64,000 bases of DNA from Pseudomonadota bacterium (GTDB lineage: Bacteria > Desulfobacterota > Binatia > Binatales > Binataceae), in assembly GCA_021323945.1 (NCBI GenBank), contig JAJPKA010000018.1, forward strand, positions 1 through 64,000. Direction: 5' to 3'. Position 1 is the stretch's first letter. Each line of letters begins with the position of its first letter. The translations under genes and the position numbers were made by a program. The notes beneath the pieces are model-generated. The model was not told the origin of the DNA, made no database searches, and worked only from the letters and a program-made list of their open reading frames with translations. Of the stretch, positions 1-64,000 are shown piece after piece.

Positions 1-1935
1 ATTGTGATGTTGGAGAACATCGTACGCCACGAAGAGATGGGCAAAAGCCGACTGCAGGCCGCGCTCGACGGTTCCGGGGAGATCGCCTTTACCATTGTGT
101 CGATGACCTTGTCGTTGGCTGCGGTGTTCATCCCGGTTCTTTTTCTGGGCGGCTTGATTGGTCGTTTGTTGCATGAGTTTGCAGTGACGATTGCCGCTGC
201 AATTCTTGTGTCGGGCTTCGTATCGTTGACGCTGACTCCCATGTTGTGCAGCCGCTTTCTGCGCGCCCCCTCGACCGAGCGCCATGGCCGGCTGTACGAA
301 GCGATTGAGCGCAGTTTCGACCGCCTGCTCGAATTCTATCGTCAGACGCTTGGCTGGGTTGTGCGTCACCGGCGGACGACCATATTGGTCTTGTTCGTAA
401 CTATCGCGGGAACTTGCTGGGGCTTTTATGTAATCCCCAAGGGCTTTATCCCCAGCGAGGATTCCAGCCAGGTGGTGATGTTCACGCGGGCGGAACAGGG
501 AATCTCGTTCGATGCGATGGTCGCCCATCAGCGCGCCTTTGCCGATAAAGTCATGCGAGATCCCAATGTAGTGACTTTTTTTACCGGGGTGGGCGGTTCC
601 GGACCGAGCGGGACCCTGAATTCGGGCATTCTGTTCGCCCATCTGGTGCCGCCGTCCCAGCGCAGGCTTTCGGCCGATCAGCTGATTAACAAATGGCGCG
701 CTGAGTTCTCCGACATCCCGGGCCTCATGGTCTTTATGCAGAATCCGCCACCCATCCGGATCGACGCACGGTTCACCCAGAGCCAGTATCAATTCACGCT
801 GCAAAGCCCCAATACTGCTGAGCTTTACAAGTACGCGACGATTCTCGAGCAGAAGATGCGCCGCATTGCGGATTTGCGGGGAGTCAACAGCGATCTCCAG
901 ATCGCCAATCCTCAAGTCTCTGTCGAGATCTATCGGGATAAAGCGCGGGCGCTGGGTGTGACCGCCCAAGCGATCGAAACTGCATTGGGCTTGGCTTTCA
1001 GTTCGCAGCAAATTTCTACCATTTACACTCCGGAGGATGAATATTGGGTCGAGATGGAACTATTGCCACAGTATCAGGCGGACCCTCGCGCGCTTCATCT
1101 CTTGTATGTTACTGGGGCCAATGGTCAGCTGGTGCCGCTAAGTACCGTGGCGAAAATTACCCCGACGCTGGGCGCTCTGTCGGTAAATCACTCTGGGCAG
1201 CTGCCCTCGGTTACTGTCTCATTCGATATTGCCCCGGGCGTCTCCCTCGGTAAGGCGCTCCAGGAGATTGAAGGGCTCGCTGCAGACACGTTACCGGCCA
1301 GCATCACTTATAGCTTTTCCGGGGCCGCCCAGGCATTTCAGTCATCGCTCAGCAATTTAGGCATCCTGCTGGCGATGGCGATTCTCGTTATTTATCTGGT
1401 ACTTGGCATTTTGTACGAGAGCTTTATTCATCCGCTGACGATCCTGTCGGGACTCCCCTCTGCAGGCTTCGGCGCTCTGGTCAGCTTGATGTTGTTTCAT
1501 TTCGAATTGAATTTACTGAGTTTCGTCGGAATCATCATGCTGGTCGGTCTGGTCAAAAAGAACGCGATCATGATGATTGACTTCGCACTCGAGGCGGAGC
1601 GTAGCGAAGGGAAGAGCGCCGCGGATGCTATCTATGAAGGCTGCCTCATCCGGTTTCGGCCGATTATGATGACCACAATGTCGGCCTTGATGGGCACACT
1701 TCCGATCGCGATCGGGCTAGGCGCTGGTGCAGACGCACGGCGCCCGCTCGGGGTTGCCGTGGTCGGGGGATTGCTGTTTTCGCAATTATTGACCCTCTAT
1801 ATCACCCCCGTTGTGTACACCTACATGGATCAGTTCCATCGTTGGCTTGAGGGGTCTGGCACGAAGTCGGAACGGCGCGAAGCTGGGCCTGCGCGAATTA
1901 CCGAGCCGCGCGAGCGCCGCGCGGCCGTATCCTGA
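1..1935 (+). CDS. RND-family multidrug efflux transporter, 5'-truncated
   Basis: This is the C-terminal part (about 644 residues) of an inner-membrane proton-driven RND pump of the AcrB/MexB (HAE1) type, which normally has about 1,030-1,050 residues. The gene enters the window in frame, so its start lies outside. The first residues match the end of RND transmembrane segment 4, where VMLENI and an R-H-x-E-x-G stretch are typical. Hydrophobic segments follow, then a periplasmic porter/docking region (about residues 150-440), then the second transmembrane bundle with the typical VKKNAIMMIDFA and RFRPIMMTT motifs and a final segment ending LYITPVVYTYMD. A membrane-fusion partner gene would be expected upstream. 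The substrate cannot be read from sequence. Confidence 0.93.
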   Translation: MVMLENIVRHEEMGKSRLQAALDGSGEIAFTIVSMTLSLAAVFIPVLFLGGLIGRLLHEFAVTIAAAILVSGFVSLTLTPMLCSRFLRAPSTERHGRLYEAIERSFDRLLEFYRQTLGWVVRHRRTTILVLFVTIAGTCWGFYVIPKGFIPSEDSSQVVMFTRAEQGISFDAMVAHQRAFADKVMRDPNVVTFFTGVGGSGPSGTLNSGILFAHLVPPSQRRLSADQLINKWRAEFSDIPGLMVFMQNPPPIRIDARFTQSQYQFTLQSPNTAELYKYATILEQKMRRIADLRGVNSDLQIANPQVSVEIYRDKARALGVTAQAIETALGLAFSSQQISTIYTPEDEYWVEMELLPQYQADPRALHLLYVTGANGQLVPLSTVAKITPTLGALSVNHSGQLPSVTVSFDIAPGVSLGKALQEIEGLAADTLPASITYSFSGAAQAFQSSLSNLGILLAMAILVIYLVLGILYESFIHPLTILSGLPSAGFGALVSLMLFHFELNLLSFVGIIMLVGLVKKNAIMMIDFALEAERSEGKSAADAIYEGCLIRFRPIMMTTMSALMGTLPIAIGLGAGADARRPLGVAVVGGLLFSQLLTLYITPVVYTYMDQFHRWLEGSGTKSERREAGPARITEPRERRAAVS

Positions 1936-2033
1936 TACTCAGAAGTGCGGACCTGAGGTCGGCGGTCTGCTCCGGCCGTCTGTAAGGTTCGAGCAGTCGC
2001 GCTCGCGCCCCTGCTGGTCTCTATCGGATTGGG

Positions 2034-3038
2034 TCACGCTGCGCTCGGGAAAACACACCCGTAGCTGCGTTGGCTTCGAAACGCCTTCGCGCTTGGTGCG
2101 AGCGGCTGCTGGTCGCGTGGGCCCAGGTCGAGAATCATGCATTTTATCGACCCACCACCTTTTGCCAGGAATTCGCTGACATTGACCAATACAGGCTCGA
2201 CCGATCGGCTTCGAACCTCATCGATCAGTCGACTGCTGACTCCCTCAGGCATGAATAGATACAGCTTGCCGTTGTCGTCGGTCTGAAAAGAGTTGGCGGC
2301 GTAGAGGGCTGCGTCCGGCTCTGACAGTTCGATCAGGCGATTGCCGAAAGAGGCGCGTAGAAGCTCGCGTGACTGCGGCCGCAGACCCGCGAGATATGCC
2401 AGCAGAAACTCCCGCGTTGGTCCGAACGAGCACAACACCGTGTCGCCGTGGTAATGCGCCTCAAGGCATAATTCGAGTTCCAGTATGGGCCGTTGACCGA
2501 CGATCGGGCGCAGCTCGTCAAGCGCGCCAACTTCGGAGCGGAAACCGTAGATTCGCTTCCAGGGTGGAATGCCAAAACGGGGGACAAAACGCTGACGCTC
2601 GATTACACCGTGAGAAAAAATCATGAACTCGCCCGCCGGGAAAAAATCGGCTTCACCCTCAAACCGCGCACTAATGTCCTGGGTTCGATAGCCCATGGCT
2701 TGGATGAACGGGCGATAAACCTCGCGCTCGGCGAACCGGGTCGGCAGAAGATGTGACAGATAAAAAGTCTTCGCTGCAGCCGTTCCTTCCGGCAGCTCCA
2801 GGGGATATAAGAATCCCGCATTGGCCGGATACACGAGTCCCGAAAGTCGTGGATGGGGCGGGATGACGCAAACCTCGGTGCCGTGAGCAATTAAAGCTCG
2901 TGCAAGTGAATGCCATTGTCGGTGCGCCAGCTCGAGGTTTACCCTCCGTTTAAGCCCGAGCAGATTGCGCGTATGAGGATTGGCGCCTCCATGAACCCCA
3001 AAATGCGTGGGGTCGCCCATGACAACCGTGCGAGGCAC
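2034..3038 (-). CDS. Amidinotransferase-superfamily hydrolase (DDAH/arginine deiminase fold)
   Basis: The 334-residue protein has the pentein fold signature of guanidine-modifying enzymes. An acidic cluster FEGEADFF lies at 127-133, a histidine block EAHYHGDTV at 193-201, and a C-terminal GGGSIKCM places the nucleophilic Cys at 300. This Glu/His/Cys set is the catalytic triad of dimethylarginine dimethylaminohydrolase, arginine deiminase and amidinotransferases. The start is a GTG giving V/M-PRTVVMGDP, the usual family N-terminus. A tail of about 28 residues after the Cys motif is longer than usual. The gene is convergent with the RND gene and follows the small monooxygenase gene on the same strand. 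The substrate (methylarginine, arginine or another guanidine) is not decided by the sequence. Confidence 0.8.
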   Translation of the reverse strand: MPRTVVMGDPTHFGVHGGANPHTRNLLGLKRRVNLELAHRQWHSLARALIAHGTEVCVIPPHPRLSGLVYPANAGFLYPLELPEGTAAAKTFYLSHLLPTRFAEREVYRPFIQAMGYRTQDISARFEGEADFFPAGEFMIFSHGVIERQRFVPRFGIPPWKRIYGFRSEVGALDELRPIVGQRPILELELCLEAHYHGDTVLCSFGPTREFLLAYLAGLRPQSRELLRASFGNRLIELSEPDAALYAANSFQTDDNGKLYLFMPEGVSSRLIDEVRSRSVEPVLVNVSEFLAKGGGSIKCMILDLGPRDQQPLAPSAKAFRSQRSYGCVFPSAA

Positions 3039-3061
3039 AGGCCCCAGATTTACTGCGGGAC

Positions 3062-3086
3062 CTCCCCCGCTGGCAGAGCGGGGGAG
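3062..3086. terminator. 10-bp GC-rich hairpin between two minus-strand genes
   Basis: CTCCCCCGCT (3062-3071) and AGCGGGGGAG (3077-3086) form a perfect 10-bp stem with a 5-nt loop. It sits just 3' of the minus-strand monooxygenase gene and just 5' of the amidinotransferase gene. No U-run follows, so it may be a weak terminator or an mRNA-stabilising structure. Confidence 0.5.
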
Positions 3087-3112
3087 AACAAAGGCTCGGT
3101 ATCTCGCCGCAT

Positions 3113-3412
3113 CTACTTGCGGTCGAGTTCAGTCAGCATCTCGATTTGCGGCTGGCCGTCGAGCAAATTTGCGATTCTGCGGCCCATTTCTTTCATATGG
3201 TCCGTTTTACGGTGGTTATCGAAGGCGGCCTGGTCGACGTAAGTCTCATACCAGACGAACTGAGTCGGATCGTTGTTGGCTTTGTGCAGAATATACGCCT
3301 GACAACCCGGTTCCGCCGCGCGAACCTTTTTGATCATGTCGCGAAAGGCTTCCTCGAGTTGTGCTTCGGAACCTTGTTTGGCTTTGATTCTGGCGATAAG
3401 CGTGACTGACAT
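3113..3412 (-). CDS. Antibiotic-biosynthesis-monooxygenase (ABM)-domain protein
   Basis: This 99-residue single-domain dimeric alpha+beta barrel resembles YgiN and related quinol monooxygenases. The beginning MSVTLIARIKAKQG and the middle QFVWYETYVDQAAFDNHRKT are the standard ABM pattern (beta strand, helix with acidic residues, a W/Y-E core strand and the AxxxH helix). Length is normal for the family. Such proteins are often oxygenases without a cofactor or small-molecule binding proteins; the specific substrate is unknown. The gene runs divergently from the acyl-CoA dehydrogenase gene and precedes the amidinotransferase gene. Confidence 0.8.
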   Translation of the reverse strand: MSVTLIARIKAKQGSEAQLEEAFRDMIKKVRAAEPGCQAYILHKANNDPTQFVWYETYVDQAAFDNHRKTDHMKEMGRRIANLLDGQPQIEMLTELDRK

Positions 3413-3763
3413 CTATGTCTCCTTTTTGGACCTATTCAGCGTTGGCCGCGATCGTGCCTGCTATTCCGCCGCCGCGATATCGATAGCGTATCTGCCCCCA
3501 ATCCAGCTTTCCACTACAAACTCATCCTGGCGTCGTCCGGTGCTGAAATCCCGATGCGAAAGCCAGGATCTTACTGCCCAGCAGCGTCACATATCCACGC
3601 CCTCATAGCCACCCACCACCGTTTTTTCAGGCGCTGATTGAAAGACTAAGCGCGTTTCCCACCGCCCGCAAGGTTGGCGGCCATCTATCATCGCCTTCTC
3701 GTAGGTTCCATTTCCCAACGAGTTGCTATTAGCTTTACAGGCTAAGGTTGGAGGAAGGCTTAG
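3413..3763. promoter_or_regulatory. Divergent intergenic region
   Basis: These 351 bases separate the minus-strand ABM gene from the plus-strand acyl-CoA dehydrogenase gene and should hold both promoters. No credible gene is present; reading frames here extend from inside the flanking gene. A strong ribosome-binding site (TTGGAGGAAGG) lies just before the ATG at 3764. No operator could be recognised. Confidence 0.4.
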
Positions 3764-4906
3764 ATGATCGGTTTTGATTTGACCGAGCAGCAACAGGACT
3801 TGAAAAGACTCGCGCGCCGCTTCAGCGAAGAAGAGATAATTCCCCGGGCGCGCCGCTACGACGAAAACGAGACTTTCCCTCAGGACGTTGCCGAACGAGC
3901 ATTTGCCGTGGGACTGATGAACCTTGGGGTTCCGCGCGATCTTGGGGGCCCCGGGCTGGGAATCCTTGATTGCAGTTTGATTCTTGAGGAGCTGAACTAC
4001 GGGTGCGCCGGAATTGCCAATTTTGTTGGAGCCAACGAACTCGGCACTCTGCCCATCAGACTCGCCGGCAATGACCAGCAGCAGCGCGCTTATCTCGCTC
4101 CGATGCTGGAGAAACTCACGTTCTGTGCCTTTGCTACCACCGAGCCTGGTGCCGGCTCTGATGTAGCCGGACTTAGGACTACGTACCGACGCGAAGGCGA
4201 CAGCTTCGTACTTAACGGGACCAAACACTTCATCTCGAACGGTTCGGTGGCCGATTGGATAGTGGTGTTCGCAACCCGCGACAAGCGTCTGAAGCATAAA
4301 GGAATTTCCTGTTTCGTGTTACCCGCGACGTTAAACGGGATTAGCCGCACTCGAATGCATGGAAAGCTTGGTCAGAGAGCCGCCGACACGAGCGAGATCA
4401 GATTTGATGACGTTCGAGTTCCCGCTGACGCACTGGTTGGTATAGAAGGAGAGGGCTTTCGCTATGCGATGACAACCTTCGATTACAGTCGCCCAGAAAT
4501 TGGCGCGATCGCCATCGGGATTTCTCAACGAGCGCTCGACGAATGCCTCAAATATAGCCGTCAACGCAGTGCTTTTGGTCAAGCAATAGCCAATTTCCAG
4601 GCAGTCCAATTCATGATGGCGGACATGGCGGTGGAGATCGAAGCGATGCGACTGCTGACCTACAAGGCCGCCTGGCTTGTAGATCAAGGTCATGCCTCCA
4701 ATGCAGTTTCCAGTTACGCCAAGCTGTTCAGTGCGGACGCTTGTATGAAGATCACCACCGATGCAGTGCAGATTTTCGGTGGCTACGGCTATATGCGAGA
4801 ATACCCGGTCGAAAAGCTCATGCGTGATGCCAAGCTGTTGCAGATATATGAGGGTACCTCACAGATCCAACGGCTGGTAATCGCACGCCATTTATTGAAA
4901 GCGTAG
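3764..4906 (+). CDS. Acyl-CoA dehydrogenase
   Basis: This 380-residue FAD-dependent acyl-CoA dehydrogenase introduces a 2,3-double bond into an acyl-CoA. It has the full family length. Visible hallmarks are the FATTEPGAGSD flavin/substrate motif in the middle, the FGGYGYMREYPVEKLMRDAK motif near the C-terminus, and the following IYEGTSQIQRLVIARHLL, which carries the catalytic-base Glu (in YEGT) and flavin contacts. GGAGG precedes the ATG. It is the first gene of a plus-strand run with two CoA-transferases and a NIPSNAP-like protein, which suggests an activation and oxidation module for an organic acid. Substrate chain length is not predictable here. Confidence 0.93.
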   Translation: MIGFDLTEQQQDLKRLARRFSEEEIIPRARRYDENETFPQDVAERAFAVGLMNLGVPRDLGGPGLGILDCSLILEELNYGCAGIANFVGANELGTLPIRLAGNDQQQRAYLAPMLEKLTFCAFATTEPGAGSDVAGLRTTYRREGDSFVLNGTKHFISNGSVADWIVVFATRDKRLKHKGISCFVLPATLNGISRTRMHGKLGQRAADTSEIRFDDVRVPADALVGIEGEGFRYAMTTFDYSRPEIGAIAIGISQRALDECLKYSRQRSAFGQAIANFQAVQFMMADMAVEIEAMRLLTYKAAWLVDQGHASNAVSSYAKLFSADACMKITTDAVQIFGGYGYMREYPVEKLMRDAKLLQIYEGTSQIQRLVIARHLLKA

Positions 4907-4938
4907 GAGATGCTGACAGCTAAAGCTCGGGCACAGTT

Positions 4939-6252
4939 ATGGGAGAGAATGGAAATTCCAGGCGTTGGGCGTTGGCGGATGTCAGGATTATCGACCTGAC
5001 CTGGTTGCAGGTCGGTCCTCAGGCGACCCGCATCCTCGCCAGCTTCGGCGCTCAGGTAATCAGAGTGGAGTGGCGGCATCCGGCGGCCATCGACTTTCTT
5101 CGGTACATGCAACCGTTCGCGCCCGATCACGCCACGCCCGCAGGTGGCCGAAGCCAGGGCGCCGCCCGCAGTCGTGGTATTCGCGGCAATTACGACCGCG
5201 GTGCCTACTTCAACAACACCAATCCCGGCAAATACGGAATAACGTTAAATCTGAATCACCCCAAGGGTCGCGAGCTGCTGCGCCGGATGGTAATTCAAGC
5301 CAATGCGATCTGCGAGAACTTCAGTCCCGGTCAAATGGACAAGTGGGGGCTCGGTTACGAGGAGCTGCGCAAGCTGAATCCTCGCCTGATCTACATGCAG
5401 ACGACGGGAGTAGGAAAATTTGGTCTGTACAAAAACTACGTGAGTTACGGCCCCACTGCCCAGGCTATGTCGGGCTTGACCTATATGTCAGGTCTGCCCG
5501 AACCATATCCACCGGCCGGCTGGGGCTATTCATACCTCGACCATTCCCCAGGTTATTTCGGCGCGATGCTCTTGATGATAGCGCTGCACCGCCAGCGGCA
5601 AACCGGGGTCGGCGCCTATATCGACTTGTCGCAGACCGAAACGGGCTTGATGTTGACCGGGACCGCGCTGCTGCAACATCAGCTCACGGGCGAGCCGACG
5701 TCGCGATACGGTAATCGAATGCCCTTCCTGGATTGGTCGCCGCACGGGGCTTATCGCTGCCGTGGAGATGACAACTGGATAGCTATTTCGGTGCAGTCCG
5801 ACGAGCAGTGGCGCGCTCTCGTGACAGAGCTTGGTTCACCCGCGTGGGCATTGGAAGCGAAATTCGCGACTGCCCGAGGACGCAAAGCCAACGAAGACGA
5901 ACTTGACCGCCAGCTCGGCTCATGTCTCATCTTGCACGATCGCTACGAGCTAATGGAGCGTCTACAACGGCGGGGCATTCCCGCTGGTGTCGTACAAAAA
6001 GCCGCCGACCGCTTCGATTGCGACCCCCAGCTTAAGGCCCGTGGATACTATGTCGACCTGCCCCACTCTGAAATTGGCACCTGGCCAGTAGAGGGCTTCC
6101 CCGCAAAGTTATCGCGTTCCCCGGCTGACGTTGGGGGTCGCACCCGCCGGGCTTCGCCCAAGCTCGGTGAAGACAATGAGTACGTCTACTGCGAACTTTT
6201 GGGATTAACCAAAGCTGAACTTGCGGCGCTTAAGCAGGAGGACGTGATTTGA
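4939..6252 (+). CDS. Family III (CaiB/BaiF) CoA-transferase, catalytic subunit
   Basis: The 437-residue protein belongs to the family III CoA-transferases, which move CoA between carboxylic acids through an aspartyl-CoA intermediate. Typical elements are VRIIDLTWLQVGPQATRILASF near the N-terminus, the nucleotide-contact segment NPGKYGITLNLNHPKGRELL, and TGVGAYIDLSQTETG. The segment YLDHSPGYFGAM aligns with the family's catalytic-Asp region and keeps Asp at residue 201. It follows the acyl-CoA dehydrogenase by 32 bases and its stop overlaps the TTG start of the next CoA-transferase. The tight coupling suggests co-translation and possibly a heteromeric enzyme. Confidence 0.9.
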   Translation: MGENGNSRRWALADVRIIDLTWLQVGPQATRILASFGAQVIRVEWRHPAAIDFLRYMQPFAPDHATPAGGRSQGAARSRGIRGNYDRGAYFNNTNPGKYGITLNLNHPKGRELLRRMVIQANAICENFSPGQMDKWGLGYEELRKLNPRLIYMQTTGVGKFGLYKNYVSYGPTAQAMSGLTYMSGLPEPYPPAGWGYSYLDHSPGYFGAMLLMIALHRQRQTGVGAYIDLSQTETGLMLTGTALLQHQLTGEPTSRYGNRMPFLDWSPHGAYRCRGDDNWIAISVQSDEQWRALVTELGSPAWALEAKFATARGRKANEDELDRQLGSCLILHDRYELMERLQRRGIPAGVVQKAADRFDCDPQLKARGYYVDLPHSEIGTWPVEGFPAKLSRSPADVGGRTRRASPKLGEDNEYVYCELLGLTKAELAALKQEDVI

Positions 6253-7508
6253 ACAGTGAGACTAGTCTCGATGCGGCACTTCGCGGCGTGGTGGTGCTCG
6301 AAATCGGCAATGAGCTGGGCGACTACGCGGCGATGCTGCTGGCCGGATTTGGCAGCGACGTAATCAAGCTCGAACCATCTGGAGGGTCACCCTCGAGGCG
6401 AATCGGGCCGTTTGCCAACGACAACCGTGAACACAGTTTGTTCTTTTGGCGTTACAATCTCAACAAGCGCAGTGTGGTGCTGAATGATGACAATCCAGCC
6501 GCGCGATCGCTGCTCGCACGCATGGCGGCAAAGACCGACGTCGTTCTGCTTTCGGGTGATTTCGAGACCGTGGAGCGCCGGCTCAGTCTATGGCGCGAAC
6601 TTGCGCAATCGAATCCTTCATTGATCGTTTGCACCATCACGCCGTTTGGCCTCTCGGGTCCGTATCGCGCCTATCGGGCCACCGACCTCACTCAGATGGC
6701 GATGGGTGGGATAATGGCGGTGTGCGGCTATGATCCCGGGCCGGATCTCAAGTACGATACGCCCCCGATCGCGCCAGCAATGTGGCACGCCTATCATATT
6801 GCCGGAGAATATGCCGCTATCGCTATCGTGGCGGCCATTAATTTTCGCGATTTAGCCGGCGAGGGACAATTTATCGACGTATCGATCCACGAGGCGGTTA
6901 ATACCTGTACCGAGATCGCAATTCCGACTTATATCTACAACGGGCAGACGGTGCTGCGGCAGACGGCCCGTCACGCTTTCCCCCATATCACCCAGTTTCG
7001 GCTATCGAAGAGTGCTGACGATATCTACATGCTGGCAAGTCTTAGTCCTTTCGAGCGCGAGGCTCAGGCCTTCGCGCGATTGGCCGACGAAGTGGGTATT
7101 GAACACGTCCTAAACACGCCGGAATATAAGCAGCTTGAGAAAGAAGATCCGAATTCCGCATACACCTATCGCAATGAATTAATTGAGCAATTGGTTTCGA
7201 GGTTGCCGGCGCATGAGGTATTTCAACGTGCTCAGGCACATGGCCTCGCCTGGTCGCCAATCCGAAGGCCCGAAGATAATCTGTCCGACGCTCATTTTCA
7301 GGCGCGCCAGACCTTTGCGACGATAGAACATCCCGAACTCGGGCGCCCGCTCCTGTATCCGGGGACGGTGGCGAGTGATGGAGCCGCACCTCATATGCGC
7401 TATTGGCGGCGAGCGCCGTACCTCGGCGAGCATAGCCACGAGATCCTCGAATGGAGCGGATGCGACGCACGGGAGCTTGATGACTTACGCTCGTCCGGCG
7501 TAATTTGA
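6249..7508 (+). CDS. Family III CoA-transferase paralogue, catalytic Asp apparently replaced
   Basis: The 419-residue second CaiB-type protein is translationally coupled to the first: its TTG start overlaps the preceding stop. The N-terminal VVVLEIGNELGDYAAMLLAGFGSDVIKLE and the later GEGQFIDVSIHEA are family signatures. In the catalytic region the sequence reads MWHAYHIAGEYAA, so the position normally occupied by the acyl-accepting Asp appears to be Tyr182 by hand alignment. An active plus an inactive subunit is known for heteromeric family III enzymes such as benzylsuccinate CoA-transferase BbsEF. A similar two-subunit enzyme here is an inference. Confidence 0.85.
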   Translation: MNSETSLDAALRGVVVLEIGNELGDYAAMLLAGFGSDVIKLEPSGGSPSRRIGPFANDNREHSLFFWRYNLNKRSVVLNDDNPAARSLLARMAAKTDVVLLSGDFETVERRLSLWRELAQSNPSLIVCTITPFGLSGPYRAYRATDLTQMAMGGIMAVCGYDPGPDLKYDTPPIAPAMWHAYHIAGEYAAIAIVAAINFRDLAGEGQFIDVSIHEAVNTCTEIAIPTYIYNGQTVLRQTARHAFPHITQFRLSKSADDIYMLASLSPFEREAQAFARLADEVGIEHVLNTPEYKQLEKEDPNSAYTYRNELIEQLVSRLPAHEVFQRAQAHGLAWSPIRRPEDNLSDAHFQARQTFATIEHPELGRPLLYPGTVASDGAAPHMRYWRRAPYLGEHSHEILEWSGCDARELDDLRSSGVI

Positions 7509-7617
7509 CCAGGCTGCAGGCCGCGTTCCGTTTCGAGCAGCCGCTCAGGATTAATCGAGTGAAGTTCAGCATAAACCCGAGGTAGTTATCAGCAAACTTC
7601 GTGAGGAGGTACTTCAG

Positions 7618-7908
7618 ATGGTTTATCTACAGGCCTCAATCAAGCTACGTCCCGGCAAGCTGCAGGATTTCGTTGAGCTCCTGAATGGCCTCACCCCGGT
7701 GGTTGGCAAACATGGTTGGAAACTGCTGGGTAGCTATGCCAGCGTGGTCGGCCGGCTCAACACCGTCGTAGACCTGTGGGAATTGCCGAACGAGGCCGCG
7801 ATCCAGGCAGCACTGTCGGACGCTGAAATGGCCAAGCATGCGCCGCGAATCGCCGAGATCATTGAGGACGAAACGCTGACTCTGTTGAACAAACTACCGA
7901 TCTCCTGA
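7618..7908 (+). CDS. NIPSNAP/ABM-like small dimeric alpha+beta barrel protein
   Basis: The 96-residue protein begins MVYLQASIKLRPGKLQDFVELL, then has a KLLGSYASVVGRLNTVVDLWEL strand pair and a final helix. This strand-helix-strand pattern with a central VxDLWE core resembles NIPSNAP domains of the dimeric alpha+beta barrel superfamily. A good ribosome-binding site (GTGAGGAGG) lies before the ATG. It ends the acyl-CoA/CoA-transferase run with a 109-base gap and is likely co-transcribed. Function is unknown; members often accompany CoA-ester or aromatic catabolic genes. Confidence 0.7.
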   Translation: MVYLQASIKLRPGKLQDFVELLNGLTPVVGKHGWKLLGSYASVVGRLNTVVDLWELPNEAAIQAALSDAEMAKHAPRIAEIIEDETLTLLNKLPIS

Positions 7909-8086
7909 AGCCTGGTATCGGCTCGGCCAGTAGCCGCCGATGAGCGGTTGCTGGCCCGAGATTGTCCAATCTTCTACAAAGCGAGCTTGGGCTGACCCAA
8001 ACGCACGGTCGGTGCCGGGACGACTTTTACCACAGACCGACTGAGGGCTGATTTTCGTCTCCGTGCTGGGTTTAAGCTGGTGTTTT

Positions 8087-9346
8087 TCAATCATTGAGAG
8101 CGGCGCAACGCTCCAGCAGTGCTGGATAGGCGCTAGCCTGCATAGTTTCCGGCATTGCCAAAAGTAGAGTGGCGAGACCTCCGGTTGCGACCGCTGCCAG
8201 AATAAGGAAGCCAGCATCAAAGCCGAAATGTTGCGCTATGACGCCGGTCGCAAGATTGCTCGAAGAAGCTCCGATAGCTACTCCGGTTGCTATCAAACCT
8301 TGGATGAGATTAAAGCGTCCAGTTCCGCGAGCCAGGTCAGCGGCAATTATCACCCATAAAACGCCCCAGATCCCCGCGCCGATCCCGTCAAGCACCTGAA
8401 TTGAGATTAACAGAGCTGGACTGCCCGTCAGGGTGTAAAGTACACCGCGGATTGGCAGGGCAGCAAACCCAATAGCCAACACCGGCTTGCGACCCCATCG
8501 AGGTGCTAGACGCCCGGCCAAGGGGGCGACGGCGACCATCACGAGCTGAGCGGTTATTATGCAGGCCGACATGTAGAGAGTTGATTCATGGCTGTGGCCA
8601 GTGGAAAGCCGCATACCGAGTAAGGGCAGCATCGCGGCATTCGCGAGATGGAACAGGATCGCACAGCCGGCGAATACAGCGATCCGATAATCGCGGAATA
8701 AGACACGCAACGGCGTCGCGACCTGCGGTCCGCTGCTTTCCGCCACCGCCTCGCGGGCCAGCGCATGATCGATGTCATCTTCATTGATAGCGAGAGCAGC
8801 CAGCGCAGTCACACTGCTCATTGCCGCAGCCATATAGAAAATTGAGGCACGGCTGAAGAAATAACCCGCCGCACCACAGGTCACCGCCGCCATTAGATTG
8901 CCGGCATGATTAAAAGCCTCGTTGCGGCCAGCGCGCTGCGCGAATCCGTCTCGACCGACAAGACCGAGGCTGATCGCCCCTATGGCCGGTGGAATTACCA
9001 CTGAGACCACGCCGATAACAATTTGTGCACACATCACGGCTACGAAGCCCTTGGTGCGCACGATTACGATGGCCGCCAGCCCAATGATCATGGCGGCCAA
9101 TGCGATCGCCAGCCGCTTTGGTCGGATCCAGTCGACCAGTGCGCCGGCAGGAGTTTGAGCGCCAACGGCAACATACCCCTGAACCGCGAGCGCGAGCCCA
9201 ATCATCTCGGGTTTCCAGCCGCGGCTTGCCATCAGATAAATAGCCAGGAACGGCCCAAGACCCGCTCCCACATCCGCTTGAAACAGGTTCACCAGATCAA
9301 GCGCACGCAGGCTGCGGCGCATGGTTGGAGTCGAGCGGGTAGGCAA
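8087..9346 (-). CDS. Major facilitator superfamily transporter
   Basis: This 419-residue protein has about 12 hydrophobic segments. It begins LVNLFQADVGAGLGPFLAIYL and carries a loop D-W-I-R-P-K-R-L after the second segment, where MFS proteins have their conserved D-R-x-G-R/K-R motif, and a second WGRKPVL motif between segments 8 and 9. The N-terminal segment resembles MFS proteins annotated as drug or sugar efflux permeases. The substrate is unknown. The gene is alone on the minus strand, followed (in plus coordinates) by tRNA-Leu. Confidence 0.85.
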   Translation of the reverse strand: MPTRSTPTMRRSLRALDLVNLFQADVGAGLGPFLAIYLMASRGWKPEMIGLALAVQGYVAVGAQTPAGALVDWIRPKRLAIALAAMIIGLAAIVIVRTKGFVAVMCAQIVIGVVSVVIPPAIGAISLGLVGRDGFAQRAGRNEAFNHAGNLMAAVTCGAAGYFFSRASIFYMAAAMSSVTALAALAINEDDIDHALAREAVAESSGPQVATPLRVLFRDYRIAVFAGCAILFHLANAAMLPLLGMRLSTGHSHESTLYMSACIITAQLVMVAVAPLAGRLAPRWGRKPVLAIGFAALPIRGVLYTLTGSPALLISIQVLDGIGAGIWGVLWVIIAADLARGTGRFNLIQGLIATGVAIGASSSNLATGVIAQHFGFDAGFLILAAVATGGLATLLLAMPETMQASAYPALLERCAALND

Positions 9347-9547
9347 TTATCTAGATTCCACTGGCGTCAATTAGAGGTCTGTGCCTTCCAGACACCAGAA
9401 AAGCACGGCGCATGTCTTCTGCCAAAAGGTCGGTTCACGTTAGATGTCGGTCTCCCCATCCTGGCAGTGGGTTGTTGGAACCCTTTCTGGACTCGAAGGA
9501 GGCTTGCTCCCTCCTGTTAAGGTCTCCAATCGTCAGACTCGATAGGG

Positions 9548-9628
9548 TGCGAGAGGGGGGACTTGAACCCCCACGCCTTGCGGCACCGGATCCTAAGTCC
9601 GGCGCGTCTGCCGTTCCGCCACTCTCGC
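9548..9628 (-). tRNA. tRNA-Leu (anticodon UAG)
   Basis: The minus strand folds into a class II tRNA. The acceptor arms GCGAGAG (from 9628) and CTCTCGC pair perfectly. The anticodon stem CCGGA/TCCGG encloses loop CTTAGGA, giving anticodon UAG. A long variable arm TGCCGCAAGGCGT and a T arm GGGGG-TTCAAGT-CCCCC follow, and the discriminator base is A. The long variable arm, A73 and UAG anticodon define leucine. CCA is not encoded. Confidence 0.95.
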
Positions 9629-10032
9629 CTGAGCGGTTACCTCTGCCAGCAAAATATCATACGGGAATCTACTTACCGCCTCAAAGCAACTGAGAAACCT
9701 TGTCGGCAGCGTTTTGGCGTCCAGTTTGCGATCCTGCGTAAGGCTGCTTCGCCAAGATGCGTGACGAGCCTTGGAGGTCGGCTTACCTTCGTCGAACACC
9801 GCCAATAATGGAGCAAAGTTTCGGTGCCAGGAAGATTGAGGTCCATATCGGCAGGTGAGTTGTCGATTCAGGAGCGTTGGAGCGCGAAGAGCGAATTGTA
9901 GTGGCACTGGAAAAACAAGTTCAGTAGAGCAGTCAACTGCTACATGGGCCTGACGCCCACCGATTGTGCCAGAGCTTCATCCGCGCTAAATCAGAGCATC
10001 TCAACTCCATCTCGGAGAGGAGGAAGGATCAG
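9629..10032. other. Intergenic stretch without a recognisable gene
   Basis: About 400 bases lie between the tRNA-Leu 5' end and the glutathione S-transferase gene. The frames that exist either run through the tRNA or lack any start or composition evidence. The right end holds the promoter and the strong GGAGAGGAGGAAGG ribosome-binding region of the next gene. Nothing else was recognised. Confidence 0.4.
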
Positions 10033-10638
10033 ATGCTGACGCTGTATGGTACGTCGAAATCGCGGTCTGCGCGTTCGCTGTGGGCACTCGAAGAGCTGGG
10101 TCTGAAGTACCAGCATGTGCCGGTCGAAGTGGCGAACGCCAAAAGCCCTGAACATCTTCGCCGCAATCCCAACGGTCACATTCCGGTACTGGAAGACGAC
10201 GGTCACTATTTGTGGGAGTCGATGGCTATCAACCTCTACCTGGCGGAGAAGTACGGCAAGGCACCGTTGTGGCCCGCGACAAGCGACAGCCATGGTGACT
10301 GCTATAAATGGAGCTTTTTCGGCATTACGGAAATCGAGCCACACTTGCTTACAATCCTTCGAAATCGGCTCTTCGTTCCGGCCGACCAGCGCGACGAGAA
10401 GGCCATTCAGAACGCGACCGAGAGCCTGAAAGCCCCATTTAAGGTGCTGGACGACCAACTGAAGAGCCGGCCGTTTCTGCTAGGGAATGATTTCACCATC
10501 GCAGACCTCAACGTGGCGTCGGTCCTGAGTTTCGCGATGCTGGCCAAAGTGGACTTGACGTCCACCCCGGCGATGCAGGCCTGGCTGCAAAAATGCCTCG
10601 GGCGTGAGGCTAATCAACGAGTACGCAACCTGCCATGA
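10033..10638 (+). CDS. Glutathione S-transferase family protein
   Basis: The 201-residue protein starts MLTLYGTSKSRSARSLWALEEL, the GST N-terminal thioredoxin-like domain with the conserved S-x-R-x-x-W-x-L-E-E segment. It continues with NPNGHIPVLEDDGHYLWESMAINLYLAEKYG, the cis-Pro and glutathione-binding E-S motif. The C-terminal helical domain carries NDFTIADLNVASVLSF, the usual N-capping box. The ATG at 10033 is chosen over an upstream in-frame start because GGAGAGGAGGAAGG directly precedes it and it matches the domain start. It probably conjugates glutathione to, or isomerises, electrophilic metabolites. Confidence 0.9.
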   Translation: MLTLYGTSKSRSARSLWALEELGLKYQHVPVEVANAKSPEHLRRNPNGHIPVLEDDGHYLWESMAINLYLAEKYGKAPLWPATSDSHGDCYKWSFFGITEIEPHLLTILRNRLFVPADQRDEKAIQNATESLKAPFKVLDDQLKSRPFLLGNDFTIADLNVASVLSFAMLAKVDLTSTPAMQAWLQKCLGREANQRVRNLP

Positions 10639-10671
10639 AGCTGGTCTGTTGACCAATCGAGCCGACCTGCA

Positions 10672-10707
10672 GTGCCCGTCTCCCAGGTCCCCTCGGGAGA
10701 CGGGCAC
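10672..10707. terminator. Bidirectional terminator hairpin
   Basis: GTGCCCGTCTCCC (10672-10684) and GGGAGACGGGCAC (10695-10707) form a perfect 13-bp stem with a 10-nt loop. It lies between the convergent ends of the glutathione S-transferase and TonB-receptor genes, so it can serve both strands. No clear T-run is present. Confidence 0.65.
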
Positions 10708-10824
10708 GACCCAAAGCGCGGTAGTCGCGCCGAAAGTTCAGGCCGTCGGATGCCCAGCTTGATGTTCGGTCGCAAACCCGAGACTGGGTCGCTTTCGGCT
10801 GATTGACCAACTTGGTCGCGAAGC

Positions 10825-12921
10825 TCAGAAGGTTAGTCTTAGGCCGGCGACAAAGTTTATCGGTGGCGCCGGAAAGCCGAAAGCCTCGGAGTAATGCCGA
10901 TCAAGCAGATTCTGAATCTTTCCCAGTACTTCAAGGCTGTCGATCTGGCGCCACTTCACTCCTGGTGAATAACTGAAAGCGAAGTCAACGCGATGGTACG
11001 CATCGTGGTTGGCGATCGTCCCCGTTGGCGTGATGTCATCCCGATCTCCCACAAACATATACATGATCGCGAGCGTAAGATGATCTCCTGAACGCAAAAG
11101 GGAATGCCGGTTGCACTCGGTCACCGCGGAAGCCGAGTACTTCGGTACACGCAAGGGACGTATATCGGGTTCCGGTGACACGTGAGTTTCGTCCAGGATC
11201 GTGACATTGCCCGCCAGCCGCAGACCGTACCCGGGTTCCCAAGCCGGCACAATCTCGACACCCTGCGTGTCGACTCTGCCCGTATTGGCCGCGGTGGCGC
11301 CAAATTGGCAGCCCGGACCTACCGGACAGGGTACAGTGACTATCAAATGGTGAACGCGTCGCGAGAAGTAGGTTGTGGTGAGCGAGGCCTTCTCGCCGAA
11401 GCGCTTGGTGATCCCACCGTCGTATTCACTGGAAATCTCCGGTCCCAGATGGGGATTGCCGAATCCCGGAAAGAACAGTTCGTTGAAACTGGGGGCGCGA
11501 AAGCCCTCCGCATAGTTGCCGCGCAAGGTAATCTGATATGGCAGGGGAATGGCCACCGACCATGCGGGACTGACTTCCTTGCCAAACTCGCTGTTGCCGT
11601 CGACCCTGAAGCCGCCCGTCGCAATCAGGTGATCGTGCAGAAAATGGCCTTCCTGCTCGACGTATCCGGCATATTCCTGGCGTCGGGCATTGTAGACGCT
11701 CAGAAAGTGCGAAGCTGGCGGTGGTGCCAACTCAAAGATTGAACTTTGCGAATGAACCCAGCGGTCGAGGAAACTAAACCCGATCAGCGTTCGAAATTGC
11801 CGCGACCAGGTATAAATCCCATCAATTATGCTTCCGCGTGTTTCGTCGGGAATCCGGTCTGCTTCCGAAGACGGACTCCCCGCAAACGGCACTTCATTGA
11901 CCCGCAATTCATCCCGGACAAAAAAGGCGCTGGCGCGAGTCATCAGCCGGCCGAAGGCACGATCGATTTCACCCTTGTAGAGCATGAACTCGTTGCGCTG
12001 ATGGGCGTTGGGATTGAGCGGTATACCCTCGGCGATGGAGTAACTGGCGAGGCTGACATTCGCTCGCGTGTATCGAGTGATGCCGCGGATCGTAGTGTTT
12101 TCATCGAGATGGTAGTCAAGTCGTAGCACACCCGAAAGGTTGTCGGAGTTATCGTTGATCGGGCGAAAGCCCGTGGTCGAGAAATACGACAACGTTCCCG
12201 CATAGGCCAGTCGGCCCTCAGTGCCGTCCAGTTGGGCCACCTGTCGTTGAGTGGCGCGATTGCCGCCTTCCGATAACAGACTGAACCTGGGTGGACCAGA
12301 ACCCTCTTCGGTGAATAGATTGACCACCCCACCAATTGCCTGCGAACCATAAAGCGCCCCTCCGGCACCGCGCACAACTTCGACTCTTTCCATCCCGTCG
12401 GTCGGGATGCGGCTGATGTCGAACGCTCCAGTTGCAGAGTCGTTGACTGGTACGCCGTCGAGCATGATCAGGGTTTGCGCCGAAGTTGAGCCCCGGATCG
12501 AAACATCGGCCACTGTCCCAGGCGAGCCTGATTGCGTGACCTCGACGCCGGGGACCTGCCGCAACAAGTCCGGCAGCTCATGGGTTTGCTGGATTTGCGC
12601 CTGTTTTTGACTCACCACCGAAGTGGTAGTGCCGACTTCGCCCAAAGGCTCGGGCATGCCAGTCGGTGTGAGAACGACGATGATCGGCGGTAGCTTCAGC
12701 GGCCTGGCCTCATGTTTTCGAAGCGATTTGGATTGATTTCGCGCAGCACTATTTTGGCGTTGCGGCGCCAACGCTTTGCTGGTGACTGGAGTTGCCATCG
12801 CAGAGCCGGATGTTGACGGCGGGGCCGATCCTGCCAGCAAGCGAGCGGCGAAAAAAAGGACGCTGCTGAGCTGGAGCAGGAGCGCAATCGAGTTTTTCGG
12901 CAGAGTCTTTTTGAGTTCCAT
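10825..12921 (-). CDS. TonB-dependent outer-membrane receptor, probably for cobalamin (BtuB-like)
   Basis: The protein of about 698 residues has a hydrophobic N-terminal signal segment (SIALLLQLSSVLFFAARLLAG), a plug domain with PDLLRQVPGVEV, IRGSTSAQTLIMLDGVPVND and VEVVRGAGGALYGSQAIGGVVNL, then a long beta-barrel region ending in a terminal Phe (GLRLTF). The ATG at 12921 is preferred over a GTG two codons earlier because GAGGGT sits at the right distance before it. A cobalamin riboswitch lies 135 bases upstream on the same strand, and cobU, cobS and cobT are adjacent. The likely ligand is vitamin B12 or a cobinamide imported with TonB energy. Confidence 0.9.
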   Translation of the reverse strand: MELKKTLPKNSIALLLQLSSVLFFAARLLAGSAPPSTSGSAMATPVTSKALAPQRQNSAARNQSKSLRKHEARPLKLPPIIVVLTPTGMPEPLGEVGTTTSVVSQKQAQIQQTHELPDLLRQVPGVEVTQSGSPGTVADVSIRGSTSAQTLIMLDGVPVNDSATGAFDISRIPTDGMERVEVVRGAGGALYGSQAIGGVVNLFTEEGSGPPRFSLLSEGGNRATQRQVAQLDGTEGRLAYAGTLSYFSTTGFRPINDNSDNLSGVLRLDYHLDENTTIRGITRYTRANVSLASYSIAEGIPLNPNAHQRNEFMLYKGEIDRAFGRLMTRASAFFVRDELRVNEVPFAGSPSSEADRIPDETRGSIIDGIYTWSRQFRTLIGFSFLDRWVHSQSSIFELAPPPASHFLSVYNARRQEYAGYVEQEGHFLHDHLIATGGFRVDGNSEFGKEVSPAWSVAIPLPYQITLRGNYAEGFRAPSFNELFFPGFGNPHLGPEISSEYDGGITKRFGEKASLTTTYFSRRVHHLIVTVPCPVGPGCQFGATAANTGRVDTQGVEIVPAWEPGYGLRLAGNVTILDETHVSPEPDIRPLRVPKYSASAVTECNRHSLLRSGDHLTLAIMYMFVGDRDDITPTGTIANHDAYHRVDFAFSYSPGVKWRQIDSLEVLGKIQNLLDRHYSEAFGFPAPPINFVAGLRLTF

Positions 12922-13055
12922 AGCCACCCTCGTGGTGCGGGCAGCTCCACGCGGGCGGCGTGCGAAACCTTGGGTCTCGATCCTTGGTCGCGCTGAAGTA
13001 GAGTACTAAGACCCCAGTCAGCCACCCTCCCCGCGGAAGGCAGTCCGCAAGATTT

Positions 13056-13204
13056 ACTCGGCCGGTCTCCTGGCTTGGGGTTCGCACTCCAGCCCGCCTT
13101 CCCACTCATCGCAGTGGCATTAATGGGCCTTCGTCCCCCGATACAGTTGCGGGGCAGCGCCGGATTCGCACCGGCTTCCCAGACACCGAGTATCGGTCCC
13201 TACT
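13056..13204 (-). ncRNA. Cobalamin (AdoCbl) riboswitch
   Basis: The minus strand carries the class-I cobalamin riboswitch pattern. In order it shows GAAGCCGGTGCGAATCCGGC, then GCTGCCCCGCAACTGT, then GCCACTG, GGGAAGGC, and finally the B12 box AAGCCAGGAGACCGGC at 13061-13076. It lies in the 5' leader of the TonB-receptor gene. A small hairpin (13033-13048) followed by GGGGAGG just downstream could be part of the expression platform. Binding of cobalamin would be expected to switch the receptor gene off. Confidence 0.95.
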
Positions 13205-13340
13205 ACACAGTTAAGCGCAAATAGTCAACTTCGGTTCGGGTGATTCGCAAATTTGGATTCTGGAGTAACGCTCGCAGCTCAGATAGAAGATGCAATAAAT
13301 ATCGAACGCGGCCGGACCGGCCACGGACTAGCTTCGGAAC

Positions 13341-13853
13341 GTGGTGACCCTAATCACAGGTGGATGCCGCAGTGGCAAAAGCGCTCGTGCGATTGCGATC
13401 GCTTGCGCCTCTCCTGCGCCTCGCAAGTTTTTTCTTGCAACCGCCCAACCGCTCGACGATGAGATGCGGTCGCGGATTGCGCATCATCGGCGCACGCGGC
13501 CTGCCGAATTCGTAACCATCGAGGAACCGATTAATCTGGTGGACGCGCTTAACTCAATCCGCGACTGTGCGGATGTGCTGATAATCGATTGTGTCACCAT
13601 TTGGATTGCCAATCTTCTCGATAAATCAAATGACGAGGTTGTTCTGACGGAAGTCGCCCGCCTTGCTACGGTCGTGCGCGAAGTCAAGTTTTCGACGATT
13701 ATCGTGACCGACGAGGTGGGATGGGGCATTGTGCCAGACAATGCCGTGGCGCGCAGATTTCGCGACTTGCTGGGCTGGGCAAATCAGAAGATAGCGCAGG
13801 CAGCCGATGAAGTTTTACTGATGGCGGCGGGGTACCCGCTGCGACTGAAATAG
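13341..13853 (+). CDS. cobU: Adenosylcobinamide kinase / adenosylcobinamide-phosphate guanylyltransferase
   Basis: The 170-residue bifunctional enzyme phosphorylates adenosylcobinamide and transfers GMP to it in nucleotide-loop assembly of B12. The P-loop GGCRSGKS is at residues 6-13. A VLIIDCVTIWIANLL segment and the highly conserved VTDEVGWGIVPDNAVARRFRDLLG follow, ending LLMAAGYPLRLK as in the family. It starts at GTG 13341. It lies next to cobS and cobT but on the opposite strand, convergent with cobS. Its leader shows no second riboswitch. Confidence 0.95.
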   Translation: MVTLITGGCRSGKSARAIAIACASPAPRKFFLATAQPLDDEMRSRIAHHRRTRPAEFVTIEEPINLVDALNSIRDCADVLIIDCVTIWIANLLDKSNDEVVLTEVARLATVVREVKFSTIIVTDEVGWGIVPDNAVARRFRDLLGWANQKIAQAADEVLLMAAGYPLRLK

Positions 13854-13894
13854 CTCCGGACCTGGCCCGACCGGACGAGCCAGGCCCGAAAAAA

Positions 13895-14617
13895 TCAGCT
13901 CATTGCCAGCAACACCGCGGTTTCAACCAGCTCGCCGGTGGCGCCGACCAGGTCACCAGTGACACCGCCAAGCCATCGTGCATAGAAGATGCGACAACCC
14001 CATGTGATGATGACGCCTGCAGCTACCCCGCGAATAGCGTAGGCCGCTGGCACGGGTAGCATCGCCAAAAGTGCAATGATGGTTGCGAGTCCCAGGTTCC
14101 GCCTGCTGCGAATCCCCAGCAGCGCCGATCCTGCACCTTGAGTGCGCAAGTAGTCAAAGTTATAGGCGAGCGCAACCATGCTCCAACGCGCGATTCCAGG
14201 CGCAAGATAGAGCGCGAATCGCCGCCCCTGGTTGGCTGACCCCAGCGCCACTATCTTTAGCGCCAGAATGAAAAAAACCGCGATTGTGCCAAACGTGCCA
14301 ATGTGGCTGTCGCGCAGAATCGTAAGCGCCCGCTGCCGGTCGTGTCCTGCTCCCAAGGCGTCAGCAGTATCCGCCAAGCCGTCGAGATGGAGCCCGCCCG
14401 TCACGACGGCAAGGGCAAGAATCACTAAAGTCGACCGCACTGCGGCCTGAATTATAAAGGCCAGTATATAATCCACGCATGCTAGGCTGACACCCAACAG
14501 AAAGCCAATCAGCGGAAACCAGCCGAAGGAGCCGTTAAGGTCTGCCGGATCCGATGAAACCTGGCCCATGGGGATGATGGTGAGAAAGCTGACAGCCAGG
14601 CGCAGCTGAGCGAGCAT
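13895..14617 (-). CDS. cobS: Adenosylcobinamide-GDP ribazoletransferase (cobalamin synthase)
   Basis: This integral membrane protein joins adenosylcobinamide-GDP to alpha-ribazole phosphate. The start at 14617 (MLAQLRLAVSFLTIIPMG) fits the family N-terminus; the frame is open upstream to 14683 but that extension is not hydrophobic or conserved. Diagnostic segments are FPLIGFLLGVSL, GGLHLDGLADTADALGAG (the acidic metal-binding signature), LRDSHIGTFGT and GGVTGDLVGATGELVE. The length (240 residues) is normal. It is downstream of cobT on the same strand and likely in one transcript. Confidence 0.93.
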   Translation of the reverse strand: MLAQLRLAVSFLTIIPMGQVSSDPADLNGSFGWFPLIGFLLGVSLACVDYILAFIIQAAVRSTLVILALAVVTGGLHLDGLADTADALGAGHDRQRALTILRDSHIGTFGTIAVFFILALKIVALGSANQGRRFALYLAPGIARWSMVALAYNFDYLRTQGAGSALLGIRSRRNLGLATIIALLAMLPVPAAYAIRGVAAGVIITWGCRIFYARWLGGVTGDLVGATGELVETAVLLAMS

Positions 14618-14748
14618 CGAGCCCATCATTTGCTCAGGCCCACGCGCGCCATCGCCCGATGCGACCGCGCACACGTGGGTCACGGATCAATGCCAATCAA
14701 ATTTATCAAGTTGAAGGACGCTGGGTATTGTTGCGTAGCCCCCAATCA

Positions 14749-15813
14749 TCACAGCTTTTCGGAAACGCCGGCGCTGGCAAATGTTGCCATTTCATGAAAC
14801 AGCGCGAGGGCCGACTCGATCACCTTCATTGCGATCGCCGCCCCCGTACCTTCGCCCAAACGCATGGCCAGGTCGAGAATCGGACGCGCACCCAGAGTTT
14901 CGAGAACCAAGGAATGTCCCCCCTCGGCAGAGCGATGGCCGAAGAACATGTATTCGGACAATCCCGGCCGCATTCTTTCTGCTGCCAGGGCAGCTGCAGT
15001 GGCGATAAAGCCGTCGACCACAACAGGTATTTGTACGGCGGCTGCTGCCAGGCAGGCGCCGGCCATCGCCGCAATCTCATACCCGCCTACTGCCGCCAAT
15101 GTACGGAGTCCGTCGTCGAAGCACGAGCGGTGCCGTTCCAACGCGGCCTCAACCGCCGCCAGTTTCCGTTGCCACCCCGCCTCGTCGACTCCACTGCCAC
15201 GGCCGACGAGGCGCCGCGGCTCGAGCCGCGTAAGACCAGCCAGGATAGTGGCTGCCGACGTGCTGTTGCCGATTCCCATTTCTCCGATTCCGAGCAGAGT
15301 GACGCCCCGCGCGGCCGCTTCATGGGTCGTTTCAATGCCAACTTCCAGTGCCTGAATCGCCTCCTCGCGCGACATTGCCGGTGCTTCGAGAAAATTGCGG
15401 GTACCGGCACCGACCCGACGATAACGAACACCGGCGAGCGGGGTGCGGCTGGTGTCCACCTCCACGCCGACATCCGTAACGAACAGTTCGTAACCGAGGC
15501 GGCGGGCAAGCACACTTATAGCAGCGCCGCCGTTGCCGATATTCCTGAGCATCTCGACCGTGACCGCTTTTGGGTAGGCGCTCACGGCAGCAGCGGTAAT
15601 GCCGTGATCGGCGACGAAGACCAGCACTGCGCCGCCGCCGAACTGCGCTGCCGCATCGTGACGGATCGCGGCGTAGCGCTGGACCAGGTCCTCCAGAAAA
15701 CCCAGACTTCCGGGGGGCTTGGTTAAAGACTCAAGACGCTTGGCCGCAGCCTGTGCTGCTTCCTGGTCGAGCGGCTGAATTGCCTCGATGGTTTTTGTGA
15801 GCCTGTTGTTCAC
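14749..15813 (-). CDS. cobT: Nicotinate-nucleotide--dimethylbenzimidazole phosphoribosyltransferase
   Basis: The 354-residue enzyme makes alpha-ribazole phosphate, the lower-ligand precursor of B12. Motifs include LTKPPGSLGFLEDL near the N-terminus, VFVADHGITAAAVSAYP, GIGEMGIGNSTSAATI, GRGSGVDEAGW and the C-terminal RLGEGTGAAIAM, which contains the catalytic Glu. Length matches the family. It precedes cobS on the same strand by 131 bases. Together with cobU these genes allow salvage of imported cobinamide; no corrin-ring genes are seen in the window. Confidence 0.95.
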   Translation of the reverse strand: MNNRLTKTIEAIQPLDQEAAQAAAKRLESLTKPPGSLGFLEDLVQRYAAIRHDAAAQFGGGAVLVFVADHGITAAAVSAYPKAVTVEMLRNIGNGGAAISVLARRLGYELFVTDVGVEVDTSRTPLAGVRYRRVGAGTRNFLEAPAMSREEAIQALEVGIETTHEAAARGVTLLGIGEMGIGNSTSAATILAGLTRLEPRRLVGRGSGVDEAGWQRKLAAVEAALERHRSCFDDGLRTLAAVGGYEIAAMAGACLAAAAVQIPVVVDGFIATAAALAAERMRPGLSEYMFFGHRSAEGGHSLVLETLGARPILDLAMRLGEGTGAAIAMKVIESALALFHEMATFASAGVSEKL

Positions 15814-15935
15814 CCTGCCGGCTATGTTACCGCGAAGCAGCCGGGCCCTTCTCTATGGTCTGCCGACGTCGCAGCCATTCGCCGTCCCCTTCGACTTGGA
15901 CGTGAGCTTGGTTGGGTCAAACCGAAGAGGCTTCC

Positions 15936-16460
15936 TTAGGCTCCAGCGGCTTTTCGTGCCGCCTCCAGAACAGCATCGAAGTTGGGTTGATTGGCGACCT
16001 CTTTGACGTACTCGACGTAGACGAGCTGATCGTTTTTGTCGACGACGAACACTGCTCGTGTATCGAGGTGCAGCTCCTTGATCAAGGTGCCATAAGCTTG
16101 ACCGAATTGCGCACCGCGCCAGTCGCTGAGAGTCGTGACATTATTTACCCCCGCCGCACCACACCATCGTGCAGCTGCGAACGGTAGATCCATCGAAACC
16201 GTCAAGACTTGAACGTCGCCAGGCAATTTGGCGGCTTCCTCGTTGAAACGGCGTGTCTCGGCATCACAGACCGGAGTGTCGAGCGAGGGAACCGAAGCGA
16301 TAATTTTCACCTTGCCTTTGAAATCTTCCAGGGTAACTGGCTTCATGTCCTTGCCGATCAGAGTGAAATTCGGCGCCTTTTGGCCAGGCTTAAGTTCCGG
16401 TCCGACGAGCGTCATCGGGTTACCGCGCATGGTTACTGCGCCCTTGCGTTCTTCGGCCAT
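15936..16460 (-). CDS. tpx: Thiol peroxidase (atypical 2-Cys peroxiredoxin)
   Basis: The 174-residue cytoplasmic or periplasmic thioredoxin-dependent peroxidase carries the Tpx signature SLDTPVCDAETRRFNEEA, with the peroxidatic Cys at 65, and the resolving Cys at 100 in FAAARWCGAAGV. The spacing matches E. coli Tpx. The ATG at 16460 is chosen because GAGGAG lies 8 bases upstream; the open frame continues further but without family similarity. It reduces lipid and alkyl hydroperoxides. It is a single gene, divergent from the DHH phosphoesterase gene. Confidence 0.93.
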   Translation of the reverse strand: MAEERKGAVTMRGNPMTLVGPELKPGQKAPNFTLIGKDMKPVTLEDFKGKVKIIASVPSLDTPVCDAETRRFNEEAAKLPGDVQVLTVSMDLPFAAARWCGAAGVNNVTTLSDWRGAQFGQAYGTLIKELHLDTRAVFVVDKNDQLVYVEYVKEVANQPNFDAVLEAARKAAGA

Positions 16461-16629
16461 GAGACAACTCCTCAACTGAAATCGGCCCGCGCAGCCCGTA
16501 GCTGAGAGGCCTGGAATCTCGAACCTCACACTTTATCGGCTACTCTCCATGGGGTAAACAGTCCTGCAACCTCCGGCAAAATCGAGGGTGCGCCGATGTC
16601 GCCCCGCGTCGCGCTTTACCATACAATCA

Positions 16630-17616
16630 ATGCCCATGCCCAAGCGAGCGGGATCCCGCATCGAAGTGGTGAGTCATGGACCGTCGTGCCTCGATGGCGT
16701 GATGGCTGCGGCGGCGCTTCACCGATTCTACGAAGGGAAGCGCGTTCACCTGCGATTGGCGGCTAATGGCGAGAGCGATCGCATTATCCAGGAACTAAAG
16801 CCAGAGACGGGCGGCGCCTGCGACGAAATATGGATCACCGACCTATCGTGGACGTCACTCGAGACAGCGCAGCATCTGAACACACTGGCGCGGGAGGGTG
16901 TTCGGATCTATTGGATCGACCATCACCGCAGCGCGGTTTCTCGGGCTGACGCGCCTGAATTCAGAGTCGCTTTTGCCGGCCACGTTCTTTCCGAAGAATA
17001 TTCAGCCGCCAAGCTGACGTTTAATTTTCTGGTGCAACTCGCAACTGACCGAGGCGACCATGAGCTAGCTCAGAGATATCGAGCCTTTGCTCCGTTTGCC
17101 GAGCTGGCCGACGACCACGATCGTTGGGTCCATCAGGTTCCGGGCTCGGCCGATTGGGCCCTCGCGGTGCAGACCCTGGGTGGGCTCGAATCGTACCGCG
17201 AAATCATTCGATTGCGGGAACCTATCATGAGCCGCAAGCTCAAGGCCGCGCTCGAAATGGGCCGTAGTGCGATGGACAAGAGCCTGGAGGTTGCCAATGC
17301 GACGTTGGTAGATCGCAAGCTCGCAAATGGGCTTCGGCTGCGCTCCGCTTGTTGCGTGGGCTACAGCAGCGAAGTCGCGGCAAGGCTATATGAGGGACAG
17401 ACCCAAACTATTGTGGCCTTGTTCGATCTGCGTAGCCTCGGAGTTAGTCTCCGGCGCAGCGCCGACTGCTCTGTGGATTTGTCGTTGCTGGCCCAGTATT
17501 TCGGCGGCGGTGGGCATGCCGCAGCCGCCGGGTTTGCCGACGATGGACTGAAGCGAGCACCGGCCGATCGCCTTGCGCAACTACTTGGGGAGCGTCTTGA
17601 GGACGGAAATAACTAA
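16630..17616 (+). CDS. DHH-family phosphoesterase
   Basis: This protein of about 328 residues belongs to the DHH/DHHA1 superfamily of Mn-dependent phosphoesterases (RecJ, NrnA, oligoribonuclease-like). N-terminal SHGPSCLDGVMAA occupies the place of the first metal motif, WITDLS the second, and YWIDHHRS is the DHH motif. The C-terminal GGGGHAAAAGF is the DHHA1 substrate-binding signature. Cys-Leu-Asp in the first motif, where many members have D-x-D, is a mild departure. The ATG at 16630 avoids an unconserved 14-residue extension. Likely substrates are nano-RNA or small phosphodiesters. Confidence 0.82.
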   Translation: MPMPKRAGSRIEVVSHGPSCLDGVMAAAALHRFYEGKRVHLRLAANGESDRIIQELKPETGGACDEIWITDLSWTSLETAQHLNTLAREGVRIYWIDHHRSAVSRADAPEFRVAFAGHVLSEEYSAAKLTFNFLVQLATDRGDHELAQRYRAFAPFAELADDHDRWVHQVPGSADWALAVQTLGGLESYREIIRLREPIMSRKLKAALEMGRSAMDKSLEVANATLVDRKLANGLRLRSACCVGYSSEVAARLYEGQTQTIVALFDLRSLGVSLRRSADCSVDLSLLAQYFGGGGHAAAAGFADDGLKRAPADRLAQLLGERLEDGNN

Positions 17617-17696
17617 CGACGGTGTCGAGCGGTGGACACTGCGCCCCGCCCCAAAAGTGACGCGGCGAGCCAAGACGTTCGTTGGCAGTTTTCAAT

Positions 17697-18026
17697 TCAG
17701 CCTTTGTCGGCTCGTTTGAGATAGTGCTCTTCGAGCAGGTACTTAACGTCGGGCCGATTGAGGACCTCGATAAAACAGATCTGTTGCGCGGCATCGAGGT
17801 CGATTATCAAAAAGCCCTCGGTCGGGTTTAACTCAACCACCTCGGCCACTTTCACTTTGGTTGCGGTGGCGAAGCTGGCGCAATTTTCGTCGCCGCAATC
17901 GCAGATCGATTCGACCCTGAGCGAGCGAAGCTGCTGTTCGAGCGGTTCAGCTCCCGTACCTTGTAACAGGAAGACAATCTCTTCGAGCAGATCTGGAAGC
18001 ACTTCGCTGATCAGTGGCGAGCTCAT
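17697..18026 (-). CDS. Small conserved protein of unknown function with CDCGDENC motif
   Basis: The 109-residue protein has a predicted N-terminal helix (LLEEIVFLLQ), then a cysteine-rich stretch SICDCGDENCASF that could bind a metal or form disulfides, then beta-rich EVVELNPTEGFLIIDLD and a C-terminal helix. Codon usage and composition look like a real gene. I recognise similar short proteins in other genomes only vaguely and assign no function. It lies downstream of the ABC exporter gene on the same strand's far side (the two are head to tail with an 79-base gap) and could share its transcript. Confidence 0.6.
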   Translation of the reverse strand: MSSPLISEVLPDLLEEIVFLLQGTGAEPLEQQLRSLRVESICDCGDENCASFATATKVKVAEVVELNPTEGFLIIDLDAAQQICFIEVLNRPDVKYLLEEHYLKRADKG

Positions 18027-18105
18027 CCTCTCAACGCTAACGAATTTCCTCCATTGTGGCGAGTCTCAGCGAAAAAATCGGACTTTCCGGCCCGCGCAGG
18101 TGAGT

Positions 18106-20031
18106 TCAACCTCCCAGGGCGTGGTTAACCAGGCCCGCGGCATCGGCAAGACTGCCCGCACTGTGATCCATCGCGCGCGACTGCAGGCGCAGTCCCCGGC
18201 TTTGCTCATTGAACAGGCGGGCGTAGACGCCACCGCGATTGAGTAATTCGAAATGGGTGCCGGTCTCAACCAGCCGACCATCGTCGAGCACAAGAATCAG
18301 ATCAGCGGTAATTGCGCTCCGCAGTCGATGGGCAATCAGAATAACCGTCTTCCCCTCCATCAAGCGCTCCATCGCGTCATGGATCAGGTTTTCGGATTCC
18401 GAATCGACCGCTGAGGTAGCCTCGTCGAGGATCACGATCCGGGATTGTTTGAGAAATGCGCGTGCCAAAGCGATGCGCTGTCGCTGGCCCCCGGAAATCT
18501 TGATACCTCGTTCGCCAATCACGGTGTCGAGCTTTTCGGGCAGCTGCTCAACGAAATCGCGCAGGTTAGCCAGTTCCAGCGCCTCCCACAACATCGATGA
18601 AGAAGCGTCGGGTCTCGCGTACAACAGGTTCTTGCGAATACTGACACTGAACAACAGCGCATCCTGGGTAACCAGGCTGATACTTTCGCGCAGAGACTTG
18701 ACTGTAAAATGCCTCACATCACGTCCGTCAACCAACACCCGTCCACCGGTGACATCGTAGAAACGCGGAATCAGGCTGGCCATCGTGCTCTTGCCAGCGC
18801 CAGAACGCCCGACCAGCGCCACTTTAAAATTCCCCGGAATGTCCACGCTGATTCCTTTCAGAATTTCGCGGCCCCGGCTACCGTCGGATGAAGGATAGGC
18901 AAACGATACGTTTTCGAACCGAACCGAACCGCGCTTGACCGCGAACGGGCGACTCAGCGGATGGTCAGTGATTTCCGGCTTGAGGTCAAGAAAGCTGAAG
19001 ATTCGTTCGATTGCTGCCAATGAGGCCGAGACCACCACTGATAATTGGGCGAAACGCTCGAGCGGCAGGTAAAGAAAACCAAGATAAGAGAAGAAAGCTA
19101 CCAGAGTCCCCGGCGTCATGGTCCCGCGCAGAATCATCAGCGCGCCTACCCAAATTACGACCGTTGGCGCGCTTCGAGTGAGCAGCTGAATCAGCATCTC
19201 CTGTTTGGCCGACAATCGGATTTTGTCGATGGTCCGTTCATAGAGATTGTGGTTGTGTTCTTGAAACTGGCGTACTTCATCTTCCTCGCGGCCGAAGGAC
19301 TTGATTGTGGTGGCTCCCAGGACGCGTTCGTGGACCTCGCCATGGATCTGTTCCATCGCCTCCTGCATCCGATGGCTGACTCCTTTTATTCGCGGTGCGA
19401 AGTAACGCATGAACGTTACCCACACCGGCGCTATGCAGACTGCCACCGCCGCCAGATGCCAATCGAGGATGAACAGAGTGACGATCACGAGACCGAGAGA
19501 GATGCCGTCCATCCAAACATCAATCAATGCAGAGTTGACGAGCTCCTGGGCCTGTGTGACATCATTCAGAATCCGCGACACGATGGCGCCGGCAGGATTG
19601 CGGTCGAAGAAGGAATGATGAAGCCGCTGTAGATGCGCGAACAGCTTGCACTGCAAGCCAAAAATGAGCCGATTGCCCGCCACACCTGCCCAATAGTTTC
19701 GGTAATAGCTTGCGACCGATTGCAGCGCATAAAGGGTAAGCAGGGTGCCGCTGAGCACCGCGATTTTGCTCTGCGGCGAGACGTTTACGCCTGCGACGGT
19801 GCAAAGCCACGTGCACCAGCCATCAATCAGTAGATTGATACGGTCGAGCCTGGGACGCGCGACCAGCAGAACGTCGATTACGTATTTAAAGGCGAGCGGA
19901 AAAACGAGCGGAAGGGTAAACTTCCCCACGCCCATCAGCGCCGCACCAATAACCAGTTTCAGCTGCGGTCTGACTAGGCTAAGAAATCTTATGAGCGGCG
20001 ATTTTTTGCTTTTAATCGTATTTACTATCAT
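18106..20031 (-). CDS. ABC exporter, fused membrane and ATPase domains (MsbA/LmrA type)
   Basis: The 641-residue half-transporter has six transmembrane segments in residues 1-340 and a nucleotide-binding domain after about 370. Walker A is VALVGRSGAGKSTMASLIP, the signature is ISGGQRQRIALARAFL, Walker B is RIVILDEATSAVDSESE and the H-loop IAHRL follows. This order and length match homodimeric lipid or drug exporters. The substrate is not predictable. The gene is divergent from the MFS gene at 20424 and upstream of the small CDCGDENC protein. Confidence 0.93.
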   Translation of the reverse strand: MIVNTIKSKKSPLIRFLSLVRPQLKLVIGAALMGVGKFTLPLVFPLAFKYVIDVLLVARPRLDRINLLIDGWCTWLCTVAGVNVSPQSKIAVLSGTLLTLYALQSVASYYRNYWAGVAGNRLIFGLQCKLFAHLQRLHHSFFDRNPAGAIVSRILNDVTQAQELVNSALIDVWMDGISLGLVIVTLFILDWHLAAVAVCIAPVWVTFMRYFAPRIKGVSHRMQEAMEQIHGEVHERVLGATTIKSFGREEDEVRQFQEHNHNLYERTIDKIRLSAKQEMLIQLLTRSAPTVVIWVGALMILRGTMTPGTLVAFFSYLGFLYLPLERFAQLSVVVSASLAAIERIFSFLDLKPEITDHPLSRPFAVKRGSVRFENVSFAYPSSDGSRGREILKGISVDIPGNFKVALVGRSGAGKSTMASLIPRFYDVTGGRVLVDGRDVRHFTVKSLRESISLVTQDALLFSVSIRKNLLYARPDASSSMLWEALELANLRDFVEQLPEKLDTVIGERGIKISGGQRQRIALARAFLKQSRIVILDEATSAVDSESENLIHDAMERLMEGKTVILIAHRLRSAITADLILVLDDGRLVETGTHFELLNRGGVYARLFNEQSRGLRLQSRAMDHSAGSLADAAGLVNHALGG

Positions 20032-20423
20032 AAACTTGCAGAACGATTTAGCCTCGAGTGGCCTCGGCTGCCTCAGTGGTGTGCCCTGTCTTCGAGCCTG
20101 TCCCCCGGCTAGAAGGAAAACGCGCTCATCACAGTAGTTCTGGTGTGTGATCTAATCGCGGATGGCACCCTGCTCAGACCAACAGGCAACCGTCATGCCC
20201 ATCTTTCGCCGTTCGGGAAGGGTTTTGTTTCAAACGGGATCCAGGAGTGGCGGTCGAGGATGCACGAATTCGTCGGGTCAGCTATCCCTAATCGTAAAGT
20301 CGAACAGGAACTGAGGGCGGGCCGGCGCTCTCCGATGTCTCGGTCAACTATAAGCATCGCCCACTCGACCATCGTTCCTGCGGTTGAAGTTGGTCACGAT
20401 TGTGCTCCGGGACGCGGAAATAA
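20032..20423. promoter_or_regulatory. Divergent intergenic region
   Basis: About 390 bases separate the minus-strand ABC exporter from the plus-strand MFS gene. An AT-rich stretch near 20010-20050 precedes the exporter start and is a likely promoter. A 94-residue frame on the plus strand has no recognisable sequence and ends inside the MFS start, so it is not called. Confidence 0.35.
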
Positions 20424-21800
20424 GTGATAAGGCCAACCGTCCTCGGGTCGGCGATCGGTGGTTTCGCTGCCATGCTGCGCGGCGGAGTGTTTGAAGAATC
20501 GGTGCTGGAAGGGGCGGAAATTTACCAACACCGCCGGTCAGCCCCGATCGTCGGCGCAATCGTTATTCTCCTCCTGTATCAGGGTTACTGTCTTTCGGTG
20601 GTGAGCGCCGCGTCCCCGTGGATCGCGCAAAGTTTCTCACTGGACCAGGCGCATCTTGCGCGACTGTTCGCGTGGATTTCGCTTTCGGCAATTGGTTCCC
20701 TCGTCCTGGCGCGACTGGCCGACAGGCTTGGCCGGCGCCAGATTATATTGACTTGCCTGACTTTGGCTCCGCTGTTCTCGTTGGGAGCTGCTCTGGCGCC
20801 TACTCCGCATTTTTTTGCAGTGTTTCAGATGCTAATCTCGGCGCTCCTTGGAGGGTCGGTCTCTTCTGCTATTGTGCTGCTGGCCGAGGAATTGCCGGTA
20901 AAACGCCGTGCGCGTGGGCAGGCCTTCGCGGCTTTGGCCAGCGCTTTTGGCGGCGTACTGAGTTATATCGTGATTCCATTCCTATTGCGCTGGGGCCTGT
21001 CATGGCGTTGGTTGCTCGCGCCAAGCGTTGCCGGCTTGGCCTTGGTCGTGCCGCTGGCGCGCATGGTACCAGTCAATCCACGGTGGCAGGAAGCAGCCTC
21101 GCGTGGTCAAATCGCCCAGAGCCATTTTTACGATATTTTCCATCCGCTGTGCCGCACCCGGGCGTTGACGCTTTTGGTATGCGCCGCTCTCGACACGATG
21201 GCCGGGACGGCGGTCAATGGTTGGCTCTATTTCGAGGCCGTCTCGATCCTCGGCCTTTCGCCGCAAATGGCCAGCACTCTGGTCGTGGCGGGGATGGGCG
21301 TCGGCATGCTCGGATTTCCGCTGGGCGCCTGGAGTTCCGAATCCTACGGTCGGGTGCCGACCGTGGTCTATATGGGCGGTGCCGCGTGGCTGGGTGCCCT
21401 GGCTTTCTACTGGGGTCCGCCCTCAAATGTCAGCTGGCCGATGGCCTGGCTGATGCTATCGTATTGCTGGTTCAAGATGGCCTCGGGCGTCATGACGGTG
21501 GGGGCGAATTCAGCTGCCACCGAACTGTTTCCCACCGCGGTTCGCGCCACCATGATCGGATGGCAGGGAATCATCGCTGCGCTCTTTTCGATGATCACCC
21601 AGGTCCTCATCGCCGCCCTCATCGGGCCTCTCGGTGGACTGACCAGGGTAGTACGCTATTTTGCCCTGCTCGGGATCCCCAGCGCAGTTATCTTCGGGCT
21701 ATTCATCGACGAGACGAAAGGGTTACCGCTCGAGGTAGCCGCCAGAGAAGAGGCCTGGAGCGCGGCCCACGCGCTCAAGCAACTACATGCATCCCATTAG
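20424..21800 (+). CDS. Major facilitator superfamily transporter (sugar/aromatic-acid porter type)
   Basis: The protein of up to 458 residues has 12 hydrophobic segments. After the second segment it carries RLADRLGRRQIIL, the canonical MFS loop motif, and after the sixth LARMVPVNPRWQEAA, resembling the P-E-S/T-P-R-W region of sugar porters. It ends with the FIDETKGLPLE-type motif typical of the sugar-porter and aromatic-acid:proton symporter families. The start is a GTG at 20424; an ATG at 20472 is an alternative. Its 3' end overlaps the kelch-protein frame by 14 bases. Confidence 0.87.
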   Translation: MIRPTVLGSAIGGFAAMLRGGVFEESVLEGAEIYQHRRSAPIVGAIVILLLYQGYCLSVVSAASPWIAQSFSLDQAHLARLFAWISLSAIGSLVLARLADRLGRRQIILTCLTLAPLFSLGAALAPTPHFFAVFQMLISALLGGSVSSAIVLLAEELPVKRRARGQAFAALASAFGGVLSYIVIPFLLRWGLSWRWLLAPSVAGLALVVPLARMVPVNPRWQEAASRGQIAQSHFYDIFHPLCRTRALTLLVCAALDTMAGTAVNGWLYFEAVSILGLSPQMASTLVVAGMGVGMLGFPLGAWSSESYGRVPTVVYMGGAAWLGALAFYWGPPSNVSWPMAWLMLSYCWFKMASGVMTVGANSAATELFPTAVRATMIGWQGIIAALFSMITQVLIAALIGPLGGLTRVVRYFALLGIPSAVIFGLFIDETKGLPLEVAAREEAWSAAHALKQLHASH

Positions 21801-23238
21801 ACCGGATTGCACTGCCAATCCGGCGCAGCGCGTGACCAGCCCGCACCGGTGCACTCTGAGCGCACAAGACATGGCTTTGCCGCCAGCCGCAGCCGATGCG
21901 CAGGGCTGCAGCGTCCGGGTACGCGGCGGTGTTACAGGGCGACGGCCCTGGGACTGGCTGGTGCTCGCGATGCTCATTACGGTTTGTTCGGTCGTCAATG
22001 CGGCCCCACGCGGTCCCAAGTCGACCACTTCCACAAGCTCAAGCTCCAAGCCATTGGCCACGCGCGCCAGACCGCGCAGCCCTGTCGCCCTGATAATTGG
22101 TGGCACCGGAATGCTGAAGGTCCCAAGTGGCGAAACGCCCGCTGTACTCGCGAGCACCGAAATCTACCTGCCTAAAAGCGCTTTCGCTTCGCTTGCGAAC
22201 GCGATGAGCACCGGCCGCAGCCGTCACGCCGCCGCCGTTCTGCCTGATGGCAAGGTCTTGATTGTTGGTGGGGTGAACGCGCTGTTTGTGCCCTCGATGG
22301 CCGGGCCAACCGTGCCATGGATTCTCTCTTCGTCGGAGCTCTTCGACCCGGTAAGCGGCCGTTTCACAAAAGGACCCAACATGATGACGGCGCGCGACTC
22401 CCCCTCGGCGGTGCTGCTGACTAACGGCAAGGTCTTGATCGTCGGCGGTGGCACCAACTCTGCCGAGCTCTATGATCCCGCCAAAGGCACCTTTGAACCA
22501 ACCGGCTCGATGGCCATAGAGCGCTATGGGCAAACTGCCACCTTGCTCACCAACGGCAAGGTTCTGGTTGCGGGTGGTGGCTCGAATCAGGCGGAGATCT
22601 ATGACGTGACCACAGGCAAATTCAGTTTGACCGGCGCCATGCAGCAAAACCGGATCTATCACACGGCGACCTTGCTGCTTGACGGCCGCGTGTTGATCGC
22701 TGGTGGCAGTCCGTATGCCAGAAGTTCGGCGACCGATACTTCCGAACTTTATGACCCGCTGAGCGGCACCTTCACGCCCGGACCAAGGATGCAGGAGCCA
22801 CGGGCCGGCCACACCGCGACCCTCCTAACCAATGGCCAAGTCCTGATTGCTGGTGGCCATGACGACAATAGTGCCGAGATTTACGATCCTGTGGCCGAAC
22901 AGTTCGTTCGCACGGGCGATATGAGCACCGGACGCTTCGGCCATTCCGCGCTGCGGCTGCCTGACGGAAGAGTGTTAATTGCCGGCGGCTGGAACAGAAA
23001 CTACCAACCATTGGCGACAACTGAAATCTACGACGTGAGGACGGGCAAATTTACGCCCGGAGGCAACCTCGTCGAGGCACGGGCAGATCACACCGCCAGC
23101 CTCATCTGGGTACGTTGGCCTTTGAACTGGAAACCGAATGCTGCGCCTTCTGCTGCTCCCACGCCGCCGACCCCGACGCCATCGCCAGTGGCAACCACCC
23201 CTTCTCGCCCAGGCCTGGGACGGGTTAAGCAACCTTAG
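21787..23238 (+). CDS. Secreted kelch-repeat beta-propeller protein
   Basis: The 483-residue frame encodes a probable secreted six- or seven-bladed propeller. A hydrophobic signal segment (DWLVLAMLITVCSVVNA) lies near residue 60, so the true start may be the ATG at 21871 instead of 21787. From about residue 95 a unit of roughly 50 residues recurs with the core A-T-L-L-x-N-G-K-V-L-I-A-G-G followed by S-A-E-L-Y-D-P-x-x-G-x-F. That is the bacterial kelch/galactose-oxidase pattern. The C-terminus is Pro/Thr-rich. No enzyme residues are evident; carbohydrate or protein binding is possible. Confidence 0.8.
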   Translation: MHPIRPDCTANPAQRVTSPHRCTLSAQDMALPPAAADAQGCSVRVRGGVTGRRPWDWLVLAMLITVCSVVNAAPRGPKSTTSTSSSSKPLATRARPRSPVALIIGGTGMLKVPSGETPAVLASTEIYLPKSAFASLANAMSTGRSRHAAAVLPDGKVLIVGGVNALFVPSMAGPTVPWILSSSELFDPVSGRFTKGPNMMTARDSPSAVLLTNGKVLIVGGGTNSAELYDPAKGTFEPTGSMAIERYGQTATLLTNGKVLVAGGGSNQAEIYDVTTGKFSLTGAMQQNRIYHTATLLLDGRVLIAGGSPYARSSATDTSELYDPLSGTFTPGPRMQEPRAGHTATLLTNGQVLIAGGHDDNSAEIYDPVAEQFVRTGDMSTGRFGHSALRLPDGRVLIAGGWNRNYQPLATTEIYDVRTGKFTPGGNLVEARADHTASLIWVRWPLNWKPNAAPSAAPTPPTPTPSPVATTPSRPGLGRVKQP

Positions 23239-23352
23239 CGGTATCAGCTCGTGGCAGTGTTCTGAATTAAGCTCAGGCGGCGTGCGCCCGGTGCCAGGCC
23301 CTTATGACAGCGCCGTCTCTAAGGTAAGCTTACTGGGCAGGAGGACGGGAGA

Positions 23353-23493
23353 ATGGGTGCGTTTATACTCGGAATCCTCGTAGGTATTGTTGCCACGCTC
23401 GCATTCGTAATTTACAACGAAGGCGAATACTTCCTTAAGCTTCATCAGGGGGTCAAGCGAACCATGGCACGCTACAAGCAGCAGCTCAATTGA
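23353..23493 (+). CDS. 46-residue single-pass membrane peptide
   Basis: A short frame with start ATG 23353 is preceded by a strong GGCAGGAGGACGG ribosome-binding site. It encodes an N-terminal transmembrane helix (GAFILGILVGIVATLAFVIY) followed by a charged tail with Lys/Arg clusters. The stop is at 23491-23493. The topology (hydrophobic N-terminus, basic C-terminus inside) and the ribosome-binding site argue that it is real. No function is known. It sits between the kelch gene and the gene for the secreted repeat protein, on the same strand. Confidence 0.55.
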   Translation: MGAFILGILVGIVATLAFVIYNEGEYFLKLHQGVKRTMARYKQQLN

Positions 23494-23545
23494 TTGCACA
23501 TCACTGTTCTGAGTGGCATCGAGTCCGTGCAGCGCACGGGTCGTT

Positions 23546-25210
23546 ATGGTTGCGCGCAGCAGCAGAACCCTGGCGTTTCTATCCCTGATCGTCCTCGCTG
23601 TCTTGCTATTGCCGATCCTGGCCATGAGCGATGACCTTGAGTCAGCCTCGGCGGCGCTGGCTGAGCAATCATTCGCCCTGCTCCATGACCTAAGCAGCCG
23701 AAGTAATGCCAAATCCAACCAACTCATCGGACCTATCGCAAGCCTGGCCGGCGACGCTGACAGCTTGCGTCAATCGCTCGCGCGCAAGGACACGCGCGCG
23801 GCGCAAAACGCGATGGCGGCACTGATGTCGGACGGCGCTACGATTGACCAGGCTCTTGCTAACAATCCCAAAGCTCTCGAAGCTGAAGAATGGATTGGAT
23901 TGAAGCAGCAGCTTGATAAGCTGGCGCGAGCGATAGCGGCTTGTGCCGCTGATGATCCGCACTGTAAGGGGAGCAGCGGCTCGTCAGCGACAGCCGGATC
24001 ACCAGCCAAGGAGTCGCTCCCTGATTCAGGGGGGCCTCACATCGTCATAGCCTCGCGCGAGTTTGACGGCGCCCGCCTTCGGCTCAAAGGGTATCTGGAG
24101 GGCGCGGGTCTTAAGTCGGCCGGCTTGTACGAGGGTTCAAAGGAACTGAAGGCCTTCAAGGTTGATGGGGTTGCCGGACGCCAGCGAGTGGAGTTCGATT
24201 TGCGGCTGAGCGATCCTTCTCCCTTGAGCGTTCTGCGGGTAGTGGATAGTAACGGTCGGAACGACCAGGCGCCGGTGTTGGACGCCGCTTCGGAGGGTGG
24301 CAGCGAATTTGTCGCCGCCCCGAGCGCGCTCGCATCCATGCTGTCAGCGGGCGGCGCGGGAGAACCTCCGCCGACAACCCTGGACAACACTGCCGAGATA
24401 CCCAGCCATGGCCCGTTGCTGCCGTCCCCTTCCAAACGTCATACGCTCGGCAGCAGACTTGCCGATGTCCATGTCACGGTAATGAGTCTTAATCGGATTG
24501 CTAACTTGCCGCCAACCTATGAAGTCGTCGGCCGGATCTCCGGCCAGGGTATCACCCGTGCCGGGATTTATCTTGATGGCAGATTGATTCAGACGATCCC
24601 AATCGTGCCAGGTGCGAAAGAGACTAGCTTCGATCGCCAATTCAGGGCCGAGGGCGGCCAGACCAGCATTCGAGCGTACTCAGTGGGTAACCGATTTATC
24701 GAGGAGCCGCTGGCACTCGATGAAGCCAGCGATCCGAATGAATTGTCGGCTTATGCCAACCGCGCAACCGTTCTGACTGCGCCGATTTCGTCCGCGCCCG
24801 TCGCAATCGCGCTGAGCGCGATTCGTCCATTGGGTGGGGGAATGTATCTCGTCGATGGGGTGATTTCGGGAGCCAATCTGGCGACAGCCGGTCTCTATCA
24901 AAATGGCGTGCTCGTCCAGAACATCAATTTGAACTCCGGGATGGGTGGCGCCCTGGGTGCGCTCGCGGGCGTTCCACGCTCGGTAAACTTCAGCGTGAGA
25001 TTCAATCCCTCAGCGGGACCGGCGACAATCCGAGCCTTCGATCGAACCGGTGCCTTTGCTGAACAGCCTATCCTGGTGGCGGGCAGTGTACCCTACATCG
25101 CAGGGTCGCCCAATTCGCTCTCGGCCGGGGTTGCGAATCCGCTTTATGGAAGGAGCATTCCCAACGTTCATTACCCGAGTGGGAGGAGCTTTAGTGCGCC
25201 GCTCTGGTGA
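23546..25210 (+). CDS. Secreted protein with three beta-sandwich-like repeats, function unknown
   Basis: The protein of about 554 residues begins with a signal sequence (RTLAFLSLIVLAVLLLPILAMS), then a helical region of about 110 residues containing heptad-like Leu/Ala spacing. Three related segments of about 85-110 residues follow, near 24040-24280, 24470-24720 and 24790-25080. Each has the pattern L-x-G-x-x-x-G-x-x-L-x-x-A-G-L/I-Y, a loop, an F-x-x-x-F strand and a final I/L-R-A/V-x-D/S strand. This suggests tandem Ig-like or carbohydrate-binding folds outside the inner membrane. An upstream GTG (23513) is possible, but ATG 23546 gives a cleaner signal peptide. Confidence 0.65.
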   Translation: MVARSSRTLAFLSLIVLAVLLLPILAMSDDLESASAALAEQSFALLHDLSSRSNAKSNQLIGPIASLAGDADSLRQSLARKDTRAAQNAMAALMSDGATIDQALANNPKALEAEEWIGLKQQLDKLARAIAACAADDPHCKGSSGSSATAGSPAKESLPDSGGPHIVIASREFDGARLRLKGYLEGAGLKSAGLYEGSKELKAFKVDGVAGRQRVEFDLRLSDPSPLSVLRVVDSNGRNDQAPVLDAASEGGSEFVAAPSALASMLSAGGAGEPPPTTLDNTAEIPSHGPLLPSPSKRHTLGSRLADVHVTVMSLNRIANLPPTYEVVGRISGQGITRAGIYLDGRLIQTIPIVPGAKETSFDRQFRAEGGQTSIRAYSVGNRFIEEPLALDEASDPNELSAYANRATVLTAPISSAPVAIALSAIRPLGGGMYLVDGVISGANLATAGLYQNGVLVQNINLNSGMGGALGALAGVPRSVNFSVRFNPSAGPATIRAFDRTGAFAEQPILVAGSVPYIAGSPNSLSAGVANPLYGRSIPNVHYPSGRSFSAPLW

Positions 25211-25418
25211 GCGCCTGAGCTTCGGCAATTCGAGGGGTTGAGAAATCGGCTCAGAGGGGGCCGAGCGGATCGGCCGCGAGTCCGCTCAAATCTAAAGTTA
25301 TCCATTAAGTTTCCGCAATCTCCCGGCGACCGGCTTGTCGATGCGCCGATTGTTGGGTTAGATTGAAGTGCCAGGCTCAGCCTGCAAGCCTTAAGGTTAA
25401 TTTGAGAGTTCATTCGAA

Positions 25419-25982
25419 ATGTTGATCCAGGCAACTCAACTTCGACCCGGGATGGTGCTCGACTACAATGGCGCCCTCTGGCGCGTAATGACTATCAGTC
25501 ACATAACGCCAGGCAACTGGCGGGGTATGGTCCAGACCAAGCTGCGCAACATCAAGACCGGTAGCCAAACCGAAAACCGGTTCCGTTCCGAGGATCGGGT
25601 CGAGCGCGTGATTCTCGACCAGGTGCCCATGGAATTCCTCTACCGCGAGGGTGACCAGTTCTATTTCATGAACACCAAAACCTACGACCAGATTTCGCTA
25701 CCGGCCGAGATGCTCGAGGAGGTTGAGGGTTTTCTTACGCCCAACACCCAAGTCGAGGTTGAATTTTTTGAAAATACACCGCTGAACGTCACGTTGCCCA
25801 AGACGGTGAATCTCAGGGTGGTGAGTACCGAACCAGGAATCAAGACTGCCGCGGTAACCAACACGCTGAAACCTGCTACTACCGAAACCGGTCTCGTGGT
25901 CCAGGTTCCACACTTCGTTGCCGAAGGCGACATCATCACTATTAATACCGAGACGCGGGAGTATCTCTCCCGTTCCAAATAG
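25419..25982 (+). CDS. efp: Translation elongation factor P, unusual tip loop
   Basis: The 187-residue protein has the three-domain EF-P structure: an N-terminal KOW-like domain (LRPGMVLDYNGALWRV), an OB domain, and a C-terminal OB domain ending HFVAEGDIITINTETREYLSR. EF-P rescues ribosomes stalled at polyproline. The tip loop that contacts the P-site tRNA reads HITPGNWRGMVQ. By hand alignment, the position of E. coli Lys34 (beta-lysylated) and Pseudomonas Arg32 (rhamnosylated) is Asn33, with Trp34-Arg35 following. Neither classical modification can act on this residue. No epmA, epmB or earP gene is visible nearby. Confidence 0.95.
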   Translation: MLIQATQLRPGMVLDYNGALWRVMTISHITPGNWRGMVQTKLRNIKTGSQTENRFRSEDRVERVILDQVPMEFLYREGDQFYFMNTKTYDQISLPAEMLEEVEGFLTPNTQVEVEFFENTPLNVTLPKTVNLRVVSTEPGIKTAAVTNTLKPATTETGLVVQVPHFVAEGDIITINTETREYLSRSK

Positions 25983-26092
25983 AGACCGTCTCAGGCTAAA
26001 CCACCTGACGGCGCGAGACTGCCCGGGCAACTTAGCTGGTCCGCGAAATTTCCAGCAGCCGGGGTCTACAGCCAAAGATAACCGGCGGACGC

Positions 26093-27340
26093 TTGGCTGA
26101 CCCAGCAAAAAAGGACGCGAGTGCGCTGCTGCGAGCATCCGTCAACGCGGCTATGAGGCATTCACGTCCGCTCCGCGGCGTGGATCCGGCGCTTAAGTCG
26201 CCGTTGCGGCTGCAGGCCAACATGTACCTTGCCCAGACGCAGCCCGGCCTTGAGGGCGTCGCATGGGAGGAGATTGCCGAGAGGTTCGCAAATTTCGCCG
26301 CGCGTCATAAGTCATCCGGCTCAGCGCTGACTCTTCCCCAAGTCCGAGAACTCGGCCGACGCCACGTACCGAGCCGCGCCGGAATGACCATTTTCACCGC
26401 GAGCGACCCGGACCCTCTGCGAGAGTTGCGAACATGCGAGGATATTTTTGCTGTCGTGGGCTATCGCGCGGGTCTATCCAGCGAATCCGCTGCGTTGGAG
26501 AAAATCTCGGCTGTCGCCACCCATGCTCCCTATATCGAGCAGGCTCTGACGGCGCGCAATCGGCTCATGCCGGGAACCCGCTCAGGTCGACGGCTCCGTT
26601 ATCGCGTGATCGCGCGGATGGCAGGTGAGCATCAACATAGGCGGATCGATCTGGCGCGAGCGGTGGCCCGCGGCATTGCTGAACGCCACGACCGCAAATG
26701 GCGCGCGGTAGAGGATGACGCAGATATCGAGTTCTGGGCGACTTTGTTGCCGAGCGAACTGATCCTGGCGGTGCGCCTCAGCGATGAGCGAATGCGTCAT
26801 CGGGATTACAAGGTGGCACACCTCCCCGGTTCTTTGAGGCCGTCAGTAGCGGCGGCGCTGGCGCACCTTTCCGACCCCGAGCCCGATGACGTTGTACTCG
26901 ACCCTTTTTGTGGTGCGGGAACTGTTCTGATTGAACGCGCTCATCTGCAACGGTATGCGCTTCTCATCGGCTGCGACTCTGATCCCGAGGCACTTTCGGC
27001 GGCCCGGGAGAATATTGGTCCACGCTACAAACCGATCGAACTTCATCGATGGGATGCGCTGGCCATTCCCCTGCCGGACGCCAGCATCAAAAAGATCATC
27101 ACCAACCTACCGTGGGGCGTTCGCCACGGCTCGCATGAGGAGAATCAGCGCCTCTATCCTCGTATCATCGCTGAATTCCACCGCCTCTTGTCGCCCGGGG
27201 GCAGAATAGTGATCCTGTCGGGCGAAACACGTCTGATGTCCCAGCTGATCGGTCGGGAACTTTTGCGTCCGGAGAAGATTTTGCACGTCTCAATCCTCGG
27301 CGCTCGCGCCGCCGTTTATGTTTCAACAAAACCTCGTTGA
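26093..27340 (+). CDS. THUMP-domain class I RNA methyltransferase
   Basis: The 415-residue protein combines an RNA-binding THUMP-like region (about residues 90-210) with a SAM-dependent Rossmann methyltransferase domain. The SAM motif DPFCGAGTVLIERA and the catalytic NLPWG motif (N-x-P-[YW] type) characterise N2-guanine methyltransferases of tRNA or 23S rRNA, such as TrmN/Trm14 and RlmL. The start is TTG 26093; an internal ATG at residue 44 (MYLAQTQPGLEGVAWEEI) is a possible alternative matching the family's usual N-terminus. The exact RNA target is not decided. Confidence 0.85.
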   Translation: MADPAKKDASALLRASVNAAMRHSRPLRGVDPALKSPLRLQANMYLAQTQPGLEGVAWEEIAERFANFAARHKSSGSALTLPQVRELGRRHVPSRAGMTIFTASDPDPLRELRTCEDIFAVVGYRAGLSSESAALEKISAVATHAPYIEQALTARNRLMPGTRSGRRLRYRVIARMAGEHQHRRIDLARAVARGIAERHDRKWRAVEDDADIEFWATLLPSELILAVRLSDERMRHRDYKVAHLPGSLRPSVAAALAHLSDPEPDDVVLDPFCGAGTVLIERAHLQRYALLIGCDSDPEALSAARENIGPRYKPIELHRWDALAIPLPDASIKKIITNLPWGVRHGSHEENQRLYPRIIAEFHRLLSPGGRIVILSGETRLMSQLIGRELLRPEKILHVSILGARAAVYVSTKPR

Positions 27341-27602
27341 CCCAATTCGCCGATCGCCAGGCCAGGCGGCGCGACTCAGTTAGCCGTGCAGGCAAGGTGC
27401 CACCCGGGGGCGAATAGGGTAGAGTATTGACCCGTCGGCAAGATCGGGCTGAACTTCGGCCCGACGCCGGTGCGCTGGTGTAAGGAGAGGACTGGGCGGG
27501 ACTCCTTGCCGTATCGCGTTAAAATCCGCAAGCAGAGAATCCAGCAACTCGGCCTGTGGCTGGCCAAAGGCTGAAGGTGAAATTCGAGTTCGGGGGTTTT
27601 GG

Positions 27603-27980
27603 ATGAGGAGTAGTGCTCAGGATCGGTTGGCCTACAGCGTGGTACGCTCGATCTCAGCGTTGGTCCAGCTGGGCGCGCTAATCTGCCTGACTCCGCTCAA
27701 GCAATACGGTAGTGATACCGAACGCATCATCGCCTTCATTATGCTGTCGATGATGGCGTGGTCGTTGAACGTCTGGTGCCGGCGATCGCCCGAATACCAG
27801 AGGCGGAGGCTGGCGCGACCCGTTCGAGCAGACCGGGGGTGGCAGATAGCTGTTAGTCTGCTGGTGGGTGTTTTTGCCGTCACGGCGATTCTGTACCTGC
27901 AGGTCGTCCCGACGTGGCCTTGGTTTGCGGTCTCGTTGTCGCTCGGCGGATGCACCGGTTACGCTCTCACCAACGCGTGA
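27603..27980 (+). CDS. Small membrane protein of unknown function
   Basis: The 125-residue protein shows about four hydrophobic segments (ALVQLGALICLTPL, IIAFIMLSMMAWSLNVW, IAVSLLVGVFAVTAILYL and a final one) with a basic loop RRRLARPVRADRG between the second and third. No known family was recognised. It lies 90 bases before the APC permease gene on the same strand and may share its transcript. Confidence 0.5.
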   Translation: MRSSAQDRLAYSVVRSISALVQLGALICLTPLKQYGSDTERIIAFIMLSMMAWSLNVWCRRSPEYQRRRLARPVRADRGWQIAVSLLVGVFAVTAILYLQVVPTWPWFAVSLSLGGCTGYALTNA

Positions 27981-28070
27981 AAAACTGGTTGGGGAGCCGA
28001 CCGACCCGAGCTGATGGCTCCGCGCGATGTTGGCTCATCGAGGTCGAGCGGGGTGTGACGGAAGGATCCA

Positions 28071-29525
28071 ATGACGCCGATTAGACACCAAATCTTCCGG
28101 CGGAAACCTGCCGCAACCTTGCTCGCCGAAGCGCGTCCGAATGACGAAGGGCTGAAACGGGCGCTACGAGCCTTCGATCTGACCCTGCTGGGAATCGGTG
28201 CCATTGTCGGCGCCGGTATTTTCGTTCTGACAGGGGTTGCCGCGGCGCGCTATGCGGGCCCTGCAATCATGATGTCGTTCGTGGTTGCGGGGATAGCCTG
28301 TGCGATGGCCGCACTGTGTTATGCCGAGTTTGCCGCCATGATCCCCATTGCCGGCAGCGCCTACTCGTACTCCTATGCAACCATGGGCGAACTGGTTGGA
28401 TGGATCATTGGTTGGGATCTGGTCCTGGAGTACGCGGTCGGAGCAGCCGCGGTCGCCGTGGGATGGTCAGGCTACCTCAACGTTATCCTGAGCGGACTCG
28501 GAATCCATCTGCCGGATGTGATCACTCATGCACCGGCGGCTGGGGGAGTGATCGATTTGCCGGCCCTGCTGGTCGTACTGTTCATCAGTGGAGTGCTGTA
28601 TGTCGGCATCTCGGAAAGTGCCCGGCTCAATTCAATCATCGTGGTAATCAAGCTGTTTGCCATCGCCATCGTGATCATAGGGGGGCTGTTTTTTGTGCGG
28701 CCGGCGAATTGGTTGCCGTTCGCCCCTTTCGGCTGGAGCGGTGTGATGAAGGGGGCCGCGGTCATCTTCTTTGCCTACATCGGGTTCGACGCGGTCTCGA
28801 CGGCGGCGGAAGAGGTGATTGACCCTAACCGCGACCTTCCGATCGGTATTCTGGCGTCGTTGTTCATCTGTACGCTGTTGTACATCCTCGTTGCGGCGGT
28901 GCTCACCGGGATGGTGCCGGCAGCCAGGATTGACCTGAAAGCCCCGCTGGCCTCGGCTTTCGTTATTCGTGGCCTGAATTTTGTCGCGTGGGTGGTGTCG
29001 GTCGGGGCGGTCGCGGGCTTGAGTTCGGTGTTGCTGGTCTTATTGCTGGGACAATCCCGAATCTTCTATGCGATTTCGCGCGACGGCCTGTTACCAGCGG
29101 CCTTTAGCCGGGTTCATCCGCGGTTTCGGACCCCCTATATCCCGACTGTCCTGACCGGAATCGGCGTCGGTTTGACCGCTGCCCTGCTTCCGATCCAGGA
29201 AATTGCCGAGCTGACCAATATCGGCACTTTGTTCGCCTTCGTACTGGTGTGTCTGGGCGTCTGGATTCTCCGGGCGGTCGAGCCTGAAATCAACCGCCCA
29301 TTCCGCACCCCCTGGGTTCCCCTGGTGCCGATACTTGGTGTCATCTTCTGTGGCTATCTGATGGCCAGTCTGCCGCGCCTGACGTGGATACGGTTTTTCG
29401 TGTGGATGGCAGCCGGGCTGGCCATCTATTTCAGCTATGGCCGCTTCCATAGCCATCTAACACTCGAGACGAGCTCGGAAGGAACCAACTTGCTCGACGC
29501 CGAGAAGACGGCCAGTCAGCGTTAA
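28071..29525 (+). CDS. APC-family amino acid permease (cationic amino acid transporter type)
   Basis: The 484-residue protein has 12 predicted transmembrane segments. It begins with ALRAFDLTLLGIGAIVGAGIFVLTG, the substrate-binding G-x-G-x-x-x-G-x-G-I-F segment of the amino acid-polyamine-organocation superfamily. It continues with AALCYAEFAAMIPIAGSAYSYSYATMGEL, FFAYIGFDAVSTAAEEV and LLVLLLGQSRIFYAISRDGLLP, all typical of the CAT subgroup (for example YfnA-like). It probably imports amino acids with protons. GGAAGG precedes the ATG. Confidence 0.92.
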   Translation: MTPIRHQIFRRKPAATLLAEARPNDEGLKRALRAFDLTLLGIGAIVGAGIFVLTGVAAARYAGPAIMMSFVVAGIACAMAALCYAEFAAMIPIAGSAYSYSYATMGELVGWIIGWDLVLEYAVGAAAVAVGWSGYLNVILSGLGIHLPDVITHAPAAGGVIDLPALLVVLFISGVLYVGISESARLNSIIVVIKLFAIAIVIIGGLFFVRPANWLPFAPFGWSGVMKGAAVIFFAYIGFDAVSTAAEEVIDPNRDLPIGILASLFICTLLYILVAAVLTGMVPAARIDLKAPLASAFVIRGLNFVAWVVSVGAVAGLSSVLLVLLLGQSRIFYAISRDGLLPAAFSRVHPRFRTPYIPTVLTGIGVGLTAALLPIQEIAELTNIGTLFAFVLVCLGVWILRAVEPEINRPFRTPWVPLVPILGVIFCGYLMASLPRLTWIRFFVWMAAGLAIYFSYGRFHSHLTLETSSEGTNLLDAEKTASQR

Positions 29526-29604
29526 GGTGGTAGCGAGCAATATCCTGCGAAAGGGCGCGCTCAGCTGCCGTGGTCACGTGTTATGGGCGCCCACCGATTG
29601 CCGG

Positions 29605-30942
29605 CTACGGGTCGCTCCGCGACTGCCCGCCAACCAGACCGCGGCCAAATGCCGCCACCTCACTCTGCCATTGGGAGCCGAAAGCCAGGATTAGCACTTG
29701 CTGGTTAATCTGTTGATCTTTGGTCAGGCTGCGCCACTGACCGCCTCCCACCGCCGCCATCTGCTGATATGCCTGCCGAGTTTGAAGATAAAAACTGGGC
29801 AGTCGATTGTCATCCTTGGGCGGAGTCAAGCCGATCTCGCGATAATATTCCTGCAAAAAGCGCTCGTGTTCCTCCACGGTTACGTCAACGGTGTTGAAGA
29901 TGCCGTTTTCCGCCCGCAATTTCCGGATCTCGTCCAGGGTAGGGCCCATGTCCTCGTCGAAGGGCGGCGTATCGCCGACCAGAATAATCACTTTTTTGGC
30001 GCGGGGTTGCCAGGCCAGACGGTCAACCGCCGTACGCACCGCGCCCAGAGTATCCTCCTGCCAGGCGCCACCATTCTGCGCGCGGATACTTTCGAGGAAG
30101 TTGATCAAAATTTCCGGCGACACCGTCAGGGGCTGCACTTGGATCGGTTCTCCGCGGGCGCCAAATACCACGATCGCCATCCGGGTGGTAGGCACCAACT
30201 GATGGATCGCGAGAATCAGCAATCTCATCTTGTTTTTCACATCATCGATGATCCGCTTCATCGAGCCGGTGCCGTCAATCACCAGCGCGACGTCCAGGCC
30301 GCTGCGCCTCAGCGCGCCAATAAAACCGCCGAAACCGGCGCCGATGCCGTGGCCATAACCGGAACCGATGCCACCGCCGCGGCCAATTCCGATTCCACCG
30401 CCGGCAACCGAACGGACATAATGCGTAGCTTCGCTAATGGCCTGAGTGCTGTGCTGGGCGACAATCGGACGCTCAATCGGCAGCGGCATCGCCATCTCGG
30501 GCATCGGCATCTCGGGCACATTTAATTGCTCGAGTTGCTGAGTTCCGCCACCTCCGCCACTGGGCTGGAAATTGACCACGATAAGATTGCGCGCGCGTTC
30601 AAAATGGACTCCCCATAGAATCGCCAGCAGGATCGCAAGATGAAGGGCGATTGAAAGCGGCAGCGGTCCGGAGAGGAAGCGCAGCACCTCCCAGACTGAG
30701 CGCCGTTCCACTACCACTGGCGCAGCAGGGTGGGCGGCGCCGGGTCCGGGAACGCCAACAGCTGGAACAGTGCCGTCGGCCCGGCGCCTGAAATGGCTCA
30801 AGAATCTTCGCAGTTGGCCGACGGGGGAGGTTAGGACGATGGGCTCGGATCGCTGAGCTCGACGAAACTTGATCACCTGATACAGGAGGAAAACCCATAT
30901 CAATCCGGGAATTACGATTACGGTGATTACTGCAGTGAGCAT
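29605..30942 (-). CDS. Membrane-anchored von Willebrand factor A domain protein
   Basis: The 445-residue protein has an N-terminal transmembrane segment (TAVITVIVIPGLIWVFLLYQVI), a second one near residue 95-115 (LPLSIALHLAILLAILWGV), a Gly-rich hinge (about 175-210) and a C-terminal VWA domain. The metal-ion-dependent adhesion site motif is VIDGTGSM (D-x-T-x-S), with a downstream Thr/Asp region VGDTPPFDED. Gene order gives no partner. Such proteins act in adhesion, complex assembly or chaperoning of metal insertion; the role here is unknown. It is divergent from gmk. Confidence 0.8.
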   Translation of the reverse strand: MLTAVITVIVIPGLIWVFLLYQVIKFRRAQRSEPIVLTSPVGQLRRFLSHFRRRADGTVPAVGVPGPGAAHPAAPVVVERRSVWEVLRFLSGPLPLSIALHLAILLAILWGVHFERARNLIVVNFQPSGGGGGTQQLEQLNVPEMPMPEMAMPLPIERPIVAQHSTQAISEATHYVRSVAGGGIGIGRGGGIGSGYGHGIGAGFGGFIGALRRSGLDVALVIDGTGSMKRIIDDVKNKMRLLILAIHQLVPTTRMAIVVFGARGEPIQVQPLTVSPEILINFLESIRAQNGGAWQEDTLGAVRTAVDRLAWQPRAKKVIILVGDTPPFDEDMGPTLDEIRKLRAENGIFNTVDVTVEEHERFLQEYYREIGLTPPKDDNRLPSFYLQTRQAYQQMAAVGGGQWRSLTKDQQINQQVLILAFGSQWQSEVAAFGRGLVGGQSRSDP

Positions 30943-31232
30943 TAAGTTAGGATCCCTTGAGTCATCGTCGCGCAGGATCTGGGCAAAAGCCAGGCGTTAA
31001 AAGTTTGCGCTCCTGGCGAACGCGACCGCTCCGTCCCCGTCCGGCGCGGACGGCCTGGCGCCGGCCGATTATGCTTTGAGCAACCTATACTTTCCGGGCC
31101 GGCCACATGCAGGCAGAGGACCGCCGCTGGGCCCGGAGGTTCATTAGCCACGTTGTGAGATTAAGCCGAGTTTGGTCGGCGCCTGGCAATACGACAATTT
31201 GCAAATCTTCGCTTCCTTGGCTAGTTTTGAGC

Positions 31233-31856
31233 GTGTCATCGCTTCGGCATACACGGCGCGGTATTATATTTATCTTGTCAGCACCTTCCGGCGCGGGAAA
31301 AACAACACTTTCCCGCGGGGCGCTGAGCATGAACCTGGGTCTTCAAGCGTCGGTGTCAGTGACCACGCGGGCCGCGCGTCCAGGGGAACGCGAAGGGATC
31401 GACTACAGCTTCGTGAGCGAAGAGGAATTCAGACGCAAGCTTGCAGCCGGTGATTTTGCCGAATGGGCGCAGGTCTTTGACTCGCGTTACGGAACGCCGC
31501 GTGAGCCGCTTGAGCGCGCAATAGCCTCCGGCAACGATATTCTGCTTGATATAGACATACAAGGGGCGCGACAGCTCCGTCAGAAATATCCCAACGATAC
31601 TGTAACAATTTTTGTCCTGCCGCCGAGCTTTAGCGAACTGGAAGAACGTCTGCGGCGGCGCGGTACGGAAGACGCTTCTGCCATCGAGCGCCGATTGATG
31701 CGCGCCCGTGACGAGGCTTCGGCCTTTCCGGAGTATGACTACCTGATTATAAACTCGGATCTGAGCGAATCACTAAGGCAGCTTGAGGCCGTGGTGCTAG
31801 CGGAACGTTTGAAAGTTGCACGCCTGACCCCGGAGTTCACGGCGTGGAACAGGTAG
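31233..31856 (+). CDS. gmk: Guanylate kinase
   Basis: The 207-residue enzyme phosphorylates GMP to GDP. Residues RRGIIFILSAPSGAGKTTLSR hold the P-loop. VSVTTRAARPGEREGIDYSFVSEEEF is the GMP-binding signature and DILLDIDIQGARQLR the third. The frame is open upstream to 31107, but the GTG at 31233 gives the family's normal N-terminus and length. Its last 13 bases overlap the start of the (p)ppGpp synthetase gene, so the two are translationally linked. rpoZ, often between these genes in Proteobacteria, is absent here. Confidence 0.93.
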   Translation: MSSLRHTRRGIIFILSAPSGAGKTTLSRGALSMNLGLQASVSVTTRAARPGEREGIDYSFVSEEEFRRKLAAGDFAEWAQVFDSRYGTPREPLERAIASGNDILLDIDIQGARQLRQKYPNDTVTIFVLPPSFSELEERLRRRGTEDASAIERRLMRARDEASAFPEYDYLIINSDLSESLRQLEAVVLAERLKVARLTPEFTAWNR

Positions 31857-34048
31857 CCGTTCAATCGAGCGATCTGCTCGAACAGTTGATCAGCAAAGTG
31901 CGGAGCTACAATCCGCAGGCTGACGCCGGCTTGATCCGCCGCGCTTATGAGTACTCCGCCCGGATGCACGGCGAGCAAAAGCGGATGTCAGGCGAGCCCT
32001 ACGTCACTCATCCGCTGAATGTCGCTCTGATCATCGCTGACTTCAAGCTCGACCTGCCCTCGATCATTACCGGCCTGCTGCATGACGTGGTCGAGGACAC
32101 GCATGCTTCGCTGGCCGAAGTCCAGGCGCATTTCGGCCCCGAGGTGGCGCGGCTGGTCGATGGGGTGACCAAGGTCTCCAAGATTACCTTTCTCAGCCGC
32201 GAGGAAAAGCAGGCGGAAAACTTCCGCAAGATGATCATCGCGATGGCGCACGATATCCGGGTCGTGCTGATCAAACTGGCTGATCGCCTGCACAACATGC
32301 GGACCCTCCATCATCTGCCACGTGATCGGCAGGAGGAGATTTCGCGCGAGACCCTCGAAATCTATGCGCCGATCGCTCATCGGCTCGGCATCTATTGGTT
32401 GAAATCGGAGCTGGAGGACGCGGCCTTTCGCTACCTCAATTCTGCCGCATATGCGACGCTCAAAGCCTATGTGGCCAAGACCCGTGCGGAGCGCGAGAGC
32501 TACATTTGCGACGTCATCGATATTCTCTCGCGCCGTCTGGCCGAAGCCGGCGTCAAGGCCGAGGTGACCGGTCGGCCCAAGCACTTCTATTCAATTCATA
32601 CCAAGATGCAGGAGGAGCGGCTCAATTTCGACGAGATCTATGACCTGGTCGCCTTCCGCATCATCGTCGGCACCGTTCGGGAATGTTACGAGGCTTTGGG
32701 TGTGGTGCACGCCAATTGGAAGCCGATTCCAGGCCGCTTCAAGGATTACATCGCGCTGCCCAAGGCCAACATGTATCAATCGCTCCATACCACCGTCATC
32801 GGACCGCGCGGGCAGCGGATGGAGGTGCAGATCCGGACGCGCGAAATGCACGAAGTCGCCGAACACGGCATCGCGGCCCATTGGAGCTACAAGGAAGGCG
32901 GAGCTGAGTTGCGTGATACGCAGCGCTTTGCCTGGCTGCGGCGGCTAATCGAATGGCAGCAGAACCTCAAGGATCCCCAGGAGTTTCTCTCGACGGTCAA
33001 GGACGACCTCTTTCCCGAAGAGGTGTTCGTCTTTACCCCAAAGGGCGACCTGCTGGATTTCCCGCAGGGCGCGACCGTAATTGACTTTGCCTACCGCATC
33101 CATTCGCAGGTCGGGCATCATCTGGCGGGCGCACGCGTCAATGGCCGGATGGTGCCGCTGCGCTACCAGCTCAAATCGGGCGACACCGTCGAGGTGATAA
33201 CCTCCGAACGGCAGACTCCGGGCAAGGACTGGGCGAACTTTGTCGTCACCGCGCGCGCCAAGAGCCGCATCCGGCAATGGTTGCGGCAGCAGCAGGCCGA
33301 ACGTTCACGCGAGATGGGAGTGGCGCTTTTGGATCGCGAATTGACGCCAACCGGTCTGACCGTCGCCCAGTTGAAGAGCAAAAACCGCTTCGAACCAGCC
33401 CTCAAGGAGTTCTCCCAGCGCGATACTGACAGCCTGCTGGCGGCGGTCGGCTACGGAATTGTGACACCAGCCCAGTTGCTGGCCAAAATACTCACGCCCG
33501 AGGAGTTGAAGCTCTATCGCGCGGAAAAGGCTTCATCCGCGGGACCAGCCGACAAGGAACGAACCTCGCGCGACGGACGCGCCGGCAATGGCAACGCGGT
33601 CCTCGTCTCCGGGATTGGCGATATGCTCGTGCGCTTCGCTCGCTGTTGCAATCCGCTGCCGGGCGAGGCGATAACAGGCTTCATCACGCGCGGTCACGGG
33701 GTGACGGTTCATCTGGCGGGCTGCCCGGTGGCTCTGGCCACCGATCCGCAGCGGCGGGTTCCGGTGGCATGGAAGGCGGGTGAGGAAACGCTGCGGCCGA
33801 TCGAGCTCGAAGTCCTGTGCGTCGATCAGCCGGGCTTGCTGGCGGCGATGACCAAGGCGATTGCTTCAGCCGGAGTTAATATCTCGACCGCCGAGGTCAA
33901 GACCACGGGGCAGAACGGGCGCGCCTTGTCGCATTTTGAACTGAGAGTGAGCAGCGCGCGGCAGCTGAACAATCTGATGCACACCATTGCCGCGATCGAC
34001 GGGGTGATGCGGGTCTCCCGCCTGGGTTTGAATCACAACCACAATTAG
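31844..34048 (+). CDS. spoT: Bifunctional (p)ppGpp synthetase/hydrolase (Rel/SpoT)
   Basis: The 734-residue stringent-response enzyme has all domains. The N-terminal HD hydrolase shows the H-D-x-x-E-D motif intact in LLHDVVEDT. The synthetase domain contains YDLVAFRIIV, the RFKD loop typical of bifunctional enzymes and NMYQSLHTTVIG. A TGS domain (VFVFTPKGDLLDFPQGATVIDFAYRIH), a conserved Cys region (RFARCCNPLPGEAITGFITRGHG) and a C-terminal ACT domain follow. Both activities should be functional. It starts with GTG inside the end of gmk. Confidence 0.95.
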   Translation: MEQVAVQSSDLLEQLISKVRSYNPQADAGLIRRAYEYSARMHGEQKRMSGEPYVTHPLNVALIIADFKLDLPSIITGLLHDVVEDTHASLAEVQAHFGPEVARLVDGVTKVSKITFLSREEKQAENFRKMIIAMAHDIRVVLIKLADRLHNMRTLHHLPRDRQEEISRETLEIYAPIAHRLGIYWLKSELEDAAFRYLNSAAYATLKAYVAKTRAERESYICDVIDILSRRLAEAGVKAEVTGRPKHFYSIHTKMQEERLNFDEIYDLVAFRIIVGTVRECYEALGVVHANWKPIPGRFKDYIALPKANMYQSLHTTVIGPRGQRMEVQIRTREMHEVAEHGIAAHWSYKEGGAELRDTQRFAWLRRLIEWQQNLKDPQEFLSTVKDDLFPEEVFVFTPKGDLLDFPQGATVIDFAYRIHSQVGHHLAGARVNGRMVPLRYQLKSGDTVEVITSERQTPGKDWANFVVTARAKSRIRQWLRQQQAERSREMGVALLDRELTPTGLTVAQLKSKNRFEPALKEFSQRDTDSLLAAVGYGIVTPAQLLAKILTPEELKLYRAEKASSAGPADKERTSRDGRAGNGNAVLVSGIGDMLVRFARCCNPLPGEAITGFITRGHGVTVHLAGCPVALATDPQRRVPVAWKAGEETLRPIELEVLCVDQPGLLAAMTKAIASAGVNISTAEVKTTGQNGRALSHFELRVSSARQLNNLMHTIAAIDGVMRVSRLGLNHNHN

Positions 34049-34358
34049 CGGAAACATTGGCGTTCGCCGCCAGAATAGCGGCGACCGTGAGCGCGGTCTG
34101 GCTCTCTGTTCGCAGCCTCTACATCAAGCTTTCCCCGCATGGCGAGTTTCGGGGGCGGCGGTTACCGAAATTTCAGTCGCCTCCTGACCAGGGAAATGAG
34201 TAAAAGGGGACCCCTGTGATGTTGGGTGCTGCCCTGTGTGCCAGCGACGCGCTGGCACATCGCTCAGATTATCGGCGGGCACTGGATGATTGCGCGCGGC
34301 GCCACCGGCCAGGGCAGGGGTGAGAACTGGCGCCGACAACAACCCCGAAGTTTTCCTC
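34049..34358. other. Intergenic region with hairpin and relic CRISPR repeat
   Basis: This stretch separates rel from the small secreted-protein gene. It contains a degenerate CRISPR repeat (34170-34206, listed separately) and a 10-bp hairpin with a 3-nt loop (TGTGCCAGCG 34237-34246, CGCTGGCACA 34250-34259), which may end the rel transcript. A minus-strand frame here translates through the relic repeat and is not a gene. Confidence 0.5.
34170..34206 (-). repeat. Degenerate CRISPR repeat outside the array
   Basis: The 37 bases match the array repeat at 29 of 37 positions without gaps: ATTTCAGTC, CCTCCT and AATGAGT are identical blocks. It lies about 496 bases beyond the last array repeat on the trailer side, in the same orientation. 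It looks like a decayed terminal repeat that became separated from the array. Confidence 0.7.
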
Positions 34359-34664
34359 TCAGTTGCCATCGTCAGCACCCGGTTTCGGGATAAACACCGG
34401 ACCGTGAATGGACCGCGGATCCCCTAGGATCCAGGTCGGCGGCCTGCCCGGCGTCAGAATAGTCCAGCCCATCGGGGTCCGATTGACGAATGTGGGCGGA
34501 TAACCTGGAGTGATGGCCGTATAGCCACCCGCTCCATTTGGGTTCACAAAGGTCGGCGGTTGTCCCGGGGTGATGATGGTATAGCCGGGGTTCCGATTCG
34601 GCCACTGCGCCTCGGCCAGCGGCGGCCAAAGCAACAACACTGCGAGGATCAATAATATTTTCAT
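34359..34664 (-). CDS. Small secreted repeat protein of unknown function
   Basis: The 101-residue product has a clear signal peptide (KILLILAVLLLWPPLAEAQ) and then three imperfect repeats of about 20 residues, each of the form G-Y/W-T-x-I/L-T-P-G-x-P-P-T-F/W-V/I. The ATG at 34664 is chosen because GAGGT precedes it by 8 bases and the signal peptide starts there; the longer frame would run into the terminal CRISPR repeat. The gene lies between the degenerate repeat at 34170 and the first intact repeat at 34703, an odd location. Function is unknown and the repeats suggest a cell-surface or periplasmic scaffold. Confidence 0.65.
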   Translation of the reverse strand: MKILLILAVLLLWPPLAEAQWPNRNPGYTIITPGQPPTFVNPNGAGGYTAITPGYPPTFVNRTPMGWTILTPGRPPTWILGDPRSIHGPVFIPKPGADDGN

Positions 34665-34702
34665 TTTGTCTACCTCGGGTCGAATGCGAAATTGTGGCCT
34701 GT

Positions 34703-37700
34703 ATTTCAGTCCCCTCCTCATCGGGGCAATGAGTGAAGTGACGGTGACCGTTGTCCACTGGCCAAAGCCACCGGTTGGATTTCAGTCCCCTCCTCATCGG
34801 GGCAATGAGTGAAGTTTCGGCAGCAATAAACGGACTTACCGTACTGCCCGGCGCATTTCAGTCCCCTCCTCATCGGGGCAATGAGTGAAGTAAACCTATG
34901 CGATGGCATATAACCGGATCGCACTTCTTATTTCAGTCCCCTCCTCATCGGGGCAATGAGTGAAGTCGGAGCTCCCGTATCTGCGCTATGTCGATCCGAG
35001 CATTTCAGTACCCTCCTCATCGGGGCAATGAGTGAAGTGTGGTAACTCCGCAGCCTGCGCCGGTAGCGCCGGTTATTTCAGTCCCCTCCTCATCGGGGCA
35101 ATGAGTGAAGTACGGTCCCCGCCGTGAGTACCTCTGGTCTTATCACCTGTGCATTTCAGTCCCCTCCTCATCGGGGCAATGAGTGAAGTTCGGATAGTGC
35201 AGACCAGCAGTCTGCGCGCGCTGATGCGCGCGCATTTCAGTCCCCTCCTCATCGGGGCAATGAGTGAAGTAGCACCGGAGGAACTGCTGGGATATCCGCG
35301 CGCAGTGGATATTTCAGTCCCCTCCTCATCGGGGCAATGAGTGAAGTGCCTGGCGAGTCGATCGAGCGCCTCCATTTCCTGATATTTCAGTCCCCTCCTC
35401 ATCGGGGCAATGAGTGAAGTGGAGCCGGCTGAGGTCGCGGAGAAGGGGACGGTTGATTTCAGTCCCCTCCTCATCGGGGCAATGAGTGAAGTTCCCAGGT
35501 CCCGTGTAGCCGAAACCTCCGGCGTTCGAAATCGATTTCAGTCCCCTCCTCATCGGGGCAATGAGTGAAGTCCGCGCCGGCGTGCGCGTGAGATACTGCA
35601 GCGTGTCCAAATTTCAGTCCCCTCCTCATCGGGGCAATGAGTGAAGTTACTTTCCCCGAAGGGGTGTGTGATCGCCCTTTAGATTAAAATTTCAGTCCCC
35701 TCCTCATCGGGGCAATGAGTGAAGTTAACGCTGATGAGGCAGGCCGAACGGAGGGCAAGATGGCAATTTCAGTCCCCTCCTCATCGGGGCAATGAGTGAA
35801 GTGTTGGGGCAGGAACCGCAGAAAAGCACGAATGTACATTTCAGTCCCCTCCTCATCGGGGCAATGAGTGAAGTTGTACCAGTACCAGTAGCTCCGCAAC
35901 CGCCGCCTCCGATTTCAGTCCCCTCCTCATCGGGGCAATGAGTGAAGTTCCTTTTCATTTCGGCTCCTCCTTTGGTGACTTCAATTTCAGTCCCCTCCTC
36001 ATCGGGGCAATGAGTGAAGTTTCTCCGGATCGATCTTCCTCCTCATCGATTAAGTCATTTCAGTCCCCTCCTCATCGGGGCAATGAGTGAAGTTGAGCGC
36101 GTGGCTGGCTGAGCGCGGGTACGCTATCAGTATTTCAGTCCCCTCCTCATCGGGGCAATGAGTGAAGTTCGCGGCGGTCTGGCGCATCCGATACTGCATT
36201 TGACGATTTCAGTCCCCTCCTCATCGGGGCAATGAGTGAAGTTCGGGCCCCGCCTCGCGCCGAAATCGTTCATGTGTGATTTCAGTCCCCTCCTCATCGG
36301 GGCAATGAGTGAAGTACTCCTCGTCCTCGCCGGCGGCCAAGAGAGCGCGCAGCTATTTCAGTCCCCTCCTCATCGGGGCAATGAGTGAAGTAGGAGCGCG
36401 CTGACCGCGCGCGGCGTGAGGAGGAGGTATTTCAGTCCCCTCCTCATCGGGGCAATGAGTGAAGTTTAATCAGGCTGTACAGATATTCGCAGAGCAGAGA
36501 TTATTTCAGTCCCCTCCTCATCGGGGCAATGAGTGAAGTTCATCTCGAGCCCATCCTGCGCGCGCGCGGCTGGTGGGGTCGCGATTTCAGTCCCCTCCTC
36601 ATCGGGGCAATGAGTGAAGTGCCGCCGGAGTGTCGCAGTCATCGCTGCCACCCTACATTTCAGTCCCCTCCTCATCGGGGCAATGAGTGAAGTTTCACCC
36701 AGCGAAACGCGAACACCATCTTATTTGGGTTGATTTCAGTCCCCTCCTCATCGGGGCAATGAGTGAAGTTTGGTTTGTCACCCCTTGATCAGCTTCTCGG
36801 GGCTTTTTCATTTCAGTCCCCTCCTCATCGGGGCAATGAGTGAAGTTCGAACGCTACCGCAAAACTGTAGCCGAAATCCGAGAATTATTTCAGTCCCCTC
36901 CTCATCGGGGCAATGAGTGAAGTATACGGTAGCCCGCGATTAATCCCTTGCCCTAGATTTCCTATTTCAGTCCCCTCCTCATCGGGGCAATGAGTGAAGT
37001 AGTGCCACAGGCTAACCGCTCAGCAAGGATTAGTCAATTTCAGTCCCCTCCTCATCGGGGCAATGAGTGAAGTCGTTGTCGATGCGCACCGTATAGGTGC
37101 CCGATGTCATTTCAGTCCCCTCCTCATCGGGGCAATGAGTGAAGTGCATGGTCAGCGAGAGAGAGCACAGCGCGATCGAGACATTTCAGTCCCCTCCTCA
37201 TCGGGGCAATGAGTGAAGTTCCCAGGGGCTGGCCCCGTGACGTCGGACCAGCTCTCGATCCGGCTATTTCAGTCCCCTCCTCATCGGGGCAATGAGTGAA
37301 GTAAGAAGTGGCCCGGTACCTCCGCGAAAGAGGTATCAATTTCAGTCCCCTCCTCATCGGGGCAATGAGTGAAGTCAGAAATGGCGTTCGTCCACCAGTT
37401 CGACGAAGGTCAGTACATTTCAGTCCCCTCCTCATCGGGGCAATGAGTGAAGTCTATCACTGAGGATCAGGTTCAAACCTTTCCAGAATTTCAGTCCCCT
37501 CCTCATCGGGGCAATGAGTGAAGTTGACCGTGACCTAAGCGCTTGGCTAGCGCTTGGGCTATTTCAGTCCCCTCCTCATCGGGGCAATGAGTGAAGTTCA
37601 TTTTGTCCTCCTGGCCTTGCCTCATCAGTACGGGTATTTCAGTCCCCTCCTCATCGGGGCAATGAGTGAAGTTCAACGGAATGAAATCACCCGCCACGCC

Positions 37701-39704
37701 GTTGATCGTCGCGCTGCCATTTCAGTCCCCTCCTCATCGGGGCAATGAGTGAAGTTGCTGACGGGGATGCTATACGCTACCTGATTGACGTGGCTCATTT
37801 CAGTCCCCTCCTCATCGGGGCAATGAGTGAAGTAAAAACCTGCCTCCGCTCGTGCCGACGAAGGTGGTAAATTTCAGTCCCCTCCTCATCGGGGCAATGA
37901 GTGAAGTGCCGAACAGGAATTCCTCCGACGGGTCACACTGAATGAAATTTCAGTCCCCTCCTCATCGGGGCAATGAGTGAAGTTTTCGGCCGGCCGCTGA
38001 AGGCTCCCAGGATCTGATCAAGATTTCAGTCCCCTCCTCATCGGGGCAATGAGTGAAGTTAAGTCGATTTACCCCCCGTTACCCCCCGATTGAGACAATT
38101 TCAGTCCCCTCCTCATCGGGGCAATGAGTGAAGTACAAAAGTAGATGCTCGCACTACCACGAGTTAACCAGAGATTTCAGTCCCCTCCTCATCGGGGCAA
38201 TGAGTGAAGTTTCTATCGTCGCGGGGGGGCAAACTGGCACGCATACATTTCAGTCCCCTCCTCATCGGGGCAATGAGTGAAGTGGCGAATAAAGGAGTCT
38301 GCTGCGCAGCGCAGCAACAATTTCAGTCCCCTCCTCATCGGGGCAATGAGTGAAGTTGTACTGATGATGGCAGGCCGAACGGAGGATATCAATTTCAGTC
38401 CCCTCCTCATCGGGGCAATGAGTGAAGTAGTTATGTCCGGTTGGCGCCGCAGCCAGCGCCATCTCATTTCAGTCCCCTCCTCATCGGGGCAATGAGTGAA
38501 GTTGACGTAGATCCGTTCCCGCCCCTGGACTTTTGTCCAAATTTCAGTCCCCTCCTCATCGGGGCAATGAGTGAAGTGCTAGGGCTGAGCTTGGCCTGAG
38601 CTAGGGCTGAGCTATTTCAGTCCCCTCCTCATCGGGGCAATGAGTGAAGTTGCGAAACGTCGTCCGCGGCGCTGGCGAAAGCGGGTTTATTTCAGTCCCC
38701 TCCTCATCGGGGCAATGAGTGAAGTCGCCGGCGGTCGAGGAACTGGCGCTGGCTGTGGCGCAACGATATTTCAGTCCCCTCCTCATCGGGGCAATGAGTG
38801 AAGTAGCAATGAAAGCGAAAGAAATTTTGACTAATCGCGCATTAATTTCAGTCCCCTCCTCATCGGGGCAATGAGTGAAGTTAAGACCGCATTTATACCC
38901 TGCAGCCCTAAAGTAACATTTCAGTCCCCTCCTCATCGGGGCAATGAGTGAAGTTCGAAGGCAGGCGAAACTCGCTCAGGGCCCATTGGTATTTCAGTCC
39001 CCTCCTCATCGGGGCAATGAGTGAAGTGGTCTACAGGGGATGGCCGCCCTGTACTGATGAGGCAATTTCAGTCCCCTCCTCATCGGGGCAATGAGTGAAG
39101 TATGCCCTGGCGGAATACCTCCGCCAGAAAGGCATCAAATTTCAGTCCCCTCCTCATCGGGGCAATGAGTGAAGTCGCTTGGCGCGCGCGCGGCGATTGG
39201 CGTACTCAATACAGATTTCAGTCCCCTCCTCATCGGGGCAATGAGTGAAGTCGCGCTAGCGCATAGGACCTATCTGCCGAATTTTCAATAATTTCAGTCC
39301 CCTCCTCATCGGGGCAATGAGTGAAGTTTCTCCATTTTTGTCCTCCCGGCCTGCCATCATCAGTACGATTTCAGTCCCCTCCTCATCGGGGCAATGAGTG
39401 AAGTTTCTCTCGTCGCCGGGGCGCAGACCGGCACGCATACTATTTCAGTCCCCTCCTCATCGGGGCAATGAGTGAAGTCAAAGTACTGCCCATTGGCCAA
39501 CGCAACAGGTTGGGTCGTATTTCAGTCCCCTCCTCATCGGGGCAATGAGTGAAGTTAGGCGTGGCCACCTGCACAAACATGCTGTAGTGGAAACATTTCA
39601 GTCCCCTCCTCATCGGGGCAATGAGTGAAGTGATCCTCGCGCACCTGCGAGATCGCGCGACCAAAACATTTCAGTCCCCTCCTCATCGGGGCAATGAGTG
39701 AAGT
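34703..39704 (-). CRISPR. CRISPR array, 67 repeats and 66 spacers
   Basis: Sixty-seven 37-base repeats (plus strand begins ATTTCAGTCC, centre TCCTCATCGGGG, ends ATGAGTGAAGT) alternate with 66 spacers of about 34-46 bases, counted by hand. Repeats are identical apart from one change seen at 35011 (C to A in the repeat at 35002). Transcription is inferred on the minus strand: that strand ends each repeat with ACTGAAAT, a classic 8-nt crRNA 5' handle, after a CCCC/GGGG hairpin suited to Cas6. The cas genes run in this direction towards the array, and the decayed repeats lie at the left (trailer) end, so the leader and newest spacers are on the right. Neighbouring cas6 probably processes crRNAs for both effector complexes. 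Confidence 0.98.
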
Positions 39705-39804
39705 CGCCGCAAAAGCGCCGTAAATACGCGCACTTGGCCGGCGACGCCGACTCCAATTTTTCGCAACACCGCAATTTGTAGCAAACCCCCCCTCATTTGC
39801 GAAA
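39705..39804 (-). promoter_or_regulatory. Putative CRISPR leader
   Basis: The 100 bases between the first repeat (39668-39704, in transcription order) and the cas4 stop are the only place for a leader. They contain runs such as CCAATTTTTCG and GCAATTTGTAGC that are more AT-rich than the surroundings. No -10/-35 pair could be assigned with confidence, and the array may instead be read through from the cas genes. Confidence 0.45.
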
Positions 39805-40506
39805 TCACCAGATATCCCCGCAGTAATTGCGGAATTCGCAACCAATGCAACGGCTGCGCGCAGCGGTTCGCGCCGGCAGTTCTTCCCGGCGGATACAGTT
39901 GCGGATTTCAGCTGCGGCCCATCTCACCGCATCCTTTTCTCGCGTGCCGATAGAGACGCCACTTAACTGGCGCGAAGGTACCAGATAGACGAATGCTCGT
40001 GTCACCTTGCGCGCGAGGGTCTCTTGGACCAGGAGCGCGTATGCGGCGAGTTGAATTCGATGGTTGTAGCGAACACCCCCGTCGGTATGCTTGAAGTCGA
40101 CCAGGTGACAACCGCGCTCGTGCAGAATCAAGAGATCGATCTTGCCCGAAAGGTTAAGGCTCGGAGAATAAAGCCACGTGCCGAATCGCCGCTCCCCGCG
40201 TTCCAGGCCGTAACGTTTAAAGCTGCGGCGTGTTTCGAGCGTTTCGACGGCCGCCTGGATAAGACGGCCACGCTCCATGCTGAAAGTGCGCACGAAATCG
40301 ACTGGCATTACATGACGGTAGTACGGAATGCGCGCGCAGTAAGCCCACTGTTTGAGGTCGGTCACGGTGAGCGGCGGGGTTGGGGCGCTGCTGGTTATAG
40401 CCGCACGACGCATGTCCGCAGTCGGCTTTGAATTGTGCCGCGACGTGGATTGCTTGCGGTGGCGCCGCCTTGGGGGCCGCGGTCTGGCCATGCGATCAGC
40501 GGTCAC
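39805..40506 (-). CDS. cas4: CRISPR-associated exonuclease Cas4
   Basis: The 233-residue RecB-family nuclease trims and orients prespacers before integration. A first Cys (C57, in YCARIPYY) and a C-terminal cluster C220-x2-C223-x5-C229 bind an iron-sulphur cluster. The catalytic core is GKIDLLI (D124), LVDFKHT (D137, K139) and the QLAAYALL motif (Q152). A basic, low-complexity stretch of about 45 residues precedes the domain, longer than usual. Its start overlaps the cas2 end by 11 bases. It is the last cas gene before the leader. Confidence 0.93.
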   Translation of the reverse strand: MTADRMARPRPPRRRHRKQSTSRHNSKPTADMRRAAITSSAPTPPLTVTDLKQWAYCARIPYYRHVMPVDFVRTFSMERGRLIQAAVETLETRRSFKRYGLERGERRFGTWLYSPSLNLSGKIDLLILHERGCHLVDFKHTDGGVRYNHRIQLAAYALLVQETLARKVTRAFVYLVPSRQLSGVSIGTREKDAVRWAAAEIRNCIRREELPARTAARSRCIGCEFRNYCGDIW

Positions 40507-40768
40507 CGGTTATTCGGATGATTTCGCACTTCGCAGCAAAGTCCCGTTCGCAGATTTGGAGCATCAGAATTTTGCCCTCATTGTCGCCGAGAGTCTGATC
40601 GAGGCGGGCGAACATCTCCTTGCGTCGAGTCGAATCGAGCGGACCGCTGAAGACGCTGTACTGGATATGGTCGAGCCCATAATCCTTGCAGACGTCGGCA
40701 ATTCGGAGCCGGATGCGGTCGCTCGTGATGTCGTAGATAACAAGGGTCAGCAGTTCCTGTCCGCGCAT
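40496..40768 (-). CDS. cas2: CRISPR-associated endoribonuclease/adaptation protein Cas2
   Basis: The 90-residue ferredoxin-like protein forms the core of the Cas1-Cas2 integrase. It begins with TLVIYDITSDRIRLRIADVCKDYG, where D13 is the conserved Asp after the first strand, followed by DHIQYSVFSG. Length is typical. Its ATG overlaps the stop of the upstream CARF gene by one base (TAATG). Cas1, its partner, lies about 8 kb upstream, on the other side of the type III genes. Confidence 0.96.
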   Translation of the reverse strand: MRGQELLTLVIYDITSDRIRLRIADVCKDYGLDHIQYSVFSGPLDSTRRKEMFARLDQTLGDNEGKILMLQICERDFAAKCEIIRITGDR

Positions 40769-42111
40769 TAGTCATTGCTGCCGCGAGAATCGGTAAATCG
40801 GTACTGGAAATTGGCGGTTTCCAGCCAGTCGTTGGCAACGTCAGGCGCCTCCTCGCGCAACAATTTCTCCAAGCGGTCGTAGGTGTCAGACAGCGATTGC
40901 AGAGATTGCTGATCGAGACGGTCGAAGCCGTGGATCAAAATACTGCTATTGCGGCTGTTGACCTCGGGACCGAGTTGCTTGAGCTGGTCGGCGAAGGGGT
41001 CGTTGAGACGGCCGAGCAGGCGGGCCGTTTGCTCGCGACCTGCCCGCAGATAGGTTCGACCCTTAAAGTCGAAGCTTTCAAGCGGTCGGCTGCCTTCTTT
41101 TTCCAGCTCCTCGCGCAGTTGCGCGACCGCTGGATTTTCGGGATCGAGGTATGACGAATCGAGCCGATGCGCGAACAGTCGGGTTTGACCGAGCATTTCA
41201 GCGATCCGGTAGGCCCTCAGGTTGGCATCCTCGAATTGCTCTTGCCGGATTCGACGGCGCCCATTGGCCAGCAAATCGACCATCAGGCGTCGCGCGTGAC
41301 GGGCCATTTCATCGAAGGCCTCGGGCAAAAGCGGCCGCTTAGAGTTTTTTTTGGGCGAATCACGGGCGAGCTCCGTTACCCAGGCAATCTCTTGAGGCCG
41401 AGGCTTGAAGCAACCGAACTGCGATGAGTCCGGCAGCTGCTCGGCTTCCTGGCAGGCGGTCGAATAGTCAAGTCGGTCCCAGGCCGAGTAGAATTTGGCG
41501 TAACTGCGCGCAGCGTGCAGTTCCGACAGAAGGTGATCCGGCCAGCCGCGGCCGTCGTCGTCAAGAATTTCGAGCACGGCAGCGAAATGGCAGGCTTGGA
41601 AGGCGTCGCGGGCCCGGTCGAGCTGCCGGCTCGCTGTCGCGATGGCCGTCTCAACCGTTCTGACGCGCTCGGTGCCTGGTATGACGACGCCTTGCTTGTT
41701 GGGGTCGCGATCGCCTTCGACGTAGCGGAGCCGCGGGATTTGGTTGCGCACCGCCGCGAGCGCAAGTGCAGCGCTCATGGCTTTGGTCCCGCGTGTAAAA
41801 TCGGCCTCGATCGCGTCGGGTGGGAAGCCGCTTTGGATCAACTTGCGAATCGAGTTATCGAAATGGCCGAAGCAGGCGTCTACGTCATTTTCATCGTCGG
41901 CGTTTGGGAGTGGCGCCACCTCAACCTGCAAATGAGTGAGGCGTTGCTTCAGCTCCTCAGCGTGTGTTTTGGTTTGCTGTGATGGCAGCAGAACAACTCG
42001 GCTAAATTGGCCCTCGCAAATGGACTTTAGGATGGGCCGATAAAGGCTGTCTTCCAGCTGGCAGGCTCTTCCGGTACCAACTGTTGCAGCTAGTGCGCGC
42101 GCCTGAGACAT
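40768..42111 (-). CDS. CARF-HEPN ribonuclease (Csm6-like, TIGR02710 type)
   Basis: This 447-residue protein is a likely cyclic-oligoadenylate sensor. The N-terminal CARF domain (about 1-160) carries the ligand-loop motif DFTRGTKAMSAALALAA at 104-120, typical of CRISPR-associated Rossmann folds. The C-terminal region contains RNSSILIHG, an R-x6-H HEPN nuclease motif with R387 and H394. Its general plan resembles the TIGR02710 (Cas02710) family more than classical Csm6. The gene follows csm5 and precedes cas2, so the nuclease would be activated by signal made by the Cas10 GGDD domain and would cut RNA non-specifically. Confidence 0.85.
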   Translation of the reverse strand: MSQARALAATVGTGRACQLEDSLYRPILKSICEGQFSRVVLLPSQQTKTHAEELKQRLTHLQVEVAPLPNADDENDVDACFGHFDNSIRKLIQSGFPPDAIEADFTRGTKAMSAALALAAVRNQIPRLRYVEGDRDPNKQGVVIPGTERVRTVETAIATASRQLDRARDAFQACHFAAVLEILDDDGRGWPDHLLSELHAARSYAKFYSAWDRLDYSTACQEAEQLPDSSQFGCFKPRPQEIAWVTELARDSPKKNSKRPLLPEAFDEMARHARRLMVDLLANGRRRIRQEQFEDANLRAYRIAEMLGQTRLFAHRLDSSYLDPENPAVAQLREELEKEGSRPLESFDFKGRTYLRAGREQTARLLGRLNDPFADQLKQLGPEVNSRNSSILIHGFDRLDQQSLQSLSDTYDRLEKLLREEAPDVANDWLETANFQYRFTDSRGSND

Positions 42112-42266
42112 ATGGTTACCCCTGTCCGAAATTAAGCTCGCGGAGCGAGCGCCAGTGGCAGCGCCCGACGCCGCCTCCAGTCAATCTGAAAGGGCTGTAT
42201 AAAAGTCGACGGGGCGCAGCCATTGAGTCGATAGATAGTCGGCACGGTCGCCGGAAAACGGACCAT

Positions 42267-43649
42267 TCAGGACTTTTTCCAGTACGGCTCCAACTCTGGA
42301 AATTTAGCGCGTGCCTCGGCCAAACGTTTTTTGTCATGGCCCCACACCTCGCTTATACGGCGCGCGAGCCCTTCGAGACGTGTGCCGCGCCGCTTCTCGT
42401 CCTGTTGGGCTTGTGCGTAGAGATGGGCCAGACTCCCCCAATCGGCGGGGCGAAGGTGACTGAGTCCCTGGATGAACAGGTCTTCGGGAAAAGAGACGGC
42501 GATAGGATTCGACGCTGGTGCTTCGGGCGGGGCAGGAGCTGCTGGCTGCACTGCTCGGTTCAGCTCGCCCGCGGTTTCAGCGGAAATGGGCTGCAAGGAG
42601 ACCCAGCCCAGGATATCGGATGGTTCGTGATTGCTTCCGGCGACGATTACTTTTCGGGTTTTCGGGCCGCGGGCGGAGGATTTTGGCAGCAAGCGTTGCC
42701 GCTCCTGTCCGTGGGGAAGGAGATCACCTGTCATGCTTCTCCATCCCGTGCCCCATCCGAGGCGCAGGAAAATGGTTTGCGGAGTAGCTTGCTTAATTTG
42801 CTGCTCGAGCCGTTCGAGCCGCGCAGTCAGGTTCGCGCCGATATCTTGGAAATACTGCAGATCACCGCGGAGCAAAAACCTGGAGTGCTCGCGGGACCAT
42901 TGTGAGATCCGCTCCCATGATGGCAGGTTATCGGTAAACAGTTCGGATTCGAGGTATCGATCTCCGAGGCGAATCGTGGCGGCGGCCGCGGATCCCGCGG
43001 CGAGAGCCTCGACTGCGGTTAAGGTATTGGTTTGCGTACCGGTTGCTTTGGTCAAAACAATAGTGGCGCAATCCATGGCGAAGACCACGTCCGCGACTGA
43101 ACATGCGCGCATCAGGTCGGCTTTGGCGTCGTTGCGATGTAATCTGGCTTGCTGGCGAAATAGTGCTTGTTCAAGGTCTAGCGCCGCGTTTTTTGAGCGG
43201 GTGTGAGCCTGGCGAGCGGCGGCTTTAAACTTCCGCTCGAGTTCGGGGCTCATCGGTTGGTGAGGCCCGCCGTTTCCGGCCCGGCCTGCGAAGATCAGCG
43301 TGCGCAGCGCGCCCTTCAGGGAGGAGCCGGGTATGAGCGGATTGCCGAGCGCGGAGCGGAGCAGGGCGCGAGTTTTCACCCCTTCGGGGACGGTTGCAGC
43401 AGCGTGAGTCCACACATACTCTTCAGCCTTCTTCCCCTGGAAAAGATCACGGATTTTGCTCCTCAGGGTGTCGAGGTCGCGCGCGAGCTGACCGATATCG
43501 GACAGCCGCTGAAGGACTCGCTCCGAGTTCAAGATAAAAGTTTTTCCGTTGCGGACAATGAAATCGATTCCGCTCACATATTCGATCCCGGAGCCAATGT
43601 GGACCGGGGTCAGGCAGGTCAGGCGGAAATGCTGCAGTCTGTCGCACAC
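42267..43649 (-). CDS. csm5: Type III-A CRISPR RAMP protein Csm5
   Basis: The 460-residue RAMP caps the crRNA 3' end of the Csm complex. It opens with FRLTCLTPVHIGSG and continues with PLIPGSSLKGALRTLIF, both standard RAMP/Csm5 patterns, and ends LEPYWKKS. The GTG at 43649 is chosen over the open frame upstream because GGAGG lies 10 bases before it and it follows the csm4 TGA by a single base. The middle (about 170-330) is poorly conserved. A 155-base gap separates it from the CARF gene. Confidence 0.9.
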   Translation of the reverse strand: MCDRLQHFRLTCLTPVHIGSGIEYVSGIDFIVRNGKTFILNSERVLQRLSDIGQLARDLDTLRSKIRDLFQGKKAEEYVWTHAAATVPEGVKTRALLRSALGNPLIPGSSLKGALRTLIFAGRAGNGGPHQPMSPELERKFKAAARQAHTRSKNAALDLEQALFRQQARLHRNDAKADLMRACSVADVVFAMDCATIVLTKATGTQTNTLTAVEALAAGSAAAATIRLGDRYLESELFTDNLPSWERISQWSREHSRFLLRGDLQYFQDIGANLTARLERLEQQIKQATPQTIFLRLGWGTGWRSMTGDLLPHGQERQRLLPKSSARGPKTRKVIVAGSNHEPSDILGWVSLQPISAETAGELNRAVQPAAPAPPEAPASNPIAVSFPEDLFIQGLSHLRPADWGSLAHLYAQAQQDEKRRGTRLEGLARRISEVWGHDKKRLAEARAKFPELEPYWKKS

Positions 43650-43650
43650 G

Positions 43651-44697
43651 TCAGCTGTTCCTCCATGCCAGCGGCAGGGTAAGAGCGCAGCCACAACGGT
43701 AGACGGCATAAGGCAAGCGGTTCGAGCGCAGCGTACACACACTATTGCCGTAGCGCGACGCTCCGAGATCACAGACGAGGCTGCCTTCGGCCAGCAGGTT
43801 GACCGTCTGGCGCCGGTTGACGCCTATGCCATTCAGCTCGGCCCATCCGCCACGGCCCACCAGACTGTAGGCGGCGGGCGATGCCAGCAGGCCCTGGAGG
43901 ATCTCGGCTTTGGTTGGATGCATGAGCGAGAGCAGGAGCCGTCGCCCGCTGCCGAGTTGCGGCTCAAAGCCATCGATCACCCGATGCAGCTCAAAGCGGC
44001 CACGGCCAATGGAGCGACCGCCGCCAATTCCTTCCATCCCCAGGATTCTGAGTGCGGTTTCGAAAGTGGGACGGTAACTCGGGTCGTGGAACTCAGCCAG
44101 AACAGTCAGGTAGACATCCTTGCGAAAGTAGGTTGATCCATATCGGAAGAGGACTCCTTCGGCGGCTGCGGCGGTAAACCGGTCGACCGCCACGCGCGGC
44201 GTCACTTCCCGTCGCCACAGATGTTGGCGCCAAATCGAGTCTATCGTCGGGTTGGAGTCGAAGGCCCCAGGTGCCGCGGGTGCCACGATTGAGCCGCGGT
44301 CGGACACCAGCAGGGCATCGGATGGCAACGCTCGCCCTTGCGCCAGTGCCCGAAGCGACTCAACCGTGGCAAAGCGTGCCCGGCGATAGGACTTCGGAAA
44401 ATCTCCATCATCGCGAGTACTTTGTCGGGACCAGCCAACGGGCAGGAAGAGCAGCACCTCGAAACGCTGGTTCCGTTCGAGCGTTGGCATGGCCGATGAG
44501 AGCACGAAGGGCGGCTCGACAGCGAGTGCTTCGATCTCGGCGGCCGTGGCTGAGGTGGCGCGATCCCAGACACTTAGAATCGCAGAGACCAAGGTATCGG
44601 AGCGCGGCAGATCCTCCAGGTCAGCCGGGTCGTCGTCGCGCCCGCCACTGAGATGAAAGGCGGAAAGCAGGCGCAGGATGTATTGAACCAGAGCCAT
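43651..44697 (-). CDS. csm4: Type III-A CRISPR RAMP protein Csm4
   Basis: The 348-residue Cas5-like RAMP of the Csm complex binds the crRNA 5' handle next to Cas10. Motifs include an N-terminal MALVQYILRLLSAFHLS, LPRSDTLVSAIL (typical of Csm4 group RAMPs) and the Gly-rich loop GIGGGRSIGRGRFEL. The ATG at 44697 starts one base after the csm3 TGA; the longer frame extends into csm3 and is rejected. Length is normal. It is translationally coupled to csm3 and csm5. Confidence 0.9.
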   Translation of the reverse strand: MALVQYILRLLSAFHLSGGRDDDPADLEDLPRSDTLVSAILSVWDRATSATAAEIEALAVEPPFVLSSAMPTLERNQRFEVLLFLPVGWSRQSTRDDGDFPKSYRRARFATVESLRALAQGRALPSDALLVSDRGSIVAPAAPGAFDSNPTIDSIWRQHLWRREVTPRVAVDRFTAAAAEGVLFRYGSTYFRKDVYLTVLAEFHDPSYRPTFETALRILGMEGIGGGRSIGRGRFELHRVIDGFEPQLGSGRRLLLSLMHPTKAEILQGLLASPAAYSLVGRGGWAELNGIGVNRRQTVNLLAEGSLVCDLGASRYGNSVCTLRSNRLPYAVYRCGCALTLPLAWRNS

Positions 44698-44698
44698 C

Positions 44699-45490
44699 TC
44701 AGGCGGCTGCGGCAAGATCTTCAACCGGCCAAATCAGGGGCGCTTTCATTTGGTTCTGCCGCAGCCCCTCCTTCAAAGCTTCTTCCGAGCGAAAGCATTC
44801 AGCCTTAAGCTCGAGGCGGTGATTGATTTCGAGCCGTACACGGCCATAGCCGCGGGAGGATTGCCCGCCCAAGGCATCGTAGGCGACAAGCCGCAATCCT
44901 TCCAGGATTAATTCCACGAATTTTTCTTCGGGATCTTGCTCGAAGAGGTTGAGGAGGAGCTCAAGGCTGAATTTGGAGCCGGCCGGTACGCGCTCAAAGT
45001 TGCGCGGGTTGGCCGCGCTGGTGAGCCGGTCAATTGCGACCTCGGTCTTCAGTTCGGTGAAATCGGTCGCCAGATTCGCCATTCGTTTCACTTGCTCGTG
45101 ATTGATCAGGGGTAAGTCGCGCACCAGCAAACGACTGGACTGAATCAGCTGACGTTTCTGATCGACCGCGATGCCGAATACCTGGCAGACGGTGCACTGA
45201 CCGCATTGACAGGGGCCGTGGGAACGCTCAGTGACGAAGCCGTCGCAACCCTTCGGGTTGCCATCGGCAACGGGGGCACAGTGGGCGCGCTCCAGGAGGC
45301 TGCGCATTTTGCCTTTCAAGCTGCTGCCGGGAATGTAGGGTGCGTTATCCTGCGGATTGCGGACGACGACTTTGTCGGCGCCGCCGATTCGGAGACCGAC
45401 TTCGCTGCCACCGATGTGCAAGCCGCTTACGGCGGTGATGGACCCCAGGAACAGCACTTTTTTGACGAGGCGAGGGGTTGGATCACTCAC
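44699..45490 (-). CDS. csm3: Type III-A CRISPR RAMP protein Csm3 (target-RNA nuclease)
   Basis: The 263-residue backbone subunit is present in several copies in the Csm complex and cuts bound target RNA every 6 nt. GLHIGGSEVGLRIGGAD contains the catalytic Asp (D39, aligned with D33 of Streptococcus thermophilus Csm3). PYIPGSSLKGKMRSLLE and GGQSSRGYGRV are standard motifs. A Cys-rich insert (CQCGQCTVCQVFG, about residues 94-106) may bind Zn. The start ATG overlaps the csm2 TGA (ATGA). The retained Asp predicts an active RNase. Confidence 0.95.
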   Translation of the reverse strand: MSDPTPRLVKKVLFLGSITAVSGLHIGGSEVGLRIGGADKVVVRNPQDNAPYIPGSSLKGKMRSLLERAHCAPVADGNPKGCDGFVTERSHGPCQCGQCTVCQVFGIAVDQKRQLIQSSRLLVRDLPLINHEQVKRMANLATDFTELKTEVAIDRLTSAANPRNFERVPAGSKFSLELLLNLFEQDPEEKFVELILEGLRLVAYDALGGQSSRGYGRVRLEINHRLELKAECFRSEEALKEGLRQNQMKAPLIWPVEDLAAAA

Positions 45491-45948
45491 TGGTTATCCT
45501 GCTCCTTTCGGGCGTAATGATAGGCGACTACTGCCTCAGCGAGGTCGCAGATGGCCTCAACCTTTTCCGCGGTAAGCTGTTTGACAGCGTCGTCAATGAT
45601 TTTCGAGAACCAGTCTCTAAGCGAGTCGGCATTACCGCCTCGCTCGCGTGCGGCGAGATAATGAACTCGGGCGCGATGCATCATCAGCGCGTTCGAGAAG
45701 GATTTGGGGTCAAAGTGGTGCCCGAGCTCCGCCCGCAGCCTAACAATCGGGCCGTAGAAATTGCGCATCTGGGTGCGGACAAGCCCCGCACAGGCTGTTG
45801 CGATCTTGTGCGCGGTGCGATCGATTTCAACCGCGTCGCGCTCCAGAATCCGCGAAACCCGTTGTTGGTCAACATTTTGCACAGTCTCGGCGGGCCGCCT
45901 ATCTATGGTGCGCGCGGCCGGCGGGGAAGATGGTCCTTGTCTGTTCAT
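45487..45948 (-). CDS. csm2: Type III-A CRISPR small subunit Csm2
   Basis: The all-helical small subunit of 153 residues contains GLVRTQMRNFYGPIVRLR, the best conserved Csm2 segment. ATG 45948 overlaps the cas10 TGA in an ATGA pattern, and its own stop overlaps the csm3 ATG likewise. A frame starting 11 codons earlier is inside cas10 and not needed. The N-terminal 30 residues are Pro/Arg-rich and likely disordered. It stabilises the RNA filament in the Csm complex. Confidence 0.9.
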   Translation of the reverse strand: MNRQGPSSPPAARTIDRRPAETVQNVDQQRVSRILERDAVEIDRTAHKIATACAGLVRTQMRNFYGPIVRLRAELGHHFDPKSFSNALMMHRARVHYLAARERGGNADSLRDWFSKIIDDAVKQLTAEKVEAICDLAEAVVAYHYARKEQDNQ

Positions 45949-48305
45949 GTGCTTCGCTCTCGGTTCAGCAAGTCGACCCATTCGGCTGCTGGCTTGAGCA
46001 GCTTGAGAATTGGTTCAGTCGCGGTGATTCCGTTGAGCCGGCAGTGGGCTAGCGCGTCGTAGAGTTCATGCAGTTTTTTACGGGCCTCAGGCGGCCCCAC
46101 GGCGCGCGCGACGGCATACGCGGCCAGCCACGCCCATTTTCCGCGGCGGACCGCAGCCGCTGCCTCAAGCGCAGTGTAAACCTCACCGAAGACTTTGGCC
46201 TCGCGCGCCGCGCAGGCGATGGCATGCAGAGTCCGTAAAGTAGCACGCGGCAGGAGTGGCTCGGTGCCGCCAAAGAGTTCCTGCAGGCGGTCGCGGCATT
46301 GTTTAAGCGCGGCAAAATCATGCCAATCAAGCACTTCGTCAAACAGGCAGATGGCGTCTTTGTCACGCGCCGCCAGATCGGACCGAAAGCGCCGGAAGCG
46401 TTTGGCGCGTTCCTCGGCCTCGCCGGCCCGCTGGGCAGCGGCAGCGATGGGGAACCTGGCGGGCACTATCTCGACGCCGGCCGAGATGCCCCAGACCGGA
46501 TTGTTGCCGGTAAATCGCGCAAAATCGGCCCGGATTCGCTCCGCGATCAGCGGAATTTTTGACCATGCACCAACGATAAAGACGTCGTCGCCCCCGGCGT
46601 ATATCACCTGCAGCTTGTCGCGGTAGGTGTCTTGGGCTTGGCGCTGCAGCTTGTCGCGGCAGGTGTCTGGGGCTTGGCTCAGCAGGTGTGAGAGGTAGCC
46701 GCCGAAGAAATAGCTCAGATGCCGAGACAGCGCTGCAACGCGTGCCAGACTAGCGTCATCCCCCAGGCCTTCGCGGAAGATGCGGCCGAGAGAGTCGACG
46801 TCCATACGCAGAATGCCGAGGCGTTTGATTCCCTGGGAGCGTCGGGCCAGCTCGTCAAAATCGAGGGCCTCGCCGTTGTCGCTCAGGGCGCGATTCAGTC
46901 CGGCGAGCCAAATTGCATGGCCGCAGGGGCCCTGCAGTTGAACGGGTGGTCGATTAACCCACAGCACCGTAGCTTGCGGCAGCGCGCCAGACGGCGGGCC
47001 TTCGCCATATAGGACGTAGTCGTCTGTGCTCACCGGGGGGCTGTAGCGGAATAGCGGTTGGCCGGCCGAGCCGATGTCGCGAGGCTGGCGAACTATGATT
47101 TCCGTGGCGGTGGCCCGGCGCCCCAGCTCCACGAAATCACGGCAGGCAGGGCAGGCCAGGCGCTCGCGATCGTCGTCCTCGCTAGACAGTGGCGCCAGCT
47201 GAGTCGACGGCATACCACAAACTTTGCACGCCTGCTCCCCGCCAAACGGATCGAACACTTGCTCGTAACTGGTTGTGAGCAGCGTCGAAAAGCGACGCTC
47301 TCGCCGGCGGGAAAGGTCTTCGGTAGCTCGATGCCACACCCGCGATGTCGCTTTGATGAGTTCCCTGGCGGTGGTCAAGGTCCATCCGATGCCGAAGGAA
47401 AGACGCGAAGCGAAGCTCTGGCAGAGCTCAAGATCGATCTGCTGGCTGAATGGCTCGAGTTGAGCCTCCGCCGCCGCGGGCATCAGCAGCCAAAATTTGC
47501 CGCCCCCGCTATAAAGCAAGCTGGTAACTGGCAGGTCGAAACGGGCGAGCAGACGGTTGGCGATCGCGTCTGCAATAAGTTGTAAACCAAGTGAGCGGCC
47601 GCGTAACATCCTGGCGGCTTTGGAAGTGACGATCGCGTAGAGGAAAGTCTGGATGCCACCAAGATCGCCTAGTGCAAGCAGCAGCGGGGTATTGAGGTAA
47701 TCGAGCTGCTCTACGGCTTGAGCGCCGGCGCCTATCGTCCCCACGATGGCGGCGACGCTGCGCGAGAATTCGAAGATTGACACGTCGCTGAACCCGGTTG
47801 CCGGCACGCTCCAGGCGTAAGTTTCCAGTGCGGTCAGAACGGTCTGCGCCAGCGCCGGCAGCTCGCCGCCGCGGAACTGGCCCAGTGCCTGGCTAAAAGC
47901 CGTGAAAAGCTCAGCGACTGACTGCGATTGGCCGGTTCCGTCCGTGGGAAAGATTTTGTCAGGCTGCCAGGCGATCGGCGCAAGCTGAGCCTGATACGGC
48001 CCCGTAGGGTTGAAAACCATCGAGAGCGGAGCCCGCATCCGCTCGACTGCGGCGCCGGCCGATGATGCGGCATCCCAGATTGCGGCAAGCAGGCGTCCGC
48101 CGGTGCTATCAGAACGATAGCTGCTCAGAGCAATCCGGATGACATCAGCGCCTCGTGGGTTAGCCGACAGCCACGGCAGCTGATCCTTCAGAAAGCGCTC
48201 GAGGCTTTCCAGTGGAGCGCTGCCAGAACCCGAGCGATAGCCGAACTCGCCAACGCCACGCAGCAAAGCCGCCAAAGCGTGCTCTACTGACCCATTCTCA
48301 CTCAC
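45945..48305 (-). CDS. cas10: Type III-A CRISPR Cas10/Csm1, cyclase intact, HD motif lost
   Basis: The 786-residue signature protein of type III systems starts at GTG 48305. The palm domain carries the cyclase motif GGDD at 571-574 (in VIYAGGDDVFIVG), needed to make cyclic oligoadenylates. A zinc-ribbon CKVCG and CPAC pair lies around residues 357-384. In normal Csm1 an HD motif sits in LLHDIGK near the N-terminus; here the aligned segment reads LLRGVGE (R16-G17), so the ssDNA nuclease is likely dead. A GAYLSH-type segment is absent. It should act as target-RNA-triggered cyclase rather than DNase. Confidence 0.95.
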   Translation of the reverse strand: MSENGSVEHALAALLRGVGEFGYRSGSGSAPLESLERFLKDQLPWLSANPRGADVIRIALSSYRSDSTGGRLLAAIWDAASSAGAAVERMRAPLSMVFNPTGPYQAQLAPIAWQPDKIFPTDGTGQSQSVAELFTAFSQALGQFRGGELPALAQTVLTALETYAWSVPATGFSDVSIFEFSRSVAAIVGTIGAGAQAVEQLDYLNTPLLLALGDLGGIQTFLYAIVTSKAARMLRGRSLGLQLIADAIANRLLARFDLPVTSLLYSGGGKFWLLMPAAAEAQLEPFSQQIDLELCQSFASRLSFGIGWTLTTARELIKATSRVWHRATEDLSRRRERRFSTLLTTSYEQVFDPFGGEQACKVCGMPSTQLAPLSSEDDDRERLACPACRDFVELGRRATATEIIVRQPRDIGSAGQPLFRYSPPVSTDDYVLYGEGPPSGALPQATVLWVNRPPVQLQGPCGHAIWLAGLNRALSDNGEALDFDELARRSQGIKRLGILRMDVDSLGRIFREGLGDDASLARVAALSRHLSYFFGGYLSHLLSQAPDTCRDKLQRQAQDTYRDKLQVIYAGGDDVFIVGAWSKIPLIAERIRADFARFTGNNPVWGISAGVEIVPARFPIAAAAQRAGEAEERAKRFRRFRSDLAARDKDAICLFDEVLDWHDFAALKQCRDRLQELFGGTEPLLPRATLRTLHAIACAAREAKVFGEVYTALEAAAAVRRGKWAWLAAYAVARAVGPPEARKKLHELYDALAHCRLNGITATEPILKLLKPAAEWVDLLNRERST

Positions 48306-48466
48306 GGCGAATGTTGCGCGGCGATGTTAGCCGATTGTCATATTAAATGGCAAGCACCGACGTCAGCTGCGCGATAATTATTATTATCGGTCACAATAGG
48401 ATTTTCTCATCGAGACGAAGGCGAGTGGCGGCAGCCTCCGGGGCGTTGGACACTGAGCGGTTCCGT
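48306..48466 (-). promoter_or_regulatory. Possible promoter/operator of the type III module
   Basis: The 161-base gap between cas1 and cas10 is the main AT-rich spot in the locus. It contains a 16-base inverted repeat at 48373-48388 (GATAAT-TATT-ATTATC) and, on the minus strand, a following stretch CCTATTGTGACC. This may separate the type III genes from the type I/cas1 transcript. The assignment rests on composition and symmetry only. Confidence 0.35.
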
Positions 48467-49642
48467 TCACCACTTGAAAGAGAAGGCGCGATAGGGATCA
48501 CCGCCGCGCAGGAACGAGGCGAAATTCCGGGCTTGGATCTGGATCACAGATCTAAGTTGATGACGGCGGCCGCGGAAGGTCACTTCGCTCTCGAGGCGTT
48601 CCAAAACCGACGAGGCGACCATCCGCCGAGTGTTTTCCGTCAGCATTCCATCACGTGTTTCGAGCGCGCGGCCGCGACCGATTGAGGCAATCACCGCGCG
48701 GTCGACTACGGGTTGCCGGAACTCTTCGACCATGTCGAGCACCAGCGAGGGTTTACCGGGGCGGTCGACGTGCAGAAAACCGGCAAAGGGCTCGAGACCC
48801 GCATTCATGACCGCGCCCCAGACCTGGCTGTAGAGAATACCGTAGCCGTAGTTGAGCGCGGAATTCACCGGGTCAGGTGCGCCGCGATGGTCGCGTGACT
48901 CGAAGCCCAGATGCGCAGGAATCAGCAGTCGAACACCCCGCCAGTATGTACGGCCTGCCCGTCCCTCGATCGCCAGCAACTGCTCGCGGGCCTGATCGAC
49001 GGTCGCGTAGCTGACCCGAGCCGCTTCGGAGCGGTTTTTGCCGAGAGAGATAACCGATCTGTTCAGTGCGTCGAAGTGCGACGGGTCCGATTCCTTCAGG
49101 TACTTGCCGAAATACTTCAAGAGTGAGGCCTGGTTGGCGAGTTTGCCGCGCACAATTGCTTTCGCAAAGGTGACGCCGCGCTGGTCGTTGTAGGCGGCAA
49201 TTTGCTCACGCCGAGTGATAACGGTTGCGGTTAGCATCGGCGAACAGAGCATCGCGTAGGGCTTGCCTGAACGGGTCAGGAACGAAAGCCTTATCCCACG
49301 TTCGCAGCACGCTTCGACCAGATCCGCCGATAGACTGACGCCGGGTGAGCCGATGACGATCTCGCCGACGCGGAAGAGTGGTATTTCAACCTGGTCCGGT
49401 GATTTTTTGGGTGACGTGGCACCGGCACCGTCGGCCATGCGGCGCAGCGGAGGAGCGGGAGTTTTGGGACCGTCAGATGCGATGACCGCGAGGGTAGGGC
49501 GCTTGTGGTTAAGACCCAGAGGGAGCACAAGCTGAGGCCCCCCTTCGATCAACTCGAGCCGCGGCCTGGCTCCGCGGACGACCAGACGCTCCCCCGTCTT
49601 GCCCAGCGTTACGCCATAATCAGAAATAATGACAGAGTTCAT
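48467..49642 (-). CDS. cas1: CRISPR-associated integrase Cas1 with N-terminal insertion
   Basis: The 391-residue Cas1 starts at ATG 49642 (NSVIISDYGVTLGKTGERL); the longer frame has no family support. Metal ligands are E226 (LLAIEGRAGRTYW), H291 (FLHVDRPGKP) and D303 (LVLDMVEEFR). Between the first and second half of the N-terminal beta domain there are about 55-60 extra residues (from PRLELIEGGPQ to SPKKSPDQ), rich in Pro/Lys, absent from standard Cas1 of about 325-340 residues. It stands next to the type I genes and is separated from cas2 by the type III block. Confidence 0.95.
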   Translation of the reverse strand: MNSVIISDYGVTLGKTGERLVVRGARPRLELIEGGPQLVLPLGLNHKRPTLAVIASDGPKTPAPPLRRMADGAGATSPKKSPDQVEIPLFRVGEIVIGSPGVSLSADLVEACCERGIRLSFLTRSGKPYAMLCSPMLTATVITRREQIAAYNDQRGVTFAKAIVRGKLANQASLLKYFGKYLKESDPSHFDALNRSVISLGKNRSEAARVSYATVDQAREQLLAIEGRAGRTYWRGVRLLIPAHLGFESRDHRGAPDPVNSALNYGYGILYSQVWGAVMNAGLEPFAGFLHVDRPGKPSLVLDMVEEFRQPVVDRAVIASIGRGRALETRDGMLTENTRRMVASSVLERLESEVTFRGRRHQLRSVIQIQARNFASFLRGGDPYRAFSFKW

Positions 49643-50157
49643 CAATGCCCCCCAAAGCTGACCAAATTTATCGATATCTGCCAAACCAGGGAATCTCAGA
49701 ACCACCTCGCAAGGCAGGTTTTCGATTGCCGGTCACTTGCGGGGCGGAATGCTCAGGACAGCGTCGTTGGCATTCGTCCGCTAAAGGACCGATCGCTGCA
49801 AACGCCACGAGCGCAGCGTGTTGGCGGACGGCCTTTTCCTTGCACCGCGGGCGAGGCTTCGCGCGAAGTTCGGGATTCAACCGCGAGGACCAGGTTATCA
49901 AACCAACGTAGGCGCGGGCGGCAAGCAAACTGGGATTGGTGTCCTGCTGTTGCGCTCTTGGTAATCGGCGATTTCAGCGACCGTGATTTGCACTACCTCC
50001 GCGAGTGGTTCACGACGACACATCTCGGCAGAATAGCGGCAGGCTTTGACGCCTCGGCGAGGGCACGACGCTGATTTAAAGCAAGCAGAGAGTTTTGCTG
50101 AGAGCACCGGTCCAGGGGAATGTCCAAGGAATGTGACCGTCGAGCTTTGAATCAGGT
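49643..50157 (-). other. 515-base gap between cas5 and cas1, possibly a decayed gene
   Basis: No intact frame of significance spans this region; the two longest on the minus strand (69 and 86 codons) overlap and resemble no family cleanly. One contains SASCPRRGVKACR and the other NPELRAK and RRCPEHS, faintly like the N- and C-terminal Cys motifs of Cas4. With two frameshifts it could be a cas4 relic next to cas1, but this is weak. The intact cas4 lies elsewhere in the locus. Confidence 0.25.
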
Positions 50158-50964
50158 CTAGCGACTATACTGTGTAAAACCGGGGCCTTGATTAACGATA
50201 CCGACCGGTACAATGGTTTCGACAAAACGCCGGTGCCGATCACGTTTGGGTCGGTGCTGGGTGAATGAGCTTAGCGTCTCCAGGTCGGCCTCGGGACCGA
50301 AATCGTCGAGTGGTACGATATGGGCGTGGCGCGGCGGGCTCCATCCCCCGGCGCGGTTCACCGGCTGGGTAAACTCGGGACCGAGGGCAGTGCTCCGATA
50401 AAGCTGAAGGAACCGCAGGAAGCAGCCCCGCTTGCCGACGTAGGAGATATGCGGCAAAAGCTCCACGAGCCGCGCCGCCACGAGCTCCTCAGCGCCGGCA
50501 AGGTCAAACGCCCATTTGGTGGTCTGATTCAGATATGCCAGTTCACGGTAGGCGATGGTCGAACCATAGGGGCGCAAGGGGTCTCCGGCACGTGATTGCT
50601 GCCGGACTTTGACAAAGGTATGAGTCACGACCACTTTGGGTGCGGGCGCGATACGCACCTCCACGCCAGCGAGGCCCCGCAGTAGCGCATCGCACTGAGC
50701 CGCCGAAAGCTCGGCCCGGAAGCCAGCATCGACCAAGGCCATCTTGATCGAATAGGGAGTTGGTATAACCAGGGTTCGCCCCACAGAGCTGGTCGCTGAA
50801 CTGATCTTGAGCGAGAAGAGCGCCGTTGGCTCATACAGAGCAACGAGCCATCGGCCGGGCCCCGGTATCCCGGCCACGGGCTCGGGCGCTTCGAGCTTCG
50901 CCAGGCGTTGTGCAACTACCGCCTCGCTGGCGTTCGATTTCGGTCTGGTGAGCCTCTTGCGCAT
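50158..50964 (-). CDS. cas5: Type I Cascade protein Cas5
   Basis: The 268-residue RAMP protein caps the crRNA 5' handle in a type I effector. The segment KISSATSSVGRTLVIPTPYSIKMAL near residue 52 matches the Cas5 N-terminal region, and YGSTIAYRELAYLN and HISYVGKRGCF are consistent with the family. It is preceded by cas7 (5-base gap) and followed by the gap upstream of cas1. Arg/Lys-rich N-terminus of about 40 residues is unusual. Subtype assignment from Cas5 alone is uncertain. Confidence 0.82.
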   Translation of the reverse strand: MRKRLTRPKSNASEAVVAQRLAKLEAPEPVAGIPGPGRWLVALYEPTALFSLKISSATSSVGRTLVIPTPYSIKMALVDAGFRAELSAAQCDALLRGLAGVEVRIAPAPKVVVTHTFVKVRQQSRAGDPLRPYGSTIAYRELAYLNQTTKWAFDLAGAEELVAARLVELLPHISYVGKRGCFLRFLQLYRSTALGPEFTQPVNRAGGWSPPRHAHIVPLDDFGPEADLETLSSFTQHRPKRDRHRRFVETIVPVGIVNQGPGFTQYSR

Positions 50965-50969
50965 CCTCG

Positions 50970-51977
50970 TCAGTTCGGCAGCTCGAGGTTGTTGCAGAGA
51001 TCGGTCAAAATTTTCACTCCAGCTGACAGAGAGTCAAATTCCTGAACTTGTATACTGTTGGGCTTGATGCCGTTGAGTACGTCAGCGGCCCGCTTCATTT
51101 CATTGCGGTAGTCGCTGTGCAAAGGGCTCACCGTGGGTGCGGGCAGGGAGGACGCAGAGGTGCTTAAAACGCCCTTGCAGTCGACGATGTGAGGATTCTG
51201 GGTGTTGCGCTGGGCGCCTGCAGGTTTCAGCAAGGTAGACGCTATGGCCTGAATCAGAGCGACGGCTCGTTGGCATCGGTCCTCTGGTTTGACGACATAC
51301 TCTCGCGTGATGTCATTGAGGCCGATGCGGTACAGGTCAGCACTACAGATCAAGGCATAAATGCCTGACGAAGCCGGGCGGTGAAAGATGGCCTGCCGTC
51401 CGGCAGTAGTGTCAGCGCCGGCGGCGGTTCCGCGCCCTTCGGGTGCGTACTTGACGTGAAAATATTGCTCGGTAACGGTCAGCGGTCGACCCTGGCTATC
51501 CTCAGGGATACCGACCACCCAGCCGAACTCGACTACGGACTTGCGCCCGACGGCGCGGCCGCGGGTAACCAGCGCGCCGGCCATATCAGTGAGGCTGCAA
51601 TCGGTAAGCATCCTGGTCATGATTTCAGATTCGCGCGCCATACGCCGGACTGTCCTGCCGTTGTCGGTGAATTCCTGTTCGCGCTCGCAGAAATTCACGA
51701 ACGGCTGATTGAGAGCATTGATTCTGTCGGCGTCATGAATCGCCGCTCCGGGTGACAGGGGCTGTCCGGCTTCCTTTAGCAGCGGGACCAAATGCTCGAC
51801 GAGGATATGCTTGAACATGTCGCCGCTGATGGCGTTGACGATCGCCCGATGGCCATTCTGATCAATTATGTGTACCATTCGGGTCTGCTGCTGATTGCCT
51901 TCGGTGCCTTCGCTGTTGAGGTTATGAAGGTCGATTGTTACCTGAGCACACAACGACAATGAATTGATCCTGGCCAC
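50970..51977 (-). CDS. cas7: Type I Cascade backbone Cas7, DevR/Cst2 group
   Basis: The 335-residue backbone protein begins INSLSLCAQVTIDLHNLNSEGTEGNQQQTRMVHII and continues VNAISGDMFKHILVEHLVPL. Both are hallmarks of the Csa2/Cst2/DevR Cas7 group, found in I-A/I-B-like systems and in the Myxococcus dev operon. The start is GTG 51977 with GGAG upstream, 9 bases after cas8. It binds along the spacer part of crRNA. DevR-type Cas7 combined with a C-terminal-HD Cas3 is noteworthy. Confidence 0.9.
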   Translation of the reverse strand: MARINSLSLCAQVTIDLHNLNSEGTEGNQQQTRMVHIIDQNGHRAIVNAISGDMFKHILVEHLVPLLKEAGQPLSPGAAIHDADRINALNQPFVNFCEREQEFTDNGRTVRRMARESEIMTRMLTDCSLTDMAGALVTRGRAVGRKSVVEFGWVVGIPEDSQGRPLTVTEQYFHVKYAPEGRGTAAGADTTAGRQAIFHRPASSGIYALICSADLYRIGLNDITREYVVKPEDRCQRAVALIQAIASTLLKPAGAQRNTQNPHIVDCKGVLSTSASSLPAPTVSPLHSDYRNEMKRAADVLNGIKPNSIQVQEFDSLSAGVKILTDLCNNLELPN

Positions 51978-51986
51978 CTGGGTCTC

Positions 51987-53723
51987 CTAGTCTCCTTCTT
52001 CGACGGTTTGCAAGTCGTTCTCGGTCTCTGCGGGCTCTTCTTCGCGAGCTAGTCGGCACGATCCGTAGGCACACAACATTGGGCCCACCGTTGCGGCGCC
52101 ATGAGTCTCAATGAGCCGGATCAGTGATTCGAACTCCTCGGTCGTAACGTTGCGCGGAGCGGGCTTGCCCAATTCACGCCGCCGCGCGTTCTCGACGTTG
52201 TACAAAGAGATAAACTCTGAGATTGCCTGAACCAGCGGCTCATTTCCCGGGAGACTGGCTTTGCGCCTCAGGTCAGGTAAGAGGTCGTAACGGATTTCGC
52301 GGTAATCAGGACGATTCATTGCCTTCTGAGCTTGAGCGTTGACGGTAGCGGTGCGGATTGCAGCGGCGACCGCCTTAAAACCGGGTTCGGCCAGAACCGC
52401 ACTCAAGCTTTGATCGTGTGCCATAATCAGCTTCTCCGTATTAGCGGTGGTGAACTGTGGTATTTTGCGTCCCTGTTCGCGTCCCCGAAGAACAAGAGAT
52501 CCGTAGCGAGCCATGAAGTCGATGAGGATCGCAATTGCCTGGTCACCTCGAGTCTCAAGGAACCGGCGATACTGGATGAGCAGCCCGATCTCGTCCGAGT
52601 GATCATGACGCAATTCTCGAATGACGCGCTGATGCTCGCCGAGGATTGCAAGAAAAACGGAGGCGTCGTTTGGTTCCTTTAGGTTCAACCAACCGGGCAG
52701 AGCGACCGAGGAAATAGCGGACACGGCCTTGGCGTTACCTAAAGATTGGTAGTGGGTAACAGAAACCGCGGAGATGACGTCGGCGGGCGTCCTGCCCCGC
52801 ATTCGCTGAATCAAGGTCGGTTTATCCGCGTCGTGAAACTCCGCGGAGTAACGAATCAAGAGCTCAGCCAATTTGAGCGCCGCCAGGCTGTCAAGCTTGG
52901 GCGCCGCGGCGGGAAGCGAAATGTCCCGGAGCACCGCGACCACTCCGCGGAGCCCGTCAACGTCGATATCGCGCGGCACCGGACATAAAAGCCGCACGTG
53001 TTCGGCCCCATCTCCCTGGAAATACGGGCATGCGGCTGCAAAGTAGCCGCGGTAGCGAAGCCATTCGACAAAAGGATCGAGCCACTGCTCTTTGGTCTTG
53101 TCGTTACGATCAGTGCTGTCGGGCTTCAGCCGCGAATATCCCTTGGCTGCATTTGGAGCAAAGAGCTGGACGGAGGTTGCGGGCCAGTCGAGGCCAGAAG
53201 GTTCGAATCGCGATAGCGAACCGAGGGCCTTGGCAACCGCCTGACGGAACTCAGCCGTCGACATGCTCAGGATCTGCGCATGGACGCGATTGGTGGTCTC
53301 GTCACCCTGCAGCGTGTTAAGCACCTGAAGCAGACGCCAATCTGCCCGCGGTTCGTCCTGTTGGAGGAGTTGTTGGAGCTCGGCGCCCGCTGCTTTGCTC
53401 CTTTTTGCCCGCTGGAGCTTTCTGCGCCGATCCGCCTTGGCCTTTTCGGTCTTATAATCGACCAGGTCGAAGTCCCCCGCAGGAACCGCCGTCTTCTCGT
53501 TGGTCTTGAGAAATGGGTAGCCTGGCACTGGTGGAATACTATCGACGGAAGGCTGTGCCGTCCTCACCTCGAAGCCCAAGCCGGTATCGATGATTCGCAC
53601 TTCGGTCTCTACGGCCGTCTTAAGCAGGAGTGCCAGCCCCACCGCCGCGAAGATATCGCCGTGCGTACCAGTAGCCTTGGGAATCTCATAGCTGATGAGG
53701 TTTTGGTCGAGTTGCTCAGCCAC
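51987..53723 (-). CDS. cas8: Type I Cascade large subunit Cas8
   Basis: This 578-residue protein is assigned mainly by position, between cas3 and cas7, and by length. It contains ATGTHGDIFAAVGLALLL near the N-terminus (a pattern seen in several Cas8 proteins) and long helical regions, ending in an acidic tail. GTG 53723 is chosen as start because GGAG lies upstream and it overlaps the cas3 TGA by 8 bases; the frame upstream lies within cas3. It should recognise the PAM and start R-loop formation. Which Cas8 subfamily it belongs to was not determined. Confidence 0.75.
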   Translation of the reverse strand: MAEQLDQNLISYEIPKATGTHGDIFAAVGLALLLKTAVETEVRIIDTGLGFEVRTAQPSVDSIPPVPGYPFLKTNEKTAVPAGDFDLVDYKTEKAKADRRRKLQRAKRSKAAGAELQQLLQQDEPRADWRLLQVLNTLQGDETTNRVHAQILSMSTAEFRQAVAKALGSLSRFEPSGLDWPATSVQLFAPNAAKGYSRLKPDSTDRNDKTKEQWLDPFVEWLRYRGYFAAACPYFQGDGAEHVRLLCPVPRDIDVDGLRGVVAVLRDISLPAAAPKLDSLAALKLAELLIRYSAEFHDADKPTLIQRMRGRTPADVISAVSVTHYQSLGNAKAVSAISSVALPGWLNLKEPNDASVFLAILGEHQRVIRELRHDHSDEIGLLIQYRRFLETRGDQAIAILIDFMARYGSLVLRGREQGRKIPQFTTANTEKLIMAHDQSLSAVLAEPGFKAVAAAIRTATVNAQAQKAMNRPDYREIRYDLLPDLRRKASLPGNEPLVQAISEFISLYNVENARRRELGKPAPRNVTTEEFESLIRLIETHGAATVGPMLCAYGSCRLAREEEPAETENDLQTVEEGD

Positions 53724-56112
53724 ACGTCCACTCCGAGGTCGCCCGCTGGTCTGAAAGGCGAACGATGCGCATAAGATATGCCACGAGCGGCCACCAGCGT
53801 GCGAGCTTTGCTCGGCCGGTAGTGGCATCCAGACATTGCGAGAGAAGTCCTTTTTTGTCCGAATACTTTGCCAGTTCGGTCACATTTTTCTCATGGGGAC
53901 GGCAGCCTGTGCTTTGCTCAAGCATCACTTTCCAACCAGCGATGAAAGGGAAAATCCCCAGGTCCAAACCGCTATCGCCGGGTAGGAACCCGCCATGATG
54001 GGAGACGATCGCGGCCAGCGATGCGGAAACGATGTGAAACCTCATGTTCTCCGGAAGCCCCGAGTACAGGTCTTCCAGCACACTGAGACTCCAGTACGCA
54101 CTGGCCACAGCATGGGGCGGCCGGCGCTTTGGCAGTGAGCGCTCGCGTTGGCGATCCGAAGGGTTGTCGGGATCGAAATCCGTGTGCGCCAGCGGCACTG
54201 TCATCCGATATGAGGGATCCTTGGAGGATTGAATAGCCTTCGCCCATTCCTGCCATGGCATCTGGAGTTTGCCGAGATCGTGTAGCGCCCCAGAGGCGCG
54301 CGCAGCGACTCTTAAATGATTGGGCGACAGTCCGTAGCGGCGCGTGAGGCCGGCGGCGAGTAGAGTGCCGGGGCCACCCTGACGAGCGACGCGGCGTTCG
54401 GCTTCGCTCGCCACCATTCGCGCGTGATTCAGCCACGACTCCTCGCGCAGAGGTGCATAGCCGGGTCGTTTTGGCTCGACCCGCCGGGGGCTGACTATTT
54501 TGCCCGGCAGACCGAGACGCAAGCCGCAATCCGCATCGTAGCGCGCCACTCGCGGGTCGAGGCATACGGCGTAGGTTGCCGCTAATTGAGAGGAGCTGGT
54601 CAGTGGTTTCCACGGGGAATCGTCGGTGCCATCCCAGTACCATCCCCGAGCGTCCGCGCAGTTAAGGTGCGGCGCCAGGGACCATCGAGGAAGGGAAATT
54701 GACTCTCGTTGTCCCGGCGTCTGTGGCAGATCCTCTTCTGCGCTGATGAGTGCGCGGATGCTTTCATTGTCGTCGCCGCGAATCAGGTGAGCTACGCCGG
54801 CGCTGTTGCGTCGCACCGCAATTTGAAAGACAAGGTCCAGAACATCCTCTGTCCGAGACTGCAAACCGGGCCGCACCGCTTGCTCATCATCCTTTGCGTG
54901 AACTTGTTGGATCCACTCCTCAAGCAGAACCGGATCAAGGCGAAGCGAGCGAACTCCGGAAAGCAATTCACGCGTGCGTGCAAGAACCGTCGCCTCGCCG
55001 TCAAGATTTCCGTAAGGGAGCCAGGCGCGGGAGACAGCTGGCAAAGGATGGACGTGAACTGTGCCTCTCTGGCCGGGAAACCTGGCGCATCGGCCCGCCC
55101 GCTGGACGAGCGAATTCATCGGACAAAGCTCCGTATGTAACTGATCGCAGGAGATGTCGAGCCCCGCCTCGATCACCTGAGTGGCGACCAGAATCGCTTG
55201 CTCCCCGGTAGCCTTTGGGCCAAAGAGCGAATTCACGAGAGTTTCTTTTTGCCGCCGATCGGCTTGAAAGAAACGCGAGTGCAGGAGGATGAGCTGGATG
55301 GCAGAGCCGACACCCAGCTTCTCACGCAAGGCATCGAACAGTAACTGGGCGCGATCGACAGTGTTGACCAGCGCAATCGAACGCCCATTGAAGTTGTTCA
55401 GGATGGATTGCGCGGTCAGCGGTTCGCATTCGCAGACCAGCGTGCGGGTAACCGAGGTGACTGCAGGCAGCGAATCGAGCAGCGCTCGTTCTATCGTTGG
55501 ATCTTCCGGCACCGTGATCACATCGAGTACCGAGCGCAGCATATTCTGGAGTGGCGCGGTGGCGGTCGCCGTCATCCATACGGACTGACACAGATCTTTG
55601 AACAGATGCGTCCCGGCGACCGCGGTAAGGAAAGCCTGATCGGGCGCCATCAGATGGAACTCATCGAGAATAACCAGGGCGCCCGCAATCGTCGCGGCAT
55701 TGACATTGTGTAAGCGAGCGGAGAGACCATAAGGAGCGCACAGCAGTCCGCTCAAGATCTGGTCGTAGGTAGTAATAATCACATCGCCTCGGTCGAAAAA
55801 GGGGTCGTCGGGCTGGTCCCCGGTCTGCAGGGTCACGGACCTGCCTAGCTTGAGAGCCAGGCTCTCGGCTTCGCGGTAAATCCCCTGGGCAAGAGTGCGA
55901 AGCGGGAGGGCATAGATGAGGCGGCAAGGCTTGGCTTTCCATCCTTCAGCGAAGAAGGGCGCGAGCACCGCAAGCGTCTTGCCAGCACCGGTGGGCGCGC
56001 GCAGCAGGAGATTGCGTCCTTCGAACAACCGACGCGCCACGCGCAGCTGATAATCGTGTGGAGAAAAGGAAGTCAGAGCTCGAAAATGACGCCTGTAGTT
56101 CTCCTCATCCAT
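53716..56112 (-). CDS. cas3: CRISPR-associated helicase/nuclease Cas3, HD domain at C-terminus
   Basis: The 798-residue protein unwinds and degrades DNA recruited by Cascade. The helicase comes first: Walker A APTGAGKT (39-46), DEFH box (150-153), TAT (181-183), QVIEAGLDIS (312-321) and QRAGRCARF (337-345). The HD nuclease is C-terminal (about 555-730) with H563, H611-D612 (ALHDLGK), H643 and H705-H706 (VSHHGG). Most Cas3 proteins carry HD at the N-terminus; C-terminal HD is known in few subtypes such as I-G. All catalytic residues appear present. Confidence 0.95.
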   Translation of the reverse strand: MDEENYRRHFRALTSFSPHDYQLRVARRLFEGRNLLLRAPTGAGKTLAVLAPFFAEGWKAKPCRLIYALPLRTLAQGIYREAESLALKLGRSVTLQTGDQPDDPFFDRGDVIITTYDQILSGLLCAPYGLSARLHNVNAATIAGALVILDEFHLMAPDQAFLTAVAGTHLFKDLCQSVWMTATATAPLQNMLRSVLDVITVPEDPTIERALLDSLPAVTSVTRTLVCECEPLTAQSILNNFNGRSIALVNTVDRAQLLFDALREKLGVGSAIQLILLHSRFFQADRRQKETLVNSLFGPKATGEQAILVATQVIEAGLDISCDQLHTELCPMNSLVQRAGRCARFPGQRGTVHVHPLPAVSRAWLPYGNLDGEATVLARTRELLSGVRSLRLDPVLLEEWIQQVHAKDDEQAVRPGLQSRTEDVLDLVFQIAVRRNSAGVAHLIRGDDNESIRALISAEEDLPQTPGQRESISLPRWSLAPHLNCADARGWYWDGTDDSPWKPLTSSSQLAATYAVCLDPRVARYDADCGLRLGLPGKIVSPRRVEPKRPGYAPLREESWLNHARMVASEAERRVARQGGPGTLLAAGLTRRYGLSPNHLRVAARASGALHDLGKLQMPWQEWAKAIQSSKDPSYRMTVPLAHTDFDPDNPSDRQRERSLPKRRPPHAVASAYWSLSVLEDLYSGLPENMRFHIVSASLAAIVSHHGGFLPGDSGLDLGIFPFIAGWKVMLEQSTGCRPHEKNVTELAKYSDKKGLLSQCLDATTGRAKLARWWPLVAYLMRIVRLSDQRATSEWTCG

Positions 56113-56184
56113 CGGCCAACTTCTTATTCCCTCGTGAGCAAAAATAAGAGTTTGACCGGATGTTATACGGATCGCTGCGCTGCG

Positions 56185-57339
56185 TTAAACGCTAATACGA
56201 TACTGTCCCAGGCCGAACGTCGCGCCGTGGCCGACGTGGACCAGCTCCCCAAATTTCAGAAACTTCCAGAAGGGTGCAAAATCGCCCTTGTAGGTTGCCG
56301 GGCCGATGATTCCTTCCCATTCCATCCGGCGGTCCTGGCGTGAACTGTAACGCTCCCACTTCGTCCACCGGGTTTGGTTCCGAACCAGCTGGATCGATGC
56401 CGCCTCATCGATTAAGCCGCGAAAATCGATATCGAGCGGGGTGCCGCAGTGGAAGCGTGCAAGGGATGACAATCTACCAAGAAGCCGGCGAAACACGACC
56501 TGGAATTCGGGGTGGCGGATAAACCGGCCTGCATGCTTGAGACGGGTCTGAGTGAGAAATTCGATAGTGACGGGTCCGGACGGAGCTACCAGAGCCGCAT
56601 ACTCCTCCAGCGTCGTGCTCGGTGCGGCGCCTCGTACCAGATTATCGGTCGCATCGTAGACAATTTGGTGTGAGATCCCGAGATTCTGCCCGCAAGGTGC
56701 AGATGTCAGCTTCTGTCCGACTGAGCAGCGCTCCACCTCGACTCGCTTGTCGTTAAAAGAGCGTGGGCTCAGCGGTTCGCGATCCGCTGCCTTGCAATCC
56801 ATCGGAGACGACGACTCGGAATCCTGCCAAATGCCCGGTAGAGCTTCGATGCGATCCAATTCGACCAGGTTGGCGCCGCGTCCAATCTTTGTGATCTCAC
56901 GCAGCGCAACTACGAAGTAGGGAAAGAACTCCTGGGCTCGACCGATAAGGACCAGGTCGAAAAAGAGTTTATCGCCGGACTCGAATCGCTGGCGTCGGGC
57001 TGCTGGTATAGGCTGCCTCCGTGCCGGAGCAATCACGAACGGGCGGGGAATGTCCTCGTGGGTGCGCAGGGCTGCGGCCCTGGGCGGCGGTGAGGTTTCG
57101 AAAATTAGATGATACGGACACTGGTTCGGAATCGGACATTTACCGCCGACCGCAGGACAGGCGACGGTGCGGAAGGCATGACCGAAAGCGCCACGTAACG
57201 TCGACCCAAGATAGGACGGCAGGTCAAGCGGTTCCCTGGCGACAAACGTGACCCGGTAGCGGCTGACGGAGAGGGAAAGTGACGTCTTCACGGTTAGCAA
57301 CGATGAGCCTGCTCTAGATTCCGAAATGAACAATGTCAT
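56185..57339 (-). CDS. cas6: CRISPR RNA-processing endoribonuclease Cas6
   Basis: The protein of about 384 residues has the RAMP fold of the Cas6 family. An N-terminal RVTFVAREPLDLPSYLGSTLRGAFGHA and a Cys-rich segment (CPAVGGKCPIPNQCPYHLIFE) match Cas6 proteins of the C-terminal-RAMP (pfam10040) group. The C-terminal Gly-rich GPATYKGDFAPFWKFLKFGELVHVGHGATFGLGQYRI carries the RNA-binding loop. ATG 57339 is taken as start; TTG 57414 and GTG 57291 are alternatives and no ribosome-binding site settles it. It opens the cas run and likely makes crRNAs for both effectors. Confidence 0.88.
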   Translation of the reverse strand: MTLFISESRAGSSLLTVKTSLSLSVSRYRVTFVAREPLDLPSYLGSTLRGAFGHAFRTVACPAVGGKCPIPNQCPYHLIFETSPPPRAAALRTHEDIPRPFVIAPARRQPIPAARRQRFESGDKLFFDLVLIGRAQEFFPYFVVALREITKIGRGANLVELDRIEALPGIWQDSESSSPMDCKAADREPLSPRSFNDKRVEVERCSVGQKLTSAPCGQNLGISHQIVYDATDNLVRGAAPSTTLEEYAALVAPSGPVTIEFLTQTRLKHAGRFIRHPEFQVVFRRLLGRLSSLARFHCGTPLDIDFRGLIDEAASIQLVRNQTRWTKWERYSSRQDRRMEWEGIIGPATYKGDFAPFWKFLKFGELVHVGHGATFGLGQYRISV

Positions 57340-57624
57340 CAGTCGGTTGGGTGTGCAAATCCTGCCGGGTCGGACGAGCACGTGGAGGAGTGGTGATCTT
57401 GCGCGGCGTCTCAATCGAACGAGTGAGAGTCGCGCGACCCGCTAAGCCCTGGACAGTTGAACTATGGTGACTCAGGGGAAGGGTGATGGGGTCTCTGGCG
57501 GGGCGCGTAATCAAGCCCACGCTCAATTTTGAACGGCGGAGACCAGAAGCAAGCGGGGAGAAGAGGCAGCTAGGGTTGCGCGGTCAAATTATCAGGCGTG
57601 TCGGCCGGGCCAAAGCGATCGTCG

Positions 57625-57669
57625 CCGCGGGTGGAGCGGAGCTTGCGCCGCGCTCCGCTCCACCCGCGG
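57625..57669. repeat. 18-bp perfect inverted repeat
   Basis: CCGCGGGTGGAGCGGAGC at 57625-57642 pairs with 57652-57669 over 18 bp, loop 9 bases. No T-run follows on either strand. It stands between the cas6 promoter area and the LLM gene end and may act as insulator or terminator. Confidence 0.7.
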
Positions 57670-57743
57670 CCAGACCGGCTGCACAGTCGTCGCCCCCGAT
57701 GTGACTGATAGTCAGCATAGGGGCGGCGGCATGCCGGTTGGGC

Positions 57744-57786
57744 GGAGCAGCGGCCACCGGGCGGCACGCCCGGTGGCCGCTGCTCC
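57744..57786. terminator. 18-bp perfect inverted repeat, likely terminator of the LLM gene
   Basis: GGAGCAGCGGCCACCGGG at 57744-57761 pairs with 57769-57786, loop CGGCACG. It lies 52 bases beyond the LLM oxidoreductase stop on its transcribed (minus) side. GC-only stem without U-tract suggests Rho-independent-like pausing or RNA stabilisation rather than a textbook terminator. Confidence 0.55.
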
Positions 57787-57837
57787 TGGCGTCAGCCGGG
57801 TGGGCACCAGCCGCAGCGCTGCGCCCACCAGTGTCGG

Positions 57838-59136
57838 TTACGCGCTCAGACCAACAACCGGATCATGCTTGCCCGACGCCGGCAGCGGCCGAGTCCCGGG
57901 CGTTTGCTCGAATGGCCCCGGCAGGCCGAGCTCCTTCGCGATTTCGCGAATCGCAGGCAGCACCTCCTGCCCCAGCAGTCGCAAAGAGGTGCGCCGATCC
58001 TCATAGCTCATCGGTCCATGATGGTACCATAGGCCGAGGATTCCTGGTCGCAGAGCCTCCATCAAATTGCGTAGCTTTTCGATGCAGGTTTTCGGCGTTC
58101 CGACGATGATCAATCCCTGTTCCTGAGAACTCTGATACTGACTGTTAATGCTCGCTTTGACTTGCTCGACATCGACCTCGCCTTCGCTGAAACGAATGAT
58201 CTCGGCCCCTGTGCGCGGATCAGTCATCGCTTTGGCCAGGCGCTTGGTGGCAGCCTTGGAATTGTAGCCCGGCGGAAACATCCATTCCGGCCGAGCGAAG
58301 GAGCCGAAACCACCGCCATAGACGAACCCGCGGCCGAGCTGCTGCGCCTTTTCCTCAGTCTCTGCGCAGGCGATGGTCTGCAGATAGCCGAAGTTTTCCG
58401 GTCCAGCCTGATAGCCCATCCGTTCCGCAACGTCGGCATAAAGGTTCACCATTTCGATCGTCGGCTCGATATTGGTGCAAAGGGCGACGTACGGATAACG
58501 ATGCTCCGCACACCAGACGACCGTTTCAGGACTGACGATTCCCGGGATCCAAATCGGCGGATGCGGCTTTTGCATCGGCAGGATCCAGGGATTGACGAAC
58601 CGATAATGGTAATGCTCACCTTCGTAGCGCCAGGGACCAGGCGTCGTCCAGGCCTTAATCACGAAGTCGTGAGCTTCATTGAAGCGCTCGCGGTTGAATG
58701 CAGGGTTGGCATTGTTGGCGATCGATTCGCTGCCCGCACCGCGCACCCATCCTGGCACCAGGCGACCGCCGGAGATCACGTCGATCATCGCGAGCTCTTC
58801 GGCAAGCCGCAACGGATCTGCTACGGGCAGCGGGTTGCCCAGCAAAACGATCTTCACCCGCTTGGTAATGCGGGCGAGGACCGCCGCCTCGACGTCCATC
58901 ACTGAGCCCATGCAGAACGGCGTCTGGTGATGTTCGTTCAGCATGACTCCGTCAAAGCCAAGTTCTTCGGCGTAAATGCGCTCGTCGAAGTACTCGTGGT
59001 AAAGCTGATGTCCCTTGGCTGGGTCGAAGCCGGTATCGCCCATGTTGGCTAGACCGAAATAGCTGTTTTGGTTGGAAATGATGTCGTCCTCGCGCACGTG
59101 GAAGTACGGACGCTCGGAGAAAGTCATTACATGCAT
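57838..59136 (-). CDS. LLM-class flavin-dependent oxidoreductase
   Basis: The 432-residue luciferase-like TIM-barrel protein uses FMN or F420. It has GYLQTIACAETEEKAQQLGRGFVYGG and SGGRLVPGWVRGAGSES, which match the bacterial luciferase and alkanal monooxygenase superfamily (SGGR-x-x-x-G-x-x-R-G-x-x-x). LIIVGTPKTCIEKL is the usual C-terminal segment. It is downstream of the alpha/beta hydrolase gene by 23 bases and likely co-transcribed. It probably oxidises an organic or aromatic compound; substrate unknown. Confidence 0.88.
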   Translation of the reverse strand: MHVMTFSERPYFHVREDDIISNQNSYFGLANMGDTGFDPAKGHQLYHEYFDERIYAEELGFDGVMLNEHHQTPFCMGSVMDVEAAVLARITKRVKIVLLGNPLPVADPLRLAEELAMIDVISGGRLVPGWVRGAGSESIANNANPAFNRERFNEAHDFVIKAWTTPGPWRYEGEHYHYRFVNPWILPMQKPHPPIWIPGIVSPETVVWCAEHRYPYVALCTNIEPTIEMVNLYADVAERMGYQAGPENFGYLQTIACAETEEKAQQLGRGFVYGGGFGSFARPEWMFPPGYNSKAATKRLAKAMTDPRTGAEIIRFSEGEVDVEQVKASINSQYQSSQEQGLIIVGTPKTCIEKLRNLMEALRPGILGLWYHHGPMSYEDRRTSLRLLGQEVLPAIREIAKELGLPGPFEQTPGTRPLPASGKHDPVVGLSA

Positions 59137-59159
59137 ACTCTAATCCTCCGTCGGCCTTT

Positions 59160-59951
59160 TCAGGCCAAAAATCTTTGCAGGCGTTCGCAGAATTCGGGCC
59201 GTTTTTCGATTTCGGGCCGGTGACCGCACCGATCCAGCACCATCAGTTCGGACCCGGCGATGGATTTGTGGTAAAGCTCACCCGCACTGAGCGGCACGAT
59301 CCGGTCCTGCCGCCCCCAAATCAGCAGCGTGGGCAATCCACGCACTCCTTCCAACAATTGTGGCAGGCTGGGATTGTACATATACGGCTGCCAGGCAATC
59401 CGAGCGGTTTCAGCCCGGGCGTCTTCCCAGGCCTCGAATTGCTCGGGCGTCTGTGCTCCGCCGTACAGAGCCGCGAACTCTGGCGTGGCCTTCTGATCAT
59501 AGACCGACGAATTCAGGTAGGCACGTGCGGTTACGGTGAACATGTCAGCAATTTCGCCTTCCGGGGGCTTGATGCCGGTCGCGCCGACCAGGACCATGTG
59601 TCGAAATTGTTTCGGATCGTTGACAGCCATCTCGGCGGCGATCCATCCGCCGAGCGAGAAACCGACCACATCGATGGGCGCCATTCCCTGTTCGCGCAGC
59701 AGGCGCGCGTAAAAGCATGCGAGATCGCGAACATTGCGCAGCCACTTGATCTGGGGTGTTTTTCCGAAGCCTGGATGCTGCGGAATAATCAGGGTGCGCG
59801 AGCGCGCCAGCTCGCTGTGCCACTGCAGCCATCCAGGGTCGCCAAGTTCTTCGTGCAAAACCAGCACCGGCTGGCCGCTGCCTCCCTGGACGACCGTTAC
59901 ATCATACTCCCCGACACGTAAGGTCTGTTCCTTGCCCTCGGGCGTTGCCAT
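59160..59951 (-). CDS. Alpha/beta hydrolase
   Basis: The 263-residue protein of the alpha/beta hydrolase fold has the nucleophile elbow VVGFSLGGWIAAEMA (Ser of G-x-S-x-G), a late Asp in PTLLIWGRQDRIVPLS and the His in RCGHRPEIEKRPEFC, giving the catalytic triad. The oxyanion region VLHEELGDPGW precedes it. It shares an operon with the LLM oxidoreductase (23-base gap), which suggests sequential steps in a degradative pathway, for example ester or ring-cleavage product hydrolysis. The start is the ATG at 59951. Confidence 0.87.
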   Translation of the reverse strand: MATPEGKEQTLRVGEYDVTVVQGGSGQPVLVLHEELGDPGWLQWHSELARSRTLIIPQHPGFGKTPQIKWLRNVRDLACFYARLLREQGMAPIDVVGFSLGGWIAAEMAVNDPKQFRHMVLVGATGIKPPEGEIADMFTVTARAYLNSSVYDQKATPEFAALYGGAQTPEQFEAWEDARAETARIAWQPYMYNPSLPQLLEGVRGLPTLLIWGRQDRIVPLSAGELYHKSIAGSELMVLDRCGHRPEIEKRPEFCERLQRFLA

Positions 59952-60249
59952 GGCTAATGAGACCTCCTACTAGGCACGTGGCAGATTCGATTCGGTTTCG
60001 GCTAGCTCGCCTTTGGGTCCGCCTGTATCGAGCAGTAGCACCGTAACCTGACTGGTCGCAATCGCAAAGCGGCCCTCGACCCGACTATTTCAAACATTAA
60101 CTATTACCATTTGCAATGATTCGACCGTATCCGCACGGTTTGAGTGACCCTCAGGCACCGGGGGGCGCAAGCGCAACGCGGTCCAGCCTCCCGTAGCTCG
60201 GGCAGTCGGCCCACTGCCTGCGCCTCATGCGGCAGAGTGGCCCTGATTC
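59952..60249. promoter_or_regulatory. Intergenic region upstream of hydrolase-LLM operon
   Basis: About 300 bases with no gene. A conspicuous AT-rich stretch (around 60088-60120) and a short hairpin (ACCGT-ATCCGC-ACGGT near 60124) lie upstream of the operon start. It probably contains the promoter, but no consensus could be fixed. Confidence 0.35.
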
Positions 60250-60429
60250 CTACTTCATGCGGGAGGCAACCTGCTCAATTTTGCCGTCAGGGCGTTCAAC
60301 CACCCAACGTTCCGGATTATGACCCTCCTGGCGCGTCCACAGCCGTCCCTGTGAATCGCGTGCGTGATTCTCATCGACGATTTCCGCCTGAATCCGATCC
60401 CATCCACGCAGTAGAGTAATTGTTGCCAT
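60250..60429 (-). CDS. 59-residue small protein, unknown function
   Basis: Starting at ATG 60429 after a GGGGGC stretch, the product MATITLLRGWDRIQAEIVDE... is small, charged and without signal or membrane segment. The middle contains GRLWTRQEGHNPERWVVERPDG, with a regular alternation of Trp and charged residues suggesting a beta-rich fold. It is a plausible real gene but unrecognised. It precedes the hydrolase region on the same strand. Confidence 0.4.
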   Translation of the reverse strand: MATITLLRGWDRIQAEIVDENHARDSQGRLWTRQEGHNPERWVVERPDGKIEQVASRMK

Positions 60430-60585
60430 TGTCGTTGCCCCCTGGATGCTTAGTTGCATAACTCGGGACGATGCTCTCAGCAACGAGTCAAATGTCGGGT
60501 GCGGTGATGCATCGCCCGCCTTGCCGACATCGCCGGCGGCTGACTCGGGTTGCTGCGCCTGGGAGCGTGCAACGAATCAATGCCC

Positions 60586-60924
60586 TCAACGGCGCGGAGA
60601 ACTCAACTTATCGATGGCGCGAGCGATGCCGTCGATGCGGCAACCCAGTGCATAGAGCTGACGATAGGTCTTGAGCCGTTGGCGGGCGGTCAATCCTTCG
60701 CAAAAGACCCGAATTTGCTCGTCTTCTTCGCGTTCATCGAAGCGACCTCCTGCGATCGCCTGGTAGCCCAGTTCCTCAAGGAAGGCGGGCACGGCTTCGA
60801 TCCAAACCCGCCGCCAATTAGCGGGCAGAGTGGTCCACCTGGGCACAGTCAGACCGTTACGAGTGGCTCGCTCGGCCAGAATTTCAACGAAACGAGTTGC
60901 CAATTGTTCATTGCTCATGCTCAT
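60586..60924 (-). CDS. Small hypothetical protein
   Basis: The frame from ATG 60924 encodes about 112 residues of mainly helical sequence (SNEQLATRFVEILAERATRNG and FCEGLTARQRLKTYRQLYALG). A second Met two codons later is a possible start. Composition is consistent with coding, but no family was recognised. It is divergent from the amidohydrolase gene and 157 bases upstream of the 59-residue gene on the same strand. Confidence 0.45.
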   Translation of the reverse strand: MSMSNEQLATRFVEILAERATRNGLTVPRWTTLPANWRRVWIEAVPAFLEELGYQAIAGGRFDEREEDEQIRVFCEGLTARQRLKTYRQLYALGCRIDGIARAIDKLSSPRR

Positions 60925-60936
60925 AACTTCCACCAC

Positions 60937-61283
60937 TTAGTCGCGCACTGTCGAGCGTGTCCATCTTTGGTTGAGCTTTTTGAGAGAATCCCCGTAAACG
61001 TCCAAATACCGCTTCTGTGCCAAATCGTCGAGAGTAACGACCTCCGGGCCGGCGCGCATGATCGGGCCATTTGGGGATCGCGATTAGGTCGCGCTAGGAT
61101 TCGTCAGCAGGAAGATGGAATCCGAGCTATCGGTGAGCCGTTCGCGGGGCGGACGGAATCCGAGCAGGGCGCCACCTCGCAGCCCGCGGGCGTTTGCGTC
61201 GAGGCTTGGCGTGCGCTTCTTGCGGCACCGGCTGATACCCGTAATTCGCAGTCCGTGTGCTGCCCAAACCAGGGGACAACGCT
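60937..61283. promoter_or_regulatory. Divergent intergenic region
   Basis: About 350 bases between a minus-strand small gene and the plus-strand amidohydrolase. Frames crossing it on the plus strand start far upstream and are rejected as shadows. No operator was recognised. Confidence 0.3.
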
Positions 61284-62393
61284 ATGGCAACAACAAAGCT
61301 CATCTCCGCTGATTCCCATTTCGTCGAACCACCGACGATGTGGGCCGAGCGTATCGACCGCAAATTTCGTGATCGCGCACCGCATACCGAGAGAACAACC
61401 GTCAACGGCAGAGAGGCGGAATATTTCATCTGCGAAAACATCACCCCGATTCCAGTCGCCGGATTCTTCGGCTCGGGCAAGAGCGCCGAAGAGCTGCCCG
61501 AACACACCAGACGCGGTTTCGAAGCTGCGCCCAAAAGTGTGTGGGATCCGGCCGAACGGCTTAAGGAGCAGGATCGCGACGGAGTCAGCGCCGAGGCACT
61601 CTACACCTCGATGGGGATGCTGTTATTCGGGCTGAACGATGGCGAGCTCCGCTCGGCTTGCTTTCGGGCTTTCAACGACTACGCCGCCGAGTATTGCAGC
61701 TATAACCCGACGCGGCTCATCGGCCTCGGAACCATCGAGCTCGAGGACATTCCCGCGGCCGTGGCCGAACTTCAGCGCTGCGCGAAGATGGGGCTGCGCG
61801 GCGTCTTGATCTGGGGCGCTCCGCCGGAAGACAAGCCCTATGGCCATCGCGACTACGACCCGTTCTGGGCGGCCGCTCAGGATCTCGATATGCCGCTTTC
61901 GTTGCATATCCTGACTGGTCGCAGGGGCAGTGGCGTCAGCTTTCAAAATATTCTGCGCAGCTACATGTCGCTGCCGCACACGATTCAGCTCTCCTTTGCA
62001 GAGCTGGTTCTAAGCGGTGTTCTGGAGCGGTTCCCGCGGCTCAAGTTCGTTTCCGCCGAAAACGACATCTCCTGGCTGCCCCACTTCTGTTACCGGCTGG
62101 ATCATGCTTATGATCGCCTGCGGCATTTCGAGGGCGTCAACCTCAAGCTGCTGCCCAGCGAGTATATGAAACGTCAGGTATGGGCGACGTTTCAGTTCGA
62201 GACCCGCAACGTGGGTTTTACCGCTGCCGAATATGGCCCTGACAGGTTGATGTGGTCGTCGGATTATCCGCATACCGACTCGCCCTGGCCGAACTCGCGT
62301 GAGTTTATTCAGAGCTGGACCAGCAAAATTGATGCGGACACCCGCGACAAAATTACGGGAGGAAACGTGCTGAGTCTGTATCATGTAAACTGA
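61284..62393 (+). CDS. Amidohydrolase-2 family metal-dependent hydrolase
   Basis: The 369-residue TIM-barrel protein begins ATTKLISADSHFVEPPTMWAERI, where D-S-H is the metal-ligand signature. It continues YNPTRLIGLGTIELEDIPAAVAELQRCAKMGLRGVLIWG, typical of amidohydrolase_2 (PF04909), and near the C-terminus GPDRLMWSSDYPHTDSPWP, giving the metal-binding Asp/His. ATG 61284 follows GGGG and matches the family N-terminus. Such enzymes decarboxylate or hydrolyse ring-derived compounds. It may work with the LLM and hydrolase genes. Confidence 0.9.
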   Translation: MATTKLISADSHFVEPPTMWAERIDRKFRDRAPHTERTTVNGREAEYFICENITPIPVAGFFGSGKSAEELPEHTRRGFEAAPKSVWDPAERLKEQDRDGVSAEALYTSMGMLLFGLNDGELRSACFRAFNDYAAEYCSYNPTRLIGLGTIELEDIPAAVAELQRCAKMGLRGVLIWGAPPEDKPYGHRDYDPFWAAAQDLDMPLSLHILTGRRGSGVSFQNILRSYMSLPHTIQLSFAELVLSGVLERFPRLKFVSAENDISWLPHFCYRLDHAYDRLRHFEGVNLKLLPSEYMKRQVWATFQFETRNVGFTAAEYGPDRLMWSSDYPHTDSPWPNSREFIQSWTSKIDADTRDKITGGNVLSLYHVN

Positions 62394-62454
62394 TAGGGCT
62401 GGCCAGTTGGGGATAAAAGCGGCGCCCGTTGCACCGCCAGATGCCGAATCCACC

Positions 62455-62489
62455 GATAAAGCCGGGGGCGGACGCTCCCCGGCTTTATC
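62455..62489. terminator. Terminator after the amidohydrolase gene
   Basis: GATAAAGCCGGGG (62455-62467) pairs with CCCCGGCTTTATC (62477-62489), a 13-bp stem with a 9-nt loop. A GGGTTTT follows at 62497. It ends the amidohydrolase transcript and shows that the next gene starts after it, at 62570. Confidence 0.7.
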
Positions 62490-62569
62490 AACGGCGGGTT
62501 TTCAGGCAATCGAAATGGGAGAAGCGTGAACGCTTATATCTCCTGGTGCATGACCGAGGCAAGTATCTG

Positions 62570-63007
62570 ATGAGCATCAAGTTTCCCTCACTTGACTACT
62601 TCACGGCCCTTAAGCGGGAGATGGCTCTCGAGCAGGAGCGCTTTAAACGCTTGGGCTTTATCGATACAACCTTTGGTATCGGTGTGAGCCAAAACGGCAG
62701 CTGGCGAAATTTTGTGCTCGTCTTCGAGGTCTTCGAGCTTAAAGAGGTGCAGGAAGTCAGTGAGCTAAACCTTGGGCAACTGGATTTCGCGATTGTCGGC
62801 GAAAACAACGTCTGGCGCGAGATGATCGAGAACATCAAACGCCATGGCCAGGCGGACACGGCGCACGACCTGAATACCCTGACCCATTTCGGCGAGGCCC
62901 TTCAAGTGCGCTATGCCGAGCCGGAGGGTCATGACAAGTTATATAGGTTCATGGAATCAATTCAGGAATTTTTTGACTTGAGCAGCAAGCTCGAGGTGAG
63001 CTTCTGA
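62570..63007 (+). CDS. Conserved protein of unknown function
   Basis: The 145-residue protein beginning at ATG 62570 (SIKFPSLDYFTALKREMALEQERFKRLGF) has an alpha/beta pattern reminiscent of SCP2-type lipid-binding domains: a helix, then GIGVSQNGSWRNFVLVFEVFEL strands, then NLGQLDFAIVG and a final helix LYRFMESIQEFFDLSSK. The longer frame upstream overlaps a terminator hairpin and is not used. GAGG lies before this ATG. Lipid or acyl binding is only a guess. Confidence 0.6.
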   Translation: MSIKFPSLDYFTALKREMALEQERFKRLGFIDTTFGIGVSQNGSWRNFVLVFEVFELKEVQEVSELNLGQLDFAIVGENNVWREMIENIKRHGQADTAHDLNTLTHFGEALQVRYAEPEGHDKLYRFMESIQEFFDLSSKLEVSF

Positions 63008-63153
63008 GGGGCCAGCGGTTTGGCTTACGGATGTCAAAACATTCAGCCGAAACCGATGAAGCGAGTGAAGGCAGATAGTGCGGACAGAACAACGGCTGCT
63101 CAGCCACTGCCGCGATCCGCGATTAGCGGCGAACACGAGGTTTGCAGACGGTA

Positions 63154-64000
63154 ATGAGTTATCTATCGACTGTCAATTTTTTTGAGGATCGCGCGTTTGT
63201 CGATAAGTGGTTGTACAGGATTCGGACCGGCGAACTTGACCTCTCATGGATGAACGCTTCGACCGAGAAGGTCAAGCCACGCCCCGAGAACCCACGCCGG
63301 GGACTCATCTATCGGGATATTAACCTGGGAAGTTACGGGGTCGAAGCAATTCCGGAGAAGGTCCGCAGCAATCGGTCGTATGCTCCGCGAGGTGCCGAAC
63401 TGCCGCCGGGATTGCCGGATGCCCAAGCCTGGGTTTCGCGCAAGAGTGAACTTTGGGCCCATAATACCGATGGCTATTACGAGGAGGCAGTCACGCGTCA
63501 GTGGAACGCGTCGACCGACATCCCCTGGGACCATCTCCAAGGCGTGGAATTGCCCGAGGCGACGGGCAAGGCGTTAGCTCAGCTGATGACCTTCCTTACT
63601 GAAGTCGAGATGATCGCCACCGATACGCCGGCTATGTGGCTACCGCGTTTGAATTCTGACTTCGTTGAGGTCAAGGCTTTCATCGCTGCGCAGACGATGG
63701 ACGAGGCGCGGCATACCGAGGTTTTTCGCAAGCGTGCGCTTACCACCGGTTATGGCCTGATGCAGGCCAGTCCGATGAACGAGATGGCACTGAAGCATTT
63801 GCGTGATGCGGACTCGTTTAGCGAGATGTCGGTTGCCCTGCACCTGGTGGGTGAAGGCAACGTGCTCACCCTGTTCCGCTTCAGCGAATACCTATCGCCG
63901 ACCGATGTGGACAAGAAGATCTTTCGCCTGGTGATGCAGGACGAAGCTCGTCATGTCGGCTATGGCATGCAGCATTTCAAATGGGTATTGGAGCACTACC
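63154..64000 (+). CDS. Ferritin-like diiron protein, 3'-truncated by the window
   Basis: The frame opens at ATG 63154 and runs through the window end without a stop. Around residue 160-190 and 255-275 it shows two E-x-x-H motifs, MDEARHTEVF and MQDEARHVGYG, each with an earlier Glu (VEMIATDTPAMW, HLVGEGNVLTLF). This is the four-helix carboxylate-bridged diiron pattern of ferritin-like, ribonucleotide-reductase-like and related oxygenase proteins. It likely performs O2-dependent oxidation. The C-terminus is missing, so its subfamily cannot be fixed. Confidence 0.8.
   Translation, partial: MSYLSTVNFFEDRAFVDKWLYRIRTGELDLSWMNASTEKVKPRPENPRRGLIYRDINLGSYGVEAIPEKVRSNRSYAPRGAELPPGLPDAQAWVSRKSELWAHNTDGYYEEAVTRQWNASTDIPWDHLQGVELPEATGKALAQLMTFLTEVEMIATDTPAMWLPRLNSDFVEVKAFIAAQTMDEARHTEVFRKRALTTGYGLMQASPMNEMALKHLRDADSFSEMSVALHLVGEGNVLTLFRFSEYLSPTDVDKKIFRLVMQDEARHVGYGMQHFKWVLEHY

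Follow-up and report, generated by a model that had tools for sequence, protein, structure and literature searches.

In a complete type I-A locus, cas1 and cas2 are separated by a type III-A CRISPR module, whose Cas10 retains the GGDD cyclase motif alongside a degenerate, shortened HD domain. Our preferred reading, to which we assign a probability of roughly 75%, is that the HD nuclease was lost on the lineage of this locus itself and that the module now serves as an RNA-cutting and signalling arm, with guides that are probably shared with the type I-A arm. The window, that is, the whole stretch of DNA analysed, is 64,000 nucleotides long and belongs to a genome assembly with an estimated completeness of 95.5%.

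The cas genes occupy 39.8–57.4 kb and lie on the minus strand throughout, in the order cas6, cas3, cas8, cas7, cas5, cas1, cas10-csm2-csm3-csm4-csm5-CARF, cas2, cas4 and a 67-repeat array. The module begins with cas10/csm1 (45945..48305; 786 aa from a GTG start; TIGR02578, 455.6 bits against a cut-off of 170) and continues with csm2, encoding Cas11 (45487..45981; TIGR01870, 42.7 bits against a cut-off of 30.6; PF03750), csm3, encoding a Cas7 protein (44699..45490; TIGR02582, 201 bits), csm4, encoding a Cas5 protein (43651..44724; TIGR01903, 118.7 bits), and csm5 (42267..43772; TIGR01899, 60 bits against a cut-off of 38.3). All five Csm subunits exceed the curated family cut-offs, which identifies the module as type III-A (Csm). 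The last gene of the module encodes a CARF–HEPN effector (40768..42111; TIGR02710, 115.5 bits) and its stop codon overlaps the start of cas2 (TAATG). Downstream lie cas2 itself (40496..40768; 90 aa; PF09827, 62.8 bits), cas4 (39805..40506; TIGR00372, 93.9 bits against a cut-off of 65) and the array (34703..39704), which is putatively transcribed from the minus strand.

All parts of a full type I effector were found at this locus. Beside cas1 (48467..49705; TIGR00287, 239.5 bits) stand cas5 (50158..50964; PADLOC Cas5a, 166.7 bits), a cas7 of the DevR/Csa2 type (50970..51977; PF01905, 187.4 bits), cas8 (51987..53828; PADLOC Cas8a, 155.8 bits), cas3 (53716..56112; TIGR01587, 153.5 bits) and cas6 (56185..57414; PF10040, 68.9 bits; PADLOC Cas6, 300 bits). 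A motif scan of Cas3 recovered GKT44 (Walker A), DEFH150 and HDLGK611, with H611-D612 encoded at 54277-54282. Cas8a, Cas5a and the Csa2-type Cas7 are the subunits that mark type I-A, and NCBIfam models gave no match for Cas8 or Cas5 of the window. Archaeal I-A systems have a split Cas3, with a Cas3' helicase and a Cas3'' HD protein; the Cas3 of the window is one protein, helicase then HD. We accordingly filed the type I arm as I-A-like by its effector subunits and as a putative bacterial variant.

The sequence-only reading had placed R16-G17 at the position of the Cas10 H-D pair, and alignment with five relatives both established this replacement (codons CGT GGC, 48255..48260) and extended it to the remaining ligand motifs. 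The segment ALAALLRGVGEF of the window corresponds to LAALLHDVGKF in the relatives, the YHHAAYT segment is deleted, AARHHKPS has become ALSSYRSD with the loss of both histidines (HH to SY), and the EAD of the EADRLSAG motif reads AAS. The domain as a whole (residues 1-127; 47925..48305) is degenerate by both length and identity, having 127 residues as against 182-201 in the nearest relatives; Pfam HD (PF01966) scores above cut-off in both of those relatives and has no match in the Cas10 of the window. With the HD motif and the metal ligands missing from the N-terminal domain, the module falls outside type III-A with an HD nuclease, and its Cas10 is predicted from these residues to be unable to cut DNA. 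A frameshift or wrong start masking the motif was ruled out, as the replacement segment is in frame with recognisable flanks; only seven codons, with no start among them, lie upstream of the GTG of cas10. An AlphaFold2 model of Cas10 from a single sequence was uninformative (mean pLDDT 39). The H-D site might in principle have been displaced or rebuilt elsewhere in the N-terminal domain, which the earlier reading had named as the outcome that would overturn it, and the alignment revealed no such pair. H9 is the single histidine in residues 1-324, the next being H325, whereas the matching region holds six histidines in one close relative (G024) and ten in another (G030). Given also the loss of the other ligand motifs and the shrinkage of the domain, a displaced site is very unlikely, and we regard its probability as negligible.

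In contrast to the HD domain, the remaining parts of the module that the sequence-only reading had listed as intact proved to be so. The Cas10 zinc ribbon (C360-x2-C363...C385-x2-C388; 47142..47228) and the GGDD motif (residues 571-574; 46584..46595), the latter aligned to PDB 6kc0, fall in invariant alignment columns, and D502/D504 are retained. Csm3 keeps D39 (codon at 45374-45376), which aligns with the aspartate of IGGTD/IGGID in solved Csm3 structures. In the CARF protein, R387-N-S-S-I-L-I-H394 (40930-40953) aligns with RNSALLVH of a solved Csm6 (5fsh), and the combination of a CARF domain with a HEPN domain bearing R-x4-6-H (TIGR02710; PF09670, Csm6 HEPN) is that of a Csm6/Csx1-like RNase. 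From these residues we predict a type III arm capable of RNA cutting and cyclic-oligoadenylate signalling without DNA cutting, bearing in mind that a GGDD motif by itself is no proof of Cas10 cyclase activity.

Loss of the HD nuclease could alternatively be the first step towards loss of the whole module, with the complex already inactive. Two observations fit such decay. A related genome (G031) contains a III-A remnant (L040 7661-8905) with an HD-bearing Cas10 of 415 aa that lacks GGDD, together with csm5 and a CARF gene, and csm2-csm4 had no match there; and cas10 of the window carries a 36-nt in-frame tandem duplication (46608-46679; 92% alike), not present in relatives, which inserts some 12 residues immediately ahead of the strand bearing GGDD. 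Against this, the reading frames of all five csm genes and of the CARF gene are open, their catalytic residues persist, and the part of Cas10 outside the HD domain has evolved no faster than in HD-bearing relatives, so that we consider ongoing decay improbable.

The timing of the loss is indicated by the closest relatives, all of those compared being MAGs. The Cas10s of the window and of two further genomes (G030 and G024) form a fully supported clade in which both other members have an intact HD domain, and their overall identity to the window protein is 39% and 36%. Within the HD domain, the window protein shares 25-31% identity with these relatives, which share 56% with each other; over the rest of Cas10 (205-end), the corresponding values are 38-44% and 42%. 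Branch lengths outside residues 1-204 are 0.80 for the window as against 0.58 and 0.86 for the relatives. Faster evolution across the whole protein was therefore ruled out, the excess being confined to the HD domain, and this pattern indicates that constraint was lost there while the rest of Cas10 remained constrained. Since the two nearest relatives are standalone III-A loci with an intact HD, the simplest reading of the alignment is that the HD was lost on the window's own lineage. Additional Cas10 relatives were sought with a single-protein search of genome contigs and an alignment search of viral contigs, and neither returned any. In the standalone III-A locus of G030, the array repeat core matches that of I-A arrays (L035 580-916) and the Cas6 is close to I-A Cas6, although the genome yielded no I-A Cas8.

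Guide supply also points to a connection between the two arms. The cas6 at 56185..57414 is the only one found in the locus, with none beside the III-A module; the 67 copies of the repeat found in the assembly all lie within the one array, no second array with the same repeat being found; and the repeat core GATGAGGAGGGGACTGAAA is common to this array and the I-A arrays of relatives. The crRNAs of a single array and Cas6 are thus probably shared by the III-A and I-A complexes. Searches of phage and plasmid collections gave no protospacer match for the array, and hence no PAM or strand evidence. Inside the array, a plus-strand match to Rfam Hammerhead_II (38963-39071; 37.8 bits, cut-off 37) is probably a chance product of the repeat sequence.

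On the preferred reading, a catalytic pair replaced, further ligand motifs lost and a shortened domain would sit within a complex otherwise under ordinary constraint. A crRNA in the Csm complex would pair with foreign RNA, upon which Csm3 would cut the target RNA, and the Cas10 palm domains would produce cyclic oligoadenylate that switches on the CARF–HEPN RNase, in line with established type III biochemistry. The same array and Cas6 would supply crRNAs to the I-A complex, for which Cas3, judging from its intact motifs, would cut DNA, and Cas3 may in turn have made the Cas10 HD dispensable. The division of labour proposed earlier, in which the type III arm leaves DNA cutting to Cas3, thus stands as far as the predicted activities go; its causal part, that Cas3 brought about the loss of the HD, is only weakly supported by the comparisons that follow.

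In support of the causal part, the HD is missing from each of the two III-A modules nested in I-A loci of this family (2/2) but present in two complete standalone III-A relatives, and the III-C modules at the same junction, described below, have neither HD nor GGDD; the lack of a cas6 beside the window module and of a second array with its repeat counts on the same side. The second nested III-A module belongs to G025, whose Cas10 has 513 aa and no HD domain; this protein and the Cas10 of the window lie on widely separated branches of the Cas10 tree, in which the G025 protein has a long branch and an unsure position. Of the 76 full-length III-A Cas10s sampled from the window's phylum, 72 have an HD, which indicates that its absence from the window is not random noise, and absence in nested modules (2/2) differed from that in the others (4/76) with a Fisher p=0.005, a post hoc value that ignores kinship. 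No Cas3 was found around the sampled III-A Cas10s of this phylum in fetched stretches of up to 20 kb, a range beyond which a locus may reach. An HD is likewise missing from two III-B Cas10s (L071 and L087) that neighbour a type I system of this I-A type.

A partnership with type I is nevertheless not needed for the loss. In a second phylum, to which the genome with L071 belongs (its contig is titled Chloroflexi), 15 III-A loci encode a complete Cas10 without an HD domain, and a search of their surroundings, for the most part some 9 kb in each direction, found no Cas3. Cas3, scored by a profile built here or by TIGR01587, occurs somewhere in the genome in 11/15 HD-less cases (one of these 15 Cas10s being cut at a contig end) and in 12/17 HD-bearing ones (p=1); in the window's own phylum, 38/55 genomes with an HD-bearing Cas10 also have a Cas3. 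These loci and counts show that HD loss requires no type I partner and that a distant partner does not cause it, and a general rule by which a type I neighbour causes HD loss was ruled out. The explanation that couples the Csm module to I-A is weakened accordingly, as HD-less III-A is frequent with no Cas3 nearby. Moreover, the comparison contains only two nested III-A cases, and the window genome has at least two other Cas3 loci (L261 13-1200; L261 7212-9866; L260 913-3693). One of these additional loci, on contig 11, is accompanied by a separate array of 20 copies of a different repeat and looks like type I-E. A link of HD loss to nesting itself is possible.

The same survey data suit an explanation in which the HD was lost irrespective of any type I neighbour, because cyclic-oligoadenylate signalling suffices or because a DNase is costly. 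HD-less, cyclase-positive Cas10s are already known and common: a Cas10 without HD but with palm residues had been described by 2011 (PMC3150331), and in a published survey 39% of type III loci, and 65% of those of subtype III-A, had an HD, as against 92% with a cyclase (PMC11229360). In the window's own family, however, the HD persists in two complete standalone III-A loci that have a CARF gene as well; possession of a CARF effector was thus not enough to make the HD dispensable in them. On balance we place this explanation a little short of even odds.

The setting of the module is less expected than the loss of the HD, as is the presence of different type III modules at one junction. Two relatives (G023 and G031) have cas1, cas2 and cas4 in direct succession, whereas four related genomes carry a type III module between cas1 and cas2 (window 40496-49705; L057, L062, L100). 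The inserted module is of type III-A in the window, where it shares the strand of the I-A genes, and also in G025, where it is inverted; in G018 and G024 it is of type III-C. Interrupted and uninterrupted loci are interleaved in the I-A tree. Because the modules differ in subtype and orientation, these data mean that insertion at the junction took place on more than one occasion; the simplest count, from a small tree, is at least three separate insertion events. The open-licence literature searched contained no published account of type III modules at the cas1|cas2 junction. In both nested III-C modules the Cas10, a Csx11 protein (L054 4749-7772; L100 5247-8309), reads HM where HD would be expected and lacks GGDD; by sequence, then, both of its active sites look dead. 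The clade with HM for HD also occurs in other loci, including some close to type I cas3/cas1 (G286 and G106), and nesting alone does not explain the dead III-C HD. More tentatively, and as a proposal that we think rather doubtful, the junction may be a site at which type III modules dock and can be exchanged for one another, and nesting there, with guides shared with an active Cas3, would lead to DNase-less Cas10s, adding an RNA-sensing alarm arm to a DNA-cutting one.

Within one bacterial family, these loci provide a paired set of nested HD-less and standalone HD-bearing III-A modules, and the pairing makes it testable whether a type I partner renders the Cas10 nuclease dispensable; the loss of the HD by itself, being common without a partner, is no evidence of a type I partnership. 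The standalone members (G030 L035 and G024 L036) share with the window the Cas10 clade and the order cas10-csm2-csm3-csm4-csm5-CARF but have an intact HD (LLHDVGKF) and their own cas6 beside the module, and on their contigs of 10 and 15 kb no surrounding type I locus was seen. The III-C Csx11 modules occupy the same junction in the same I-A family and likewise lack the HD, but they differ in subtype and, having no GGDD, would not be expected to signal. The III-B system of Vibrio metoecus (PMC8682760) and systems in the survey (PMC11229360) resemble the window in combining a nuclease-less Cas10 with a cyclase and an ancillary effector; relative to systems of the Vibrio type, the window is distinguished by a recognisable short HD remnant and by nesting within a complete I-A locus. 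The nearest parallel for the proposed guide sharing is the Marinomonas type III-B system, shown experimentally to co-opt type I-F crRNAs and described together with chimeric III-B/Cas6f loci (PMC5576922). There, as is probable here, a type III effector depends on the crRNAs and Cas6 of a type I system, but the Marinomonas system showed DNA interference, whereas the Cas10 of the window is predicted to be unable to cut DNA, its partner is type I-A and its module lies between cas1 and cas2.
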